NCBI RefSeq assembly: GCF_001644575.1
Contig: NZ_CP015596.1
Coordinates: 4,588,001 to 4,652,000, forward strand
Direction of reading: 5' to 3'
Length of the DNA stretch: 64,000 bases
From: Mycobacterium adipatum
GTDB taxonomy: Bacteria > Actinomycetota > Actinomycetes > Mycobacteriales > Mycobacteriaceae
A program made the translations under genes and the position numbers. Of this stretch, positions 1-64,000 are shown in pieces. The first letter of the stretch is position 1; every line of letters starts with the position of its first letter. The notes beneath the pieces were generated by a model that saw only the letters and a list, made by a program, of their open reading frames with translations, made no database searches and was not told the origin of the DNA.

Positions 1-142
1 AGTTCCCGTTTCCTGCCTGGGCGACAAGACTTTCCGAGGTCGGTGCTGGTCCCGGGCCATCGGCGGCTTCATCCGGGGGCACTGCGTTCCCGAGTCGACT
101 TCCACAACCCGACGACGATCCCCCATTCTGACGGAGCGCACC

Positions 143-1312
143 GTGAAGTTCCTCCACACCTCCGATTGGCATATCGGAAAGACACTAAAGGGGCGCAGCC
201 GGCTCGCCGAGCAGGCCAATGTGCTCAAGGAGATCGTAGGTATCGCGCACGACGAGGCCGTCGATGCGGTGCTCGTTGCCGGTGACCTCTACGAGACGTC
301 GGTACCGTCGGCGGAGGCTCAGCGACTTGTAGTCCACGCGCTCATCGAGCTCCGCAAGGGTGGTACTGAAGTCATTACGATGGCCGGGAACCACGATCAC
401 GCAGGGACTTTCGATGCGTATCGGCCGTTGATGGCCGCCGCCGGCATCCACTTGCTCGGCCAGGCCCGGCAGGCCACCGCCGGCGGCGTGGTGTCATTTC
501 ACGCCAGGTCCACCGGCGAACCGGTGAACGTTGCGGTGCTTCCGTTCCTCACCACCCGCTATGCGGTTCGCGCAACCGAACTATTGACACAGACACCGGC
601 CGAGCACGCCGGTGTGTACGACCAGCAGGTGCGGGAGTTGATCGACCATCTGAAAACCGGATTCACCCCGGACGCGGTGAACATCCTGATGGCCCACCTC
701 ACCGTCACAGGCGGCCTGCTCGGCGGCGGCGAGCGCACCGCACAAACCATTTTCGACTACTACGTGCCCGCAACGGCGTTCGGTTCGGACCCGCACTATG
801 TCGCGCTGGGACACCTACATCGCCGTCAGTCGATGCCCGCTGCCTGCCCGGTGCACTACAGCGGATCACCGGTCGCCGTCGACTTCGGGGAGGAGGAGAA
901 CGTCAATGTTGTTCTCCTCGTCGAGGCTTCACCCACCAGCCCGGCGAGCGTGGAAGACTGTCCGATCACCGCAGGTCGGCGGCTACGGACGGTCCGGGGC
1001 ACTGTTGCCGAGCTTGCCACAGCTGCAGCTGATTTCGGTGACGACTATCTGAGGGTCTACGTTCAGGAACCCACCCGGGCCGGACTGCGCGACCAGGTGA
1101 TCGAGCTTCTTCCCAATGCGATCGAAGTGCGCATCGATCCGAAGTTCGCCGCCCCCAGCGACAGGCCCGCACCCCAGGATCGTTCGGACAAGTCTCCTGT
1201 CGAGCTGTTCGACGAGTTCTGCGCCGAACAGCAGATTGCCGATCACCGGCTCGACACATTGTTTCGTCAATTGCTCGATGAGGTCACGTCGGCGGACTCG
1301 GAGGGTTCCTGA
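143..1312 (+). CDS. sbcD: Exonuclease subunit SbcD (Mre11-type nuclease)
   Basis: This is the metallophosphoesterase nuclease subunit of the SbcCD complex, which opens hairpins and trims protein-blocked or double-strand DNA ends. The 389-aa protein shows the family metal-binding motifs in order: SDWHIG near residue 8, AGDLYE near 48, AGNHDH near 91, MAHLT near 183 and LGHLHRR near 222. The GTG start is chosen because the conserved phosphoesterase fold begins immediately with KFLHTSDWHIG. Its stop is followed after one base by the sbcC start, so the two are translated together, as is usual for this pair. The 142 bases upstream hold no recognisable gene. The family is well known. What is notable here is the third gene attached behind sbcC. 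Confidence 0.95.
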   Translation: MKFLHTSDWHIGKTLKGRSRLAEQANVLKEIVGIAHDEAVDAVLVAGDLYETSVPSAEAQRLVVHALIELRKGGTEVITMAGNHDHAGTFDAYRPLMAAAGIHLLGQARQATAGGVVSFHARSTGEPVNVAVLPFLTTRYAVRATELLTQTPAEHAGVYDQQVRELIDHLKTGFTPDAVNILMAHLTVTGGLLGGGERTAQTIFDYYVPATAFGSDPHYVALGHLHRRQSMPAACPVHYSGSPVAVDFGEEENVNVVLLVEASPTSPASVEDCPITAGRRLRTVRGTVAELATAAADFGDDYLRVYVQEPTRAGLRDQVIELLPNAIEVRIDPKFAAPSDRPAPQDRSDKSPVELFDEFCAEQQIADHRLDTLFRQLLDEVTSADSEGS

Positions 1313-1313
1313 G

Positions 1314-4300
1314 ATGCGACCAATCCAGCTCGATCTCGAAGGATTCGCGTCCTACCGCTCAAGAACCATCATCGATTTCCGGGACGCCGACTTTTTCGTC
1401 CTCGTCGGCCCGACCGGGTCAGGGAAGAGCACCGTCATCGACGCGATGGTGTTCTCGCTATACGGGACGGTGCCGCGTTGGGATGACCGCAACGCGGTGG
1501 CTCCCACACTGGCTCCCACGGTGAATCGCGGGGTGGTGCGCCTTATTTTCGATGTCGGCGGGGAGCGTTATGCGGCACTACGCGATGTTCGCCGCAGCGG
1601 TGGCAAGAACCCGACCGTCAGCGTCAAGGAGGCACGCCTGGAGCAGTTTCAGTCCCCGGATGCGACCGGTGATCCCGACGATGAGGTGATCACCTTGGCG
1701 ACCGGACGTGGGGTCAACGCGGCGGTCGAGCGACTGCTCGGCCTGAGTTTCGCGCAGTTCACCCAGTCGGTCGCTCTACCCCAAGGCGAGTTCGCCCAGT
1801 TCTTGCACGCCACCGACGCCGAGCGCCAAGCGATTCTAAAGAACCTGTTGGGCTACCACGTCTACGACCGCATCCAGAGGGCGGCGTACAGCCGCGAGTC
1901 CGACGCACGGTCCCGGTCCGACGTAATGACCGAGCAACTCGCCCACTTTGCAGACGCCACGCCGGAGCACATCGACTCCCAGCGGCGCATCGTCGAGGGC
2001 CTGCACGAGCTAAGCGATCACGTCAGCTCGGTCGCGCTACCCAATTTGAAGGCAGCATTCGCCGCCGCCGATGCTGCCCAGTCCGCATTGCAGAAACTCA
2101 CCACCGAACGCGAAGGGCTACGGACTATCGAAAAACCGGCGGGTGTCGAATCACTGGATGCCCAGAAGAGTGCGGCCGACAGCCGGCTTCAGTCGGCCGA
2201 ATCAGATCAACGCGCGATCGAACAGCGGGACAATGATATTCGAGTTGCGGTGCAGGCGTCGCGTCCGCGGCACGAACTGGAGCAGCTGCTGTCACACTGG
2301 CACGAACTGAATGAGCTGGATGTGCAGCTACCCACTCTCACGGAGACCGACGAGGCGGCGCGCGCAGCCCTCATCGACGCCAAAGCCGCGTGCGAATCTG
2401 CCGCCGAGACAGCGCGACTGGCCCGTGCCGCCAGCGACACCGCGGCGCAGTACGCGGCTGAGCAGGAACGCGACTGTGACACCGCACGCACTCATCTCGG
2501 GTTAGTCGAGGTCCTACACACCCCCGATGACATCACTGAGATCGCGGCAGCACTCGCGTCCGCGAATGAGTCGCTATCGGAGGCCCGGCGGCGCGTGACC
2601 GACTGTGAGGCAGCCCAGCAGGTGTTCGTCGAGCAGTTGGCCGGTCTGCCCGATGCGACAGCAGTATCAGCGGCCGATAGCGCCGCCGAGCAAATCGTCA
2701 CCATCGTCACACAGGACAATGACGAAGCCGAACAACGCACCGCGGCGTACACCGCCGCCGACACCGCACATGCGGTGAGCGTGACTGCGGCAGATGGACT
2801 CGCAGCTGCCGAACGTGCACTGCGGGAGGCCGAACAGTCCGACCAGGCGGCCGCGCTGCGCTCCGACCTACATCCAGGCGACGACTGCCCGGTGTGTGGA
2901 CAACAGATCACCGACCTTCCCCATGCCGGCGATGTCGACCTCGCGGCGGCGCGAACGTCGCTGGATCAGGCCAAAGATGAGGATGCCCGGGCCCGCGCGG
3001 CGGCAACCAAGCTGGACCGCGAACACCAGAACGCCCTCGCGGTGCGCACCGAGCGGCTGAATCAGTGCCATTCGGCCCGAACATCGTTGATCACTCACTT
3101 GACCAGCCTCGGAGCTGATCTCGGTGCGCTCAGCGAGCCGATGGACAGCGATTGTCTGGGCGCGGTGCTGGCCGCCGCGCAGATGGCGCGACAACACCTC
3201 TCCGAGTTGACTCGACAGCGCACCGCGTTGGACGCTCACCGCCGCGACGCAGACACCGCAGCGACGGCTGCCCGCGCGGCTGTGCGTGACGCCGAGGGGG
3301 CCGTGGAGTCCGCACAGCAGCGGGCCCGACAGGCGCAGACTGCGCTGCACACCGCTCGAGATACGGTGGGCGCGCTGAACCCTCCTCCGATCGACGATGG
3401 CGACGTCGGCGCCGCGTGGAGTCAGCTCACCACCTGGGCTGAAGCACGACGTGATTCACTCATCGGTCACATCGAGCTGCTGGCTCCGCAGGCGGCGCGG
3501 GCACGCTCGGACGCCGAGGCTGGCGCTGCAGAGGCTGCTGCTGCGGAGGGCCGGGCGCAGTCCGCCCAGACCGCGCTGACCGCGGCGAGCGTAGCCGCAT
3601 CGCAAGCCGGAACGGAGCTGCAGACAGCTTGGGTGCGGAAGACAGGACTGGCCGGCCTCCTCGCGGATGAGGCATCAGCCGACGCCGCACGGGCCGAGCT
3701 GGATCAGGTAAAGGCCCTCGAACAGCAGGGCGCCGAGGTGAATACACAGCTGCTGCAGGCCAGGTCGGCGACCGGGGTTGCCCGCGCAGCCGTCGCCACC
3801 GCGGCATCAGCCATCGCCGACAGCTGGGAGCGGTTGAGGCGACTGCGTGATCCTCTGACGGCGTTGGGCGCCCCGGAGGTGGCGGGGGTGAGCCTGCTCG
3901 CCGATTGGGATCTGCTGACGGCCTGGTCCGCCGAGCAGGCGCAGGCCAGAACGAGGGCCATCAACGACGCTCAGGACGCACTGGGCAACGCCGATCGGGA
4001 TGCCGTCGCCGCGGCGGACTCCCTGATCAGCGCGATGACCGGGCACGGTATCGAGGTTGCTCCCGCCACCGGTCCCGCCGAGCTGGTGACCGCGGCACCA
4101 ACCGCGGTCGCCGCCGCCGTCGCCACCGCCGAGGGATCGCTGCGACACATCGAGGATCGGCACCGGCAGTCCGAGCAGATGCGGGCCGAGACCAAGACGC
4201 TCACCGAGTCCGCCGACGTAGCGCACCTGCTGTCGAACTTGATGCGCGCCAATCAGTTTCCTCGTTGGTTGATCGCCAGTGCGTTGGACGCGCTGCTGCT

Positions 4301-4721
4301 GGACGCTTCCCGAATCCTGCTGGAACTGTCGGGAGGGCAGTTCGAACTGACCCGCAGCACTCAAGATCTCCTCGTCATTGACCACAACGACGCCGATATG
4401 TCGCGTCCGGTCAAGACCCTCTCCGGTGGCGAAACCTTCCAAGCGTCGCTGGCACTGGCGTTGGCGCTGTCGGAGCAGGTGACCGCGCTGGCCGCGGAAG
4501 GGGCAAGCAAGCTGGAGTCCATCTTCCTCGACGAAGGTTTCGGCACCCTGGACGAGGCCACCTTGGACATCGTCGCCGGCACGTTGGAGAACCTGGCCTC
4601 CTCCGGTTCGCGGATGGTCGGCGTCATCACCCATGTCGGGGCGCTCGCGGAGCGTATTCCGGTGCGTTTCGAGGTGGTCCGTGACAGCGCGGGGTCGCAT
4701 ATTGAGCGGGTGTCGGTCTAA
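1314..4721 (+). CDS. sbcC: Exonuclease subunit SbcC (Rad50-type SMC ATPase)
   Basis: This is the ATPase and coiled-coil partner of SbcD. The 1135-aa protein has an N-terminal Walker A (GPTGSGKST, about residues 33-41), long alanine/glutamate-rich coiled coils, a central zinc hook with CPVCG near residue 525, and a C-terminal ATPase half with the LSGGE signature near 1037 and the Walker B/D-loop FLDEGFGTLD near 1070. I chose the ATG at 1314 (MRPIQLDLEGF), one base after the sbcD stop, because Rad50 proteins start with this I-x-L-x-GF strand. The open frame extends further upstream only inside sbcD. The stop overlaps the next start (TAATG), which joins a NurA-like gene to the operon. Confidence 0.95.
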   Translation: MRPIQLDLEGFASYRSRTIIDFRDADFFVLVGPTGSGKSTVIDAMVFSLYGTVPRWDDRNAVAPTLAPTVNRGVVRLIFDVGGERYAALRDVRRSGGKNPTVSVKEARLEQFQSPDATGDPDDEVITLATGRGVNAAVERLLGLSFAQFTQSVALPQGEFAQFLHATDAERQAILKNLLGYHVYDRIQRAAYSRESDARSRSDVMTEQLAHFADATPEHIDSQRRIVEGLHELSDHVSSVALPNLKAAFAAADAAQSALQKLTTEREGLRTIEKPAGVESLDAQKSAADSRLQSAESDQRAIEQRDNDIRVAVQASRPRHELEQLLSHWHELNELDVQLPTLTETDEAARAALIDAKAACESAAETARLARAASDTAAQYAAEQERDCDTARTHLGLVEVLHTPDDITEIAAALASANESLSEARRRVTDCEAAQQVFVEQLAGLPDATAVSAADSAAEQIVTIVTQDNDEAEQRTAAYTAADTAHAVSVTAADGLAAAERALREAEQSDQAAALRSDLHPGDDCPVCGQQITDLPHAGDVDLAAARTSLDQAKDEDARARAAATKLDREHQNALAVRTERLNQCHSARTSLITHLTSLGADLGALSEPMDSDCLGAVLAAAQMARQHLSELTRQRTALDAHRRDADTAATAARAAVRDAEGAVESAQQRARQAQTALHTARDTVGALNPPPIDDGDVGAAWSQLTTWAEARRDSLIGHIELLAPQAARARSDAEAGAAEAAAAEGRAQSAQTALTAASVAASQAGTELQTAWVRKTGLAGLLADEASADAARAELDQVKALEQQGAEVNTQLLQARSATGVARAAVATAASAIADSWERLRRLRDPLTALGAPEVAGVSLLADWDLLTAWSAEQAQARTRAINDAQDALGNADRDAVAAADSLISAMTGHGIEVAPATGPAELVTAAPTAVAAAVATAEGSLRHIEDRHRQSEQMRAETKTLTESADVAHLLSNLMRANQFPRWLIASALDALLLDASRILLELSGGQFELTRSTQDLLVIDHNDADMSRPVKTLSGGETFQASLALALALSEQVTALAAEGASKLESIFLDEGFGTLDEATLDIVAGTLENLASSGSRMVGVITHVGALAERIPVRFEVVRDSAGSHIERVSV

Positions 4722-5701
4722 TGATGCGATTCAGTGTCGACGGCTGGGATCCAGGCTACGGTTCGGCATTGGAGACGCTGGATCTTTCCGAAACCTCAGC
4801 GAAAGTCGACACCACACTGGAGGTTTCGAGTTCCTCGTGGGAACCCGTCCCGCCGGTTTCCGGGGCTAGCGTGCCGGCAGCGGTGCTGTTCGTCGACGGT
4901 GTGCGGCGCATCGACGCCCGGGCCTGGATCGATGATGCGCAGGGCGCCGACGGTGACGGCGCGCGTGCGGTGCCCGGCCTGTGCGCGAGTTACGCCGCGG
5001 GGGTGGTGTGCTCCTGTGCCGCGGGCGCGCATATGGTGACCTCGGAAGTGCGGCGTGGGTTGTTCACCGACGCGCACACCGGCGCGCACATCAACACGGG
5101 CTCCGGCCGCTACGCCTTCCATCGCACCGTCTCGTCCCCGGATCAGCCGCCCACTGCGACGCTGACCAACGCGTTACAGCGCGCGCTGACCGATCTGGAG
5201 GTCAACGTGGCCGTCGACGCCCGCACGGCCGGTCACACAGGTGACGATGATCTGTTGGTCGTCGACGGGCCACTGCGCGGGCGGGCACATCTGCCGCGTG
5301 CGCTCGGCTATGTGAAGTCACACAACGCGCAGTACCTGCCAAACGATCTGAACAACGTGGTGGCCGAACTCGGGAGAAACGAACGCACACCAGTGTTCGC
5401 TATCGGGGGAAGCTGGGACCGCTACTCATGGTATCTGCGGTTGCCATGCCTGCCGGCGGGTCCGTGGGCGGGGATCGTCCGTCTGGAGGCCGCGATCGAA
5501 CTGCCACTGGCGGATGTGGTTGAGCTGGCGAATGTTACGCAGTCGTTGCTGGGCCGGTTCGCCTCGGTGGAATACAAGGACGGGCGGGCACCGCAAAACC
5601 TGGTGCCGATTGCCGGGTTGGAGCGGGAGCTGAAGCACCGGTTGGGTTTGGCGCCGATGTTGTACCGGGAGTTGAGGGCGGTGGCGGTCCGTGTCGGCTA
5701 G
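4721..5701 (+). CDS. NurA-like nuclease-domain protein
   Basis: This 326-aa protein starts on the last base of the sbcC stop codon (TAATG), so it is translationally coupled to sbcDC. Its pattern fits the NurA family: an early FVDGVRR strand (about residues 52-58), VVDGPLRGR in the middle, a GYVKSH segment, and a C-terminal YKDGRAPQNL followed by a GLEREL block. NurA enzymes are 5'-3' nucleases that work with Mre11-Rad50 and the HerA pump in archaea. No HerA gene is visible here, so if the call is right the partner is elsewhere or is one of the neighbouring helicases. The family call is inferred from motif layout and the sbcCD context. A profile search could move it to another RNase-H-like family. 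Confidence 0.6.
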   Translation: MMRFSVDGWDPGYGSALETLDLSETSAKVDTTLEVSSSSWEPVPPVSGASVPAAVLFVDGVRRIDARAWIDDAQGADGDGARAVPGLCASYAAGVVCSCAAGAHMVTSEVRRGLFTDAHTGAHINTGSGRYAFHRTVSSPDQPPTATLTNALQRALTDLEVNVAVDARTAGHTGDDDLLVVDGPLRGRAHLPRALGYVKSHNAQYLPNDLNNVVAELGRNERTPVFAIGGSWDRYSWYLRLPCLPAGPWAGIVRLEAAIELPLADVVELANVTQSLLGRFASVEYKDGRAPQNLVPIAGLERELKHRLGLAPMLYRELRAVAVRVG

Positions 5702-6042
5702 AAAAATCTGGATGTCGCCCCCATAGCCGCTGGCGCCTTCGTCCTGTTTCACGCCCCAAGTGGTTCGAGGCATTCTTATCAGGCACTCGGACGCCACAGA
5801 TCGCGCTGGACGTACTTTCATCCATAGTCGCCTGGTGGCCCACGCTCGGGCCGAGAACACGAAGCCTAAATAGGGTGAGATGAGCGAGAACGACGAAGAG
5901 TTGACAATCCATCGCTTCGTGGTGCTTCCCGCAGGGTCGGCATCTTCCGTCGACGAGTCGACCCGCCTGCTCTGTGCGATGGGTGCCGGTCAGCTAGAAA
6001 GCATCGAACGATGCTTCATGAAACATCTGTGCACGCGGGTGT
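5702..6042. other. Gene-poor gap between convergent blocks
   Basis: These 341 bases separate the nurA-like gene from the reverse-strand helicase block. I see no RNA gene, no T-tailed terminator hairpin and no clear repeat. The only coding candidate is the short forward frame that begins at 5880. Confidence 0.5.
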
Positions 6043-6146
6043 TTACTCTAATTCCACAGATTCCCAGGACAAAGCCGACTCCCAGTCGGTGCTGGCAGTT
6101 GCCCATCCCCACAGCACTCGTTGCGCCAGCTGACGATCCGGTGTGA
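5880..6146 (+). CDS. Small hypothetical protein, doubtful
   Basis: This is an 88-aa frame preceded by AGGGTGAG just before the ATG, which is an acceptable ribosome site. The first 50 residues look protein-like (acidic start, MGAGQLESIE helix). The second half runs antisense into the end of the helicase block and has the proline- and threonine-rich look of a wrong-strand read. Nothing recognisable. It could be a truncated remnant or no gene at all. Confidence 0.25.
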   Translation: MSENDEELTIHRFVVLPAGSASSVDESTRLLCAMGAGQLESIERCFMKHLCTRVFTLIPQIPRTKPTPSRCWQLPIPTALVAPADDPV

Positions 6147-6513
6147 CTGCCTCATAGTGCTGATCGGTCTCGAATCTGTGATGCTCGACCACCACCGGCT
6201 CTCCACAAGGAAAATAGGACTGGATGTAGTCGTCAGAGCCAGCGCGTACGACTATCGCAGTAGGCGCGTCACTCGGGTAGTCGAATATTTCGGCCAGTAG
6301 CCCAGGACTGAGATAAGGCACTTTCGATCCCTCCCCGAGCTCTACCTCCACACTGGCGATACTGCCGCGCGGATCGTAGAGCCGGTCGTATCTGGGATCG
6401 TAGAGCGCAAGTCCGTGGTCGCGCGTCAACTCCAGGAGCGCCGCGAAGTACGCTCTCTCCCGAAGCATGTCCTCGCGGGGCCGATCTTCGATCTCGCTCA
6501 GTGCCACTCTCAT
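6043..6513 (-). CDS. Hypothetical protein overlapping the helicase 3' end (or its frameshifted C-terminus)
   Basis: This 156-aa frame begins with MRVALSEIEDRP behind a strong GAGGAG ribosome site eight bases upstream. It has ordinary codon use and composition throughout, unlike the competing helicase frame, which runs across the same bases to 6269 with an arginine-rich tail. There are two readings. It may be an independent, coupled gene. It may instead be the true C-terminus of the helicase, separated by a one-base frameshift near 6510-6520. The join HREEIVDE to RVALSEIEDR reads as continuous helical sequence, which favours the frameshift, but the ribosome site favours a real start. I recognise no domain. 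Confidence 0.55.
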   Translation of the reverse strand: MRVALSEIEDRPREDMLRERAYFAALLELTRDHGLALYDPRYDRLYDPRGSIASVEVELGEGSKVPYLSPGLLAEIFDYPSDAPTAIVVRAGSDDYIQSYFPCGEPVVVEHHRFETDQHYEAVTPDRQLAQRVLWGWATASTDWESALSWESVELE

Positions 6514-9046
6514 CGACAATCTCCTCGCGGTGAAGAGCGTTGATTCCCTCGCCAGGACTGGTAAATCCACCGCCGCCCGGAAACAGCGAGTAGAACAGCA
6601 TCTGAGCCAACCGCTGTTCAGCCACGGAGCCGCCCGGGCCAGTCCCCGCGAGCATCGCCCGGTAGGCATCGGCGCGGCGGCGGTCATCGACATGAGCGAT
6701 CGCCTTAAGTCGCTTGACCAGTTCAGTTTCCCGCGGGCCGGCGTCGGCTGACAGTTTGCCGGCCGCCCGACACAGCGTCGTCCACGAACGATCCGCACGT
6801 AGGACATCGTCCAAGCCACGCTGGTACTCGTCGAGATAGCCCGCAAGATCTTTGCCCGCATACCCACGGATCTCCGTAATCAGCGCAGCCTTCTTTGGAG
6901 CGACCTGCTGCTTGATGTTCGCGAGCACCAGCTCCTTGGCCACCGTGTCGAGAATGATCTGGCTGCCCGAGGGCAGAAAGGGAAAGCCCTCCTGCACTTG
7001 GCGTTCCAACTGCTTGCGGGTCAGTCCAGTCAGCGCTTGAAAGCGTTGGTCGAAGCGAAACTCGCGGTGCTGGTGACCGACGAAATCAAGGGCGGTCAAG
7101 ACCGACTTGCCAGGAGCGAGCCGAAGCCCACGGCCGAGCTGCTGCAGGAACACCGTGGCGCTCTCGGTGGGCCGCAGGAATAGCACCGTGTCGACCACAG
7201 GAATGTCGAGGCCCTCGTTGAAGAGATCGACGGTGAAGAGCACGTTGATGTCTCGATCACGAAGCGCAGTAAGGGCGCCACGGCGTTCGGTTGTGTCATC
7301 GAGGCCCACGATGGCACGCGCCGGGATACCCGCCTGCATGAACTTCCCGGCCATGTACCGCGCGTGTTCCACGCTGACGCAGAATCCCAGGGCACGCATG
7401 TCACCGACATCGGTGATCTTGTCGCGCAGTTGGTCAAGCACGATGCGGGTACGAGCGTCGTTTCCGGTGTAGAGGCTGTTCAATTGAGCGAGGTCATAGC
7501 CGCCCCGCTTCCATTGCAACGCTTCGAGATCGGTGTTGTCGTGGATACCGAAGTAGTGGAACGGACACAGCAGATTCTGCTCAAGCGCGTCCCACAAGCG
7601 CAGCTCCGCGGCGGTACGCCCACCGAAGAACGCACGCACATCGATGCCGTCGCTACGTTCCGGGGTTGCCGTCAGACCGAGCAGTTCGACCGGCTCGATA
7701 TGGTCCAGCAGCCTCCGGTAGGACGCCGCTTGGGCATGGTGGAACTCGTCGATGACCACCACATCGAAGTGGTCAGGCTTGATGCCGGTGAGGCGGTCAA
7801 CCGAGAGCGATTGGATACTGGCGAACACATGCTGCCACCTCTGCGGCTGCTGACCGTCGACGAGCATCTCGCCGAAGGTCGCGTCGGTGAGGACCTCCCG
7901 GTACATGCGGCGGGCCTGTTCGAGGATCTCCTTGCGGTGCGCGACGAACAGCAGCTTCAGGTTTGAGTTGTGCGCCTCGCGGAGTCGTCGGTAGTCGAGC
8001 GCAGCGATGACGGTCTTACCTGTACCGGTGGCGGCGACGATCAGGTTGCGATGCCGGTCGTGCAGGACGCGCTCGGCATCGAGTTGCTCAAGCAGTTCGG
8101 CCTGATACGGCTTGGCGGTCACCTCCAATCCGGACAGGGTGATGGCGAGCGGATCGCGCTCCCTCTTGCCGGATGCGACTTCCAGGGCCCGCCGAAGCCG
8201 GTCACCGTCTTGCGACGGCGAGTACGGTTCGAATTCGCGGTTCTCCCAGTAGGAGTCGAACGTCGCGCTGAACTTCTCCAGCAGGTGCGGGGTGGCGATT
8301 GCAGACAGCCGCACGTTCCATTCAAGCCCGTCGACCAGCGCACAATGAGACAGATTGGACGAGCCCACGTATGCGGTGTGGAAACCAGTGTTCCGCCGAA
8401 GCAGCCACGCCTTCGCGTGCAGCCTGGTCATGTTGGTGTCGTAGTTGATCCGGACCTCGGCACCGAACTCGTCAACAAGCCGGTCAAGCGCCTTTGCGTC
8501 GGTGGCGCCGATGTAGGTGGTCGTGATGACACGCAATGGGACGCCGCGGTCGCGTAGCTCGGCGAGTTGGCTTTCCAGCAGGCGAAGCCCGTGCCACTTG
8601 ACGAACGCGCACAACAGGTCGACACGGTCAGCGCTGGAGAGTTCTGCCCTTAGCTCGGCGGCCAGCGTTGGTTCGTTGCGTGCGTTTGTCATCAGCGCTG
8701 CGTCCGATAGTGGAGTGGCCGGCCGCGGTGGCCGCTCGGCGCCAAGCACATCGGCAGTGACCGCATCGAGTCGACGAATCTTGCTCGGGTCGTCCTGATA
8801 AATGCCCTCAGTCAGGACGTCCTCTGTCCCCAGAGCGTCGAGGATCTTCGCCGTCAGTTGGGCCCGCTCCTCGGCGCCGCGCGCCGACCGCAGCTGCCGC
8901 TCAATAAGCGGACTGAGGTGTCGCGCGAGAACCAGTGCCTGCTCGGCGTCGTCGACGGTGCTCAAATCGGCGACGAGGCCAGGAGCGTCCTCCAGTTCAG
9001 CCCTGAGTCGCGCAGTCAGAAGCGATTCATACAGTCCGGCGTCCAC
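6269..9046 (-). CDS. PLD-nuclease/DEAD-box helicase fusion (DUF3427 type)
   Basis: This protein of up to 925 aa combines an N-terminal phospholipase-D-type nuclease domain (HAK at 210-212 and GSSN at 228-231, the HxK and GSxN signatures) with a superfamily-2 helicase: Walker A ATGTGKT at 339-345, DEFHH at 433-437, GLTATPER, and motif VI QQLGRGLR. A C-terminal region of the DUF3427 kind follows. Such proteins resemble the nuclease-helicase subunits of restriction-like and defence systems. The GTG start at 9046 is the first in frame. After about residue 843 the frame turns arginine-rich and looks non-coding, while another frame takes over (6043-6513), so the true end is uncertain. It faces away from the DnaQ-DinG-RecQ gene across a 282-bp control region. 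Confidence 0.85.
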   Translation of the reverse strand: MDAGLYESLLTARLRAELEDAPGLVADLSTVDDAEQALVLARHLSPLIERQLRSARGAEERAQLTAKILDALGTEDVLTEGIYQDDPSKIRRLDAVTADVLGAERPPRPATPLSDAALMTNARNEPTLAAELRAELSSADRVDLLCAFVKWHGLRLLESQLAELRDRGVPLRVITTTYIGATDAKALDRLVDEFGAEVRINYDTNMTRLHAKAWLLRRNTGFHTAYVGSSNLSHCALVDGLEWNVRLSAIATPHLLEKFSATFDSYWENREFEPYSPSQDGDRLRRALEVASGKRERDPLAITLSGLEVTAKPYQAELLEQLDAERVLHDRHRNLIVAATGTGKTVIAALDYRRLREAHNSNLKLLFVAHRKEILEQARRMYREVLTDATFGEMLVDGQQPQRWQHVFASIQSLSVDRLTGIKPDHFDVVVIDEFHHAQAASYRRLLDHIEPVELLGLTATPERSDGIDVRAFFGGRTAAELRLWDALEQNLLCPFHYFGIHDNTDLEALQWKRGGYDLAQLNSLYTGNDARTRIVLDQLRDKITDVGDMRALGFCVSVEHARYMAGKFMQAGIPARAIVGLDDTTERRGALTALRDRDINVLFTVDLFNEGLDIPVVDTVLFLRPTESATVFLQQLGRGLRLAPGKSVLTALDFVGHQHREFRFDQRFQALTGLTRKQLERQVQEGFPFLPSGSQIILDTVAKELVLANIKQQVAPKKAALITEIRGYAGKDLAGYLDEYQRGLDDVLRADRSWTTLCRAAGKLSADAGPRETELVKRLKAIAHVDDRRRADAYRAMLAGTGPGGSVAEQRLAQMLFYSLFPGGGGFTSPGEGINALHREEIVDESGTERDRRSAPRGHASGESVLRGAPGVDARPRTCALRSQIRPALRSARQYRQCGGRARGGIESALSQSWATGRNIRLPE

Positions 9047-9187
9047 GTGCGGAGGTTATCCCGACGGGACGACAAACCGGGCGCACCCAACTTAATCGGA
9101 CCGCCCCCTCGATGACGCTCTTGCATCTCCGCCCTGCGCAAGGTTCGGGAAATGTCCCACCGGCAGATGATTTTGTCGCTAGAACTA

Positions 9188-9234
9188 AGTATGGTTTGCC
9201 CAAACGTTCGCCGTTGACGCGAACGTCAGTATGG
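9188..9234. promoter_or_regulatory. Inverted-repeat operator candidate between divergent helicase genes
   Basis: A perfect 8-bp inverted repeat, ACGTTCGC and GCGAACGT with a 7-base spacer, lies at 9204-9226. It is bracketed by two direct copies of AGTATGG at 9188 and 9228. It sits in the 282-bp space between the divergent helicase (start 9046) and the triple-fusion gene (start 9329). The symmetry suggests a dimeric repressor site controlling one or both genes. No regulator gene is adjacent. The spacer contains TTGAC, a possible -35 element. Confidence 0.45.
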
Positions 9235-9328
9235 GTGTTTGCCGCTTGGTGGGGGTTTTGAGGGTGCTGGCATTCTGCCGAAAAGTGCGATCTGCGTCGT
9301 TGCTGCACGTCAGTCGGCTGCGCGACCG

Positions 9329-12300
9329 ATGACCACCTCGACTCGACCGATGCCTCCGGCAGCCGAGGCTGCCCATCAGGCGCTTTCTGAGTTCGGGCCA
9401 CTGGCTGCGTCCGAGCTTCGCGAGAAACTTCGGCCGCGCGGCTTTGTCCAGCCGATCGAGCGCCTGCAGCAACTCGCCGACAGGTTTCCTCATCGCTTTC
9501 AAGTGAACCCCGACGGGCTTCTCGCCGTCGCGACCACGTCTGCCACCTCCAGAGACGACGATCCCGACCGTGCCCCAGGAGACGACGTCGACTGGTACCG
9601 CCCGCACCCTGATCGCATCCCGCTCGACCGGGTCGCCGTGCTCGACCTGGAGACCACCGGACTCAACCGAGCCACCGATTTCATCACGGAGATCGCAGTC
9701 GTCCGACTCGACGGCACACCCCTGCTGGACGTAGCAATCGAACTTCCACCGGGAATCGATCGTCCCGCTCCAGCGCGATCAGAACCAGTACCCCTTGGCG
9801 AGGCGCTTCGCCGGTTCGAGACTGACATTGCGGACATCGGCCTCCTCATCGGCCACAACATCGTGAACTTTGATCAGAAGTTCCTCATCGCTGCGGCCAA
9901 CCGCGCAGGCCTGCACCCTCCACGGCTGCCACCGATCATCGACACCCTGCACTTGTCCCTCCTTGTCGACGTCGCCCTGCCTAACCGGGGCCTTGCCGAT
10001 CTGACTCAGATGCTGAATGTCGACCACTCCGCACGCCATCAGGCTCTTTCCGACGCGACTGCGACCGCCGCCGTATCCAGAAAACTGATCGCTTCGGTCG
10101 ACGCGACAGAACCCAGTTGGGCACTCGCCATTGCCGCGCTCGAGACACACTCGCACCCGCTGGCTTTGATCATGCCGCCGCTGAGCTCCGTCCCCGAGCT
10201 CACAACATTGACTCGAGATGCCGACGCGCTGCTGACGCCAACAGGGTCGGCGTCCCCCGATGCGTGGTCCGCCACCCGGAACGCATTTCCCGTACTGCAC
10301 CGGCAGCGGGGCCTTCGATCGCGTCCCGCACAGCAAGAAATGGCACATGCCGTCGCGCAGGTCTTCGACAACGGCGGCCGGGTTGCCGTCGAGGCCCCGA
10401 CCGGAACTGGAAAGTCGCTGGCCTACCTGCTCCCGGCGATCGGTCGCGCGTCGCGCCCCCGACAACCCGTGTTGTTGGCAACCGCCACGAAGGCTCTGCA
10501 AAGCCAGCTACGTGACGAAGCTGCGCGACTGCAACAAGAGAATCTGCTCGCCGCACCGTTCCGCCAGATTCAGGGCGTCGGCAACTACGTCTGCGCGCGC
10601 GAGCTCGAAGATGCCCTGCCAGATGTCGACGCCTCCGGTCTCGCGCTGGCAGTCGCTGTCCGTGCACTCGCCACATCTCCCACCGGCACGTGGGACGACG
10701 TGACCGACGACGTGGTTCGGCGCGCCGACACCCGATACGCACGCACCCGCGCACGTATCAAGACAAGTTCAGGCGGGTGTGATCGCACGTCGTGCAAGTG
10801 GGCCTCGTTGTGCCCTCTGATGCGTCAAATTCAGGGGCTCGATAGCTCCCCCGGCATCGTGTCCGTCAATCACGCGCTTATCGCCAGTTGGATAAAGCTT
10901 GCGCAAAGCGGCATCCCCGCACCCGGAGACGTGCTGGGCGAAGGCCGCGCCGACCTCGTTCTCGACGAAGCCCATGCGCTTGAAGACTCACTTACTGCTG
11001 CATGGACCGAAGGGATCGACGCGCTCGAACTTGAGATCCTCGTCAACAGTCTGTCGCGGCGATCGCGGTTGGTCCGCGAGATTCAAAAGCGCGCACCTGG
11101 GCGCACCGACGTAGTGGACGCCTTGCAAGCAATCGCTGCCACGCTGCCGCAGATTCGCCCAGCCGGCACCGAACTCTCCGAAGCCATCGCGACGTATCTG
11201 CATGAGTATGCCGGCCGGGCGGACGCTGTCGTCCTGCGTTCTGGCGTAGTCGACGGTCGCCCGGAGTTCAGGATCCTCCGCCAAGCGGCCCGCCAAGTCC
11301 GATACCAGCTGATCCAATTGGCGAAAGCCGTTTCGTCGCTGCGCAGCTCACTGAGTGACGTCGCGGGAACTGGATCCGCCCGACAACGTCTCCGCGGGTA
11401 TGCCGAACGTCTCGACAATGCCATCAATCTCCTCGAGACACTCGGACCGCTACCAGACAGCCACCTGTGGGTGTACCGACTGGCCGCCGAGGAGGACGAT
11501 CCCGCCGCGTGGACTTATGAGCGGCTCCCGATCCATATTTTCCCGGAGTTCAAGCAGTGGGTTGTCGATCGAACACATTCGACGGTGCTCTGCTCGGCAA
11601 CGTTGACGGTTGAGCACCGCTTCGACTACACCGCCTCCCGACTTGGCGTCCGTATTGATCCCGAACCAGGCGACGACGATTTCCGAGCCCTTCGCTTGGC
11701 ATCGCCGTTCGATTACCAGAACCAATCGGTGGTAGTGCTCACCAACCACCTTCCGGTGCCGATCCCGGTCAACGAGCGGGAGTTCTGTGAAGAGATGGCG
11801 GCAGACCAGGCCGGATTTCTGTCACTGGCCGGGGGTCGGACGCTCACCCTCTTCGCTGCCCGAAAGCGCATGGATGCAGTGGCAGACGGAGTCCGCACAA
11901 AAACCGCGGAACTTGCGCAGCGCGGCGTTGAGCTGCTCGTCCAAGGCGAGCTCGGCCGATCACAGATCGCACACCGATTTCGGAACGAACAGGGAACCGT
12001 TCTGTACGGACTCAAGTCGTACTGGGAAGGGTTCGACGCACCCGGAGAGACCCTGTCCTACCTATTCATCGAGAAGCCACCCTACCCGCATCCCGACGAT
12101 CCACTCGTGTCCGCACGGCAACGAGCGATCGCTGAACGCGGCGGAGATCCGTTCCTCGACTACGTACTCCCCATGACTGCCATGCAGTTCACCCAGGGCT
12201 TCGGGCGCCTCATTCGGTCCGAGACGGACAAGGGCGCGGCACTGATTTGTGATCGCCGACTGCACGCGCCGACTCAAGCACAACGGGTCATGCTGGGCTC

Positions 12301-14569
12301 GCTTCCGGGGCCAGCGATACACGAATCCCAGGACCGTGACGACGCGTGGACTCGCGCTATCGAATTCGTCACTGGAGAAGCTCCCGATCTGTCGACCGCG
12401 ATCTCATTCGGGCGCGACGACGTCACACAACTGCTCGAGTCGCTTCGCCTCATCGAGGGGGAGGATCCGACCGCCAAACTCATCGAAGCAGCCGAGAAGC
12501 TGTTCGGCATTGCCGAACTGCATCCAAAGCAACTCGAAGTGATGCAAGCGATCATCGACGGCAGAGATGTTGTCGCCATTCTTCCGACAGGATTCGGAAA
12601 GTCGGTGTGCTTCCAGCTGCCGGCGCTCCTCGCGCCTCAGGCCCGCGCGACGGTGGTGGTGTCTCCGCTGGTGGCACTCATCAAAGATCAGGTCAACGAT
12701 CTTCGCGGCCGCCGAGGCATCCGTCCGGTTCAAGGAATCACCGGTACGACCTCTCGGGTTGTGCAAACTGAGATCCTGCGCGACACCGCCAAAGGTGACG
12801 TGCGCTTGCTCTACGTCTCTCCCGAGCGTCTAGCGCGCGACCCAGTGCTACGCGGGGCGCTCGGACGCCAACAGCTGAACCGTGTCATTGTTGATGAAGC
12901 GCACTGCATTTCAGTATGGGGCCACGATTTCCGTCCGGAGTTTCGGCAGGTCCCGGCATCGGTCGCCTCGTTCGACACGCGACCGCCCCGCGCCGGCCTA
13001 ACCGCGACAGCAACACCTGACGTCGAGGTTGATATTACCGGCGCGTTGGACATGGTCGAACCCGTGAGTGTTCGCGAGCCCAGCGACCGCCAGAATCTCA
13101 GATTTCGCGTCGTGCATTGCGCCGATGAACGTGACCGCGCGCGGGAGTTGCTCCGGTTCGTCACGTGGTGCGCCGGCGTTCCCGGCATCGTCTACGTCTC
13201 CAAACGCGCTCTTGCAGAGGAAATTGCGGCGTTGCTCCGACGAGCCGGATACTCCGCCCGGCCGTATCACGCCGGTATGGTGCCCGAACAGCGGGATGCT
13301 GTGCAAGAGGACTTCGATTCCGACACCACGCAAATCATCGTGGCGACTAAGGCTTTCGGCATGGGCATCAACAAGCCGAACATCGGCTGGGTGCTGCATT
13401 ACGACCTCACAGATTCACTGGACGGCTACGCACAGGAAGCCGGCCGCGCAGCACGATCCCGCGACCTCACAGGCAATTGTGTTCTCCTTTACACTAACTC
13501 GGATCTTGCCCGGCGCCGCCGGCTCATCGAAGCGAACAGCACGAAGGCGGATGCAGCGATCACTCAACGGCTGCTGGCTCTTCTGTGGACATGTACCGAG
13601 CGACGCGACAGCCGTGTGTTCGACATCGATGAGGTCGCCGACCAGCTTGGCATCGATGATGACGAAGTCAATGTGCACTTGGCCCAGCTTGAACGTGTCG
13701 GAGCGCTAGAGCAAGAACTGGATTGCTCAGCGCGCGGCACCGTTGATGTCGGTTTTCGCGAACCCGAAGATGAGCGTGAGCGCACGCTGTTCCGAGAGCT
13801 CTTCTACCGGGCCCATCGGGCGCGGCCGAATGTCCGGATTCAGATCGACTTCCAACAGCTAAAGGACGCGCACGGCTACGACCCCGACGACCTTGAACGA
13901 CAACTCATCGATTGGTCCCTCGACCGCTTGGTGACCTTTTCGAGTTCACGCCGACTTCGCCGCGTGCGTCTGCTCAAGCGCGTCGCCCCGGAAGATGTGC
14001 TGGCGCGTGAGTCTGCCCGCTGGAAGTGGTGGCAGAAGCGTCGCCTTCAGGCGATGATCGACTACGCCACAAATGAATCGGACTGCCGTCGGATCATCGT
14101 TGGCCGACACTTCGGTGACGAGATCGCCGACTGTGGAAGCCGCGATATCGTCACATGCGACATCTGCGAAGGCACGCCGGCGCCGTGGGCATCGACTCCA
14201 GATCACCTGGTTCCCGATCCTGAACTCCTCGTCAACGCCGAACTCACTGCCCTACAGGCGATCGCGTGGTCGTCGTCGTACCGCCGCGGCGCCTACGGCG
14301 AGGCCAGTTTGAAAGCGGCCGTGCTGGGCCGAGAATCCCTCGGTGAGGGCCGGCCACTGGGCGCCGGCGTTCTCAGTTGCCCGCAGTTCGGCGCGCTGCG
14401 GCACGTCCGCAATGGCGAACGCCGTTGGGACGAAACCGTGCACAACCTGCTTGACAAGGGCCTGATCGAGCGACGTGCCGTCGAACGAGAAGCGACACGC
14501 ACGGCGTACCAGAGTTTGGCACTCACCGCCCTTGGGGCACAAACACTCGGCGTACCGGGAGCACAATGA
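9329..14569 (+). CDS. DnaQ-like exonuclease / DinG helicase / RecQ helicase triple fusion
   Basis: This 1746-aa protein carries three machines in one chain. Residues about 100-250 form a DEDD 3'-5' exonuclease (LDLETTG, GHNIVNFD, HQALSDA). Residues about 340-970 form a DinG/XPD-type helicase: Walker A APTGTGKS, four iron-sulfur cysteines (YVCAR near 422, then C-x4-C-x5-C in the 480s-490s), DEAH near 545, and QGFGRLIRS. Residues about 1060-1400 form a RecQ helicase: LPTGFGKS, DEAHCISVWGHDFR, TATATPDV, and YAQEAGRAAR. A long C-terminal region follows. I chose the ATG at 9329 (MTTSTRPMPP) over an in-frame TTG at 9239, which adds an unlikely leader. The stop overlaps the next start (ATGA). DnaQ-DinG fusions are known in Gram-positives; adding RecQ is unusual. 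Confidence 0.9.
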   Translation: MTTSTRPMPPAAEAAHQALSEFGPLAASELREKLRPRGFVQPIERLQQLADRFPHRFQVNPDGLLAVATTSATSRDDDPDRAPGDDVDWYRPHPDRIPLDRVAVLDLETTGLNRATDFITEIAVVRLDGTPLLDVAIELPPGIDRPAPARSEPVPLGEALRRFETDIADIGLLIGHNIVNFDQKFLIAAANRAGLHPPRLPPIIDTLHLSLLVDVALPNRGLADLTQMLNVDHSARHQALSDATATAAVSRKLIASVDATEPSWALAIAALETHSHPLALIMPPLSSVPELTTLTRDADALLTPTGSASPDAWSATRNAFPVLHRQRGLRSRPAQQEMAHAVAQVFDNGGRVAVEAPTGTGKSLAYLLPAIGRASRPRQPVLLATATKALQSQLRDEAARLQQENLLAAPFRQIQGVGNYVCARELEDALPDVDASGLALAVAVRALATSPTGTWDDVTDDVVRRADTRYARTRARIKTSSGGCDRTSCKWASLCPLMRQIQGLDSSPGIVSVNHALIASWIKLAQSGIPAPGDVLGEGRADLVLDEAHALEDSLTAAWTEGIDALELEILVNSLSRRSRLVREIQKRAPGRTDVVDALQAIAATLPQIRPAGTELSEAIATYLHEYAGRADAVVLRSGVVDGRPEFRILRQAARQVRYQLIQLAKAVSSLRSSLSDVAGTGSARQRLRGYAERLDNAINLLETLGPLPDSHLWVYRLAAEEDDPAAWTYERLPIHIFPEFKQWVVDRTHSTVLCSATLTVEHRFDYTASRLGVRIDPEPGDDDFRALRLASPFDYQNQSVVVLTNHLPVPIPVNEREFCEEMAADQAGFLSLAGGRTLTLFAARKRMDAVADGVRTKTAELAQRGVELLVQGELGRSQIAHRFRNEQGTVLYGLKSYWEGFDAPGETLSYLFIEKPPYPHPDDPLVSARQRAIAERGGDPFLDYVLPMTAMQFTQGFGRLIRSETDKGAALICDRRLHAPTQAQRVMLGSLPGPAIHESQDRDDAWTRAIEFVTGEAPDLSTAISFGRDDVTQLLESLRLIEGEDPTAKLIEAAEKLFGIAELHPKQLEVMQAIIDGRDVVAILPTGFGKSVCFQLPALLAPQARATVVVSPLVALIKDQVNDLRGRRGIRPVQGITGTTSRVVQTEILRDTAKGDVRLLYVSPERLARDPVLRGALGRQQLNRVIVDEAHCISVWGHDFRPEFRQVPASVASFDTRPPRAGLTATATPDVEVDITGALDMVEPVSVREPSDRQNLRFRVVHCADERDRARELLRFVTWCAGVPGIVYVSKRALAEEIAALLRRAGYSARPYHAGMVPEQRDAVQEDFDSDTTQIIVATKAFGMGINKPNIGWVLHYDLTDSLDGYAQEAGRAARSRDLTGNCVLLYTNSDLARRRRLIEANSTKADAAITQRLLALLWTCTERRDSRVFDIDEVADQLGIDDDEVNVHLAQLERVGALEQELDCSARGTVDVGFREPEDERERTLFRELFYRAHRARPNVRIQIDFQQLKDAHGYDPDDLERQLIDWSLDRLVTFSSSRRLRRVRLLKRVAPEDVLARESARWKWWQKRRLQAMIDYATNESDCRRIIVGRHFGDEIADCGSRDIVTCDICEGTPAPWASTPDHLVPDPELLVNAELTALQAIAWSSSYRRGAYGEASLKAAVLGRESLGEGRPLGAGVLSCPQFGALRHVRNGERRWDETVHNLLDKGLIERRAVEREATRTAYQSLALTALGAQTLGVPGAQ

Positions 14570-17500
14570 TCGAGAAGCGCATCACCCAGCCGCTACTGGA
14601 GTCAGGCCAGCTGACTCTCACCGAACGAGAGTGCAGTGCGCTCACCCTGCCGGAACACAGCAGCAGCATCGATCTCGAACTCGAGGGCGAGCCGTTCCAC
14701 GCCCAGTGGAGTGGCCGCAGCCGTCAACTGACCGGCGACGTCCTCACCGAGCGACTGCAGGACTACGGCCAGGACGGAGGGCTGCTTCGGCTGCGGCTGG
14801 TCGACCAGGTGTACCGACTTCAGTTGCTGCCCCCTGGGACGGCCAGCCAATTGACCGTTGCTCCACCACCCGCGCCGATCACCACCCGCGCGAAAGCAAC
14901 CAAGACCAAGCGTCGCGCAACGGTCGACCGACAGTTTCATGCCGACACCGAGTACGACTGGGGCACCGGCGGTACAAAGACCATCGGGTTCCTTGCGGCA
15001 GCCAAAGAACTTCTAGGCGATCAGCTCAAGGCCGCTGGGTTTGATCCATTGGAACTCGTTGAACTTCGTCTTCAAGGCGAAGAACTAGCGACTTTGGATG
15101 ATTTCGAAGAGCTCCTCGCTGTCGACGTCGCCAACGTGGACCGGATGCCACATCAGGAATCGGTTGCGCGTCATGCGCTATCCCGTCTGCGAGGACGAGC
15201 GGTGCTGGCCGACGAGGTCGGCCTCGGCAAGACCATTGAGGCAGGTCTGGCCGTCAAGGAGCTGGCGTTGCGTGGCCTAGCGAAACGTGTCCTCATTCTG
15301 TGCCCGGCTCCGCTGCGCGAACAGTGGCGTGACGAAATGAACCAGAAGTTCGATCTTGCCTTCGACATCGCTTACCGAGGGCCTGAGATCAAACAACAAG
15401 ACAAACTGATTCTTAGCCTGACCCTCGGTAGATCGAACGCCGACCAACTGACCAAAAAGCCCTGGGATGTCGTGATTATCGACGAGGCTCATCGGGCGGC
15501 CGGTCAAGGTGCCAGAAAAACACGGGACCTCATCACTTCGCTGACCACCGCCTGCCGCTATGCATTCTTTCTTACTGCTACACCAGTGCAGAACGACCTG
15601 CTCGAGCTGTACCGGCTGGTCGAACTTCTGCGCCCGGGAACATTCGAATCGGTCAATGCTTTCAAACGTCAGTTCATGCAGTCATACGATCCACGGACGC
15701 CGAACGACCCTGCCGCTCTACGCAGGCTGATCAGTAGCGTGATGGTTCGAACCACACGGGCCCAGGCTGGTGTCGACCGCGTTACCCGCCGCGCGGTAGA
15801 TGTGCCGGTCGACCTCGGGCCGCGCGAGCGCGAACTGTATGCCCTCAGCACGGACTTGCTTCGAAATGTTATGCGCGACTCCGGGGACACGATGCGCCGC
15901 AGGAGCCTCGCGCTTCGACTGACGGCGAGCCCCTTCTCGATGGGGACCACTGCGCTGCGGATGGCTGATCGACACCCAGACCATCGGGTCCGCGAAGTTC
16001 TTGGTCGCGTCGGCCATTTGGCGATGGACATCCAGGGCTCAGCCCGCGAGAACAAAGCCATCGAGATCACCCGCAAATGGCTTCGCGACCACGGCCGGGT
16101 CCTGATCTTCACCCAACACACGGACACCGTCACCGGACTACTGCGGCGGATGGCAACCGAAGGCATAGTCGCGCGAAGCTTTCACGGCTCAATGTCCGCG
16201 AGCGAACGCGCTGCCACTATTGCAGCATTCAGATCAGGCGACGCGCCCGTGATGATCTCAACCGACGCAGGAGCCGAAGGCCAGAACCTCCAGTTCTGCA
16301 ACTGCGTATTGAACTACGACTTACCGTGGAATCCGATGCGGATCGAGCAACGGATCGGTCGCGTCGATCGATTGACCCAGCCAAAAGACGAAGTTCACAT
16401 CGCAAATCTCTACGCACGCGGCACGATCGACGAAAGCGTCTACAAACTGCTGGCGGAAAAGCTTCGCATGTTCGAGCTGCTCTTTGGCCAGGTGACAACG
16501 ATCCTCGGTGAACTTGACGAAGCTAAGTCCGCGACCTTCGAGACCCGCGTCCTTGAGGCACTTTTCGCAGACAACGACAAGAAGATGGAGGGGCTGCTCG
16601 GCAAGCTTGGCACCGAACTTGTACACGCCCGGGAGAAGGCGTCTGAGCTCATCGCCGCCGACAGCGGCCTCAGTAACTGGATGGCAGAGGCCTTCGAGCA
16701 CCGCAAGGGTCTGACAAAAGCCGGCAGTAATGAACTCGCACCAGAGGCGATCGAGCGCGCCCGGATGCGACAGCGCCGTGTTCAGAGCTGGGTTCGCAGT
16801 GTGCTTAAAGCGCTTGATGTGCAACTGCTTCACGACACAGGCGAGGGCGATGGCGCATTCCTCACAGCGCATTTCGACGAGGAGTTTGACGCAGAGCTTG
16901 GCGGTCGCACGCTGATGCACCTCGCCTTCGACCGACTGGGCTTGGAACACCACCCCGATGCCGAACTATGCGCCGTTGGGTCGCCGGTTTTCGACGAGCT
17001 GCTCGGACTACTTCGGGTGCGCGGAGACATGCACGCTACTGTGCCGATCATCCCCGACGATATTGGCGGTAGCCCACTCAAGCACGCACCCAACGTGACG
17101 CTGACGCGACGTCGCCTGGTCCCGTCTGGCTCATGGAGCGGACAGGCAACATATCGCGCCACGATCGGTGAAGCCGAGACCACGGAGCACCTCATTACCG
17201 CGGACATCAACGGTCACAGCCAACAGCGGCTCGACCGACGTCCGTTGCAGGACGGCGAAACCCTCCCCTCTGCCTTCGACACCCCGTCAAAAGTCATCGC
17301 TGCATTCGAAAAGGCTGCGACGAGTCAACTCGAACGGCTCCGCCGCGACCGGTCGAAGAAGGTTGAGTCGGACCAGGCGATCGAGCTCGATCGCATCACT
17401 AACGGTTACAGGGCTCAAATTGCCGAGGCCACGGGTGAGGACCGAGCGCGTCTCCAGCGCGCCCTGCGGTCCGAGGAACGCCGATTGAACCGTCAACCCG

Positions 17501-20500
17501 ATGTACGTGCTCGCGCCAAGGTACTGGCTTTGACACTCGACGAAGACGATTGGCTTGCCGAAGAAACGTGGGCGGGGCCGAATGGTTCCGAGACCACACT
17601 CACGTATGCCTGGGAGGATCCCGAGCCGCCGCTCGTCGAGAGCGATGCGTCGGGCAACCCGATCGACGTTCTAGCGCTCTGCTCCGACTCCCATACCGTC
17701 GACGAGTCTGAAGCGCTGCATTGTGGTTCGTGTGACCATGTGCGGTGCAAGGCTTGTGGCGTCGATGCTGAGTTCGCCGATTGTCCGTTGTGCGGTACCG
17801 ACTCATGTGGCGTGTGCCGCACGGCCACCGGCGGGCTCTGCCGGCCGTGTGCATCGCCAACCCGCGCCCCAGACCTCGACGAGGAGTTTGCGATCGGCTG
17901 GCGCCTGAACGGCGGCGCCACGCTCCTTGTTGGACCTCGTGTCGCTGAGTTGGTCCGACCAAGCGGTTGGAGTCACGTGCTGGTGCCCGACGGGGATGTT
18001 GAAGACCGCAATCGCCAACGCATGCGGTCCTACGCGAAGCAACACGGCCTACCGCTGGACTCCGGCGTGGCGTTTCGCAATCTGACAGACCGCGCGGACT
18101 CCGACAACGTGAATCGTGTGCGACTCAAGACGTCAAGCGCTGTCGCGGTCGAGCATTCTATCTCTGCCGGGGGCGGCACAGGCATCAACGCCTCCGCGAT
18201 CGATGACATTGCCGACGGACCTGCAGTAGAAGCATTGTCGGAACGCACATTCCACGTTGAGTCGCTCTTGCAGAGTTTGCGCTCTCAGGTGCCGCCTCCG
18301 CTGCCGCCAGCTGTCGTAGTGACTTATCGATCGACGTTTGACGATATGTATCTTGATTCCGATGGCCTAGCCAGAGAACACTCGGTCACCGACGATGACG
18401 GTTCGCTCAAGGTTGTCCAAACTGAGTCAGTACCGTTCTCCTGGTATCAACCGCTGACACATAGCTCCGACCTGGCGGCCGCGGATCTTGGGGGCCTTCG
18501 CGTCTCGCTGCAGCGGCGCAACGAATGCGTCCTCGTCCAGTGCCGAGATGCCATCGATGCATCTGTTCAACAGTGGGCAGCTCTCCCTCACGGGCACAAC
18601 CTGAATGCAGAGCTCGGTTGGTTCCGCTACCTCGAATCACTTGGAATGCCGGGAGGACGGCTGGGGAAGTTTACTGAGGAAGTTCTCACCCTGGTGACAC
18701 CGTTCCCGGTGCCCTCTGAGTGCGAACTCATCGACCGGACAATCAAGCCCGTGACCGTACTTGCGGAATCCGCGCCTGGCGACGAGCTGGTCTCCGCCAA
18801 TGACTCGATGCTGGAGTTGGTAGGCCATACGCCCGACGCTACAGCGGGCCGGAGCATTGCAGCTCTGCCCGCTGCGATGAACCATGATCTGCTACAACGA
18901 GTTGCCCGTTCTTACACCGCTGCACTCCGCAACGGACTCGAAATCACCGAGGTATGGCAAGGCCACGGCCGGGCTACGCACCGGTATTCCGTCTTCAATG
19001 GTCACGCACTAGCGCCGGTTCTTAACGATGGCCAAGACCGCGAGTCAAACTTTGGCGTCTGCCGTGACGGCCACTTCTACGCGGCAGGGACAGCCGCTCT
19101 GTGCGGCTCATGTGACTCCTGGGCCTGCCGGGCGTGCGACGAGATTACAGGGCTGGCGTCATTGACCTGCTCGGGCTGCTCCGTGTCAGTGTGCCAGCGT
19201 TGTGCAGCTACAGAGCACGCAGTCCCGATAGCATCGTGCGTTGTTTGCCGGGATCACGCTTGCTCTGACTGCGGCCGTGATCCGTCCGTCATCGGTTGCG
19301 AGATGTGCGGGCGCGATGTCTGTCGCTCATGTCGGTCCGACAAGACCTGCAAGGCCTGTGCACATCTCGCTCCCGCGGCGGAGGAACAACTTGCTGAACT
19401 TCCTGTTGAGCTCATCGCGGCGGGAGCGACAGTGCTCATAGGCTCAGACCCCGACGCCACCGTCGTGGTGCTCAATCGGGGCGGTGCATACGAGCAGGCG
19501 ATCATCCGGAATGGTTTAGTCACCCGCTGGACCGCTTTCGGCCGATCAACGATCAACCACGAGTACGAATTGCGGTTGGCAGCCAGCCGACAGGCCGGTA
19601 CCCAGGTCGTTCCCGTACGAGCTGCGAAGACCCTTGCTGCGACGCTGTCCGATCCGCACATCGTCGTCGCCGCGGATTCTTCGTACTTTCCTGCATGGTC
19701 AATGCCAGAAAAGGCGCTTCACGGCAGATCGACGACTTCGTTCGGTCGGCCGGAGTCTGACCTGATGCAGTCCGTTGTGAAAGAGTTTCCGACGCCAGCA
19801 GTGCTACCGCATCCAGACTTCACCACGCCGCCCGCAATGAAGTCCGTCTTCAGTGCAATGGATCGACCCTCGCCCATTCACCTCGAAGTGGGTTGGGAGA
19901 GATCTGGTTTCGAGTTTGCAGTAACGTCGAAAGGCATCTTGTGCCGGCACTTTGACGGAACCGAGGAACAGAGCGCATTCACAGCTTGGACCTGGGCAGA
20001 CGCGCCCACGATGCGCTGGGTTTCGGAGGCCTGGGAACCGGCACCCTCCATCCGCGCGCATGCACTGTCATCGGAAGTCGAAGCTGCGCTTGTGAGCATT
20101 GCGTCGCTGTGGGCACTGGGCGTACGCACACCTCAAGGAACACGTTGGTACAGAGTGCGGGCTTCCGATTCTGCCGTGGCCGCAACCGCTCTTTCGCGGT
20201 GGATGGGGCTCGACGACGCAGACGAGGTCGGTGTCTTCACCGATCCGAAGGCCGTCAGACTCTCCCAAGCGAGAAATGCTGCTCGGGTAGACGTTACGAC
20301 CCGTCCGGCAGGATCCCTGAAAGCTGGAGTGAAAACCGCTTCAAGTAATGCGGCGAAGGCGCTGTCCGCGTGGGCGCCGCCGGCGGGAACGAAACAGCCG
20401 GAACTTCAACAATTGCCGCAGCCATTGAAGCTGGGGTTGGAGCAGTTAATCGGCCCTGTCCTCAACTGGATGCAACTCGACGTCGGCGCACACGTTGAGC

Positions 20501-21006
20501 AGTTGACAACAATGCCCAACGGGCATGACTGGTTGTACCAACGCACCCTTCCGGCGGGACAGATTGACGCGCGTCGAACCAACGCAACGTCGGGCCACGT
20601 GCTCGACGAAGGCGTAATCGACCGCGAAGGACATTTCGGCGTCGCGTCGACGCAATGCCAGTACTGCGGCGGAATGACCTGCGCCGTCTGCACGTCCAAA
20701 ACCGTGGCCTGCGACTGCTGCGCAATCGACATCTGCAAGCTTTGCATCAGAGAGCCCCACGACAATCTGTGGCTATGCCCGGCGTGCATTGGGACGCGAC
20801 GGCCCAATCGGAGCGAGGCCAGGGAGCATGGACGATTACTGTCCACACGCCGAATGCTCATCGGTAACGATCCGCGACACGCGGTCGTATTCGAACGTTC
20901 GAAACAACATTGGACACGTCGTGATGCTGCCGGAGGAGCAAAGCAACTGATCGCTAATCCATCAGTCACCGAGTACCTGGACGGACGGTTGGCGCAGGCC
21001 GAGTAG
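14566..21006 (+). CDS. Giant SNF2/RapA-like ATPase with three cysteine-cluster modules
   Basis: This 2146-aa protein starts inside the stop of the DinG-RecQ gene (ATGA), so the two are coupled. The N-terminal third is an SNF2-type DNA translocase: ADEVGLGKT near residue 215, DEAH near 306, LTATPVQN, STDAGAEGQNLQ near 565 and EQRIGRVDR near 593. It then carries three zinc-type cysteine clusters at about 1039-1095, 1499-1600 and 2030-2075, each with repeated CxxC pairs of RING or treble-clef style. Each cluster is followed by a beta-rich stretch with a shared LLVG / VLIG / MLIG pattern, which suggests a triplicated module. I know no family with this C-terminus. It could bind DNA ends, RNA or proteins. 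There is no nuclease motif I can name. Confidence 0.85.
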   Translation: MIEKRITQPLLESGQLTLTERECSALTLPEHSSSIDLELEGEPFHAQWSGRSRQLTGDVLTERLQDYGQDGGLLRLRLVDQVYRLQLLPPGTASQLTVAPPPAPITTRAKATKTKRRATVDRQFHADTEYDWGTGGTKTIGFLAAAKELLGDQLKAAGFDPLELVELRLQGEELATLDDFEELLAVDVANVDRMPHQESVARHALSRLRGRAVLADEVGLGKTIEAGLAVKELALRGLAKRVLILCPAPLREQWRDEMNQKFDLAFDIAYRGPEIKQQDKLILSLTLGRSNADQLTKKPWDVVIIDEAHRAAGQGARKTRDLITSLTTACRYAFFLTATPVQNDLLELYRLVELLRPGTFESVNAFKRQFMQSYDPRTPNDPAALRRLISSVMVRTTRAQAGVDRVTRRAVDVPVDLGPRERELYALSTDLLRNVMRDSGDTMRRRSLALRLTASPFSMGTTALRMADRHPDHRVREVLGRVGHLAMDIQGSARENKAIEITRKWLRDHGRVLIFTQHTDTVTGLLRRMATEGIVARSFHGSMSASERAATIAAFRSGDAPVMISTDAGAEGQNLQFCNCVLNYDLPWNPMRIEQRIGRVDRLTQPKDEVHIANLYARGTIDESVYKLLAEKLRMFELLFGQVTTILGELDEAKSATFETRVLEALFADNDKKMEGLLGKLGTELVHAREKASELIAADSGLSNWMAEAFEHRKGLTKAGSNELAPEAIERARMRQRRVQSWVRSVLKALDVQLLHDTGEGDGAFLTAHFDEEFDAELGGRTLMHLAFDRLGLEHHPDAELCAVGSPVFDELLGLLRVRGDMHATVPIIPDDIGGSPLKHAPNVTLTRRRLVPSGSWSGQATYRATIGEAETTEHLITADINGHSQQRLDRRPLQDGETLPSAFDTPSKVIAAFEKAATSQLERLRRDRSKKVESDQAIELDRITNGYRAQIAEATGEDRARLQRALRSEERRLNRQPDVRARAKVLALTLDEDDWLAEETWAGPNGSETTLTYAWEDPEPPLVESDASGNPIDVLALCSDSHTVDESEALHCGSCDHVRCKACGVDAEFADCPLCGTDSCGVCRTATGGLCRPCASPTRAPDLDEEFAIGWRLNGGATLLVGPRVAELVRPSGWSHVLVPDGDVEDRNRQRMRSYAKQHGLPLDSGVAFRNLTDRADSDNVNRVRLKTSSAVAVEHSISAGGGTGINASAIDDIADGPAVEALSERTFHVESLLQSLRSQVPPPLPPAVVVTYRSTFDDMYLDSDGLAREHSVTDDDGSLKVVQTESVPFSWYQPLTHSSDLAAADLGGLRVSLQRRNECVLVQCRDAIDASVQQWAALPHGHNLNAELGWFRYLESLGMPGGRLGKFTEEVLTLVTPFPVPSECELIDRTIKPVTVLAESAPGDELVSANDSMLELVGHTPDATAGRSIAALPAAMNHDLLQRVARSYTAALRNGLEITEVWQGHGRATHRYSVFNGHALAPVLNDGQDRESNFGVCRDGHFYAAGTAALCGSCDSWACRACDEITGLASLTCSGCSVSVCQRCAATEHAVPIASCVVCRDHACSDCGRDPSVIGCEMCGRDVCRSCRSDKTCKACAHLAPAAEEQLAELPVELIAAGATVLIGSDPDATVVVLNRGGAYEQAIIRNGLVTRWTAFGRSTINHEYELRLAASRQAGTQVVPVRAAKTLAATLSDPHIVVAADSSYFPAWSMPEKALHGRSTTSFGRPESDLMQSVVKEFPTPAVLPHPDFTTPPAMKSVFSAMDRPSPIHLEVGWERSGFEFAVTSKGILCRHFDGTEEQSAFTAWTWADAPTMRWVSEAWEPAPSIRAHALSSEVEAALVSIASLWALGVRTPQGTRWYRVRASDSAVAATALSRWMGLDDADEVGVFTDPKAVRLSQARNAARVDVTTRPAGSLKAGVKTASSNAAKALSAWAPPAGTKQPELQQLPQPLKLGLEQLIGPVLNWMQLDVGAHVEQLTTMPNGHDWLYQRTLPAGQIDARRTNATSGHVLDEGVIDREGHFGVASTQCQYCGGMTCAVCTSKTVACDCCAIDICKLCIREPHDNLWLCPACIGTRRPNRSEAREHGRLLSTRRMLIGNDPRHAVVFERSKQHWTRRDAAGGAKQLIANPSVTEYLDGRLAQAE

Positions 21007-21071
21007 CAATCGTTGGCGGGGCGCACCTTTTCCACGAGGCATCTCGCCGTAAACAAATTTTTCGCAAGGCA

Positions 21072-21884
21072 GTGACCACATCTACCGAACAACAAGATTC
21101 AGGGGCGAATGCAGTGCGATTCCTGACATGGAACATTCAAAGCGGTGGCGGCAACCGCATCGAGATGATCGTCGACGAAATTGCTAAACTTGAGCCAGAC
21201 GTAGTTGGGCTTACCGAAGTGAGGCACGGCAACCTAGGCTCGCTGCGTGGCGCACTACACCAGCGCGGCTACGAGTTCATCGAAACAACGTGCTCCACCG
21301 GCAGCACCAACAGTGTCCTCATCGCGTCAAAGCTTCCCCTCAAGTCTATTGACGAACCAGTCGCCCATGACCCCGAGCGCTGGCTACCTCTGCAAGTCGC
21401 CGAGAGCGATCTTCACATCCTGTGTGTTCACATTCCTGGCGGCACCGACAACAAGTTCGGTGCCGACGGCTTGGGTATGTCGGGAAAGAAGCGGAAAGAA
21501 CTCCTGTGGGACGAGGTCATTGCATATGCTCGACGGCACCGTGATCAGCGCGTCGTCTTGCTAGGCGACTTCAACACCGGTCTGCCGGAAGATGCGCAAG
21601 GAACGCCCTTCGTCCTGTCTGACTACATTCGTGTGTTGCGTCTTGAAAAGTACGTTGACACTTGGCGGAACCGCAATCCGAAAGCGCGCGAATACACGTG
21701 GTACACGAAGCGGAAGAACAAAGAGACACAGACCTCGGACGACTACAACGGTTTCCGGCTCGACTACATCTTCGTTTCACCGACCCTTCGTGACCGAGTT
21801 GTCGACGCCAGACATGTTCACGATGTGCGGATCAACAAGGTATCGGACCACGCGATTGTCCTGGTGACGAGTCCCCGTTACTGA
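21072..21884 (+). CDS. Endonuclease/exonuclease/phosphatase (EEP) family protein
   Basis: This 270-aa protein has the DNase I/ExoIII fold motifs in order: TWNIQSGGG (metal-binding Asn), GLTEVR (metal-binding Glu), a central H/R region, GDFNTG, and a final SDHAI (catalytic Asp-His). It has no signal peptide, so it should act in the cytoplasm on nucleic acid or a phosphoester. The GTG start at 21072 lies 65 bp behind the giant ATPase gene, same strand, so it probably ends that operon. Its TGA stop is formed by the first three bases of the IS3 terminal repeat. The insertion therefore sets its C-terminus, although the catalytic core is complete. Confidence 0.8.
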   Translation: MTTSTEQQDSGANAVRFLTWNIQSGGGNRIEMIVDEIAKLEPDVVGLTEVRHGNLGSLRGALHQRGYEFIETTCSTGSTNSVLIASKLPLKSIDEPVAHDPERWLPLQVAESDLHILCVHIPGGTDNKFGADGLGMSGKKRKELLWDEVIAYARRHRDQRVVLLGDFNTGLPEDAQGTPFVLSDYIRVLRLEKYVDTWRNRNPKAREYTWYTKRKNKETQTSDDYNGFRLDYIFVSPTLRDRVVDARHVHDVRINKVSDHAIVLVTSPRY

Positions 21885-21904
21885 GTCCACCCGGTTTTGG
21901 AGTC
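21882..21904 (+). repeat. IS3 terminal inverted repeat (orfB-distal end)
   Basis: The 23-bp repeat starts TGAGTCC and ends TTTTGGAGTC. It matches the other end at 19 of 23 positions. Confidence 0.85.
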
Positions 21905-21923
21905 GGGTTGGTGTAATCCGTTC

Positions 21924-22763
21924 TCAGTTGATGCTGCAGGCCACCGGGGTATGGGTGCACCTGCACGCCGCAGCGTACTCGGCCGGTGTGCGGTAGCCCA
22001 GGGCCGAGTGGCGGTGTCGATGGTTGTGTTCGTGCTTGAAGTCGCCGATGACCACGCGGGCCTCGAACAGCGTGTTCCAGTAGTTGCGGTTGAGGCATTC
22101 CTTCCGGAGTCGGTTGTTGAACGATTCGATGTAGCCGTTGTCCCACGGGCAACCCGGCGGGATGTACACCATTCCGGTCTTGTTTTCGCAGAACCGTTGC
22201 AGCGCTTGAGAAACCATCTCCGGTCCATTGTCCATCCGAAGCACCTTCGGTGGGCCGCCACGAGCGGCGAACACCTTCGTGAGTTCCTCGACCAGCCGCT
22301 CGCCAGTGATCGAGCGCTCCACCACATTCAGTAGCGATTCGCGGGTGTGCTCGTCGATCATCGACGCGATCTTGATGGCCTTACCGTCGATGGTGGAGTC
22401 GAACTGGAAGTCGATCGCCCACACCACCTTCGGCGCATCGGCGAGGATCGGCGGCACTGAGGACACCCCGGCCCGCTTGCGGGGCGAGACGACCTTGACC
22501 TGTAGGCCTTCTTCGCGCCAGAGCCGGTGGATCTTCTTCTTATTGACCTCACGGCGCTCGTCGTAGCGCAACGCCGCCCAAGCACGCCGAAACCCGTGGC
22601 ACGGGTGTTTGGTGGCGTAGCCGCGCAGCCAAGCCCTCATGTCGGCATCCGGATCGGTCGGAGTCTGCGCCAACGGCAGGCGACGGTAGGTAGAGCGGGC
22701 CAGCCCAACAGCTTTGCACGCCAACCGTTCCGACATGCCCAAGGTCTCCTTGAGCATGTCCAC
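21924..22763 (-). CDS. IS3 transposase OrfB (DDE integrase domain)
   Basis: This is the catalytic half of the transposase, 279 aa in this frame. It has an HTH_21-type N-terminus and an rve core with the DDE triad: Asp in VVWAIDFQFD, Asp in RMDNGPEM, Glu in GYIESFNN, followed by the LGYRTPAEY end. In vivo it is probably made as an OrfAB fusion by a -1 shift at the GGGAAAA run (22793-22799), where the orfB frame opens into ILSPAAKRRAVDML, rather than from the internal ATG. The frame is intact. Confidence 0.9.
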   Translation of the reverse strand: MDMLKETLGMSERLACKAVGLARSTYRRLPLAQTPTDPDADMRAWLRGYATKHPCHGFRRAWAALRYDERREVNKKKIHRLWREEGLQVKVVSPRKRAGVSSVPPILADAPKVVWAIDFQFDSTIDGKAIKIASMIDEHTRESLLNVVERSITGERLVEELTKVFAARGGPPKVLRMDNGPEMVSQALQRFCENKTGMVYIPPGCPWDNGYIESFNNRLRKECLNRNYWNTLFEARVVIGDFKHEHNHRHRHSALGYRTPAEYAAACRCTHTPVACSIN

Positions 22764-22786
22764 GGCGCGGCGCTTGGCAGCTGGGC

Positions 22787-23068
22787 TCAGAATTTTCCCT
22801 TAGCGACCTCCCGCAGGGCGTCCTTCTCAAGTTCGGCGTCGGCCAGCAGCCGCTTGAGGCGGGCGTTCTGATCGCGCAGCTCCTTGAGTTCCTTGGCGGC
22901 GTCGGTGTCCATGCCGCCGTACGTGCGCCGCCAGTTGTACAGCGTCGCCGGCGAGACCTGCAGCTCGGCGGCGATCTCCTCACCGGTCTTACCTTCGGCA
23001 GCCAACTCATCTGCCCGGCGCAGCTTGCGCACGATGTCCTCCGCGGAATTCCGCTTCCGACCAGCCAT
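22787..23068 (-). CDS. IS3 transposase OrfA (helix-turn-helix)
   Basis: This 93-aa protein begins MAGRKRNSAEDIV and contains the IS3 HTH (EEIAAELQVSPATLYNWRR), which binds the terminal repeats, then a leucine-zipper-like helix (ARLKRLLADAELEKDAL). An earlier in-frame ATG at 23104 would add twelve arginine-rich residues. I prefer 23068, which has AAGGGA upstream. It ends at the shift site that leads into OrfB. Confidence 0.88.
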   Translation of the reverse strand: MAGRKRNSAEDIVRKLRRADELAAEGKTGEEIAAELQVSPATLYNWRRTYGGMDTDAAKELKELRDQNARLKRLLADAELEKDALREVAKGKF

Positions 23069-23106
23069 GTGTTCATCGTCCCTTCTGGCCCGACATCGGG
23101 CCACAG

Positions 23107-23129
23107 GACTCTAAAACTGGTCGGACTCA
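23107..23129 (-). repeat. IS3 terminal inverted repeat (orfA-proximal end)
   Basis: Read on the reverse strand this begins TGAGTCCGACCAG and pairs with the repeat at 21882-21904. Confidence 0.85.
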
Positions 23130-23170
23130 TTCAGCGGGAACACGCCACTTGCAGACGTGGATGTGACGAC

Positions 23171-23779
23171 GTGACTCAGACGTCCCCCGGCGATTTGCCA
23201 CGGAAGAGAATCCCTGTCCTTCGCGTTCGCGACACTCCCCAGCGACGGGCCGTCATAGCTCGCTATGACGAGTTCGAGAGGCGTACCAGTCCTTCTGTCC
23301 CACGCTTCTTGAGCATCACTGAGTTCGCGCATTATTTCGGACTCCCGGGGTCGACCTCGTTGAAGGCACAAGTGCTGCCCGAACCAGACGCGATAATCGG
23401 AAGCATCAAGGGCTGGTCACGGTCAACGGTCGATACGTGGGCCGCCAAGCCGCGAAGCGCTCCAAACGAATGTACCGCCGTCGGAGCCCGGTACCTAAGT
23501 CGGACGGAGGTCGCGAAAGTCCTCGGATTCGTGTCTGTCGATTCGATGTCGAAGTTCCCGCTTCCGGAGCCCGACGCCATCATCGGAGAAATCAAGGGCT
23601 GGAGACTGTCTAAGATCGAAGAGTTGAGTGCCGCAAGACGGCCCGGTCGCGGTCGCCCCGCAATTCAGCGCGTCGCGACGAGACGAGCTCCTGAGCGCCA
23701 GCGCGCCCTAGCTAACGGCAATCCCCACGAAAGCCCCGATTCGGTGTCGGATCGACCGGCTTGGACTTACTTGGAGTAG
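23171..23779 (+). CDS. Tandem excisionase-like DNA-binding protein
   Basis: This 202-aa protein (GTG start) is made of two copies of one helix-turn-helix-like unit. Each copy has an [FY]LS-x-TE helix, then LPEPDAIIG, then IKGW and a closing helix. The pattern resembles AlpA/excisionase or MerR-type winged domains that bind repeated DNA sites. A basic tail (RRPGRGRP) follows. Frames extending upstream run into the IS3 element, so the insertion may have removed the original promoter or N-terminus. It lies just outside the element, next to the defence genes, and could be a regulator or a phage/plasmid remnant. The function is inferred from fold pattern only. Confidence 0.6.
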   Translation: MTQTSPGDLPRKRIPVLRVRDTPQRRAVIARYDEFERRTSPSVPRFLSITEFAHYFGLPGSTSLKAQVLPEPDAIIGSIKGWSRSTVDTWAAKPRSAPNECTAVGARYLSRTEVAKVLGFVSVDSMSKFPLPEPDAIIGEIKGWRLSKIEELSAARRPGRGRPAIQRVATRRAPERQRALANGNPHESPDSVSDRPAWTYLE

Positions 23780-23813
23780 CAGCAGAGGCCATCGGGCAGC
23801 GGCTCGAAGCGCA

Positions 23814-25466
23814 CTAGTCGACAATTCCCAACCGCCGCGCCAAATCCGCCCCACCCACCGCCGCGATGAACTCCGGGTCCCCACAAACCACCAACTGATC
23901 CCGCGCCCGTGACAACCCGACGTACAGCCGCTCCCGGGACCGCTCGAACGCGGACTGCTCATTGACCACCAACACCACCGCACGTCGCTCGAGACCCTTG
24001 AATCCGAGCACATGGCCGTAGAACACCTGCTCGGCGTCCCAGAAGCTGTCCCAGTATGCGGCGCTGCCTGCGGCCTGGCGCTCACGCTGCTCCGGATGCC
24101 TTGTCCCGGTCGTCAACAGCGCCACATCCTCGGGCCGCCAGCCCTCCTCCAGCAAGATCTCCACTTCGTCGTCACCGACATTCATCGCGTCTTCGGCCGA
24201 GCAGGCGACGAGCTTCACCGCGGGACCGTCCCCACCGAGGAACCGCATCGGGTGATCGACCAATGGTTGAAACGCCGTCGCGATCTGCCGGGTGTTGCGC
24301 AGGTTGTGGTCGAGTACCAACGGGACCAGCGGCACCGGCGGTGAGCCGTGCCGGTTGAACACCCGCTGCCCCTCGTCGGTGAACAGGTACAGCCCACCGC
24401 TCTCGTCGTCCTTCAACGCCCCGAGCAGCGGATCCCACCACGCGTCGGCGAAGTCCTGCGCCTCGTCGACCACGATCGCGTCGAACCGTTGACCGGGCTC
24501 CAAACCTGCTGCCAGCTCGGCCATCTGGGCGGGCAGATCGTGCTCCCAGAACTGCACGGTGTCCTCGGTGCGCAGCGATTCGTCCGGGCCCTCGGGCGCA
24601 CCCCACATCTTCCCGAGATCGTGGAACTCCCCGACATAGGCGGGCTGCTGGCGCCGCGGCCACCCACCGGTGATGCGCTCCAGGTACGAGGCCAGGCCAT
24701 GCGAGTAGCAGACCAGCGCCACCCGCTGCCCGGCCCGCGCCAACCGGCGAGCCTGCTCCATCGCCAAGAAGGTCTTGCCGCTGCCGGCGCCGCCGCGGAT
24801 CTCTACCCGATTCAGCAGCCGGATGGCATCGAGGATCACCGATTGGTGCTCGGTGAGCACGTCGGCGGCGTCCTCGTTCTCCAACGCACGGGCCACCACA
24901 TCGCGCTGCGGCAGACCGCGTCCGCTCAGCGACACCATCAGCTGATCGACCCCATCGGCACTCAGCACCGGACGGTCAAGCTCCTGGCTGTGCAGGTTAT
25001 TACGCATCCGCCCCACGAGATCACCAAGATCATTGCGGTCGAATGCTTTCCAGCGCGGACAGTCGGCCAGGCCGAAGTCCTCGGGCAGCTCGGTGTTGGG
25101 CAGCACGATGACGTGGTCCCAGCGCAACCGCCCCTGCGTCCACCGGGGGTCGTGCTCAACGAAGCTGCGCAGCGCATAGCAGGCCTCGCGGGCCTGCCGG
25201 ACCGGTTCGATCTCGCATTCCCGTCCCCGCCGGATCTGGCGCCAGCTCTGACCGTCGTGCCAGACGTCCCCGCCTTTGACCTCGACGCAGACGATGCCCG
25301 CACCCTCGATCGCGACCAGGAAATCCACCTCGTGGTCCTTGAGGTGGTCAGTGACCCGCTTACCGGCGATCACGACACCGTCATCACCGAGCTGCTCGAC
25401 GAGCAGATGGTGAACCCGGCGTTCGGCGGCGTTGGCCAGCCGCGGTCCTGCCACATCGGTGCTCAT
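23814..25466 (-). CDS. NERD nuclease-like / UvrD-type helicase fusion
   Basis: This 550-aa protein has a NERD-domain N-terminus (about residues 10-120, with DHEVDFLV and VCVEVKGGD, the E-x-K pattern of PD-(D/E)XK-like nucleases). A superfamily-1 helicase follows: GGAGSGKT near 227, VVDEAQDF near 333, NLRNTRQI, and the C-terminal VGLSRARDQL. Such fusions are common in defence islands and resemble nuclease-helicase effectors such as the Nhi type. It starts 94 bp from the oppositely directed macro/SIR2 gene, so the pair probably shares a control region. Confidence 0.85.
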   Translation of the reverse strand: MSTDVAGPRLANAAERRVHHLLVEQLGDDGVVIAGKRVTDHLKDHEVDFLVAIEGAGIVCVEVKGGDVWHDGQSWRQIRRGRECEIEPVRQAREACYALRSFVEHDPRWTQGRLRWDHVIVLPNTELPEDFGLADCPRWKAFDRNDLGDLVGRMRNNLHSQELDRPVLSADGVDQLMVSLSGRGLPQRDVVARALENEDAADVLTEHQSVILDAIRLLNRVEIRGGAGSGKTFLAMEQARRLARAGQRVALVCYSHGLASYLERITGGWPRRQQPAYVGEFHDLGKMWGAPEGPDESLRTEDTVQFWEHDLPAQMAELAAGLEPGQRFDAIVVDEAQDFADAWWDPLLGALKDDESGGLYLFTDEGQRVFNRHGSPPVPLVPLVLDHNLRNTRQIATAFQPLVDHPMRFLGGDGPAVKLVACSAEDAMNVGDDEVEILLEEGWRPEDVALLTTGTRHPEQRERQAAGSAAYWDSFWDAEQVFYGHVLGFKGLERRAVVLVVNEQSAFERSRERLYVGLSRARDQLVVCGDPEFIAAVGGADLARRLGIVD

Positions 25467-25560
25467 GCCGCCTCCCCCGCTTCTGTTCGGATGGTAACGA
25501 GCAGTGCAGACAAGTCACGAGTCCTCGAAGTCCGTGTCGCGCGCCGTGTTGAATAGCGCC

Positions 25561-27078
25561 ATGGCGGGACATTTGTTTGTACTTCGCGGGGACCTCGTGC
25601 GGCTCAAGTGCAGCGCAATCCTCATCCCCTGCGATACCAATTGGGAATTGACGAACCATTGGAAGGCTCTGCTCCAGATCGACAAGTTCGACGAGTCGCC
25701 CTGGGGCCTTCGGCTTCGTGCTCGCCCGGCAGACGCACGGTTCGTCGACCTGGCAGATCATGCCGGGCGACGAATCCGCATGGTCCCGACCGCCAACGAC
25801 GCGGTTCTCGATCCGCATTGGGTGGCAGAGGGAGTCGCCGCGGCGATCAGAGACTTCGCGATCGGGCTTGAGACCGTGTCGGGCAGGATCAAGCCTCTGG
25901 TGGCGCTACCGTTGGTGGGCACCGGCGCGGGTGGATTCGAGCACCGGCGCGGCGCGCTGATCGCAGCACTGCTACCCGCACTGCAGCGTGTGGCTCGCGA
26001 CACCGACATCGACGTGGCACTGGTGCTCTACCACGAACGCGACCACACCGCCGTCCAAGCTCTCCGGTCAGAGAACGACTGGAGCGAGTTCGCGAAAGAG
26101 CAGCTGAACGTCGCGGACACACTCGGCCGGCGGGCGGCGAAACAAGAGCTCGCGCTGTTCCTCGGTTCCGGCATCAGCGTCCCGCTCGGACTTCCCGACT
26201 GGAAAGGACTGCTGACCGAACTGAACGGCGCCGAACTGGAGAATTACTCGGCTGCCGACGCACCGAAGATCGCACAACAACTCGCCGACAAACTCGGGGC
26301 CGCCCATCTGCACCGCGTCGTCGCCGACCGCACAGCGATCTCCGACGTATCCCCCGCCCACCTCCTCCTCGCCGGCCTCGGTGTCCGCCAGAACGTCACC
26401 ACCAACTACGACCTGGCCTACGAATCGGCCCTGTCCGGCACGCTGGGCACCGACGGATTTCAGACTCTGGCCCGCCAACTCGCTGACCAGTCCAAAACAT
26501 GGCTGTTGAAGATGCACGGCGATGCCCGTCGGCCCGACAGCATCGTCCTGACCACCGACGACTACACACACCTCGAGTCCGAGCTGCGGGCGGTGCTCGC
26601 CGTGGTCGAAACCTTACTTCTGACAAGCCATCTGCTGTTTGTCGGCTACAGCATGGAGGACGACGACTTCAGCGCGGCCGCCGACCGCGTGCGCAGGATC
26701 CGCGCACTTGCCGAGGCACCGTCCGGCGACGACTTCGCGACCGTGCTGGCGTTGCACCCGGGGTCGGTGAAACCCCAGCCGGGCCTGAAGACGATTTCGA
26801 TGTTGGACTCAGCCGACACCCTGGCTGCGGCACGCAAACTGGAGATCTTCCTGGATCGCATTTCGTGGGCCGCCGCGCGCGCAGACCAACGCTCTCACGC
26901 ACACCTGCTCGATCCGCACTACGACGACCTCTTCGCCGACGACCCAGCAGACACCCGACTGCGCGAACTACTGGCCACCCTCGTCAGCCTCGGCCCCGAC
27001 GATCCCGCACGCAACAGCAGCGCATGGGAACGGGTGGAGTCGTTACTGAAGGATCTCGGCGCCGACCCGCGCCCCTGA
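25561..27078 (+). CDS. Macro-like / SIR2 NADase-type defence protein
   Basis: This 505-aa protein has an N-terminal macro-like fold (about residues 1-175, with the VGTGAGGF loop near 118) that may bind ADP-ribose or a related nucleotide. A SIR2 domain follows: FLGSGIS near 201, TTNYD near 281, KMHGD near 317, and FVGYSMEDDDF near 360. SIR2 proteins of this layout deplete NAD+ on phage infection in several known systems. I chose ATG 25561 over a GTG at 25504 that adds a serine-rich leader. It is divergent from the NERD helicase and converges on the next gene with only 4 bp between. The macro assignment is pattern-based. Confidence 0.8.
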   Translation: MAGHLFVLRGDLVRLKCSAILIPCDTNWELTNHWKALLQIDKFDESPWGLRLRARPADARFVDLADHAGRRIRMVPTANDAVLDPHWVAEGVAAAIRDFAIGLETVSGRIKPLVALPLVGTGAGGFEHRRGALIAALLPALQRVARDTDIDVALVLYHERDHTAVQALRSENDWSEFAKEQLNVADTLGRRAAKQELALFLGSGISVPLGLPDWKGLLTELNGAELENYSAADAPKIAQQLADKLGAAHLHRVVADRTAISDVSPAHLLLAGLGVRQNVTTNYDLAYESALSGTLGTDGFQTLARQLADQSKTWLLKMHGDARRPDSIVLTTDDYTHLESELRAVLAVVETLLLTSHLLFVGYSMEDDDFSAAADRVRRIRALAEAPSGDDFATVLALHPGSVKPQPGLKTISMLDSADTLAAARKLEIFLDRISWAAARADQRSHAHLLDPHYDDLFADDPADTRLRELLATLVSLGPDDPARNSSAWERVESLLKDLGADPRP

Positions 27079-27082
27079 TGCG

Positions 27083-28210
27083 CTACCCCACGGCATCCCA
27101 ATACTGCTGCAACCCACTGCGAACCCGGTCCTTGAAACCCTTCTGCACCTCGTCGATCATCGCGAGCGTCTGGGCCGTCAGCTCCGCACCAATGCCGCTG
27201 CGTCCGTGGGCAAACGGGACAAAGGCACGCAGCAGCGCAGGCAGGCGAAGCACCGTCTCCACTGGTTCGTTCCTGCCGTCCGGCAAGTCCCCTACTGCAT
27301 AGATGACCCGGAATGCGCTCCAGCGCTGCGGGTCCCCGCTACGCATGCCGATCAGTTGCTCCAGCACCTCACCGAACTCGGCAAAGCCGAAGCGCCGTCC
27401 CTCCGGAGAAGCAAAGAACGCCTCGACCACGTCCGCCACGCTCTGATCGGCGCCATCGCCCTGGTATTGCCGCCCGCCTTCGGGCAGCCGAGCAGCCAGC
27501 CACTTGATCACGGCCGAGAACCCCGGACGCCTTTCCCTGACCGGGCGGGCAATGCCCCAGCCGAACGCCTGCTCGATCCATGCCCGCGCGTCGGCCGTCG
27601 TCATCTGCATCGGGTGGCCCACCCATTCCCAGGACTCCAAGAGGACGAGCACGGCATTCAGCGGCTTGTCCCAGATCCCGACATCCTTGACCGTCGAGTA
27701 CTCCAGATGATCGATCAGCACCCCGCAGGTGATCGCACGACCGTCGGCCAACCGCACCTCGAACAGGACTTCATCCAGATCACCGAACGCATCGGTCAAC
27801 CGGATCGCTCGGCCGACCGTCAGCTCCGGCAGATCGGTGATCCAGCGCGGCACCGCATCGGCACACGCCGCGACCTCCTCGCGGCACCACTGCTGGAAGT
27901 GCTCGTCGCCGACCGCCATCTCACCGAGCAATGTGACCACCGCGGTGTAGTCCGGTGGCCGCGCCGCGGCGGCCTCGTCGATCAGTTGCGTCGGATCGAA
28001 CCGCTCCTTGCTGAGGCTCGCGAGGTACGAAAACTCATGCGGTAGCAGCACTTCGATCATCCGCCCCACGAAGAGCAGCATGTCCAGCGGATGCTCCGCA
28101 GTCGATGCGCTCCGCACGGGGTCGATCCTGCTCGGTTCCGGGCGCACAGCCCGCCGTCGCGCGTCTCGGCGGGCCCGCTTGGCCTGTCGCCGCTTCCGTC
28201 CGTCGTTCAT
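27083..28210 (-). CDS. Unknown protein A, paralogue of the gene at 36345
   Basis: This 375-aa protein starts at ATG 28210 (MNDGRKRRQAKRA) with a strongly basic leader. I recognise no named domain. It is clearly related to the protein encoded at 36345-37973. Shared blocks include ADARAWI, WL-x-A-x-LPEGG, FFASP-x-G, SGDP-x-RWSA, and a final RAF-x-x-FAH with ELTA-x-TL. It lies 95 bp behind jetD on the same strand, so it may belong to the Wadjet transcript. The 36345 copy carries a different N-terminus. The function is unknown. Confidence 0.75.
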   Translation of the reverse strand: MNDGRKRRQAKRARRDARRRAVRPEPSRIDPVRSASTAEHPLDMLLFVGRMIEVLLPHEFSYLASLSKERFDPTQLIDEAAAARPPDYTAVVTLLGEMAVGDEHFQQWCREEVAACADAVPRWITDLPELTVGRAIRLTDAFGDLDEVLFEVRLADGRAITCGVLIDHLEYSTVKDVGIWDKPLNAVLVLLESWEWVGHPMQMTTADARAWIEQAFGWGIARPVRERRPGFSAVIKWLAARLPEGGRQYQGDGADQSVADVVEAFFASPEGRRFGFAEFGEVLEQLIGMRSGDPQRWSAFRVIYAVGDLPDGRNEPVETVLRLPALLRAFVPFAHGRSGIGAELTAQTLAMIDEVQKGFKDRVRSGLQQYWDAVG

Positions 28211-28305
28211 GAGCCGGAAGCTACGCCCGCTCCCCGACAGACCGGCGCCAACAGAGCCCGGCCGTCTGCCAGGGTTGTGGATAAACCCACAGCCGACTGT
28301 GGCTG

Positions 28306-29442
28306 TCACCGCAACCGCCGCAGCACCCAACCCCAATCGATGCGTTCCTGTTCCAGCCGCACCCGCGTCCCCAGGCTCGATTCCACCAACTCGGTGTACA
28401 GGCTGAACTCCGGCGGCGTCAGCCGGGTCAGGATCGAGGACGCCGGACGATCTTCGGTGCCCCAGCGGTCACGGTGGGCCAGCAGCGTCTCCCGATCCAT
28501 CAGCACCGAGCGTGCCGCCGGCAGCCAGGCCCGCAGCCGATCCAGGATCGCAAACCCATGCGTGTCGATATCGCCCCAGTACACGACGTCGGCGCCCACC
28601 AGCCAGGGCAGCCGACCGGCGTTGTCGACCTCGAATCCCTTGCCCCAGATCACCACACCGTCCTCGGGGACCGGGACGCTGAGGTAGCTGATCTCGTTCT
28701 CGACGATGATCGCGACGCGGGGCGCCACGTCGAGGTCGACCAGTTCCGAGGCGCGTACCGCCAATTCGGTCAGCGGGCCCGGCAGCCCCAGCGACGCGGC
28801 CGGGCGCAACCGCACCAGCGTCGGCTTGGCTCGCAATCCGAGGTCTGCCAGAAACCCCGACGCCGATGAGGACACCCCCAACATACCCGCCACATCGGCG
28901 CGATACCGCTCGGCGAACTTGGTGTCCACCCCCGGCGCGCTGATCTCCCGCAGGTACCGCCCCGAATCCCGGTGACCGTCGAGCCATTCGTAAGCCGCGA
29001 CCAACCCCGGCAGCTGCGGCGCGAGGGTCAGCGCGCGATGCGGGTGCGCGATGATCCAGTCCCGGATCCCGGGGTGGGGCGCGGCGAGCATCTCGTCGAA
29101 ACACCGGACCTCGGCCGCCACACCGAGCAATGCCCAGGCCTGCTCACGGGTCGTGATCACGGCACGGACTGGCAGCTGATTGCGGCCGATCTGCCGGCCG
29201 CCCACGGTCTTCCATTCCAGCGCATACCGGGTGTCCTGACGTCGGCCGCGGTCCAGGTCGGCGACCCACTCCCGGGCGGCGCCCACATCGTCGCCGATCT
29301 GCGCCGGGGTGGGACCGCGTAGGGACACCGCGATGGGCTCGAACGGTTCACCACGGGCGTGACCACGCAACAGCGATCCGTCGTCCCAGCGGCGTCGGAT
29401 CTTCGCGGTGATGTCGGCGACCGTGGTCCACGCTGCACTCAC
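28306..29442 (-). CDS. jetD: Wadjet JetD (toprim nuclease subunit)
   Basis: This is the nuclease of the Wadjet anti-plasmid complex, which cuts circular DNA after the SMC part has extruded it. The 378-aa protein has the DUF3322/DUF2220 layout with a topoisomerase VI-like toprim: IVENEIS (catalytic Glu), GKGFEVDN, and GDIDTHGF (metal Asp pair). GTG at 29442 overlaps the jetC stop (GTGA). It is the last gene of the jetABCD order, on the reverse strand. Confidence 0.92.
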   Translation of the reverse strand: MSAAWTTVADITAKIRRRWDDGSLLRGHARGEPFEPIAVSLRGPTPAQIGDDVGAAREWVADLDRGRRQDTRYALEWKTVGGRQIGRNQLPVRAVITTREQAWALLGVAAEVRCFDEMLAAPHPGIRDWIIAHPHRALTLAPQLPGLVAAYEWLDGHRDSGRYLREISAPGVDTKFAERYRADVAGMLGVSSSASGFLADLGLRAKPTLVRLRPAASLGLPGPLTELAVRASELVDLDVAPRVAIIVENEISYLSVPVPEDGVVIWGKGFEVDNAGRLPWLVGADVVYWGDIDTHGFAILDRLRAWLPAARSVLMDRETLLAHRDRWGTEDRPASSILTRLTPPEFSLYTELVESSLGTRVRLEQERIDWGWVLRRLR

Positions 29443-32400
29443 GTGCGGTCCCGCCGATCACGGAACTCCTCGATCGTCATGGTCTGCAGCCGAGAATAGG
29501 TGCCGGTCGGATTGTCGACGATGCCAATGGCTTTCACGTACGGCTCGATGACGTGCACCTTCTGCAACGGTGTGACAATCAGCAGCTGCAGCCCCAGTGT
29601 CGCGAACAGATCCAGTGCGTAACGCGTAGAGACATCCGAACCCCGACCGAAGGCCTCGTCGATCACGGCGAACCGGAAGTCACGGGACTGCGCGGCACCC
29701 CATTCCAGCCCGAACTGATACGCCAGCGACGCCGCCAGGATCGTGTAGGCCAGCTTCTCCTTCTGCCCACCGGATTTGCCGTCGGAGTCGCTGTAGTGCT
29801 CCCATTCGACGTCGGTGTCGCGGTCCCGCTCGGAGGCCGAGAACACGAACCAGTTGCGCACATCGGTGACCCGCCGCGTCCAGTTCTTGTCCGATTCGGC
29901 GTAGCCGTCGCGGCCGCGGAACCGTTCGATGATCCGCTTGACATCCAGGAACCGCTGCTCGGAGTACTGTTCCCCGTCGACAGCCAGGGTGTCGTTGGTG
30001 AGGTTGCGCAGATCTGAACGGAACTGTGCGACATCCTGATTGGTGGTCGGTTCCTTCTCCAACCGGATGAACCGGCCCGGGTTGTAGGGCACCGCACCGA
30101 GTGCCTCGTTGATGCGGTCGACGCGCTCGTCGATGGCCGCGGCCTGCCTGCCGAGCCAGTTGTTGAACCCGGCCAGCTCCTGGATGGCGTTCTTGTTGAG
30201 TTGCTCCTTGAACTCGGTTTCGAACCGTGGCAGGTCGTCGGTGGCCACCCGTTCCCGGAACGCCAGGAAGTCCCCGCGGGCTTCCACGGTGGCATCCATA
30301 TCCGCGCGCAGCTCGGGCCATCGGCCGAGGACCACGGCCATGGACTGGCCCAGGTTCAGGCCGTGCCCGTTGAGTTCGCGGGTGAGTCGCTCGATGCGCC
30401 GATGCAGCTCATCGGTCAGTGCCGACTCGACTGCGGCGCAGTCCGCGGCCCGCTGGGGTTGCTGCTTGCCGAGGCGCTGCTGCAGCGCCGGATACGCCGC
30501 GCGGGCCTCCTGCAGCCGTTCGGCCGGCTGCGCGGCGACCAGCTCATCATCGCGGATGCGATCGGACTGCGCGCGCTGCACGGCCGCCTGGGTCGTGGCC
30601 AGCTCGCCGGTGAGCTTCTTGATCAGTTCCTTTGCGGCCGCTTCGTCCTCGGCGTTGCGGTCCAGCGCCCGGGTGATCTCCTCCAGCCGCGATGAGCCGG
30701 CCTGCAGTCGGATCCGTTCGGCATCATGGTCTTTGGCCCGGGACTCGGCCTCCTCGACATCCAGATCAGCCCAGGACCGGAAACCCTCGACACGCAGGAA
30801 CGCATCCAGTCGGCGCTGCAATGCGTCGCGCTGCTCACCGAGTCGCGCCGCCTCGGCGGCGGCGAGGTCGCGGTCGTGTTCCAGTTCGGTCAGCTCGTTG
30901 CGCAGCGCGGCGATCTTGCGCTCGTTTACCCACCCCAGCACCCACCGCCGCGGATCGTCGACGCGGTGCCGGTCATCCTTCTCGTGCCGGTCACCGGAGC
31001 GCACCTGCCCCTGCCGGGTGACCGCCCGGCGCTGGGCACGGAACTCGTCCAGGGTTGCCGCACAACGGAAGTCCGCCCGCTTGGTCAGCTCGTTACGCAG
31101 ATACTCGGCGAACGGTCCCTCCCGCACATCGAGGCAGTCGGCCAGCAGCAGCCCGTCGACGGCGGCCGGCTGCAACCGGACCCGATGCTCGGGCACCCGT
31201 TCGTAGACCAACTTGGCGCCGCGGCCCGCGACGCTGAGCCGGCGGCCGTCGACCCAGCCGGTGACGGCGTCGTAGTGCCGCTGCGGAACCAGCAGCGACA
31301 ACGCAAATCCGCGCAGCACCCGCTCGGCGGCGCCGCGCCAGTCGGCGTGCTCGTCGGACACGTCGAGCAGCTCGCCGGCATACGGCAGGTCCTCGTGCGT
31401 CAGCCCCAGCGCCGCACACAATTCGGCGCGGATCGCGACCTGCTCGTGCGGCAGATTGTTGGTCCGTTGCTCCAGGCTGGTGATCTCTTCGGTGAGGGCG
31501 CCGCACCGGCGTTGGGCTTCCTTTTCCCGGCCGATCGCCTCGACGGTCGCGGTGTCCAGATCACGTTTCTCGTCGGCGAGCCGCGGACGCTCGGCGGCAA
31601 CCAGGGCAGCCAGCGCGGTAAATGCCGCATTGTCGACGGCCGCCGGCAGCCCCGCATCACTGACCGCACCATCGAACAGCGTCCTCGCCTGCCTGCGTGT
31701 GCCGGCTTGAACGCGGGCCTCCTCGGCGAGGCGTTCCAGTTCACCGATCCGGTCCCCGCCGGCCTTGGCACGCTCCTCGATGAGGGCCTCGCGGTCCTGA
31801 GTGAGCTTGCGCTGCTGGGCTTCCGCGGCATCCTGCCGCTGCCACAGCGCCCCACCGTCGACCTCCAGTCGGTTGATCTCCGCAGTGAGCAACCCGGAGC
31901 GCAGTTCGGCGATGAACAGTCGGACCGCCGAGCGCTCCGACTCCAACCCGTCACGTTCGGAGTGGGCGGCATCGTACTTGGCGGCGGTGTCCACGATCGG
32001 CTGCAGCGCCTCCAACTGCTCGCGGGCACGTTTGACGGCGTCGTGCGCCTTGGTCAGATCGTCAAAATGGCCGATGATGTCGGCGACCCGGGCACTCGAG
32101 TCGCTCGGTTCGAGCATGTGGTCGCGCACAAAATCGTTGAGGTTTCCCACCGATTTCATCGATACCGTCTGGTGGAACAGTTCCAGCGCCTGCTCGGAGC
32201 GGATACCCAGCAGTCGTCGCAGTGAGGTGGCGTACTTGGGGAAATCGTCGAACACATCGGCACCGGCGGAGCGCAACCGCTTACGCAGGTCGCGCAGATC
32301 GGTGCCGAAATCGGCGAAGTCCGTCGCGATGGACAGTTCCTTGGCGCCGGTGACGAAGAACCGGTAGGGCTGACCGGTGCTCTCACGCTGCTGAAATACC

Positions 32401-32804
32401 TGCGCCAAGGTGACTGTCTCGTCGTGGCCGTGGTTGTGGAACACTCCGAGGATCACCGAGTACGTACGCTTGTTCTCCCGCAAGCCTTTTGGCCGTGACT
32501 TGCCGGTCGCCTCGTTGCGTTCGGACTTGTAGTGCCCCTCGACATAGGAGCGCAGGGTGCGTTCCTTGGCGTCGGCGCCGGCGGCCTTGTTGTAGGCAGC
32601 CTTGTGCGAGGGCACCAACAGCGTGGTGAGCGCATCGACGATCGTCGACTTCCCGGAACCGATGTCCCCGGTGAGCAGTGCGGTATCAGTGCCGGCGGTG
32701 AAGCGCCAGACGCGGTCGTCGAACGTGCCCCAGTTATATACCTCGGCGTACCGCAGCCGATACCCCGCTCCGGGTTCGGTTGTGCTGAAAAATGTTTCAC
32801 TCAT
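29439..32804 (-). CDS. jetC: Wadjet JetC (MukB-like SMC ATPase)
   Basis: This 1121-aa protein is the SMC motor of the Wadjet complex. It has Walker A GDIGSGKST near residue 46, long charged coiled coils with a central hinge-like region, and C-terminal SGGQKEKLAY followed by VIDEAFGRGS (signature and Walker B). The start ATG 32804 overlaps the jetB stop by eight bases (ATGAGTGA). An upstream frame extends only through jetB. The strong overlaps argue for one translated unit. Confidence 0.93.
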   Translation of the reverse strand: MSETFFSTTEPGAGYRLRYAEVYNWGTFDDRVWRFTAGTDTALLTGDIGSGKSTIVDALTTLLVPSHKAAYNKAAGADAKERTLRSYVEGHYKSERNEATGKSRPKGLRENKRTYSVILGVFHNHGHDETVTLAQVFQQRESTGQPYRFFVTGAKELSIATDFADFGTDLRDLRKRLRSAGADVFDDFPKYATSLRRLLGIRSEQALELFHQTVSMKSVGNLNDFVRDHMLEPSDSSARVADIIGHFDDLTKAHDAVKRAREQLEALQPIVDTAAKYDAAHSERDGLESERSAVRLFIAELRSGLLTAEINRLEVDGGALWQRQDAAEAQQRKLTQDREALIEERAKAGGDRIGELERLAEEARVQAGTRRQARTLFDGAVSDAGLPAAVDNAAFTALAALVAAERPRLADEKRDLDTATVEAIGREKEAQRRCGALTEEITSLEQRTNNLPHEQVAIRAELCAALGLTHEDLPYAGELLDVSDEHADWRGAAERVLRGFALSLLVPQRHYDAVTGWVDGRRLSVAGRGAKLVYERVPEHRVRLQPAAVDGLLLADCLDVREGPFAEYLRNELTKRADFRCAATLDEFRAQRRAVTRQGQVRSGDRHEKDDRHRVDDPRRWVLGWVNERKIAALRNELTELEHDRDLAAAEAARLGEQRDALQRRLDAFLRVEGFRSWADLDVEEAESRAKDHDAERIRLQAGSSRLEEITRALDRNAEDEAAAKELIKKLTGELATTQAAVQRAQSDRIRDDELVAAQPAERLQEARAAYPALQQRLGKQQPQRAADCAAVESALTDELHRRIERLTRELNGHGLNLGQSMAVVLGRWPELRADMDATVEARGDFLAFRERVATDDLPRFETEFKEQLNKNAIQELAGFNNWLGRQAAAIDERVDRINEALGAVPYNPGRFIRLEKEPTTNQDVAQFRSDLRNLTNDTLAVDGEQYSEQRFLDVKRIIERFRGRDGYAESDKNWTRRVTDVRNWFVFSASERDRDTDVEWEHYSDSDGKSGGQKEKLAYTILAASLAYQFGLEWGAAQSRDFRFAVIDEAFGRGSDVSTRYALDLFATLGLQLLIVTPLQKVHVIEPYVKAIGIVDNPTGTYSRLQTMTIEEFRDRRDRT

Positions 32805-33375
32805 CGTCGGCCGTCGCTCCGGCATACTCACGCAGCTTGGCCGCGAAATCGTTCAAGGTCTGGGCGTCCACATAGGCCTTCAGGATGCGACGCACCTCCC
32901 AGTGGTCGCGCTGCCCGCGCAGGGGCCGCAGGAAACCGAGTTCGGCGGCCTTCTTGATGGTCGTCTCGACCTGGTCGACGACGCGGGCGTCGTTGGTGGA
33001 TTCGGCCTGGAACAGCCGCAGCATCTCCACGATCTGCTCGGCACTGAGCACCAGGCGTCCCTCACCCCCGTTGGTTTCGAACTCGACGAGCCGTTTGCGC
33101 AGCAGGACCAGCAGCAGACTCACGTTGTAGGTCAGGGCGCGTCGGCGCACCAGCCGCGGCAACGCCTCCTCGCCCTGTTCCTCGGGTCGTGACCGCAGGT
33201 AGGCGTAACCCTCGGTGTCGTCGATCACCACGTCGACGCCGATGGTGGCGAAATGGTCCTTCACGCCGGCGCCCAGCCGCTCCAACGTCCCCCAGGTGTC
33301 CTCATCTGCGGTGCGATAGACGACACCCTGCATCAGCCGGATGATGGCGGCGGCGACCCCGCGGTCGTTACTCAT
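32797..33375 (-). CDS. jetB: Wadjet JetB (MukE-like, DUF4194)
   Basis: This 192-aa protein has the DUF4194 pattern of winged-helix subunits that bridge JetA and JetC, including the RRALTYNVSLLLVLLRKRLVE-type helix and a C-terminal winged helix. It overlaps jetA at its start (ATGA, 33372-33375) and jetC at its end. Its position and size match other type I Wadjet operons. Confidence 0.88.
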   Translation of the reverse strand: MSNDRGVAAAIIRLMQGVVYRTADEDTWGTLERLGAGVKDHFATIGVDVVIDDTEGYAYLRSRPEEQGEEALPRLVRRRALTYNVSLLLVLLRKRLVEFETNGGEGRLVLSAEQIVEMLRLFQAESTNDARVVDQVETTIKKAAELGFLRPLRGQRDHWEVRRILKAYVDAQTLNDFAAKLREYAGATADDE

Positions 33376-34862
33376 GACCGCCGTACCGTCACCTTCGGTA
33401 GCCGTGCCCGTTTGGTGACCTCGGGGTCGCTCGGGTCGGGGTAGTCGAGCACCGTCTCCTCGGTGTCGTCCAGGTCGATGCTGACATCCTCGTCGTTGAG
33501 GGCGAGGTAGCCCACGATCTCGGCGGCCCCCTGCTCGATCGGGTGGACCGCAATGACATCGGACAACAGTGCCGAGGAGTTCTGCGGCAGCACCGCACGG
33601 ATGGTCTCGGCCAGCCGAGCCTGATCGATATACGTCTGCGCGAACAGCAGATCGGCGTCGACAGCCTCGTCGGCCTGGGCGACGTGGCTCTCGACGGCAG
33701 CCGCCACCGGCGGCTGATACAGCGGCCGCTCGAACGGCAGCGCGATCTCGATGCCCGCTTCGTCGACGTCCAGGCCGAAGGCCGGTGGATGGTCACGAAC
33801 CGCGAGCGCCGCGGCCTCCACCGCCCGAACCAGATCCAGCACTCGTCGGTTCTCCAGCCACACTTGGTCATCGAGGAAACGGCGCAGTTGCTCGGAGATC
33901 TGCCGGACGGTGCGCTGGGCCCGGTCTGCGGCCTCCGACCAGTCGTGATGGATGCCGCGCATGCGTGGATCGGCATCGACGGTGTCGAGAGCGGACACCC
34001 TGGCCAGCAGCTCGGCTAGTTCGGTCTGGCGTTGCTCGGAGAGTAGGAAATCGTAGAAGGACTGAAAGCTGCGGCCCTGATCCGACCCGGCGATCTCGGA
34101 ACGGCTGCCCACCAGATCGGCGAGCAGGTCACCCTTGGAACCCTCCCAGGCCGCGATCTTCTCCCTGGCCGCCCGATCCAGCAGCCGGAAGTTCTCCTCG
34201 ACCTCCCGGAAGTCCGAGAGCAGTTCCCGCGCGGTCGACGACAGCTGCTGGTAGCGGTCCCGCACTCCAGTCGCATCGAGCATCGGCACATCGCCGGATT
34301 CCACGGCTGCGATCTCGGCGTCGAGTTCGGCCCGGCGCCGGTGCAATTCGGCCAACCGGGCCTCGGGTTTCACCTCCGTGCCGTGCACAATCTGGCGCAG
34401 CAATTCGATCACGGTGTGCAGCCGGGATTCGGTGCCGACGAAGGACCGGCCCTGCAGGCCCAGCACCCAGGCGTAGGCCTTTTCGAAGGCCGGCGTCACC
34501 TCGTAGTGCACCTCGTCGTCGCCGGGCGGGTAGAACCGCCGTAGGTATCCGGCGTCGGTCGCGGCCCAGTCCTCCAGGTAGGCGCGCGGCGCCTTCGGGT
34601 AGCGGGTCTCGTCGGCGTTGAGCGCATAGAGGTGGTCGTCGAGGGCGTCGGCGACCGCACTGGCCGAGCAGGCACCGCGGTTGCCCTCGACGAAGAAGTG
34701 GCCGAGGAAGGACAGGACCAAGGCTGCGTTCCCGGCGCGCAACAGCCGCCAGGCCGGGTGTCGGTCCCGGACCGCGGCGATCGCGTCGTAGTCCACAGCC
34801 ATGAGCGTAAAGAGTCCGGCCGACAACGCCGTGTTGCGCATCGCCAGATAGGCCGTCTTCAC
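33372..34862 (-). CDS. jetA: Wadjet JetA (MukF-like, DUF3375)
   Basis: This protein of up to 496 aa is the kleisin subunit. It has the characteristic N-terminal HPAWRLLRAGNAALVLSFLG block, a helical middle, and an acidic C-terminus. Three starts are possible. GTG 34862 has AAGG upstream, ATG 34841 is internal, and ATG 34799 (MAVDYDAIAAV) gives the N-terminus most typical of the family. I keep the longest frame but consider 34799 quite possible. It opens the reverse-strand jetABCD operon and faces away from fic. Confidence 0.9.
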   Translation of the reverse strand: MKTAYLAMRNTALSAGLFTLMAVDYDAIAAVRDRHPAWRLLRAGNAALVLSFLGHFFVEGNRGACSASAVADALDDHLYALNADETRYPKAPRAYLEDWAATDAGYLRRFYPPGDDEVHYEVTPAFEKAYAWVLGLQGRSFVGTESRLHTVIELLRQIVHGTEVKPEARLAELHRRRAELDAEIAAVESGDVPMLDATGVRDRYQQLSSTARELLSDFREVEENFRLLDRAAREKIAAWEGSKGDLLADLVGSRSEIAGSDQGRSFQSFYDFLLSEQRQTELAELLARVSALDTVDADPRMRGIHHDWSEAADRAQRTVRQISEQLRRFLDDQVWLENRRVLDLVRAVEAAALAVRDHPPAFGLDVDEAGIEIALPFERPLYQPPVAAAVESHVAQADEAVDADLLFAQTYIDQARLAETIRAVLPQNSSALLSDVIAVHPIEQGAAEIVGYLALNDEDVSIDLDDTEETVLDYPDPSDPEVTKRARLPKVTVRRS

Positions 34863-34894
34863 GGACGACCTTGCAGCCCGAGAATCGATCGTTT

Positions 34895-34944
34895 AGTGAC
34901 ATGACCGAGCCAACAATGTCACTGAAGTGCCTATAGAGTGACAT
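34895..34944 (+). promoter_or_regulatory. Triple AGTGACAT operator/promoter of the fic-jetA divergent region
   Basis: AGTGACAT occurs at 34895-34902, its inverse ATGTCACT at 34916-34923, and AGTGACAT again at 34937-34944. The last copy overlaps a -10-like TATAGA (34932-34937) and ends one base before the GTG of fic. This places transcription start close to the GTG, as in leaderless mycobacterial messages. The sites suggest a repressor controlling fic and possibly jetA. Confidence 0.5.
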
Positions 34945-34945
34945 T

Positions 34946-36145
34946 GTGGACCTGTCCATGTTCGTAAATGACCACACGGGATCTCTGGTGCAGATCTCCG
35001 GGACCGACCCACGGACCGGCGACTGGCACCACCGCGCATTCGTCCCCGCACCGCTACCCACGACGATGCCCGCATTTTCGAACAACACATTCCTCGTCGT
35101 GGCGGCCGCGCGCGCCGCGCTGGCGGCATTGGACAGCACTGCCCGACAGTTGCCGAATCCGACCATGCTGAGAACGCCGGCGCTGCGCAGGGAGGCGCAG
35201 AGCACCTCAGCCCTGGAAGGGACGTACGCGCCACTGGCCTCGGTATTCACCGCCGACGAGGACGAACCCGCGTCCACCGAACTGGTCGAGATCCTCAATT
35301 ACGTACGCATGGCAGATCATGGGTTCAGCTGGGTCGCCGACGGACGACCCGTCACCGTGGCGATGCTCGAACACCTACAGGGCGAGTTGATGCGCGGCAC
35401 ACCGCTGGCACATCACTCGGGGACCATCCGAGCCACCCAAGTTGTCATCGGGCGACGCGCCGACGCCGGCGAGCAGATACCGTCCGTGCATGCGGCGCGG
35501 TTCATCCCACCGCCACCGGGCGACCACCTGATGTCCGGGCTGCGCGATCTCATCAGCTGGCTGCAAGATGATCACTCCGACACCATCGACCCTGTCGTCG
35601 CCGCAGCGATGTCGCACTACCAGTTCGAAACACTGCATCCATTCCACGACGGCAACGGCCGGCTCGGTCGACTGCTGATCGTGCTGCACCTTCTGCAGAT
35701 GAAAGTCCTCAGTGAGCCGACACTGACCGTCTCGCCATGGTTCGAGGCCAGACGCACCGAGTACTACGCACATTTGCTTGCGGTCAGCACGGACGGCGAT
35801 TGGGATCGGTTCGTGAGCTTTTTCGCCGCGGGATTACGCGAAGCGGCCGACAGTACCCGCGAACAAATGCTCAAACTCGTTGCCGTCCAAGCCGATCTCA
35901 AGGAGACCGTTCGGGCATCACGGCTTCGCGCTGACAGCGCGCACGCGTTGGTCGACTTTGCCATTGCCAATCCGTCCTTTTCCGTGCGCAAAGTCGAAGC
36001 CGATCTCGGAATTTCCTATGGGCGGGCCAACAAGCTGGTGGGCCAGCTGGTCGAGTTGGGGATTCTCGACGTCCTCGATCCGGATGCGTACAAACGCCGG
36101 TTCTATGCGCCCCGGGTGCTCGACGTTCTGACCGCAGGAACCTGA
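34946..36145 (+). CDS. Fic family protein with inhibitory motif
   Basis: This 399-aa protein has a Fic_N domain and a Fic core with HPFHDGNGRLGR (near residues 231-242), the full HxFx(D/E)GNGRxxR AMP-transferase motif. The TSALEG motif near 89-94 matches the class II inhibitory helix ((S/T)xxxE(G/N)). A C-terminal winged-helix region probably binds DNA, which would allow autoregulation. The targets are unknown. It sits next to Wadjet with overlapping control sites, which suggests it is a guest of the island rather than a Wadjet part. Confidence 0.88.
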   Translation: MDLSMFVNDHTGSLVQISGTDPRTGDWHHRAFVPAPLPTTMPAFSNNTFLVVAAARAALAALDSTARQLPNPTMLRTPALRREAQSTSALEGTYAPLASVFTADEDEPASTELVEILNYVRMADHGFSWVADGRPVTVAMLEHLQGELMRGTPLAHHSGTIRATQVVIGRRADAGEQIPSVHAARFIPPPPGDHLMSGLRDLISWLQDDHSDTIDPVVAAAMSHYQFETLHPFHDGNGRLGRLLIVLHLLQMKVLSEPTLTVSPWFEARRTEYYAHLLAVSTDGDWDRFVSFFAAGLREAADSTREQMLKLVAVQADLKETVRASRLRADSAHALVDFAIANPSFSVRKVEADLGISYGRANKLVGQLVELGILDVLDPDAYKRRFYAPRVLDVLTAGT

Positions 36146-36268
36146 TGCCGCTCTGCGCCGAGGCTTCTGGGCGCACTGCTGTCGGCAATGGGATGGAACA
36201 TCGCCAGGCTGGTGCAGAGGTCGACATCACTCGTCGGCGCTGGTCAGCCGCGGTAAATCTGGGCCCTC

Positions 36269-36313
36269 CGTATAGATCCGTATACTTCCGGGTCATCTAT
36301 ACCAACCTATACG
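36269..36313. repeat. Composite inverted repeat of CGTATAG/GTATA elements
   Basis: The left arm is 36269-36284 (CGTATAG-N4-GTATA) and the right arm is 36298-36313 (its inverse, TATAC-N4-CTATACG). The arms match at 12 of 16 positions around a 13-base loop. It lies between convergent fic and the 36345 gene. It lacks a T tract, so it is not a standard terminator. It may be a protein-binding or recombination site. Confidence 0.5.
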
Positions 36314-36344
36314 CGGGGTAAACCACTTTACCTATGGACGGGCC

Positions 36345-37973
36345 CTACTCCTGCCGCAACCGGTCCCGGGCGGCAATCAGCGACTCCCGCTGGCTCGACA
36401 CCAGGTACTCCGGTGAGCCGTACTGCACGTGGTACCCGTTTCCGGGGAATCCCGCGGCTCGCAGGAACGTGCCACCACGCTGCGATGGGGAGGACTTGAT
36501 GCCGAAGTGCTCGACAATGTGGCTGGACCTCACCGGAGATCCGAAGTCGAATAACCCGTTGCCCTTACCCGCAATCCACACCACCGCCGCAGCCGCGGTC
36601 ACCGTGCTGGCCCGCCGACGAAACGCCTCCGGAGCGCGGCGCGCCACCCGAGCCAACACCCGCCGGCAAACCGTGCGGTACTCGACGTTTAGCAGCTCAG
36701 CGCAACAGCGGTCGGCGGCATCGAGCACCGCGCTCACCGTTGCGGCGATGTCCTCGGGGATGTCCGACCAGTCGAACTCTTCGTCCGGCAGCGGCTGGGT
36801 ATCGAGCCGATCCAGTTCCTCCTTACCTCCGACCGCATCCGCCACGCTCTGCAATTCCCAATCATGCCAATCGGAATCGGAGAAGCCGGCAGAACTACTG
36901 TCGATTGCCCGCAGATACCCGGGAACCTGCGCGATGACCGCGTCGAGTGTTTCGGCGGTCAGCTCCGGTGAGATCCCGACCTCATCGTGGGCGAACCTGA
37001 TGAACGCCCGGGCCAACTCCGGAGCCAGCGCAAGATACCCGAAGGGCGCCATCACCTTTCGCGGAAGCCAGTCGGCGAACAGGATCTCCACCCGCTGCGC
37101 ACTCCACCGCATCGGGTCGCCGGACCCGTAGTCGATGGCGTACCACAGCAGCGACTCCAGCAGACCTCGGTGGTCGTCGTTGTACAATCTCACCCCGTGC
37201 GGCGACGCAAAGAACCGCTGCGCCAGATGGTTCCGATCCTGCGGCGGCCATTCGGGCCGGACATACCCGGTGCCGCCCTCGGGCAGCCCGGCGGTCAGCC
37301 ACTGGACAAGAAGCCGACTGGCCGGCCATGTCTCGGATTCCAGCGGCGGATAGAACATCGACCCCAGCGTGATACCACCGTCGATCCAGGCACGGGCATC
37401 GGCCAGGTCGATATCGTCGAAGCTGAACCCCTGGCCGTCGGTCTCCCGGACGAAGTCACCCACCACCTTCCCGATCGGCACCGGCACGATGAACGCGTCC
37501 TTGACCGCGCCGCCCATGTGCTGGTCGATGAACACCACCGCGGTGAGCTCGTGGCCGCCGGGAAGCCGCACCCCGAGGATGATGTCATCGCCGTCGCCGA
37601 GGACATGGCTCATCCTGACCGCGCGGTAGGTTACCGTGTCGGAAAGCTCTGTCAGATAACGCGGTTCGACCGGCTGCCGATCGGCCAGCGCACGCCGGAT
37701 CCGGGCTCGCAGCAGATCGTTGTCGCCCAGCAGCACGGCCAGGACCGACAACAGTACCGTCGTCTCGGGTTCGTCGACGTCGATGAAGCTGCCGATGATC
37801 TCATCGCGCTGCGGGCCCGGCCCCTCGTCGAGCGGGTGGCGCTGCGGGTCGATGACGCACATCAAGGTGCTGACCAAGGACAGCAGGGCCACCGGACTCG
37901 GGCCAGCGACAGCCTCCCGGATTCCGGCCAACAGATCGGGTTCCTCGCGTCTGCTGCGGGTACGTCGGGCCAT
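36345..37973 (-). CDS. Unknown protein B, paralogue of the gene at 27083
   Basis: This 542-aa protein starts at ATG 37973 (MARRTRSRREE), with a GTG three codons earlier also possible. It shares ordered blocks with the 27083 protein, including ADARAWI, LPEGG, FFASP, and SGDPMRWSA, but has a longer C-terminal extension (after about residue 370) that the other lacks. The N-terminal halves also diverge. I know no domain. The two paralogues enclose the Wadjet operon and fic. That is compatible with an ancient duplication around a cassette or with a two-part associated system. Confidence 0.72.
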   Translation of the reverse strand: MARRTRSRREEPDLLAGIREAVAGPSPVALLSLVSTLMCVIDPQRHPLDEGPGPQRDEIIGSFIDVDEPETTVLLSVLAVLLGDNDLLRARIRRALADRQPVEPRYLTELSDTVTYRAVRMSHVLGDGDDIILGVRLPGGHELTAVVFIDQHMGGAVKDAFIVPVPIGKVVGDFVRETDGQGFSFDDIDLADARAWIDGGITLGSMFYPPLESETWPASRLLVQWLTAGLPEGGTGYVRPEWPPQDRNHLAQRFFASPHGVRLYNDDHRGLLESLLWYAIDYGSGDPMRWSAQRVEILFADWLPRKVMAPFGYLALAPELARAFIRFAHDEVGISPELTAETLDAVIAQVPGYLRAIDSSSAGFSDSDWHDWELQSVADAVGGKEELDRLDTQPLPDEEFDWSDIPEDIAATVSAVLDAADRCCAELLNVEYRTVCRRVLARVARRAPEAFRRRASTVTAAAAVVWIAGKGNGLFDFGSPVRSSHIVEHFGIKSSPSQRGGTFLRAAGFPGNGYHVQYGSPEYLVSSQRESLIAARDRLRQE

Positions 37974-37983
37974 ATCCGTCACC

Positions 37984-38955
37984 CTAATGCGCGGACCGAG
38001 CGCCCACCTGCACGTAATTCTCCACTGCGATCCGCTGCTCCCCCGACCACCGGTATGCCGTCAATGACCCGCCCTTGACCGCGCTGAAGTCCACACACGC
38101 GGAGTACTCGGTCCAGTCGTGCAGGTGTCGCGGCGAACCCTGTCGCCAGTAGTGCCCGTAGAACACCGGCACCGGATCGCCGTACACGTGCGACCGCTCC
38201 ACCTCGACAGCCGGCAGCGCCGGGTACGGCTTCTTGTCTTCGGTGGTGAAGGTGCTGCTGATCTCGGCGAGGTCGGCCAGCGTCGTCGCCGCCCCGTTCC
38301 ACCACCGCAGCCGGGCCTGCTCACGCGAATGCCCGTCCTTGTCCAGATACGGTGGCTGGCCGTGGTCGACCAGGCTGATCTCCGGGCCTTTGAGCAGCGT
38401 CTCCACCGCCACATACATTGGGTCACCCTTCGTCGACATCCTGACCAATTGCTCGTCTGTGCCGATCCGGTCATCCCCCAATACCGCCATCGACTCGGCA
38501 TGCCAGCAGGCGTGCACCACCCGGATACCGCCGAGGTCCAGCCACAGCGGCTGGGTCCGGAACCAGGCCAGGTACTCGGCCCGCGCTTCCCCGGTCACCT
38601 GGCGCAGGAACTCGGCGTGCTGTTTCTCGTTCTTCGCCGACCACGGATGGTCGGGATCGTCGTGCGGGCGCAGATACTTCCCCGACCCGGCCGGCCACTC
38701 GGTGGCGTACGCCAGCGCGTTGAATTCGTGGTTGCCCAACACCATTCGCGCGCTGCCGGCGTCGGCCATCGCCTTGACGATCTGCAGCACCCGCAGCTGA
38801 TCGGGCCCGCGGTCGATCAGGTCGCCGACGAACACCGCCGTCCGTTCCGGGTGCCGGTAGACCCCGTCATCCACCGTGTAGCCCATCTGCGCCAGCAGCG
38901 CCTCGAGATCGTCGGCGCAGCCGTGGATATCGCCGATCACGTCATAACCGGACAT
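37984..38955 (-). CDS. PrpE/ApaH-like metallophosphoesterase
   Basis: This 323-aa protein begins MSGYDVIGDIHGCADDL, with the GDxHG, GDLIDRGP, GNHE motifs of the calcineurin-like phosphatases that cleave diadenosine polyphosphates or phosphoproteins. ATG 38955 is chosen because GAGGAGG lies just upstream. A longer frame from 38997 adds an unlikely leader. It is divergent from the ERCC4 gene and may be a bis(5'-nucleosyl)-tetraphosphatase. The substrate cannot be read from sequence. Confidence 0.8.
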   Translation of the reverse strand: MSGYDVIGDIHGCADDLEALLAQMGYTVDDGVYRHPERTAVFVGDLIDRGPDQLRVLQIVKAMADAGSARMVLGNHEFNALAYATEWPAGSGKYLRPHDDPDHPWSAKNEKQHAEFLRQVTGEARAEYLAWFRTQPLWLDLGGIRVVHACWHAESMAVLGDDRIGTDEQLVRMSTKGDPMYVAVETLLKGPEISLVDHGQPPYLDKDGHSREQARLRWWNGAATTLADLAEISSTFTTEDKKPYPALPAVEVERSHVYGDPVPVFYGHYWRQGSPRHLHDWTEYSACVDFSAVKGGSLTAYRWSGEQRIAVENYVQVGARSAH

Positions 38956-39086
38956 GGTTACCTCCTCTATAGGGACGGCATGCCGACCGCCGCGCACCGG
39001 AGAAGCCGGCGGGCAGGTCTGGAATCTGATCTCAGGATATCGCGGGCTTCCGACATGTCCGACGATCCTCCCGGCACACTGAGCAG

Positions 39087-40088
39087 ATGTCCGAGTTGCT
39101 GATCGCGCGGAATCCGGTCGAGGACTCCCGGCTGCGTTATCTGCTGCGCATCCCTCACGCGGGGGGCGACCTGGTGTTCCGGACGTCTGACACCTGGCCG
39201 CGAGTCAAGGCGCTGTATTGCCATCCGGTCAGCCTCGCCGAGTGGCCGGACGACGCGGAGATCGTCGAGCGGCATCCGCTGCGGTCCTGCGAGCGTCGCG
39301 GTGCGTCGATCGATGTGATTCTGCAGCGCGCCCGCGAGAACCGCTCCCAACTGGTGTTCACCTCGGCCCGTGGCCGCGACGTCGTGTTCTGGCAGTCGCC
39401 CCGTACCCGCAAGCAGGCCCGTCCCAACGTGCGCACGCCGACCGCCCGCGCCCAGGGCATCGAGCAGTTGGCGATCCTCGTCGACAGCCACGAGCGCTAT
39501 GCCTACCGGTTCGCGGGCCAGCAGGTGTCCACCGAGACCTGTGCGTTGCCGTGCGGCGACTACGGATTGAACGTCGACGGGCAGCTGGTGGCCAGTGTCG
39601 AGCGCAAATCGCTGGCCGATCTGGTGAGCAGCCTGATCAACGGTCGGCTGCGCTTTCAGGTCGCCGATCTGGCCGCGTTGCCGCGGGCGGCGGTCGTCGT
39701 CGAGGACCGCTATTCGCAGGTGTTCAAACTGGATTGGATTCGACCGGCAGTGGTGGCCGACGGGCTGGCCGAACTTCAGGTCCGCTGGCCGAGTGTGCCG
39801 ATCGTGTTCTGCGAGACCCGCCCGCTGGCCGAAGAGTGGACCTACCGGTTCCTGGCCGCCGCGCACACCTGGGCGGTCACGGAAAGCGCTGCACTAGAGC
39901 GCATCTCGGCGGCGCGGGTCGACATCGCCACTCCGGCTGCAGCAACCGACGGTCCGACGACCGCCGACGTGCGCGCCTGGGCGCGGTCGGCGGGGCTGCC
40001 GGTGCCCGACCGCGGGAAATTGCGGCCCGAGGTGTGGCAGGCATGGCGTGATGCGCATCCGGACGCGGGGCCGGACGACGGTCGCTGA
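39087..40088 (+). CDS. ERCC4-domain nuclease with Lsr2-like C-terminus
   Basis: This 333-aa protein has an ERCC4/XPF nuclease core with DSHERYAY, GDYGL, VERKSLADL (the ERKxxxD motif) around residues 130-190. It ends in an Lsr2-type DNA-binding domain (residues about 290-325: VRAWARSAGL-x-VPDRGKL). This combination suggests an AT-rich-DNA-targeted structure-specific nuclease. The predicted role is DNA repair or silencing of foreign DNA. It is divergent from the metallophosphoesterase. Confidence 0.82.
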   Translation: MSELLIARNPVEDSRLRYLLRIPHAGGDLVFRTSDTWPRVKALYCHPVSLAEWPDDAEIVERHPLRSCERRGASIDVILQRARENRSQLVFTSARGRDVVFWQSPRTRKQARPNVRTPTARAQGIEQLAILVDSHERYAYRFAGQQVSTETCALPCGDYGLNVDGQLVASVERKSLADLVSSLINGRLRFQVADLAALPRAAVVVEDRYSQVFKLDWIRPAVVADGLAELQVRWPSVPIVFCETRPLAEEWTYRFLAAAHTWAVTESAALERISAARVDIATPAAATDGPTTADVRAWARSAGLPVPDRGKLRPEVWQAWRDAHPDAGPDDGR

Positions 40089-40105
40089 TCTGCTGCGCCG
40101 GTTGG

Positions 40106-40507
40106 TCACGGCAGTTGGATGGCTGACGTGACGTCGGTGAAACCGAAGTCATCGCCGACGTACAGCACCGACTCGCCGGTCACGTCTGCCAATCCGTAGG
40201 TGTAACAGTCGCCGAGATTGAGCCCGGCACGATGACCGCTACCTCGCCCGAAATCTCGATAGGCGCGTGCGGCACTGGTGGCCTGCTTCCCGTCGAAGGG
40301 AACCGTTCTGATCCCCAGTCGCTCGATCAGGCGCTCGACCCTCCGGTAGTCCTCGGGAGTCAGTCGTCGTACCAACACCGCGGCGATCTCGACTCGCGAG
40401 GCCGCAGACACTTGTGGGTCGGTCGCATCCAATATTGCCTCGACGAGCCTGTCACGCTCAGGCTCGTTGAGCACGATCGCGACGATTGCACTGGTATCGA
40501 CGATCAC
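40106..40507 (-). CDS. VapC-type PIN ribonuclease toxin
   Basis: This 133-aa toxin starts at GTG 40507, overlapping the antitoxin stop (GTGA). It shows the PIN motif IVDTSAIV (first acidic residue), a mid-protein glutamate, and a GLNLGDC-type C-terminal acidic pair with YVGDDF. PIN toxins cut specific RNAs when their antitoxin is lost. I leave the symbol blank because the number of VapC paralogues prevents a specific name. Confidence 0.88.
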   Translation of the reverse strand: MIVDTSAIVAIVLNEPERDRLVEAILDATDPQVSAASRVEIAAVLVRRLTPEDYRRVERLIERLGIRTVPFDGKQATSAARAYRDFGRGSGHRAGLNLGDCYTYGLADVTGESVLYVGDDFGFTDVTSAIQLP

Positions 40508-40767
40508 AATGGCAGCCCGTGGTCGTCGTACAGCCGATCCTGGGCGCCGCGGATCTCCTGCTTCTGAGCGTCGGTCAACGATTGGTCCAGCTCTGCCAGA
40601 AGACTGTCGATTCGCGCCCGGCGCGCCGGGCCGCCTTGGCCGACCTCGAATTCGGCCAGCTTTGCGCGAACAGCCTCTTCGACGGCGCTCGTCTGACTGA
40701 GCCCCGTACGCCGCGCGAGTTCCCGCACCAGCTCCACCGTCCGCTCGTTCTTGATATTCAGACCCAT
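40504..40767 (-). CDS. VapB-type antitoxin (PSK transcription factor family)
   Basis: This 87-aa protein starts MGLNIKNERTVELV and matches the short ribbon-helix-helix VapB antitoxins that bind DNA as dimers and cap the VapC active site. It overlaps vapC by four bases (GTGA). Direct repeats in its promoter fit autoregulation. Confidence 0.88.
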   Translation of the reverse strand: MGLNIKNERTVELVRELARRTGLSQTSAVEEAVRAKLAEFEVGQGGPARRARIDSLLAELDQSLTDAQKQEIRGAQDRLYDDHGLPL

Positions 40768-40795
40768 GGTAGAAGTCTAGCCCGATACGGTAGAA
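40768..40795 (-). promoter_or_regulatory. VapBC operator: direct GGTAGAA repeats
   Basis: GGTAGAA occurs at 40768-40774 and 40789-40795, 21 bases apart, immediately upstream of vapB. The two-turn spacing suits two antitoxin dimers on one DNA face. Confidence 0.45.
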
Positions 40796-41014
40796 AGGGT
40801 CGATATTGTATTCCATCGTCACCGCGGCTGGCGCCTCGCCTACATGTCGGACCGGATCCGTACCCTGAACTCAGCTCACGAGCGGACGACTGTTCGGGTA
40901 CCTGGCCCGTCGTCCCGGCAACCGCGCCCCACCGCACGGTGCCCCAGGGGAAGAGCCGGCACGACAGTGCAAGCGGTGGACGTCCGGACGTGGCGCCGCC
41001 AGAACGGCGAGACG

Positions 41015-41506
41015 ATGACCGACTACCCCACCCAACCTGACCACGCGCTGCGCGAACGCATCACTGAACTCTCGGTGCACATCCCGTGCAGCACCCTGCG
41101 CGGGCCGATCAACCAGCGGCTGTGGCAGTCCTGCCGGCATGAGGACACACCGGCGCGCTGGGGTGTGGACGTGTCGCGGCTGCACGACCTGTGCATCGTC
41201 TGCTTCCGCGGCACCGCCGGCGGCACCTCGCGGTGGTCGTGGCTGGCCTGCGAGCACTGCCGGGCGGTCAACGATCAGCACGGTCGGCCGCTGCCGCTGG
41301 GCCGGCACACCCTGATGAACCGGCAGTCCGTCGAAGACGCCATCGGCGGGGACTGGCGCCTCAACGCCTGGAAGGAGCACGAATACCGGCTACTGGCACT
41401 GCGATTCGCCCCCGACGCCGACGTGCCGCTACGGGAGTGGCAGCAAGCCTGGCCGCCGAGTGTGATGGCCTCGCGGGAAGCGTTCGCGCGACTGACCGGC
41501 CTTTAA
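41015..41506 (+). CDS. Conserved hypothetical with CxxC zinc-type pairs
   Basis: This 163-aa protein starts at ATG 41015 (MTDYPTQPDH); an upstream frame from 40844 is arginine-rich and unlikely. It contains cysteine pairs (CIVC and CEHC near residues 66-89), suggesting one zinc site. The final stop overlaps that of the convergent desaturase by four bases. Its role is unknown. Confidence 0.6.
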   Translation: MTDYPTQPDHALRERITELSVHIPCSTLRGPINQRLWQSCRHEDTPARWGVDVSRLHDLCIVCFRGTAGGTSRWSWLACEHCRAVNDQHGRPLPLGRHTLMNRQSVEDAIGGDWRLNAWKEHEYRLLALRFAPDADVPLREWQQAWPPSVMASREAFARLTGL

Positions 41507-42579
41507 CCGCGGAAGCGGTCCGGCACCGCCAGTTCGTGCACGATGCGCTGCGTCCGGAACAACTGCAGCGCAAGCGGTCCGGTGTTGTAGGGCAGATCGT
41601 ACTTCTCGCACAGTTGCCGCACCCGGACGCTGACCTCGGGCAGTCGGTTGCTCGGCAGGTCCGGGAACAGGTGGTGCTCGATCTGGTAGCACAGGTGCCC
41701 ACCGGAGATCTCGCCGAGCCGGTTCACCTCGAAGTTGGCGGTGCCGAGCATCTGACGCAGGTACCACTCGCCGCGGGTCTCGTCCTCGACCACGGCGGGG
41801 TCGAAAGTCTCGGCGCCGCCGGGGATGTGCCCGCAGATGATGTTCACGTACACCCACAGGTTGCGGACGATGTTGGCGGTGAAGTTGGCCGCCAGGGTGC
41901 GCCGCCACCGACGCAGGCTCAGGGCCGGGAAGAACAGGTAGTCCTTGCCCATCTGACGGGCGATCTTGTTGCGCAGCTTGCGCTTCTGCTCGGCGACCGC
42001 CCCGGGAGTGGCGTCGTTGTTCTGCTCGGCGCGGATGCCGTGCACGGCGATACCCCACTCGAAGGTGGCGGCCAGCACCAGGTTTCGCAGCGGGGTGAGC
42101 AGGTGGGCGCGGCGCCACGGCTGATCGGTGGTGACCCGCAGCCACCGGTAGCCGATATCGTCGTCCATGCCGAGCACGTTGTTGTAGACGTGATGCCGAT
42201 AGTTGTGCGAGTGGCGCCACTGCGCGGAGTATCCGACCATGTCCCACTCCCAGGTGTTGGAGTGGATCTCCGGGTCGTTCATCCAGTCCCATTGGCCGTG
42301 GGAGATGTTGTGGCCGAGTTCCATGTTCTCGAGCGACTTCGCATAGGCCAGCGCCGCGGTGCCCAGCAGCCAGCCCTTCTTGGACCGGGTGCCGGCGATC
42401 ACCAGCCGGGCCGCGACGTCGAGGGCGCGCTGGACGTGGATCACCCGCCGGATGTAGGCGGCGTCCTTGGCTCCGAGCGAGTCCTCGATGTCCTGGCGGA
42501 TGACGTCGAGTTCGTAGGCGATCTCTTCGACGTCCGCGCTACTGAGATGCAGGTAGCTGGGAACATCGGCGATCGCCAT
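41503..42579 (-). CDS. DesA3-like acyl-CoA/fatty-acid desaturase
   Basis: This 358-aa membrane protein has the three histidine boxes: HNISHG, HSHNYRHH, and QIEHHLFP. This is the FA_desaturase class, probably delta-9 acyl-CoA desaturation as in mycobacterial DesA3. It uses two irons and electrons from a reductase encoded elsewhere. I chose ATG 42579, one codon after an in-frame TTG. The 235 bp before it (42580-42814) hold its control region and no gene. Confidence 0.87.
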   Translation of the reverse strand: MAIADVPSYLHLSSADVEEIAYELDVIRQDIEDSLGAKDAAYIRRVIHVQRALDVAARLVIAGTRSKKGWLLGTAALAYAKSLENMELGHNISHGQWDWMNDPEIHSNTWEWDMVGYSAQWRHSHNYRHHVYNNVLGMDDDIGYRWLRVTTDQPWRRAHLLTPLRNLVLAATFEWGIAVHGIRAEQNNDATPGAVAEQKRKLRNKIARQMGKDYLFFPALSLRRWRRTLAANFTANIVRNLWVYVNIICGHIPGGAETFDPAVVEDETRGEWYLRQMLGTANFEVNRLGEISGGHLCYQIEHHLFPDLPSNRLPEVSVRVRQLCEKYDLPYNTGPLALQLFRTQRIVHELAVPDRFRG

Positions 42580-42814
42580 CAAGGTGTCCTCGGGTGGGTG
42601 CGGGATGAAGAGCGGCGCAATCCACCGCGAGCGTCAGACCGCAGCTTAGAGGCTGCGGCTGAACGGCGAGTAATCGAGGTTCGCCGTCCAGGCGAAATGC
42701 CGGTGCGGACGTGCTGTGCGGCCACCCCGTGACTGCGCTCGGACTCAGCATCAACGTGCAGGAACGCTGGTCGACGACTCGGCGATGCACCCCGCGGACT
42801 TGCTGAGAGCGTGT

Positions 42815-44011
42815 TCAGGATCCCGCCGGGTGCCCACCATGATCGGGCGCCGCATCCACCAGGTCGTGCGCCATGCCGTAGCGCTTGCGCTGCTGCGCCA
42901 TCACCTGCGGAATGCCGGCCTGCGCCCGCCAGGTGCGCCAATCGTTGACGCCGGGCACCGCGCCGAGCACCCGGTTCACTCCCCCGATCACCGGGCTGAC
43001 CACGGCGGGCAGATGCTTCAACACCGTGTCCGGCACCCCCAGCTTCGCCGCGGCCTCATCACCGAGGAATGCGCGCGTCAGCCCGTTGACCACCGCCACA
43101 CCCAACCCGTGCCCACCCACCGGCAGCAGGTCGGCGATCTCGACCGCCAGGTAGTCGTGAGTCAGCGCACGCACGAAGTCCCGATCGCCGTCATCCGGGT
43201 TGCTCCCGGTCAGTGCGTACAACTCCTCAATGCGCACATGGTCGGCCTCGCACGTCGGATTGAGCCCAGGGCCAACACCATTGAGAAATCCTACGTAGCG
43301 CCAGAAGTGGAAGATGTCGTCCAGCTCGGCAGCGGTGTACCGCACGCCGAGCTGACGCATCGCCGTCAACGCAATGTTCCCGAACTCGACGATGGTGAAC
43401 GCCATGAAGCTCTGCGCGATCGGCGCACCCCAGGCTTCCGAGTCCCACGAACCACTGTCCCACAGCGATTTCCGCACAAACGCATGGATCAACCGCACCC
43501 GCAACGTCGTCGCGAAGCCAGCACCCTGACGTCGCAACCCACCGGGCGTCAGGATCGTCTCCATCCATGACCCGACCTCCAGTGAACGCACCGCGGCTTG
43601 GCTGGTGTAGCGGTTGGTGACCACCAGCGGCATGCCGGCGACCTGGTTCATCGCACCCTTGGCCAACGACGCTGCGCCGAGCACGATCCCGTAGGACGCC
43701 ATGTGCCGCACCAGGTGTCCGGCAGCCCTGTCCAACGCCGCACGGTCCAGCCACGCGGGCTCGGTATCGACCTCGGCGAAGAGGTCCCGCAACGCCGCCG
43801 GCGCGTCGGGTACCGCGTCGATCCCCTCGGCCAGCGCCGTCCGGAACATCGCCATGCCCGTACCCCTGGGCAGCTCAGCGAACGCCGCCACCGCCGCATC
43901 GGCCAGCGGGTCGGCGGCATACACGCCGTCCACCCAGTCCTGGCCGGCCGGCCTGTACCGCTGCACGGCAATATCGGCCTTCGGAACAGCGGTTTCACTG
44001 GCAATACTCAT
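42815..44011 (-). CDS. Oxygenase MpaB family protein (DUF2236)
   Basis: This 398-aa protein has the DUF2236/MpaB layout seen in haem oxygenases such as the latex-clearing proteins: VVTNRYTSQAAVR near the N-terminal third and the FGNIALTAMRQLG plus HFWRYVGFLNG blocks in the middle. It probably oxidises an unknown lipid or terpenoid. It is divergent from a TetR regulator with 57 bp between, which most likely controls it. An upstream TTG would add four residues. Confidence 0.8.
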   Translation of the reverse strand: MSIASETAVPKADIAVQRYRPAGQDWVDGVYAADPLADAAVAAFAELPRGTGMAMFRTALAEGIDAVPDAPAALRDLFAEVDTEPAWLDRAALDRAAGHLVRHMASYGIVLGAASLAKGAMNQVAGMPLVVTNRYTSQAAVRSLEVGSWMETILTPGGLRRQGAGFATTLRVRLIHAFVRKSLWDSGSWDSEAWGAPIAQSFMAFTIVEFGNIALTAMRQLGVRYTAAELDDIFHFWRYVGFLNGVGPGLNPTCEADHVRIEELYALTGSNPDDGDRDFVRALTHDYLAVEIADLLPVGGHGLGVAVVNGLTRAFLGDEAAAKLGVPDTVLKHLPAVVSPVIGGVNRVLGAVPGVNDWRTWRAQAGIPQVMAQQRKRYGMAHDLVDAAPDHGGHPAGS

Positions 44012-44068
44012 GCCTCCATGCAAACATGAGAATTCCTCACTTACTACTCACCTTTAGACGAGACGAGA

Positions 44069-44692
44069 ATGGCCACCAAAGCTCGATCCCGGCCCCAGCA
44101 GCAAAGGGCCCGCGAGATGCGCCGCCGACTGCTCGACGCCGCCCTGCAGTTGATCACCAAACGCGGCATCCAGGCGCTCACGACCCAGGCCATCGCGGAC
44201 ACCGCGCACGTCAGCATCGGCACTGTGTACCGGTATTTTCCGGACCGCGCCGGCATCCTCGCCGAGCTCGTCGACGAGGCCACCCGCGACATCTCCTTCG
44301 AACTCGTGCGCGGGGTCAGCGCCGCCATGGACCGCGACGTCCCCGATGCCGCCCACATCGTGGTCGACACCCTCACCACCGCCTACGAGAAGCACGCACC
44401 GATCCTGCACGCGGCGCTGAACTCCTCATCTTTCGACATCCCCGCCTACCTCAATCACACCGCGATGGACGAGATCGAACGCAGCCTGCTGCCACTCGGA
44501 AATGCCATCCCGAGCCGTTCCCGACCTGACCTCGACGCCAAGCAGCTGCAGGATCTGGTGTTCGTCACGATGGGCGTGACCTCGAGTGCCTGCCTCCGCA
44601 TCGCGCTGCAACGCCCACCCGGCTCGGACCGCGACGCCATGGTCGCGCTGACCGCCAGGATGCTCGCGGCTGCGCTCACGCCGCCCCCCTGA
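44069..44692 (+). CDS. TetR family transcriptional regulator
   Basis: This 207-aa regulator has a standard N-terminal HTH (IADTAHVSIGTVYRYFPDR) and a TetR_C ligand domain. It faces away from the MpaB oxygenase, which suggests it is that gene's local repressor. Its 3' portion reappears at 49172-49453, showing a 5-kb-distant partial duplication. Confidence 0.88.
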   Translation: MATKARSRPQQQRAREMRRRLLDAALQLITKRGIQALTTQAIADTAHVSIGTVYRYFPDRAGILAELVDEATRDISFELVRGVSAAMDRDVPDAAHIVVDTLTTAYEKHAPILHAALNSSSFDIPAYLNHTAMDEIERSLLPLGNAIPSRSRPDLDAKQLQDLVFVTMGVTSSACLRIALQRPPGSDRDAMVALTARMLAAALTPPP

Positions 44693-44793
44693 ATCGGCAA
44701 CCAATCGTCGAATACCACCCGGCACTCGGTCACGTTGTTGGCGTGGCGCGGTCTCGCGGAGTAGCGAAAAGCGCCAATCAAACCGCACGAAAG

Positions 44794-45705
44794 TCATTCC
44801 GCGTCAATAACTTCCGGTCGGCTCACCTCGATCACCTCACCTTTGATGGCCCAGTTTCGGCCAACTGGCGCCGCAGCGAGCAACTCGCCCGCCACACACC
44901 AATGATCTGAGGGGTCCCACTTGACACCGTCACGGTAGGCGGCTGCGAGCTTCGGCACGCTGCCGAGAACCCCACGGCGCTGATCCAACAAGTACTGCTC
45001 GATCGATGTTGTATCGACCGAAACGGTTGTGGAGATCCGCTTGGCAACTTCACCCAAGTTCGTTGTGTCGGAATGAGACTGAAACGCAGTGATCACCCCG
45101 TCGAAGATCCCTTTCACCAATCCACCCCACACGGGCTGTGTTCCCTGCGGCGGGCGGACGTGGACTCTGACCGCGAACGTCGTATCCGGCAGGCGCCGCA
45201 CCGTCGCAACCTCTGCCTCTGCGCTTGAGAGCGCGAGCCAAACTTGGGCCGGTTTCTTCTCGCCACTAAAAGCACCCAAGTCGGTCCAATCGAACGACGC
45301 GAGCGTCCGGCCGCCCCGCCAGTGAGCAAACGAGCTCGACCGGGAAACCAGCGAATACCGATAACAGAACGGATAGGCGGTCCCATCCGGGGCCGGAGGC
45401 ACCGCGGAGCCGTGCTCGAAGCGGATTCCATTGCGTCCCGCAGTTCGAAACGAGCCAATGTTGTAGAGCACGATGTTCTCGATGTCTGCGTTCGGCAGCT
45501 TCGAGCCGAAAAAGCTGGCCTCCAGTACCTGGTCACCCGACGGCACCAACAGGTCGCACCGACTCCGAATCTCGTCTCGAAGACGAGCTTGCCATTCGGG
45601 CAGCCCACCAAAGCGGATGTAGTCATCAGCCCAAACCTCAACGACCGAGCGGCCACTCGATGGACCGTTGACAACGGAACGCCGCTCGGGCGCCGACGCT
45701 GTCAC
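44794..45705 (-). CDS. Unknown 303-aa protein, second gene of a coupled pair
   Basis: I place the start at GTG 45705 (VTASAPERRS), which overlaps the upstream stop as GTGA. The longer frame to 45861 is arginine-rich and conflicts with that gene. The protein is mixed alpha/beta with features such as FGSKLPNADIEN and FVHWRGGRT-like blocks, and no named domain. It has no signal peptide or membrane segment. The pair is isolated by gaps on both sides, so its function is open. Confidence 0.6.
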   Translation of the reverse strand: MTASAPERRSVVNGPSSGRSVVEVWADDYIRFGGLPEWQARLRDEIRSRCDLLVPSGDQVLEASFFGSKLPNADIENIVLYNIGSFRTAGRNGIRFEHGSAVPPAPDGTAYPFCYRYSLVSRSSSFAHWRGGRTLASFDWTDLGAFSGEKKPAQVWLALSSAEAEVATVRRLPDTTFAVRVHVRPPQGTQPVWGGLVKGIFDGVITAFQSHSDTTNLGEVAKRISTTVSVDTTSIEQYLLDQRRGVLGSVPKLAAAYRDGVKWDPSDHWCVAGELLAAAPVGRNWAIKGEVIEVSRPEVIDAE

Positions 45706-46085
45706 AGCTCCGGCCTGGTATCGAAACCGGATTTGACCGTGCCGCTCCTGTCCGAACCGAATCCGGCGAAGTTCTGTCCGGGGTCGCCCTGTGAGATGCC
45801 GCCAGCCGGGCCACAGATCCCGCACGCCGCGACTGATTGCCCTACCTCGCCGATTGCCCATTGCTGTAGTTCGGCGACACGTTCAGAGCACACCTTCACG
45901 TACGGTCCGGTCCATGTTCCGCCACGCGCTGGCCGACCGGAAATCGTTCGGCAGCCCGCATGATGCACGCGCGCGTAGGGCGCGGTGTATTTGCGCGGAA
46001 TGTTGATAACAAACCCATCCGGATGCTCGGCGATCCACGCCAGGTAGCCACCATCGTCGTTACGAAATTCAACAATCCCCGCCAT
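45702..46085 (-). CDS. Small conserved hypothetical, first gene of a coupled pair
   Basis: This 127-aa protein has the compact pattern GGYLAWIAEHPDGFVIN followed by HHAGCRTI and C-terminal cysteines (CGICGP). It resembles short proteins that accompany restriction-type genes, but I cannot name its family with confidence. It starts at ATG 46085 and is coupled to the 44794 gene. Confidence 0.6.
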   Translation of the reverse strand: MAGIVEFRNDDGGYLAWIAEHPDGFVINIPRKYTAPYARVHHAGCRTISGRPARGGTWTGPYVKVCSERVAELQQWAIGEVGQSVAACGICGPAGGISQGDPGQNFAGFGSDRSGTVKSGFDTRPEL

Positions 46086-46241
46086 AGGCGCACATTCTGC
46101 CGCCCGGCACCGACAGCGACATTGTGTTCGGGCGGCGGATGACCTGTGCGTTGTCGATCCCGCGCTCCGGAATTAGTGCATTTGGGTGATCACGCGCGGC
46201 GGTAATCTGACAAGGCAGACGTATAACGGGGAGGACGTGGG

Positions 46242-46556
46242 GTGCCCGAGCAAGCCGAGCCGCTGAAGGTTGATCCGACTGAGTTGGTGCTCGCCGCCGG
46301 TCAGCTCGACGGCCAGGCCGGCGGCTTCAGGACGGCACATCAGTCCGCACATGCACGGGCGAGCCACGCGGCACTGGGCGCCGGCTCGTCCGCTGCCGCT
46401 CTGCCTGGAATGCTGGCTTCCTGGGAAAGCGACGGCATCCGCTACGACCGACAATTCACCTCACTCTCCGAAAAGCATCGTGCCGCTGCCGCGAAGTACG
46501 CGGCGACGGACGACCGGGAGTCTGAAGACATCGACAACGCAGGCTCCGCGCTCTGA
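46242..46556 (+). CDS. EspC-like/WXG100-type ESX secretion partner
   Basis: This 104-aa helical protein starts at GTG 46242 behind GGGGAGGA. Two helices around a turn, no signal peptide and a position just before a TNT toxin gene fit an ESX-associated carrier or chaperone. It likely forms the heterodimer that takes the toxin to the type VII pore. A WxG motif is not clear, so an EspC/DUF2580 relative is more likely than a true WXG100. Confidence 0.65.
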   Translation: MPEQAEPLKVDPTELVLAAGQLDGQAGGFRTAHQSAHARASHAALGAGSSAAALPGMLASWESDGIRYDRQFTSLSEKHRAAAAKYAATDDRESEDIDNAGSAL

Positions 46557-46565
46557 GGTGACTGC

Positions 46566-48308
46566 GTGTCGATGACACTCAGGGAGCTCAGAGAATGGGT
46601 TCCCGAAATAGCCGACCTGGCGGGATCTACGCGCGACGCGGCGGCCAACCACACCTCCTCAGCGGACTTCTACCGGTCATTGGCCAGCGCGTCTACCTGG
46701 GAAGGTGACGGCGGCAGCGCGGCCCGAGCAGCCATGGTGGCCAGCGCAACCGACCACAGCGACACAGTTGACAATCTCACCACCGCCGCAACGGGCATGG
46801 ACATCGCACACCAGCAAGCTGAGGCAATCGCCACAACGATCACCGGCATCTTGAACGACGCGGCGGCATCACCTGCCGTGCTTGTCGACGAGACCACCAA
46901 CCAGGTGATCCCGCCCGACGTCTCCTACCTCGACGACGAGACCGCTGCCCAGGTCGCCGCAAAGGTTGCGGACCTACAGGCTCGTATCGCCGACGTACTC
47001 GCCGACGGCGAACAGGTCGACGCTGACCTTGCAAGCGCTATCGGCACAGCCACCGGCGTCCCGGCGCCAGCACAGCCTGCCACGTCGCTACAGGACTTAC
47101 TACTCCCGAAGGCCGGAAGTCCCGCGCAACCATCTGCGCGCAGCCAATCAGACTCTGCACCAAATGATCTTGGCGAAGCGCTCGCCCAAGTAGCCGGACA
47201 ACCCAGCGACCAACCCATCACGCCTCCCGCGCCGCCTCCGTTGGATCCCGTGAAAGTGGAGCAGTTCAAGGCGCTCGCGAGGCAGGAAATGCAACGTGCT
47301 GGAGTGCCGGCCGATCAGATCGAGGCACGACTCGATGCGATGGTTGCAGCAGCACAGCGACCGCTTCCGCGCTACGTCCCGCCCAAGCCTGAAGCGATGC
47401 CACCTCCGGGGTTCGGTGAGGGCTTCGCCGACCGGTGGTTTGAGACCGAGCAGGGAATCAAGGAACTCATGGGGCAAGGCGGCCCCGGTGCTCCCGGAGT
47501 GCTGGAGTCATGGCGCGAGCTCGCCGTAAGTACGCACGACCAACTCACCAACCCGTTCGGCGCGGCCGTGGACGAGATCCAACATGCACTGAACTCTCCC
47601 AGTGCTGCCTACTATCTGGGCGAGAAGGCGGCCGACGGCGCCGTCGCCACGCCAGGTTTGATCTTCGGCGGTGAAGGCGCTCTTATCGCACGGGCGGGAG
47701 CGCTTGACGGACCAGGGATCCCCGACGATCTGATCGACGGGCCGGCTCCGACAAGTTCATTCGATACCCCGACTCCCCTTCATGGCGACTCTTCGCCGTT
47801 CATCGGTGATAGTCACAGCCCCGACGCGCCAACGCCGAGCCCGTCGGTACCGCATCCATTACCCGCGGATTCGCCGATATTCGACGGCTATGAGCCGACG
47901 CCACCCGGTCCGCAGTTCACGAATCCCGACGGCGGGCTTTTCTACCCCGATGACTCCCTGCCCGACAAGCCCTATGCGATACAAGGCACTGTCATCGACA
48001 ACGCCCAGTTACCTGCGGGCACCGCAATCGATCGCTTTGGCTATCCGGGCGGGGCGTATCTGTCACCGGATGGCGTGCCCTTTGCGGAGCGCGCTCTACC
48101 GCCTGACAGCGCCACCAAACCATACTTCCAGTACGTCGTCGCGGACCCATCTAAGCTCCCACCGGGATGGCGTATCGAGGAATCTCAGGTAGCGCCCTGG
48201 TTCCATCAGCCCGGAGGCGGCACGCAGTACCGCATCATCGCGCCAGGCAGCGAGAGGCCATCGACGCAAGCGTTGGTCGACTCGGGCTTCTTGAGAGAGG
48301 TCGGATAA
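46566..48308 (+). CDS. TNT-domain NAD+ glycohydrolase toxin, type VII secreted
   Basis: This 580-aa protein has a helical N-terminal ESX-type leader, a proline-rich linker (about 170-430), and a C-terminal TNT domain (about 450-575): IDRFGYPGGAYLSPDG, PFAERALPP, APWFHQPGGGTQY. These are the fold and catalytic Arg/Gln region of tuberculosis necrotizing toxin, which destroys NAD+. It starts nine bases after the EspC-like gene and is followed three bases later by its presumed immunity gene. Confidence 0.88.
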   Translation: MSMTLRELREWVPEIADLAGSTRDAAANHTSSADFYRSLASASTWEGDGGSAARAAMVASATDHSDTVDNLTTAATGMDIAHQQAEAIATTITGILNDAAASPAVLVDETTNQVIPPDVSYLDDETAAQVAAKVADLQARIADVLADGEQVDADLASAIGTATGVPAPAQPATSLQDLLLPKAGSPAQPSARSQSDSAPNDLGEALAQVAGQPSDQPITPPAPPPLDPVKVEQFKALARQEMQRAGVPADQIEARLDAMVAAAQRPLPRYVPPKPEAMPPPGFGEGFADRWFETEQGIKELMGQGGPGAPGVLESWRELAVSTHDQLTNPFGAAVDEIQHALNSPSAAYYLGEKAADGAVATPGLIFGGEGALIARAGALDGPGIPDDLIDGPAPTSSFDTPTPLHGDSSPFIGDSHSPDAPTPSPSVPHPLPADSPIFDGYEPTPPGPQFTNPDGGLFYPDDSLPDKPYAIQGTVIDNAQLPAGTAIDRFGYPGGAYLSPDGVPFAERALPPDSATKPYFQYVVADPSKLPPGWRIEESQVAPWFHQPGGGTQYRIIAPGSERPSTQALVDSGFLREVG

Positions 48309-48311
48309 CAA

Positions 48312-48794
48312 ATGTCGAACTTCACACGGCTAACGGAGCAGTGGATCAAATGGACACGGCTGTCAGGTATGACCGACGTATCTGTATCCGAGGCCGACGA
48401 AGATTGCCTCATCCGATTCAAGTCCGCGGATGAATCATTCTTCCTTAGGCGAGAAGGCACCTGGTGGGTAATCGACGAGGTTGACGATCGCGGCAAACGC
48501 TACGACGATACGGCGAGATTCTCTACCTTTGAACTGGCGGAAAAGTACTTGATTTGGACGTGGGGTTCGGTGGCGCGCAGTGTCCTCCGCGCTGAGCAGC
48601 TCGGCGTGCGCCTCAACTCACTTGGAATGGCGCCCGGCGTAAGAGTCGAGCCCACCGATCGGGAGTATGTGGTGGAACTGCATGCCGCTACCGGAGTCGC
48701 AATCCTGCCATTATCGAGGGCGACGATCGCGAGCCACTGGATGACCTTGTCCATCGAAGAGGTCGAGCAGATGCTTGAAGCAGGTCTTGGCTGA
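48312..48794 (+). CDS. Immunity protein for the TNT toxin (Imm61-like)
   Basis: This 160-aa acidic protein follows the toxin with a three-base gap. Its pattern (WTRLSGM near the N-terminus, a central FFLRREGTWWVID strand, and two FSTFELAEKYL helices) suits the Imm61-type antitoxins paired with TNT genes. The role rests mainly on position; the family name is tentative. Confidence 0.65.
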   Translation: MSNFTRLTEQWIKWTRLSGMTDVSVSEADEDCLIRFKSADESFFLRREGTWWVIDEVDDRGKRYDDTARFSTFELAEKYLIWTWGSVARSVLRAEQLGVRLNSLGMAPGVRVEPTDREYVVELHAATGVAILPLSRATIASHWMTLSIEEVEQMLEAGLG

Positions 48795-48839
48795 CACAGC
48801 GCGCACCGCAGGGCCCGCGCGTCAAGGTACGACTGCGGG

Positions 48840-49158
48840 CTACGGGCACTCCTCGGAATCGATCCGCACCACACCGAAGTCGATCTTGGTGCTCACGGTG
48901 AACGTGCCACCCGGCGCCGGCGTCGAGCTGCATACCTGCCAGTTGCGGTCGCTCATCTGCGCACGATCCTGACCGGTGAGGTCGGTCGAACTGCTGAACC
49001 AAACCTGCCCGCCGCTCACCGACTGGATCGCGTCCTGCGCACCCTGCAGGTCCATGCCAATCAGGTTCGGCATAGTCCAGGACGGCTCCGCCGACGCAGG
49101 CGGGGCTCATCGCGATCGCAACACCGACCAATGCCGCCACCACAACAAGATTTCTCAT
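48840..49158 (-). pseudogene. Frameshifted copy of the PASTA-like exported protein
   Basis: The reverse strand encodes a signal peptide (MRNLVVVAALVGVAIAMSP) and, in another frame, MPNLIGMDLQG and a body nearly identical to the intact protein at 53309-53626. Compared with that copy, one extra C lies in the short CCGCC-TGCG stretch near 49098-49106. It breaks the signal peptide from the mature domain. The ribosome site AAGGAGA is retained. It is almost certainly non-functional as annotated. Confidence 0.8.
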
Positions 49159-49171
49159 CGATTTCTCCTTG

Positions 49172-49453
49172 GCTCTGAACTTCTCATCTTTCGACATCCC
49201 CGCCTACCTCAATCACACCGCGATGGACGAGATCGAACGCAGCCTGCTGCCACTGGGCAGCGCCATCCCCGGTCGCGCCCGACCGGACCTCGACGCCGAT
49301 CAACTGCAGGATCTGGTGTTCGTCACGATGGGTGTCACCTCGAGCGCCTGCCTGCGCATCGCGCTGCAGCGACCAACCGGCTCGGACCGCGACGCCATGG
49401 TCGCGCTGACCGCCAGGATGTTGGCGGCCGCGCTGACGCCGGATCCGAGTTGA
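49172..49453 (+). pseudogene. 5'-truncated fragment of the TetR regulator gene
   Basis: This fragment matches the 3' part of the TetR gene at 44069-44692 (from CTGAAC near residue 117 to the end), with few substitutions and an intact frame. The DNA-binding half is missing. It touches the PASTA-like pseudogene's ribosome site at 49168-49172, which marks an illegitimate junction. Confidence 0.82.
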
Positions 49454-49556
49454 CCCTGATCTGTTTCGCCACAGACGTGTCGCCACCTGGCCACCGGAAC
49501 CGCGACTGAAATCCTGATACATAAACCCTTGCGCAGGTTGCATTTCCGGCATATAC

Positions 49557-49572
49557 TCGAACACAAGTTCGA
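49557..49572. promoter_or_regulatory. LexA/SOS box
   Basis: The sequence TCGAAC-ACAA-GTTCGA is a perfect mycobacterial SOS box, 144 bp upstream of the DUF222/HNH gene's start. It predicts DNA-damage induction. Confidence 0.9.
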
Positions 49573-49716
49573 ATGCGACGGGGCTCCCATCTTCACCCGG
49601 TGAGCTTCAGACCGCGACTACGGTCGCCGCCAGGTTCGACTGCCCCTTCGGGGTCCAGTCGGGCTGTATTGACTGATCGTGCGCTGTGCGTGCCTTCTGT
49701 GAAAGTCGGTATCCCC

Positions 49717-51024
49717 ATGGACGCCACCTATCTCAATAACGTCATCGATGGGCTCATCGACGACCTCACCCCGGCAGCCGTCCCGGAGGACGGTGCCGAT
49801 CGGCTGTTATGTCATCTTCTGGAATCTCCGCGCCGGATCGTGGATGAACCGGCGTTGCTCGCGGTATTGAGTGCCGCGGTCACGTTGCGCAACCTGGTCG
49901 ATCATGTGATCGCCCAGGCCGTCGCAGCCGCAGAACGGGCCGGCATCCCGGCCCGCAAGCACCTGAGCACCGGCGCGGACCTACTCGCCCAACTGGGGAT
50001 GTCGCCGGGTGCGACGTGGCGGGCGGTGCGGGTCGGACGCGCAGCACACTCCCTGCCGGCGCTGACTCAGCAGCAGCGCCTCGGTGCGGTCGGGATCGAA
50101 TTCGCCGACGCCGTAGGCAAGGGAGTCACTCACATCACCGAACGGGTCCCCTTGTCCGACAACGACCGCACGAACATCGTGACGAAGTTGATGATCGAGA
50201 CCACCCCGTCGGATGTGGCCAGGAAGGCTCGCACGATCGCCATCGACAAGGCCGCCGCGGCACCCTCGTCCGAGGATGTCGTACCGGTCGCGGAGAACAC
50301 CGACCTCAACGACATGACACTGGCCGTAAACGGCGAAGGACGTATCACCGGCACCCTGGACCTCGATGCGCTCACCGGCGAAGAACTTATCGCAGCGCTC
50401 GATCCGTTGTGCCGGCCCGTACCGCTACCCGACGGATCAGCGGACCCCCGCCCGGTCGGGCGGCGTCGCGCGGAGGCGTTCGGGCAGATCATGCGGACCT
50501 ACCTGTCGAATTCGCAGCGCCCAATGTCGGGAGGTGTGCTCCCGCACGTCACTGTGATCCGGCCCGCCGAACACGGCGTGGACACACTGGGATTCGGCGG
50601 GCCCGTCAGTGCCGCCACCGCCGAACTCATCGCCTGTGACAGCACTCTGACTTCGGTGATCGTCGACCACTCGGGCGTACCCCTGGATGTGGGGCGCAGC
50701 GAACGGCTCTTCCCGCCCCATATCCGTAAAGGGTTGGCGGTCCGTGATGGTGGTTGCGCGCACCCCGGCTGCGGGCGACCGGTGTCCTGGTGCGATGCCC
50801 ACCACATCCGACCGTGGGAACACGGCGGAACCACCTGCCTCGACAACGGAGTACTCCTCTGCCGGCTCCACCACACCGCCATCCACCACGGCGGCTGGCA
50901 GGTCTACCTCGGCGCAGACCGGCATCCCTGGTTTATCCCGCCCCACCAGCCCGGTGAAGCAGAACCTGCGCACCTGCGATCCCACGCACGGCGCACCATG
51001 ACCGATCTGCCCGCCGCCGCATAG
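49717..51024 (+). CDS. DUF222 / HNH endonuclease (13E12 repeat family)
   Basis: This 435-aa protein has the DUF222 region in its first 320 residues and a C-terminal HNH motif (GCAHPGCGRP, CDAHHIRPWEHGG, LLCRLHHTAIHH). I place the start at ATG 49717 (MDATYLNNVIDG); a frame extends to 49573 but its leader is arginine/serine rich. The family is abundant in mycobacteria as 13E12 repeats. The perfect SOS box upstream shows it is part of the damage response. Confidence 0.9.
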   Translation: MDATYLNNVIDGLIDDLTPAAVPEDGADRLLCHLLESPRRIVDEPALLAVLSAAVTLRNLVDHVIAQAVAAAERAGIPARKHLSTGADLLAQLGMSPGATWRAVRVGRAAHSLPALTQQQRLGAVGIEFADAVGKGVTHITERVPLSDNDRTNIVTKLMIETTPSDVARKARTIAIDKAAAAPSSEDVVPVAENTDLNDMTLAVNGEGRITGTLDLDALTGEELIAALDPLCRPVPLPDGSADPRPVGRRRAEAFGQIMRTYLSNSQRPMSGGVLPHVTVIRPAEHGVDTLGFGGPVSAATAELIACDSTLTSVIVDHSGVPLDVGRSERLFPPHIRKGLAVRDGGCAHPGCGRPVSWCDAHHIRPWEHGGTTCLDNGVLLCRLHHTAIHHGGWQVYLGADRHPWFIPPHQPGEAEPAHLRSHARRTMTDLPAAA

Positions 51025-51148
51025 CTTCAGCATCAGCTTCACGGAACCTTGAAAACTACACAGAGAACGCACACGCGGCGGGAACCGGCGAAGATCACGG
51101 CGCCGGACCCGCCACGATGAATCCTGCCGTGACCCACGGGCCTGCCAA

Positions 51149-52108
51149 CTAGCCTCCGCCGAGCACCAACGACACACCGTTGGATTTCAGTTCGGCGAAC
51201 GAGAAGCTGAGTTCACCGCGTCGCCCTACATTCACGACGTAGCGATCCTGCCCTTCCGTGATCTCAAAGGTGATCCCGAAAGTGCACATGTACCGACCGC
51301 CTCGCCCCTGCTCCAGGTAAGTCGTCGTCAGGATCTCGCCCTTGCCGTTCTTGACGGTGACGGGCGTGCCGGCGTTGACGTCGCTGTAACCGCCCGTTCC
51401 TTCGCAATCAGACCCGTCGACATCGATCGACGGCGAGTAGGTGCTCGGCGAGTCGTCGTTGAGGGTGAAACTACCGGTGATCGTCGCGGTCTCGAGGACG
51501 TGAAACCCTTCACTGAACTCCGGGCAGAAGTGCTGCACCGCAATCTCATCGGCGGGCATTCCTTGCTGCGCAGCACCCGCGCTCAGTTGGCGGCAGACCT
51601 GCTTGCCGTGGGCCACCGCGTTGGCATCCGAATTGAATTCGCCCGAGTAGTCGGACTGCTTCAGGGCTTTGAGATACTCCTCATCAGGGTTGACCTGCTC
51701 GTGGTTCAGATACAGGTACGCACCGACACCTGCAGCAGCGAGCACCACCATCGCCATCACCGACGACGCCACCAGCCACATTCGGCGTCGACTGCTGGTT
51801 TCCTTCTGCACCGGACGTGAATCAGACTCGGCAACAGCGCCTTCCAGCTGTTGCTTTCCGATCGGGTCGAGCGTCTCGCCACCGCCGTCGCGAGTCAGGT
51901 CTGTCGGCTGCCCACCGACGAAATAGCGGCCTTCGTGCCGTCCGGTCGGGTCAGGCCGCCACCCGGTGTCACTGGCCTCGCTGACGACGGGGACCGCCGC
52001 CTCATGCCAGGTGTCGCCCACCTTGACGGCGCCGCACGATCCGCACCGCGAGTAGTCGCTGAGCGCGGCCCCGCAGAACACACAGAATCCCATGGTCGCG
52101 TCACTCAC
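51149..52108 (-). CDS. Zinc-ribbon membrane protein with DUF732-like domain
   Basis: This 319-aa protein starts at GTG 52108, overlapping the upstream stop (GTGA). It has a zinc ribbon (CVFCGAAL, CGSC), a membrane helix (residues about 110-132, AMVVLAAAGVGAYLYL), and an exported region with the DEEYLKALKQ DUF732-type start and two cysteine pairs. It probably sits in the cell envelope as a paralogue-like partner of the next gene. Its function is unknown. Confidence 0.68.
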   Translation of the reverse strand: MSDATMGFCVFCGAALSDYSRCGSCGAVKVGDTWHEAAVPVVSEASDTGWRPDPTGRHEGRYFVGGQPTDLTRDGGGETLDPIGKQQLEGAVAESDSRPVQKETSSRRRMWLVASSVMAMVVLAAAGVGAYLYLNHEQVNPDEEYLKALKQSDYSGEFNSDANAVAHGKQVCRQLSAGAAQQGMPADEIAVQHFCPEFSEGFHVLETATITGSFTLNDDSPSTYSPSIDVDGSDCEGTGGYSDVNAGTPVTVKNGKGEILTTTYLEQGRGGRYMCTFGITFEITEGQDRYVVNVGRRGELSFSFAELKSNGVSLVLGGG

Positions 52109-53214
52109 TTTCGGTACACCGTGGTGCGCTCCGGGCCGAACATGGAGCTGATGAACTTGGCGAAGCAGTCGTCGACCCCGAAGTCCTGTTCGTCGCACCA
52201 CTGGTTGGCGTTCTCGGGGAAGGTCCACGAAGGCCCGACCACGGTCACCCACCAATCGGTGTCGCTGAAGGTCGACCACTGACCCGAGTACACGAGGCGA
52301 GCCTGGCCGAATCGCTGCCGAAAGTTGAGATGATCGCGCAGCACGTCGGCGTCGGTCAGCGCCCGGCCGTCGACCACCAGACCGGCCCGCTTCGAACTGA
52401 CCTGCGGTACCCATCGGTTGAACGCATTGCTTCGCAGATCGGCAAAGTCGGCGTCCCGCAACTCCCCGAGAACCGCCTTGGCCACACCGTCCACGCTCCC
52501 GTGTTCTGGATCCGCGGGTCCGACAGCGACCAGCTCCTCGGCGCCCGACTTCGAAGCAACCGGCGTCGCTGTGCGGTCTTCTGACCGATGCGCAGTGAGC
52601 GTCGGTTTGCCACCCACCATGTCGGGAGTCCTCCAGTACATCCCGTGCGGAAACACCAGCGTGCGGTGGTCCGGCACGCCGGCCTTCATCTCGACCGGCG
52701 ATGCCGAGAAATCGAACTCGCCTGCCGCGATATCTCGTTGGCCGTCTGCCACCGTCACCCGGACCGCCTTGCCCGCTTCGACGTCACCGCCGGCGCATCC
52801 CGAGAAGAAGGCTGCACCGATCTTGATCCCCTCGGCCGTCATATCGAACGACTCAGTCTCCAGAATGGGTGGCTCCGTACACACAGCCTGCGTGGGTGCG
52901 GCGGGCGGCGTGCCGGCACCGAATCCCCCAGAATCCGGACTGGCTTCATCCCCCGGCGACCTGGTGAACAGCACCGCTGCGGTCACACCGGCGACCGTCG
53001 CCACCACCGCGGCAATGACTCCGACGATCAACCCGAGCCGCCGTGTGGATTGGGCCGTGCCGTCCTCGCGCGAGTCCTCATCGGCCGGAAACGGCACCAC
53101 ACCGATCGGTGACCCGCACAGACTGCAGAACCTGTACGCCGGTGAGTTCACGTGCCCCTGCGGACAGAGCACCGTCCCCGACGAGTCACCCGCCCGACTC
53201 CACGCGTCTGTCAT
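52105..53214 (-). CDS. Zinc-ribbon membrane-anchored protein
   Basis: This 369-aa protein has a zinc ribbon (CPQGH and CSLCG), one membrane helix (about residues 60-84) and a large outer domain with cysteines at VCTEPP, GCAGG and QWCDEQ, DDCFAK. It is coupled to the 51149 gene by GTGA. The two probably form an envelope module, but neither has a name. Confidence 0.66.
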   Translation of the reverse strand: MTDAWSRAGDSSGTVLCPQGHVNSPAYRFCSLCGSPIGVVPFPADEDSREDGTAQSTRRLGLIVGVIAAVVATVAGVTAAVLFTRSPGDEASPDSGGFGAGTPPAAPTQAVCTEPPILETESFDMTAEGIKIGAAFFSGCAGGDVEAGKAVRVTVADGQRDIAAGEFDFSASPVEMKAGVPDHRTLVFPHGMYWRTPDMVGGKPTLTAHRSEDRTATPVASKSGAEELVAVGPADPEHGSVDGVAKAVLGELRDADFADLRSNAFNRWVPQVSSKRAGLVVDGRALTDADVLRDHLNFRQRFGQARLVYSGQWSTFSDTDWWVTVVGPSWTFPENANQWCDEQDFGVDDCFAKFISSMFGPERTTVYRK

Positions 53215-53308
53215 TGCCTTATCCCCCTACAACAACCTGGGGACAAACTACGCTGACCTCGGAGTACGTGCACGGGATTGCATTCACCCGTTCGTTTGCC
53301 AGACCGCC

Positions 53309-53626
53309 CTACGGACACTCCTCGGAGTCGATCCGCACCACACCGAAGTCGATGTTGGTGCTCACCGTGAACGTGGCACCCGGCGCCGGGGTCGAGCTGC
53401 ATACCTGCCAGTTGCGGTCGCTCATCTGCGCACGATCCTGACCGGTGAGGTCGGTCGAACTGCTGAACCACATCTGCCCGCCGCTGACCGACTGGATCGC
53501 GTCCTGCGCACCCTGCAGGTCCATTCCGATCAGATTCGGCATGGTCCACGACGGTTCCGCCGTCGCAGCCGGGCTCATCGAGATCGCCACACCAACCATC
53601 GCCGCGGCCATCGCAACACTTTTCAT
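53309..53626 (-). CDS. Exported PASTA-like protein, intact copy
   Basis: This 105-aa protein has a signal peptide (MKSVAMAAAMVGVAISMSPAATAEP) and a single PASTA-like domain starting MPNLIGMDLQGAQDAIQ. Such domains bind peptidoglycan fragments. The family is widespread as small exported mycobacterial proteins. It has a good ribosome site (AAGGAG). A second, frameshifted copy lies at 48840-49158. Confidence 0.78.
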   Translation of the reverse strand: MKSVAMAAAMVGVAISMSPAATAEPSWTMPNLIGMDLQGAQDAIQSVSGGQMWFSSSTDLTGQDRAQMSDRNWQVCSSTPAPGATFTVSTNIDFGVVRIDSEECP

Positions 53627-53694
53627 CTCAATCTCCTTGGCTTGAAGTAGCCGGACATCGTCGCATCCGGTACCGACAAGACCATGGCAGAGCC

Positions 53695-54144
53695 CTAGGA
53701 GAGCTCGAAGCCGAACCGCTCTAGAGACGCGAGCGGCGCAGATTCGCGGCTTTCAACGGCGACGAACACCCACGTTCTTCCTCGGTCGTCGGTGCGGGTG
53801 GCATAGCCATGCTCGACGCCGATGGTGCCCACGTCACTGGTTGCCGCCGCGGGATCTTCGTACACACCGACCAGAACGCCATCTCGCCCTGGCAGAGTGA
53901 TGCACAGCGCCACCGGGTCTGCCCCAGGAAGCCAAGAGTTCGGCGACGCATCCCCGACAGACGGGCTGCCGCAGGCCGCGGTCAACCACGCGACGCCGTC
54001 GCGTGTCTCAAAGGGCGACTCCGGCTCGGTCGGTTCGGCGACTCCCGAAGACGTCGACGGTGGGGCAACCGGGTCGTCGGTTGCACAACCCGCGAGCACC
54101 GAAACAACACCAAGAAGCCCTACGCCCCGCCAAGTGACTGCCAT
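53695..54144 (-). CDS. Lipoprotein of unknown function
   Basis: This 149-aa protein starts at ATG 54144 (MAVTWRGVG), with a signal peptide and lipobox (VLAGCA). Its mature part has no named domain. It is presumably anchored on the outer face of the membrane. A longer start at 54153 adds three residues. Confidence 0.7.
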   Translation of the reverse strand: MAVTWRGVGLLGVVSVLAGCATDDPVAPPSTSSGVAEPTEPESPFETRDGVAWLTAACGSPSVGDASPNSWLPGADPVALCITLPGRDGVLVGVYEDPAAATSDVGTIGVEHGYATRTDDRGRTWVFVAVESRESAPLASLERFGFELS

Positions 54145-54285
54145 GCCATACATCCTGCACTCAGGGCGCGACTCACTCGCACTTCTGCGCCATCACCGCA
54201 GAGCCAAGCGGAAATAGTCAATGTCGCTCAGAGGCGGGCAACTAGATACCCAAAAATTTTCCGCGCGCGGCGGGGGCGACCGGAA

Positions 54286-55770
54286 TCAGCGCCGGCCCGA
54301 AGGGATCGCATCGCTGTACGGCGCGGTACTCCGACCAGCCACCGGGTGAACCACCATGTACACCAACCCGATTCCGATCACCACGACCGCCGAGAGCGCG
54401 ACGATCCAGTTGTCGTACCACGCCGCATCCGGGGTCCGCGGCCACGCCATGTTCACCATCGCGATCACGCCGTACGCCAGTGCCGCGACGTTCACCGGCA
54501 ACCCCCAGCGCCCCAACGAGTATTTCCCGGACGGCACCCAGCCCTTCAGCCGGGCCCGCAACGCCGCCAGCACCACCATCTGGAACGCGATGTAGATGCC
54601 CAGCGCGGCGAAGCTGATGATCTTGGTGATGGCATCGGTGGAGAACCGCGACCCGATCACGATGACCGCCGGCACCACCGCCGCGATCACCAGCGCGTAG
54701 GGCGGCACATGCCGGGTCGCCGAGAACTTCGAAAGCAGAGACGATCCCATGATCATTCCGTCGCGCCCGTACGAGTAGGCCAGCCGGCTCGCCGCGGCCT
54801 GCAGGCTCATCGCGCACGACAGGAACGAGATCAGCACGACCACCAGAATGACCTTGGATCCGACCGGGCCGAACGCCTCGCCCAGCACCGTGCTCACCGG
54901 GTCGGTGTCCTCACCGGCGATCACCGCCGGAATATCGGCCACCGCGAGGATCAGCGCCAAGCAGACGAAAGTGGCTGCGGCGCCACCGATGTAAATGGTG
55001 CGGCGCATCGCCTTGGGGATCAGCCGCCCCGGGTCGGGCACCTCCTCGGCGACATCGCCGCACGCCTCGAAGCCGTAGTACTGGTAGATGCCGATCAGTG
55101 CCGCCGCCGCGAACGCGAAGAGGTAGTTGCCGTCACCACCGGTGCCGAAGCTGTCGAACAGCACCCCGAGGTTGTGCTCGCGGTGCGCGATCAGCAGCCA
55201 GCCGCCGACCACCAGCGCGCCGATGATCTCGGCGACGAAGCCGATGATCGCCGCCTTGGCAAGGACTTTCGTGCCCAGGAAGTTGATCACCGTCGCCACC
55301 GCGATCAACAACAACGCGAACAGGATGATGTTGTCGGTGGTGGCTTCGATACCGAAGACGGCGGCGACGAACGGCCCGCCGCCGTAGGTGACCGAGGCGA
55401 TGGTGACCAGCAGCGCCACCAGGTACACCCACCCGGTCATCCACGCATACCGTCTCCCCCACAGTCGGCGCGCCCACGGGTACACCCCGCCGGCCACCGG
55501 GAACTGCGCGACGATCTCGCTGAACACCAGCGCAACCAGCAGCTGGCCCACACCGACGATCAGAAAGCTCCAGATCATCGGCGGCCCACCGGTGGCCAAC
55601 GCGAACGCGAACAGCGTGTACACGCCGACGACCGGCGACAGATAGGTGAACCCGAGGCTGAAGTTCGCCCACGGGCTCATATCGCGCTTGAACTCCGACT
55701 TGTATCCCAGCGAGTCGAGGTGTGCGGCGTCGTCGTCGGGGCGAGAAGTCGGTGGCGTGGCAGTGGTCAT
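54286..55770 (-). CDS. APC superfamily amino acid/amine permease
   Basis: This 494-aa protein has about twelve hydrophobic segments and the APC signature (TYLSPVVGVYTL near residue 40). Its ATG 55770 follows GGAG. It faces away from the GntR gene. The cluster context suggests it brings in an amine substrate for the P450/ligase genes. An apparently longer reading to 56634 is only antisense to the regulator. Confidence 0.85.
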   Translation of the reverse strand: MTTATPPTSRPDDDAAHLDSLGYKSEFKRDMSPWANFSLGFTYLSPVVGVYTLFAFALATGGPPMIWSFLIVGVGQLLVALVFSEIVAQFPVAGGVYPWARRLWGRRYAWMTGWVYLVALLVTIASVTYGGGPFVAAVFGIEATTDNIILFALLLIAVATVINFLGTKVLAKAAIIGFVAEIIGALVVGGWLLIAHREHNLGVLFDSFGTGGDGNYLFAFAAAALIGIYQYYGFEACGDVAEEVPDPGRLIPKAMRRTIYIGGAAATFVCLALILAVADIPAVIAGEDTDPVSTVLGEAFGPVGSKVILVVVLISFLSCAMSLQAAASRLAYSYGRDGMIMGSSLLSKFSATRHVPPYALVIAAVVPAVIVIGSRFSTDAITKIISFAALGIYIAFQMVVLAALRARLKGWVPSGKYSLGRWGLPVNVAALAYGVIAMVNMAWPRTPDAAWYDNWIVALSAVVVIGIGLVYMVVHPVAGRSTAPYSDAIPSGRR

Positions 55771-55840
55771 GAGCCTGCTCTCCTTCGGGCAAGAACCGAG
55801 TGAGCGAAAAACTACAGTCCTATTGTTTAACTCGCTACCG

Positions 55841-55858
55841 GAACGGCAGAATTCGTTC
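55841..55858. promoter_or_regulatory. Candidate regulator site in the permease/GntR gap
   Basis: GAACG and CGTTC are arranged as an inverted repeat with an 8-base spacer, in the 135-bp divergent region. It may be the GntR operator. The five-base arms are short. Confidence 0.3.
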
Positions 55859-55905
55859 TCGATCCGGTACATTTCGACGTCAGGCCAACGGGGAGGGAGG
55901 CAGCA

Positions 55906-56640
55906 GTGGTGTCCTCGCTGTCCCCCCTGGTCGCCCCCGACGCGCCGGTCGGCCGCGCCGACGAGATCGTGCAGCGCATCACCGAGGCCATCCACCTCGG
56001 CCTGCTCGACGACGGTGAACGCCTCCCCGTCGAAGTCGACCTCGCCGCCCAGTTCGGCGTCGCCCCCATGACCGTCCGCGAGGCCCTGGCCACGCTGCGC
56101 GAACAGCATCTCGTCGAGACCCGGCGCGGCCGCAGCGGTGGCTCCTTCGTCCGGCGTCCCGAGGGCCCGCCGGTCGACCAGCTGACCGAACGCCTGGCCG
56201 CGATGAGCGCCTCGGACCTGCGTGACCTGTTCGACGAGCACACGGCCATCGCCGGCCAGGCCGCGAAACTCGCCGCCGAACGCGCCGCCCCCTACGCGGT
56301 CCGCCGACTGTTCGCGCTCACCGATCAGCTCGGCGCGGCCGCCACCCTGGGCGACCGGATCCGCGCCGACAGCCGCTTCCAGATCCAGGTGGCCGTCGCC
56401 TCCCAGTCCGCGCGACTGGCCCGGCGCGCAGCCAACCTGCAGGCCGAACTCGCCGGACTCATCTGGCTGCCCATCGGTCCCGACATCGACGTCGCCGCCT
56501 ACGTCGACACCCAGCACGCCATCGCCGCGGCGGTCGCCGCCGAGAACGCCGCCGAAGCGCGCCGACTCGCCGAAGACCACGCGATGAGTCAGCTCCCCCG
56601 ATTGACCACCGTGAACATGGATCTGGCCGGGCAATCATGA
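55906..56640 (+). CDS. GntR family regulator (FadR/FCD type)
   Basis: This 244-aa protein has an N-terminal winged helix (DLAAQFGVAPMTVREALATLR) and a helical FCD-like ligand domain. It is divergent from the permease and coupled to the next gene by ATGA, so it most likely controls the amine cluster. GTG 55906 follows GGAGGGAGG. Confidence 0.86.
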   Translation: MVSSLSPLVAPDAPVGRADEIVQRITEAIHLGLLDDGERLPVEVDLAAQFGVAPMTVREALATLREQHLVETRRGRSGGSFVRRPEGPPVDQLTERLAAMSASDLRDLFDEHTAIAGQAAKLAAERAAPYAVRRLFALTDQLGAAATLGDRIRADSRFQIQVAVASQSARLARRAANLQAELAGLIWLPIGPDIDVAAYVDTQHAIAAAVAAENAAEARRLAEDHAMSQLPRLTTVNMDLAGQS

Positions 56641-57329
56641 CCGCACAGCAGTTGGCCGCCGAAGCCTCGCGGGCCGTCGAGCCGTTCTATCGGCTACTCG
56701 ACGCCGTCGCCGAGGAAGTGCTGCGCAGCCGCCCGCCGCGCGCGGCCCTCACCGAGACCCACTTCTCCGGGTTACAACGCCTGCTCGCCGGACTGCTCGC
56801 CGAAGAACACGGCATCTGGGGCATGGGCTTCGTCGCCGCACCGTCAGTCGTCGAGGGCCGCGAACGCTATATGGCGTGGTGGCAGCGGCACAACGAACGG
56901 GTCGCCCGGCTGCGGTTGAACTTCGACCCGACCAGCATCGACGTCTACGACTACCTGCAGATGGACTGGTACCAGCTCGCCCAGCGCGGCCAGCAGCGCG
57001 TCGCCTATGGCCCGTATGTCGACTACAGCGGCTCGGACATGTACACCATCACCGCGACCATCCCTGTGATCGCCGACGGCATCTTCCTCGGCGTGGCCGG
57101 CGCCGATCTGGTGGTCGGCGATGTCGAACGCCGGCTCATCGAGGTGCTGCGCCACACCGACGAGGACGCCGTCGTGGTCAACACCGAGCGCCGCGTGATC
57201 GCCGCGAACACCCCGCGCTGGCTGGTCGGCTCCCGGCTCGACACCGTCCCGACCGTCGGCGAAACATTCGCCGACGTCGCGGAATTGCCGCTCGGCACCG
57301 GCTGGTGCCTGGCTATAGCTCGGCGCTGA
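56637..57329 (+). CDS. Cache/PDC sensor-domain protein without membrane segment
   Basis: This 230-aa protein has a cache-type ligand domain (YMAWWQRHN, YDYLQMDWYQLA, GPYVDYSG, YTITATIPV) and no signal peptide or membrane helix, so it appears cytoplasmic. Its start overlaps the GntR stop. It may be a ligand sensor that modulates GntR. A soluble cache domain attached to a regulator is unusual. Confidence 0.72.
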   Translation: MTAQQLAAEASRAVEPFYRLLDAVAEEVLRSRPPRAALTETHFSGLQRLLAGLLAEEHGIWGMGFVAAPSVVEGRERYMAWWQRHNERVARLRLNFDPTSIDVYDYLQMDWYQLAQRGQQRVAYGPYVDYSGSDMYTITATIPVIADGIFLGVAGADLVVGDVERRLIEVLRHTDEDAVVVNTERRVIAANTPRWLVGSRLDTVPTVGETFADVAELPLGTGWCLAIARR

Positions 57330-57361
57330 ACAAGCGGTTACCCAGACGTAACTCCCAGCCC

Positions 57362-57388
57362 TTGACATTAACCCTCTACTTCTAGAGT
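57362..57388 (+). promoter_or_regulatory. P450 operon promoter with palindromic operator
   Basis: TTGACA (57362-57367) and TAGAGT (57383-57388) form a promoter with a short 15-base spacer. An inverted repeat, CTCTA-CTTC-TAGAG, spans 57374-57387 and overlaps the -10. This suggests repression of the downstream P450/ligase operon. Confidence 0.45.
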
Positions 57389-57428
57389 CTTTAAGGGCAT
57401 CCGGTCACGCACCCTGGAGGTTGTCCCG

Positions 57429-58625
57429 ATGTCGCCCCTCGACCTCGTTCCCCACTTCGATGTCGCCGATCCGGAATTCTCGCTGACCTCGGCCGAAGTC
57501 CACGAGGCCCGCGAGCGCAGCTGGTACGCCACCACCCCCTACGGCATCGCCGTGCTGCGCTACGCCGAGATGAACAAGCTGCTCAAGAGCCGCCAACTCC
57601 GCCAGGGCAGCATCGCCTGGCCCGCGCACAACGGTGTCACCGAGGGCCCCTTCGCCCGATGGTGGGCCAGCTGGCTGCTCAACAAGGAGGGCGAAGAACA
57701 CCGCCGGCTGCGCCGCCTCATGACACCGGCCTTCACCCAGCAGCTCATCGCCGGGCAGGTGCCCCGATTCCAGGCGCTGGCAGGCGAACTCGTCGACGCC
57801 TTCGCCGCACCCGACCGCTGTGAGTTCATGGCCGAGTTCGCCGAGCCCTATTCCGCGCGGGTCACCGCCATCATGCTCGGCACCCCCGAGCAGGACTGGC
57901 GCCTCCTCGCCAGGGAGTCCACCACCCTCGGGCTGGCCATGGCGGTCACGCTCAAAGACGACCTACCCCGCATCGAGGCCGCCCTGGCCCGCCTCTATGA
58001 CTACTGCGACGCCCAGATCGCCGACCGTCGCGCACACCCACGCGAGGATTTCGTCACCGCGTTCGTCAACGCCGCCGACCCCGAGGACGGCCGACTCTCC
58101 GACGACGAGTTGCGCGACGGCCTGACGATGCTGATCTTCGCCGCCTTCGACACCACCCGCAACCAGCTCGGCCTGGCCATGCAGACCTTCCTGGCGCACC
58201 CCGACCAGTGGCGCCTGCTCGGCGAGCGGCCCGACCTGGGCGGCAAGGCCGTCGAGGAGGTGATGCGCCTGAACCCCACCACCCGCTGGGTGACCCGCGA
58301 GGTCATCGAGGACTTCGAGTACGAGGGCGTGGCACTCAAGGCCGGCACCACCGTGCACCTCTACACCGAAGCCGCCGGCACCGACCCACGCGTCTACACC
58401 CCCGGCCTGGACATCACCGCGGAACGCAAGCCGCACTTCGGGTTCGGCGGCGGCCTGCACTACTGCCTGGGCCACTTCGTGGCCCGCGCCGATATGAGCG
58501 AGGCGCTGCCGCTGCTGGCCCGGCGGATGATCGACCCTCACGAACTGCCCGGCGCCACCTGGCTTCCCGACTCCGGCAACACCGGGCCCGTCACCCTGCC
58601 CATCGGCTTCACCCCAGCCCCCTGA
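57429..58625 (+). CDS. Cytochrome P450
   Basis: This 398-aa P450 has an I-helix AAFDTTRNQ, EEVMR (ExxR) near 276, and haem motif FGFGGGLHYCLGH with Cys near 345. It starts at ATG 57429 after GGAGGT. It lacks a ferredoxin gene nearby, so its electron partner is elsewhere. The cluster context suggests N-dealkylation or ring oxidation of an amine. Confidence 0.9.
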   Translation: MSPLDLVPHFDVADPEFSLTSAEVHEARERSWYATTPYGIAVLRYAEMNKLLKSRQLRQGSIAWPAHNGVTEGPFARWWASWLLNKEGEEHRRLRRLMTPAFTQQLIAGQVPRFQALAGELVDAFAAPDRCEFMAEFAEPYSARVTAIMLGTPEQDWRLLARESTTLGLAMAVTLKDDLPRIEAALARLYDYCDAQIADRRAHPREDFVTAFVNAADPEDGRLSDDELRDGLTMLIFAAFDTTRNQLGLAMQTFLAHPDQWRLLGERPDLGGKAVEEVMRLNPTTRWVTREVIEDFEYEGVALKAGTTVHLYTEAAGTDPRVYTPGLDITAERKPHFGFGGGLHYCLGHFVARADMSEALPLLARRMIDPHELPGATWLPDSGNTGPVTLPIGFTPAP

Positions 58626-58639
58626 GATCAGGAGATCCG

Positions 58640-60025
58640 ATGACCACCACCCCGCTCGACGCGCACCGGCAGGCCAACGCCACCAGCGCACACCTGGCTC
58701 ACGCGTGCGAGACCATCGCCGAGCGCGGCGTGGAGTTCGTCTACTTCCAGGCCATCACAATCACCGGCCGCGTGGTCGGAAAGGTGGCCCCCGCACGGCA
58801 TTTCGAGCGCCTGGCCGTCAAGGGCGTGCAGCAGCACCAGACCGCGATCGCCAACCTGCAGGGCACCCGCGAAGGTGTGCTGCTGGCCGGCGGGGTCAAC
58901 GCCCCCGAGTACACCGCGATCCCCGATCTTGACACCTTCGCCGTGCTGCCCTGGGACACCAGTTTTGCCCGGGTGTTCTGCCGGCTGTATGAACCCGACC
59001 ACCTGGCCGTCGACGCCGGCATCGAGCTGGCCTGCGACTCCCGAGGGCTACTTCGAAAGGCGCACGCCGGGTTCACCGATCGCACCGGCCTGGAGCTGCG
59101 CACCGGATGCGAACCCGAAATGACCTGGCAGGGTGAAGGGCTGGAGGCGCAGTTCCGGCCCGGATCCAGCCCGGCCTATCACATCGAGCACCTGGAGCGG
59201 AACCGCCCGATCGTCAAGAAGGTCGTCGAATACGCCCAGGCGCTGGGCCTGGACATGATCGAGGGTGACTACGAGGACGAGTTCCAGGTCGAGCTGAACT
59301 TCATGTATGACCACGCCAACCTGACCGCCGACCGGCTGACCACCTACCGGCAGATCTGCAAGCAGGTGGCCCGCGAACTCGGTATCCAAGCCAGCTTTAT
59401 GCCCAAACCCGCCACCGGCATGATGGGCAACGGCTGCCACCACAACTTCAGCCTGTGGCGCGACGACGTCAACGTGCTGGTCGACCCGGGCGTCACCGAA
59501 CTACACCTCTCCGAGATCGGCCGCCACGCCCTGGGCGGGCTGCTATCGCATTCCGCCGGCGCCATGCTGGTCAACGGATCCACGGTGAACTCCTACAAAC
59601 GCTATTGGGACGCCGGACAATTCGCGCCATCGAAGATCAACTGGGGCCTGGACAACAAGACCTGCACGGTGCGTCTGTCGGCCAACGGGCGCCTGGAGTA
59701 CAAACTGCCCGATGCCGCGGTCAATCCCTATCTGTCCCATACCATCCTGCTCGCCGCCTGCGAGGACGGCATGAAAAACGCCACCGACCCGGGCGTGCCG
59801 TGCCAGGGGTCGTCCTATGACGCCCCGGCCGACGACCGCTTCCCGGCGCTGCCGCTCACCCTGGGCGACGCCATCACGGCCTTCGGCAAGGACACCGTGA
59901 TCACCGAGGCGTTCGGCCCGAAACTCTCCACACTGCTCATCGATTTCCACACCGATGAGTGGGCCCGATTCTGTGGATACGTCACCGACTGGGAGCGTGA
60001 AATGTACTGGAACGATGCGCCGTGA
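58640..60025 (+). CDS. Glutamine-synthetase-like gamma-glutamyl-amine ligase
   Basis: This 461-aa protein has GS-family motifs: EDEFQVELNF, KPATGMMGNGCHHNFSL, NSYKRYW, EYKLPDAAVNPYL. Its neighbours suggest an amine ligase (as in gamma-glutamylpolyamine or gamma-glutamylanilide synthases) rather than true nitrogen assimilation. ATG 58640 follows GGAG. It overlaps the next gene by GTGA. Confidence 0.85.
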   Translation: MTTTPLDAHRQANATSAHLAHACETIAERGVEFVYFQAITITGRVVGKVAPARHFERLAVKGVQQHQTAIANLQGTREGVLLAGGVNAPEYTAIPDLDTFAVLPWDTSFARVFCRLYEPDHLAVDAGIELACDSRGLLRKAHAGFTDRTGLELRTGCEPEMTWQGEGLEAQFRPGSSPAYHIEHLERNRPIVKKVVEYAQALGLDMIEGDYEDEFQVELNFMYDHANLTADRLTTYRQICKQVARELGIQASFMPKPATGMMGNGCHHNFSLWRDDVNVLVDPGVTELHLSEIGRHALGGLLSHSAGAMLVNGSTVNSYKRYWDAGQFAPSKINWGLDNKTCTVRLSANGRLEYKLPDAAVNPYLSHTILLAACEDGMKNATDPGVPCQGSSYDAPADDRFPALPLTLGDAITAFGKDTVITEAFGPKLSTLLIDFHTDEWARFCGYVTDWEREMYWNDAP

Positions 60026-60720
60026 CCGACACGCTGAGACTGGCCTGCCTGGACGCCGAAGCCCCGCCGCTGTTCACGCTGTGGACCCCGGAGCACGGCC
60101 GCGACGGCTATGAGCCGGGTGTCGCGGCGGCACTCGGCGCCGAACTCGGCCGTGAGATCGAATGGGTGCGGGTGCCGTGGGTGGACATGATCCCCGCGGT
60201 ACAGCGCGGGGACGCCGACGCGGTGCTGTGCGGGCAGGGCATCACGGCCGAGCGGCTGGCCCAGGTCGACTTCACCCGCCCGTACGCGATCTTCCACGAG
60301 GGCGTGCTGATCCGGCGTGGTGACGACATCCACTGCGCGGCCGATCTGGTGGGCCGCAAGGTCGCGGCCATCGAGAACAGCACCAATATGACGCTGGCCC
60401 AGACCTTCACCGGTGCCGAGCCGGTCGCGTTCGGAGCGGGCAGCGACGACGTGTACGCCGATATGCTGGCCGCCCTGCTGGCCAAGGATGTCGACGCCGT
60501 GGTCGACGACGACGTGGTGTTCGTGCCGCTCGGGGCGACGCACCCCGACTACGAACTGGCCTTCACCGTGCAGACCGCCAATCGTTGGGGTATCGCGGTG
60601 TCCAAGGACCGGCCCGACACGCTGGCCGAGATCGACGGCGCGCTGGGCCGGCTCATCGACTCGGGGCGGCTGCAGCAGGTGTGGACCCAGCACCTGCCGA
60701 CCCTGCACTACCCGTTCTGA
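60022..60720 (+). CDS. Solute-binding (SBP_bac_3-like) protein without signal peptide
   Basis: This 232-aa protein has the two-lobe solute-binding fold (GDADAVLCGQGITAER, DFTRPYAI) but begins directly with the first strand, so it has no signal peptide. It is thus probably cytoplasmic and could sense or carry the substrate, or it could be a remodelled enzyme. The GTG start overlaps the ligase stop. Confidence 0.75.
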   Translation: MTDTLRLACLDAEAPPLFTLWTPEHGRDGYEPGVAAALGAELGREIEWVRVPWVDMIPAVQRGDADAVLCGQGITAERLAQVDFTRPYAIFHEGVLIRRGDDIHCAADLVGRKVAAIENSTNMTLAQTFTGAEPVAFGAGSDDVYADMLAALLAKDVDAVVDDDVVFVPLGATHPDYELAFTVQTANRWGIAVSKDRPDTLAEIDGALGRLIDSGRLQQVWTQHLPTLHYPF

Positions 60721-60721
60721 G

Positions 60722-61429
60722 ATGACCCGTCCGCTGATCGCGGTCACCGGCCGCCGGGCCGCGCAGGTGCCGATCCTGCGATTCTCGGCGACCGTGGCCG
60801 CCGAGGCGATCTGCGAAGCCGTGTGGGCGGTCGGCGGCGAGCCGGTGATCCTGCATCCCCCGGCTGCGGACCCGATCGCCGAACTACCCGCCAGACTGGA
60901 GGGTTTCGACGGGGTGCTGCTGCCCGGCGGCGCCGACCTGGATCCGTGTCGCTACGGTGCCCAGCCCGCCGCGGAGACCACCGGCACCGTGGCCTTCCAG
61001 GACGACTTCGACATCGGCATCACGAAAGCGCTCCTGGATTCGGGCATCCCGGTGCTGGCCATCTGTCGCGGCATGCAGGTGCTCAACGTCGCGCTCGGCG
61101 GCACCTTACACCAGCATCTACCGGAGGTCATGCACCACAACAGCATTCACCCGGTCGACGTGCAGGACAGCTCCCGGCTGCACGGCATCCTCGGCGCGGA
61201 CCGCATCGAGGTGTCGTCCTACCACCACCAGGGGATCGACCGGCTGGGACGCGATCTCACCGTCACCGCCACCTCCGCCGACGGTGTCATCGAGGCCGTC
61301 GAGCACCGCTGCGCCGACATCGTCGCGGTGCAGTGGCACCCGGAGGACCGGCACGCCGAATCCCACACCGACGCCGCACTGTTCGCCGATCTGGTGGACC
61401 GCGCCCGCAAACGAAAGGCCAATCGATGA
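60722..61429 (+). CDS. Peptidase C26 gamma-glutamyl hydrolase (PuuD-like), copy 1
   Basis: This 235-aa protein is a class-I glutamine-amidotransferase-like hydrolase with ICRGMQVLN (nucleophile Cys) and VQWHPED (catalytic His/Glu). PuuD-type enzymes release glutamate from gamma-glutamyl intermediates. It overlaps the next gene by ATGA. Confidence 0.87.
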   Translation: MTRPLIAVTGRRAAQVPILRFSATVAAEAICEAVWAVGGEPVILHPPAADPIAELPARLEGFDGVLLPGGADLDPCRYGAQPAAETTGTVAFQDDFDIGITKALLDSGIPVLAICRGMQVLNVALGGTLHQHLPEVMHHNSIHPVDVQDSSRLHGILGADRIEVSSYHHQGIDRLGRDLTVTATSADGVIEAVEHRCADIVAVQWHPEDRHAESHTDAALFADLVDRARKRKANR

Positions 61430-62283
61430 CCACCCTGGTTCGCCTGCAGGACGTCGTGCCGGACCTGCCGGCTCCGGACTGCCCGCGCGCCCATATCTAC
61501 GTGCTGGCATCGTTGAACTACCCGGACATCAGCGCCGCCGACGTCGCACTGGTCAAGCGGTTCACCAAGACGGCACTGACCACGTTGATCGAACTGGGCG
61601 CGGACTACGAGTTCTTCGACACCACCGTGCCGCTCGATAATCCCTCCGCGGCAGCGCACTTCGACGGCCTGCTGCTACTCGGCGGCGGTGACGTCGACAA
61701 CTCCTGCTACGGGATGAGCACCCCGCACCCCACGACCTACGGGGTGGATGGCCGCGCCGACCGCGACGCGTTCGCCGCCATCGCCGCGGCCGGGGCCGCC
61801 GACCGCCCGATCTTCGGGATCTGCCGAGGATCGCAGCTGCTCAACGTGTTCCGCGGCGGCACGCTGATCGGTGATATCGAGGATTACCGCCTGCACCACG
61901 GGGCGCCCGGTGAACCGGAGTTCGTCGACGAGCCCGTCGACATCATCCCCGGTACCCGGCTGGCGGCCATCCTGGGAACCGACCGGATCATGGCCCGCAA
62001 CGGGCATCACCAGGCCGTGGACAAACTCGGCGGCGGACTGGTGGTCGCGGCCCGCGCGCTGGACGGCATCACCGAGGGCATCGAGGACCCCAAGCGGTTC
62101 TTCCTGGGTGTGCAGTGGCATCCCGAGGACGACGCCGGGCCCGCCGCCGATCGGTTGGCCCTGTTCGGCGCCTTCGTCGACGCCGCCGAGCAGTCGCGTC
62201 ACCGCAGCGCGGCGGCGGCACAGCCGATCCGGGAACGGCGATCCGCGAAGCTCACCCCTCCGAGCTTCGCGGATCGCACCTAG
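61426..62283 (+). CDS. Peptidase C26-type gamma-glutamyl hydrolase, copy 2
   Basis: This 285-aa protein has GICRGSQLLNVFRGG (Cys) and VQWHPED (His/Glu) but is divergent from copy 1, with an extended N-terminus. Two hydrolases may act on different gamma-glutamyl products. The last 15 residues are encoded inside a perfect hairpin (62238-62277). Its stop overlaps the stop of the convergent TetR gene. Confidence 0.85.
   Translation: MTTLVRLQDVVPDLPAPDCPRAHIYVLASLNYPDISAADVALVKRFTKTALTTLIELGADYEFFDTTVPLDNPSAAAHFDGLLLLGGGDVDNSCYGMSTPHPTTYGVDGRADRDAFAAIAAAGAADRPIFGICRGSQLLNVFRGGTLIGDIEDYRLHHGAPGEPEFVDEPVDIIPGTRLAAILGTDRIMARNGHHQAVDKLGGGLVVAARALDGITEGIEDPKRFFLGVQWHPEDDAGPAADRLALFGAFVDAAEQSRHRSAAAAQPIRERRSAKLTPPSFADRT
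62238..62277. terminator. Perfect 16-bp hairpin between convergent genes
   Basis: The arms GCGATCCGCGAAGCTC and GAGCTTCGCGGATCGC flank an 8-base loop, wholly inside the 3' end of the C26 gene. No T tract follows. It most likely ends transcription from both sides, or it is a transcript-stabilising structure. Confidence 0.6.
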
Positions 62284-62918
62284 ATATCGGCGGCCTCCGG
62301 GGTGAACTGCCCCTTGCGGATGAGGGCCGTCACGGCGGCATCCCACCGGTTCAACTGGCTGACGGAGTAGAACGGCTCGGGGATGTGCCGTTCGATGTGG
62401 TGGCGCAGCATGGTCGCGCCGACGCGTAGGATCAGCGGGTTGATGGTCCCCCAGAGCAGATCCAGGTCGGCCCGCACGAGTCCGTGCTCGGCGTACTTCT
62501 CGCCCTGTTCGGTGCTGATGCGCAGCAGCCCGTCGAAGATGACGTTGCCGATTTCGTCACCCTGGCACAGGGCATGCGCGACGTAGTCGGTGACCTCGGG
62601 GTACTTGTGGAAGAGCTTGGCGAACCGACCGCGGAGCTCGACGGAGTGATCGCCCGGCGGTTCCGGGAGCGGCTCTGACTCCAGGACTTCACCGAACACC
62701 CTCAGCACGTATTCGTCGACCGCGGCGGTCAGACCGGCCTTGTTACCGAAGTAGTGCTGCACGAGTCCGACGCTCACCCCGGCGGCATCGGCGACAGCGC
62801 GCAAAGGCGTATTCGAAACACCCTGCTGCGAAAAAGATTTGATGGCGGCATCGACTATCCGCTCCCGGGTGGACGGCACGGCAGGCGTCGACTCCCGGAG
62901 AAACACCGTGCCTGTCAC
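62280..62918 (-). CDS. TetR family transcriptional regulator
   Basis: This 212-aa regulator starts at GTG 62918 and has the HTH region RAVADAAGVSVGLVQHYFGNKAG. A longer frame to 63020 adds a poor leader. It is convergent with the amine cluster and divergent from the small gene at 63044, so its target is uncertain. Confidence 0.84.
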   Translation of the reverse strand: MTGTVFLRESTPAVPSTRERIVDAAIKSFSQQGVSNTPLRAVADAAGVSVGLVQHYFGNKAGLTAAVDEYVLRVFGEVLESEPLPEPPGDHSVELRGRFAKLFHKYPEVTDYVAHALCQGDEIGNVIFDGLLRISTEQGEKYAEHGLVRADLDLLWGTINPLILRVGATMLRHHIERHIPEPFYSVSQLNRWDAAVTALIRKGQFTPEAADI

Positions 62919-63043
62919 CACGGCGACAATACAGCAGGGCCGGTTCGGCATACAAGTGTCCGGTATTGCCATATGACCGTGGGGTGATGCAATATGCACA
63001 TACCGGTTGCCTGTGAGCAACCTGCGAGTCGGGGGCTTTGAAC

Positions 63044-63286
63044 GTGAATTCTGTACTGCGGCAGCAGATCCAATCGGCGTGCGATGATGTGCACCGCGAT
63101 CCGGAGGACAACGCCGCCATCGACCGCCTGCGGCGGCTGCTCGGCGCGCACCAAGGGGTGTCGCACGCGACCTGGCGCCGGCTGGTGGAACTGGCGTGCG
63201 ACCAATTGTTCGACGATCCCGAGGACCACGACACCCGGGACCGGCTGTTGCTCCTGCTGGCCGCCCGTGGATCGGTCACACTGTAG
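63044..63286 (+). CDS. Small helical protein with internal repeat
   Basis: This 80-aa protein starts at GTG 63044 (TTG 63038 also possible). Two similar units, with PEDN-x-x-IDRL and PEDH-x-x-RDRL cores, suggest a duplicated short helix pair. No family is recognised. It faces away from the TetR gene and may be its partner or target. Confidence 0.5.
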   Translation: MNSVLRQQIQSACDDVHRDPEDNAAIDRLRRLLGAHQGVSHATWRRLVELACDQLFDDPEDHDTRDRLLLLLAARGSVTL

Positions 63287-63288
63287 CG

Positions 63289-63793
63289 GTGACGGCGAAG
63301 AAGCGGGGACATCCACCCACCGGGGGTGGCTGTCCCCGCAACAGCAGCGCGCGTGGGTGGCCTACATGCGGGTGCAGCTGCGGATGAACTACGAGATGAA
63401 TCGGCAGTTGCAGGCGGATTCGCAGCTGTCGCTGGCTGACTACGACGTGCTCGTGGCACTCAGCGGCAATCGGGATCGGGCGATGCGGGTCAGCGACCTG
63501 GCCGCCCAGATCGGCTGGGAGCGCAACAGGTTGTCACATCAGTTGCGCCGCATGGAAGAACGTGGTCTCACCGAGCGCAGGCCGAACGCCGAGGATGGCC
63601 GCACCAGCATGTCGTCCTCACCGAGCGGGGACACGCCGCCATCATCGAGGCAGCCCCGGCACATGTCGACCTGGTGCACCGGCTGTTCTTCAACCCGCTT
63701 CCGGACAACCTGCTGGCGCCGTTCACCGCGGCGCTGGAACATATCCACGTCAACCTCAATCTCAACAGCTCGCTGCCGCCCGCACCGAGCTGA
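63289..63793 (+). pseudogene. MarR family regulator with two frameshifts
   Basis: Read through two frame changes, the region encodes a normal MarR: WLSPQQQRAWVAYMRVQL, an HTH with LAAQIGWERNRLSHQLRRM, then VVLTERGHAAIIEAAP and a full C-terminus ending at 63793. The reading frame changes in the G-run at 63322-63326 and near 63609-63613; each looks like one missing base. The gene is either a recent pseudogene or carries sequencing errors. Confidence 0.7.
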
Positions 63794-63906
63794 AGTTAAG
63801 TGAACCGTCACCTAATTGGAGAGCCGACGATGACCGATGGGGACTGCCCCCAGTTTGGTTGACTCCTGACCTGTGAGGATTCGTCCTTGCTGGAAGGATC
63901 AACCTC

Positions 63907-64000
63907 GTGCCGACACCGTTTCCTGCCGAGTTCCGTGCCGACGTCATCGCGGTGGCCCGCAAGGGCGAGGCGCCGCTGCGCCAGATCGCGAAGGACTTCG
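63907..64000 (+). CDS. IS3-family transposase OrfA, 5' part (cut by the window end)
   Basis: A GTG start behind GGAAGGA begins VPTPFPAEFRADVIAVARKG, which is the N-terminus of an IS3-type OrfA. Only 31 residues lie in the window. The element's left end should lie shortly upstream, but I cannot fix its boundary. Confidence 0.7.
   Translation, partial: MPTPFPAEFRADVIAVARKGEAPLRQIAKDF

Follow-up and report, generated by a model that had tools for sequence, protein, structure and literature searches.

The fusion of a DnaQ, a DinG and a RecQ domain in one chain has been described for Thermus thermophilus HB27 in a genome comparison on heat and radiation, where this three-domain protein was termed unique and, in the passage dealing with it, was not tied to defence (Omelchenko et al. 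2005, PMC1274311). Among antiviral systems, Druantia III (DruH-DruE) has two components, of which the relevant sections of the reports present one as the likely sensor of infection and the other as a helicase effector, and is sensitive to loss of the host RecD (PMC13192584, PMC13316683). SNF2/RapA-like ATPase cores are found in DrmD of DISARM, BrxHII of BREX and DpdE of Dpd.

In this study, we analyzed a stretch of 64,000 nucleotides (the window) from the genome of Mycobacterium adipatum (assembly of 6.05 Mb, two contigs). The initial annotation had proposed two giant genes, G1 and G2, overlapping by ATGA and encoding an exonuclease-DinG-RecQ fusion and an SNF2-type ATPase with three cysteine clusters. 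This layout was confirmed by analysis of open reading frames and by Pfam (RNase_T, ResIII/DEAD, Helicase_C_2, DEAD/Helicase_C and RecQ_Zn_bind in G1; SNF2-rel_dom and Helicase_C in G2), as were an EEP nuclease gene 3′ of G2 on the same strand and the Wadjet, SIR2 and NERD neighbors. The open frame of G1 covers 9239-14569 and begins at TTG, while the ATG at 9329 is the start that fits the homologues in alignment A1. The following features are referred to below:

9329..14569, + strand: G1, 1746 aa, DEDDh exonuclease, DinG-type Fe-S helicase and RecQ helicase with zinc motif
9641..10057, + strand: DEDDh exonuclease domain of G1, ~residues 105-243; D106, E108, D182, H237 and D242 all present
10304..12310, + strand: DinG-like helicase of G1, ~residues 326-994; K362, D546, E547; C422, C484, C489, C495
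12464..14170, + strand: RecQ helicase of G1, ~residues 1046-1614; K1091, D1189, E1190, H1192
within 12464..14170, + strand: RecQ zinc motif of G1; C1586, C1602, C1610, C1613
14566..21006, + strand: G2, 2146-aa SNF2/RapA-type ATPase with three cysteine clusters
15127..16545, + strand: SNF2 ATPase core of G2, residues 188-660; K222, D306, E307, R596, R599
17680..17850, + strand: zinc cluster 1 of G2, residues 1039-1095; 11 Cys and His1043 in 85/85 homologues
17866..19035, + strand: cassette 1 of G2, residues 1101-1490; block-replaced between genomes G027 and G098
19072..19359, + strand: zinc cluster 2 of G2, residues 1503-1598; His1503 in 85/85, Cys in 84 or 85/85 homologues
19366..20595, + strand: cassette 2 of G2, residues 1601-2010; a homologue of cassette 1
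20632..20787, + strand: zinc cluster 3 of G2, residues 2023-2074; His2023 in 85/85, ten spaced Cys in 84/85 homologues (one gap)
21072-21884, + strand: G3, EEP nuclease gene, 270 aa; Pfam Exo_endo_phos
23814-25466, - strand: NERD-helicase gene
25504-27078, + strand: SIR2-like gene
28306-34862, - strand: JetABCD (Wadjet)

By analogy with DinG, we take C422, C484, C489 and C495 of G1 to be Fe-S ligands. Full-length homologues are numerous, with at least 120 matches for G1 (identity 47-95% among those listed) and 99 for G2 (29-94%), so that the architecture is not due to chance; the close homologues with names belong to Mycobacterium or Mycolicibacterium. Located among antivirus genes, the pair looks like an undescribed two-part defence machine with constant motors and exchangeable modules in G2. 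Judged from sequence, we assign a probability of about 0.58 to the reading that G1 and G2 are a candidate translationally coupled helicase-translocase immunity module of actinomycetes, in which the cassettes of G2 would set specificity.

Exonuclease, DinG and RecQ domains follow each other in G1 in the order of the fusion reported in 2005, with catalytic, Fe-S and zinc residues present. From strain, plasmid and architecture, TT_RS10770 is probably the protein of Omelchenko et al. 2005; it has the identical domain order and has kept the DEDDh, Fe-S and zinc residues at 28% identity to G1. Genes of CRISPR-Cas types I-C and III-B flank it on either side but, unlike G1, it has no SNF2-zinc gene alongside and is followed by three other genes (279, 180, and 514 aa). 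Thermus, Meiothermus, and Deinococcus carry distant fusions with 28-29% identity, and T. thermophilus HB27 serves as a genetic model.

DrmD, BrxHII and DpdE share the ATPase core with G2, whereas none of the profile matches listed, from these or other models, extends over its C-terminal zinc array. Scores of G2 remained below the cutoffs for DrmD (236.7 vs. 950 and 232.2 vs. 610) and DpdE (186.4 vs. 500), and the resemblance to the BrxH models of PADLOC amounted to 247.5 bits. Among the 14 window neighbors scanned, neither DrmA/DrmB nor PglZ/BrxC was found, which sets the locus apart from DISARM and BREX type 3, respectively. DrmA/DrmB stand beside the pair only in the loci of some relatives, where DISARM and BREX genes adjoin it as separate systems. 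The RecQ half of G1 resembles DpdF and PsyrT/RqlH (PADLOC, 392.9 and 262.8 bits), but in G1 it is fused to an exonuclease and a DinG helicase, and the DpdF cutoff was missed (198 vs. 550). The sensor/helicase plan of Druantia III, as outlined in the cited sections, resembles that of G1 and G2, while DruE belongs to another helicase family, YprA-like with C-terminal PLD domains (PMC13192584, PMC13316683). Searches of one open-access library yielded no account of the G1-G2 pair. As a point against a defence reading, DinG, RecQ, and SNF2 proteins also act in repair, replication, and transcription.

G1 and the C-terminal half of G2 were detected in the same 15 of 148 same-genus genomes. G2 or its first part was located directly 3′ of G1 in all 13 loci fetched and also in G718, G655, G805, and G776. 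Overlaps of 4 or 8 nt were present in 12 of 16 loci compared; the other four are G098, which carries inserted DNA, and G016, G655, and G776, for which the mechanically determined ORF start is uncertain. Moreover, the distances of G1 and G2 were correlated beyond those of rpoB (partial r 0.67, 13 genomes). The two genes constitute a single unit. The initial annotation had asked whether the two giant genes recur together and had named scattered occurrence, or one core position in all mycobacteria, as counterevidence; neither applies to the pair, which proved to be linked and patchy and recurs among different defence systems in different genomes. The distances of G1 and G2 also track rpoB (r 0.66 and 0.74), and in 8 of the 11 same-genus assemblies with both genes on one contig the pair is located ~100-225 kb upstream of rpoB with a single orientation, possibly a preferred zone. 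Inheritance may therefore be largely vertical with loss.

Wider sampling revealed G1 in 4/249 genomes of the order, in 2/396 of the phylum, and in 3/150 of the family of G655 (query P0197), and G2 in 1/396 genomes of the phylum. The pair was found in mycobacteria and Micromonosporaceae, and some G2 homologues are named Nocardia nova. G420, a distant G1 relative from the phylum sample (36%; genome 66% complete), had no G2 match. Scanning of named genomes with G1 yielded at least 80 loci, in which ordinary RecQ prevailed; three of them (L066-L068) span DinG and RecQ and have a different neighbor in the place of G2. No phage record covered 80% of G1 or matched the C-terminal half of G2, and in a viral scan with G1 (50 loci) the matches reached at most ~700 of the 1746 residues, none with the whole fusion.

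The initial annotation had further regarded the EEP nuclease as a working part of a three-gene system. The gene is encoded on the same strand, 65 bp past the stop codon of G2, but had no match in any of 13 related loci of 31-36 kb. EEP matches were present in 8/148 genomes, and the three closest others (69, 54, and 48%) are from genomes without the pair; in G020, the sole other genome with both, the 34% match is ~58 kb away from the pair. By this distribution, the EEP nuclease was rejected as third member and the three-gene system is extremely improbable. Of the three-gene proposal, the part that is supported is the joint travel of G1 and G2.

Out to ~35 kb on each side, only G1 and G2 were common to ten islands of 75-104 kb, with the next gene family present in five. 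By gene content, this speaks against a conserved chromosomal site, yet the position of 8 of 11 same-genus loci upstream of rpoB may point to a preferred zone. Around the pair are genes of BREX, DISARM, Hma, Wadjet, type IV restriction, and systems of a similar kind. In the flanks of the 10 islands (93 ORFs), 103 PADLOC models were matched at E≤1e-30 (25 of these models are listed; the number of matching ORFs is approximate). As control, 9 random loci (116 ORFs) gave 17 models under three names, with one ORF each, at the same threshold. One of the ten random draws had hit the island of G006 and was shifted by 3 Mb; the control comprised 116 of 131 ORFs, because the 14 ORFs of locus L283 and a single ORF of L282 were left out. 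Among the matches listed, the kinase name PD-T4-6 appeared both in the island flanks (2 ORFs, one model) and in the control.

The variation of these islands would also be compatible with the pair serving the mobile islands, by way of their transfer, their maintenance, or the exclusion of rival elements, instead of antiphage defence, as would the splitting of G2 by inserted DNA in G086 and G098 and the presence of DinG-RecQ fusions on plasmids of Thermus, Meiothermus, and Deinococcus. With no further gene family shared by all ten islands and no plasmid record covering 80% of G1 or of G2, such a function is very unlikely. Two neighbors were rejected as components. Only in the window, G006, and G044 does the NERD-helicase gene (family F14) lie near the pair. 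The PLD-helicase type IV restriction gene (family F5) is recurrent, but absent or weak in many loci: it occupies a position upstream of G1-G2 in the window, G027, G098, and G805, and lies ~32 kb upstream in G718; G136 has a 37% match, G020, G066, and G086 have helicase matches of only 26-30%, and six other loci have none.

For G1, aligned residues were counted in 118 homologues, without two shorter than 1500 aa (P0186, P0187). The motor residues of the DinG part with the four cysteines, and those of the RecQ part with the zinc cysteines, were present in all 118, whereas the exonuclease site was complete in 77 and not in 41. A pure DNA-degradation model is therefore doubtful, and the earlier suggestion of nucleases degrading the invading DNA is weakened. 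An accessory module for DNA repair or replication restart, in which G1 would process stalled forks or crosslinks, G2 would clear proteins, and the island position would mirror dispensability, could draw on the resemblance of both helicase halves to repair families. G1 surpassed the cutoff of the RecQ subfamily model TIGR00614 (recQ_fam; 346.3 vs. 219.8 bits) and remained below those of the equivalogs TIGR01389 (RecQ; 365.7 vs. 640.2), PRK08074 (DinG; 327.3 vs. 789), YoaA (332.6 vs. 680), and TIGR01407 (257.9 vs. 547.7). The partial tracking of rpoB by both genes would agree with repair, as would the mention of the Thermus fusion, in the passage cited, within a comparison on heat and radiation (Omelchenko et al. 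2005, PMC1274311). However, the whole fusion is confined to just 15 of the 148 genus genomes, defence systems repeatedly adjoin the pair, and the replacement of a ~400-aa block would be unexpected in a housekeeping repair protein; we regard the repair reading as unlikely.

In G2, the motor residues of the SNF2 core were present in 85/85 homologues (aligned count without the 13 of P0001-P0098 having 1900 aa or less), and the core has a mean identity of 85.5% to 12 relatives. RapA matches stop in the motor region, and among solved structures RapA chains come closest to G2 in sequence (E 3.6e-49). This closeness, together with a match of 190.3 bits to the RapA model, would suit a transcription-based defence, with G2 acting on RNA polymerase, cassettes sensing phage-modified polymerase or its complexes, and G1 removing R-loops or DNA. 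Yet the RapA equivalog cutoff of 576 was missed, the defence models DrmD and DpdE score higher or alike on G2 (236.7 and 186.4), and a polymerase-binding part was not found in G2, which makes this a distinctly improbable explanation.

For the immunity module favored here, G2 would be the specificity subunit. Its SNF2/RapA-like motor may track along duplex DNA, and the zinc-anchored tandem cassettes may recognize a feature of the invader, such as a phage protein, a DNA-protein complex, or a DNA structure, whereupon G1 would be loaded. DinG family helicases run 5′-3′ and RecQ family helicases 3′-5′. Because motors of both types are combined in one chain, G1 could be a bipolar unwinder similar to RecBCD or AdnAB, and would dismantle replication intermediates of the invader. 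The DEDDh domain, where its activity persists, may trim 3′ ends, with host nucleases completing the work elsewhere. If correct, this would represent a motor-led style of defence with three invariant ATP motors and an optional nuclease.

New here is that two stretches of ~400 aa between the zinc clusters of G2 swap as blocks between near-identical motors. While the ATPase and RecQ cores have ~86% identity to 12 relatives, these modules have 40-43%, and in the pair P0005/P0009 cassette 2 is 51% and the motor 99% identical. In G098, a member of the clearest cassette pair, G2 is interrupted near its start. Alignment of unit 1 with unit 2 of G2 by hhalign gave a probability of 98.5 (E 4e-15, 403 columns), and a homologue of 3219 aa has 13 paired-CxxC motifs vs. 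8 in G2. Cassette 1 was modeled by AlphaFold2 with a pLDDT of 91.2. In fold searches with cassette 1 (known folds, e.g. PUR repeats) and with the C-terminal half of G2, nothing rose above noise, which is no proof of a new fold, and no match of the cassettes to solved folds was good enough to hint at a ligand.

The exchangeable cassettes lend some backing to the sensing role that the initial annotation had suggested for the ATPase, a role still deduced indirectly. As a more tentative step, G2 might be an innate immune receptor, namely an SNF2 translocase whose tandem zinc-bracketed modules are swapped and multiplied by recombination, by which strains could reprogram the target of G1. The target domains of HsdS reprogram type I restriction in a similar manner; the analogous cassettes of G2 would sense something beyond a short DNA site. 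If such a receptor with recombining specificity modules exists, the question of what helicase-type defence systems recognize becomes directly testable. Pairs of strains that share near-identical motors but differ in their cassettes constitute a natural experiment, because a difference in phage range is traceable to one ~400-aa block. Cassette exchange fits escape from a phage inhibitor, too. With zinc cluster 1 and cassette 1 as query, one protein of 318 aa was retrieved, the search covering candidates whose length was 0.55-1.75 times that of the query.

Three genes follow each other on the forward strand of the window, and the ATGA overlap between the first two, noted in the initial annotation, was confirmed in their reading frames:

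9329-14569 (+), G1, fusion of exonuclease, DinG-type helicase and RecQ helicase, intact open frame
14566-21006 (+), G2, SNF2-type ATPase with zinc clusters, intact open frame
21072-21884 (+), G3, ExoIII/EEP-like gene, identified by profile matches

Profile matches and residue inspection place three domains in G1: first a DEDDh exonuclease, next a DinG-type helicase, and last a RecQ helicase that has its zinc motif. Four cysteines in the DinG-type part presumably occupy the Fe-S place, by analogy. Among solved structures, RapA proteins are nearest in sequence to the SNF2 ATPase of G2; beyond the ATPase, G2 carries three cysteine clusters, with ~400 residues between consecutive clusters (cassettes 1 and 2).

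For the analysis of co-occurrence, 148 genomes of the genus were searched with G1 (E ≤ 1e-60) and the C-terminal half of G2 (E ≤ 1e-20). G1 matches were obtained in 31 genomes, 16 of which contained stand-alone RecQ only. The whole fusion was present in 15 genomes, broken in one of them (G044), and the C-terminal half of G2 was found in the identical 15. G2, or its first part, directly follows G1 in 13 of 13 fetched loci besides the window, while the contigs of the fifteenth genome (G042) are too short to show linkage. The same gene order occurs in G718 and in Micromonosporaceae (G655, 35–36% identity; G805; G776). G1 and G2 are the only genes common to all ten islands of 75–104 kb around the pair, the next gene family being present in five. 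The two giant genes recur together. The EEP gene, regarded in the initial annotation as third member of the system, does not recur with them: it has no match in 13 of 13 related loci, and matches in 8 of 148 genus genomes, of which the nearest others (69, 54 and 48%; G124, G132 and G046) are not among the 15 pair carriers. Other DNA lies within G2 of G086 (~15 kb; L051/L052) and, near the G2 start, of G098 (~2.4 kb; L053/L054), and in G044 (L063/L064) both genes are broken by several frame breaks.

Residue conservation was analyzed in 118 G1 homologues, 86 with at least 54% identity and 32 with 47–54%. The checked DinG and RecQ motor residues, the four cysteines at the Fe-S place and the four zinc cysteines are kept in all 118, whereas the full set of five exonuclease residues survives in 67 of the 86 closer and 10 of the 32 more distant homologues, and the exonuclease domain is degenerate in the three Micromonosporaceae rows of the G1 alignment. 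In G2, all 85 homologues carry the five checked ATPase residues, and 84 or 85 of them the cluster cysteines. Against 12 relatives, identity averages 86% for the ATPase and RecQ cores, 85% for the C-terminal half and 72% for the N-terminal part of DinG, 56% for the exonuclease, and 43% and 40% for cassettes 1 and 2. Since motor residues are invariant and exonuclease residues often lost, the constant feature of the pair is ATP-driven DNA handling, and the exonuclease action of G1 looks optional.

According to hhalign (probability 98.5, E 4e-15), the first zinc cluster with cassette 1 is homologous over 403 columns to the second such unit; the 3219-aa homologue P0099 has 13 paired-CxxC motifs versus 8 in G2. 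G027 and G098 have 99.7% identical rpoB; their G2 proteins share 98–99% in the ATPase and post-ATPase regions, 93–94% in zinc clusters 1 and 2, 91% in cassette 2 and 87% in the rest, but only 55% in cassette 1. There, dS is 2.26 (saturated), compared to 0.10–0.24 elsewhere in G2 and 0.14–0.20 in G1. DNA identity drops from 0.93 to ~0.5–0.67 around codon 1100 and is back at 0.97 around codon 1500, with a dN/dS of 0.18 within the block. Read from this alignment, the difference is a block replacement and not point selection. This DNA-level case is a single pair; the remaining cases are at protein level. P0005 versus G027 shows 99% in the motor and 55% and 51% in the cassettes, P0005 versus the G098-type protein P0009 89% in cassette 1 and 51% in cassette 2, P0092 versus G016 99–100% in the motor and 53–62% in the whole remainder, and P0024 versus P0032 96% in the post-ATPase region and 59% and 52% in the cassettes. 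Conversely, cassettes of P0061 and P0062 are 80–83% identical although their post-ATPase regions share 72%. A cassette falls below 0.65 in 9 of 18 non-redundant G2 pairs with post-ATPase identity ≥0.94, these pairs sharing members and thus not being independent. In 16 comparably close G1 pairs (both motor regions ≥0.94) G1 drops less than the G2 cassettes, with lowest values of 0.66 (next 0.73) for the exonuclease and 0.65 for the N-terminal part.

Wadjet, SIR2 and NERD genes had been named as neighbours, and all three were recovered: the window contains an SbcD/SbcC-like pair, a PLD-helicase type IV restriction enzyme, a NERD-helicase, a SIR2-like gene, full Wadjet JetABCD and Fic. In relatives, where PADLOC was applied to 27 chosen flank proteins, the pair is flanked by BREX-like PglX-BrxC-PglZ-BrxD-BrxH (G135; five of these gene families also in G092), DISARM DrmA/DrmB (G020; same families in G086, G066, G016 and G655), Hma (G027), PsyrT (G006), type IV restriction (G136), and DruE-like plus type IIG restriction genes (G718). 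At E ≤ 1e-30, 93 ORFs located no more than 10 kb from the pair in 10 islands matched 103 PADLOC models, versus 17 models with three names (PD-T4-6 kinase models, mad6, C3a189; one ORF each) for 116 ORFs at 9 random loci. Three of the flank ORFs matched the cytosine-methylase models DruM and MTase_II. We infer that the G1-G2 pair is a defence module, in which the cassettes of G2 would set specificity, G1 would perform bipolar unwinding, and host nucleases would complete the work begun by the pair.

At least three distant G1 relatives (30–32% identity; record titles: two Acidimicrobiia or Acidimicrobiales, one only 'bacterium') have a UvrD-type helicase replacing G2, and a gene trio of matching sizes (~260–280, 180 and 510 aa) comes after the fusions of Thermus and Meiothermus; no Pfam match above cutoff was found for the Thermus trio:

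L066 15023-16801, UvrD-type helicase with C3a187 similarity, directly after the fusion
L067 14692-16716, the same
L068 15061-16911, the same
L036 21805-24703, gene trio after the fusion, Thermus/Meiothermus
L037 19502-22333, the same

The related fusion of T. thermophilus HB27 has CRISPR-Cas I-C genes on one side and III-B genes on the other. As distant relatives adjoin neighbours other than G2, the G1-type fusion may be a common effector directed by different partners. A DnaQ-DinG-RecQ fusion in Thermus thermophilus was already reported in 2005 (PMC1274311). Neither the best 25 of 49 PADLOC 2.0.0 matches nor the matches listed for NCBIfam and Pfam cover the G2 array, a term search of PMC12839542, PMC12458937, PMC10853773 and PMC13316683 gave no mention of such a fusion in the passages covered, and no description of the pair was found in searches of one open-access library. 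We rate the pair as a new form among helicase-based defence modules.

The pair and rpoB share a contig in 11 same-genus assemblies. In eight of these (G097, G016, G135, G136, G086, G718, G098 and G020; differing: G000, G006 and G044), the pair is encoded on the strand opposite to rpoB and ~100–225 kb upstream of it, which suggests a preferred variable zone there. Upstream of the pair in the window, an SbcD-like phosphoesterase, an SbcC-like ATPase (1201 aa) and a gene of 326 aa lacking Pfam matches stand in a row (143-5701, +) with weak LmuB and mad3 similarity, followed by the PLD-helicase gene (family F5; 6269-9046, −). F5 is recurrent, not constant, and precedes the pair in four loci (window, G027, G098 and G805 of the Micromonosporaceae). 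Between the EEP and NERD-helicase genes, two overlapping frames (21924-23130, −) resemble, by eye, a putative IS3-type transposase. Two related genes of family F41 (27083-28336, −; 36345-37982, −, with DUF6398) flank the Wadjet operon and the Fic gene. In 5 of the 10 islands (G006, G086, G098, G136 and G718), a gene of family K2 (477–568 aa) is located downstream of the pair.
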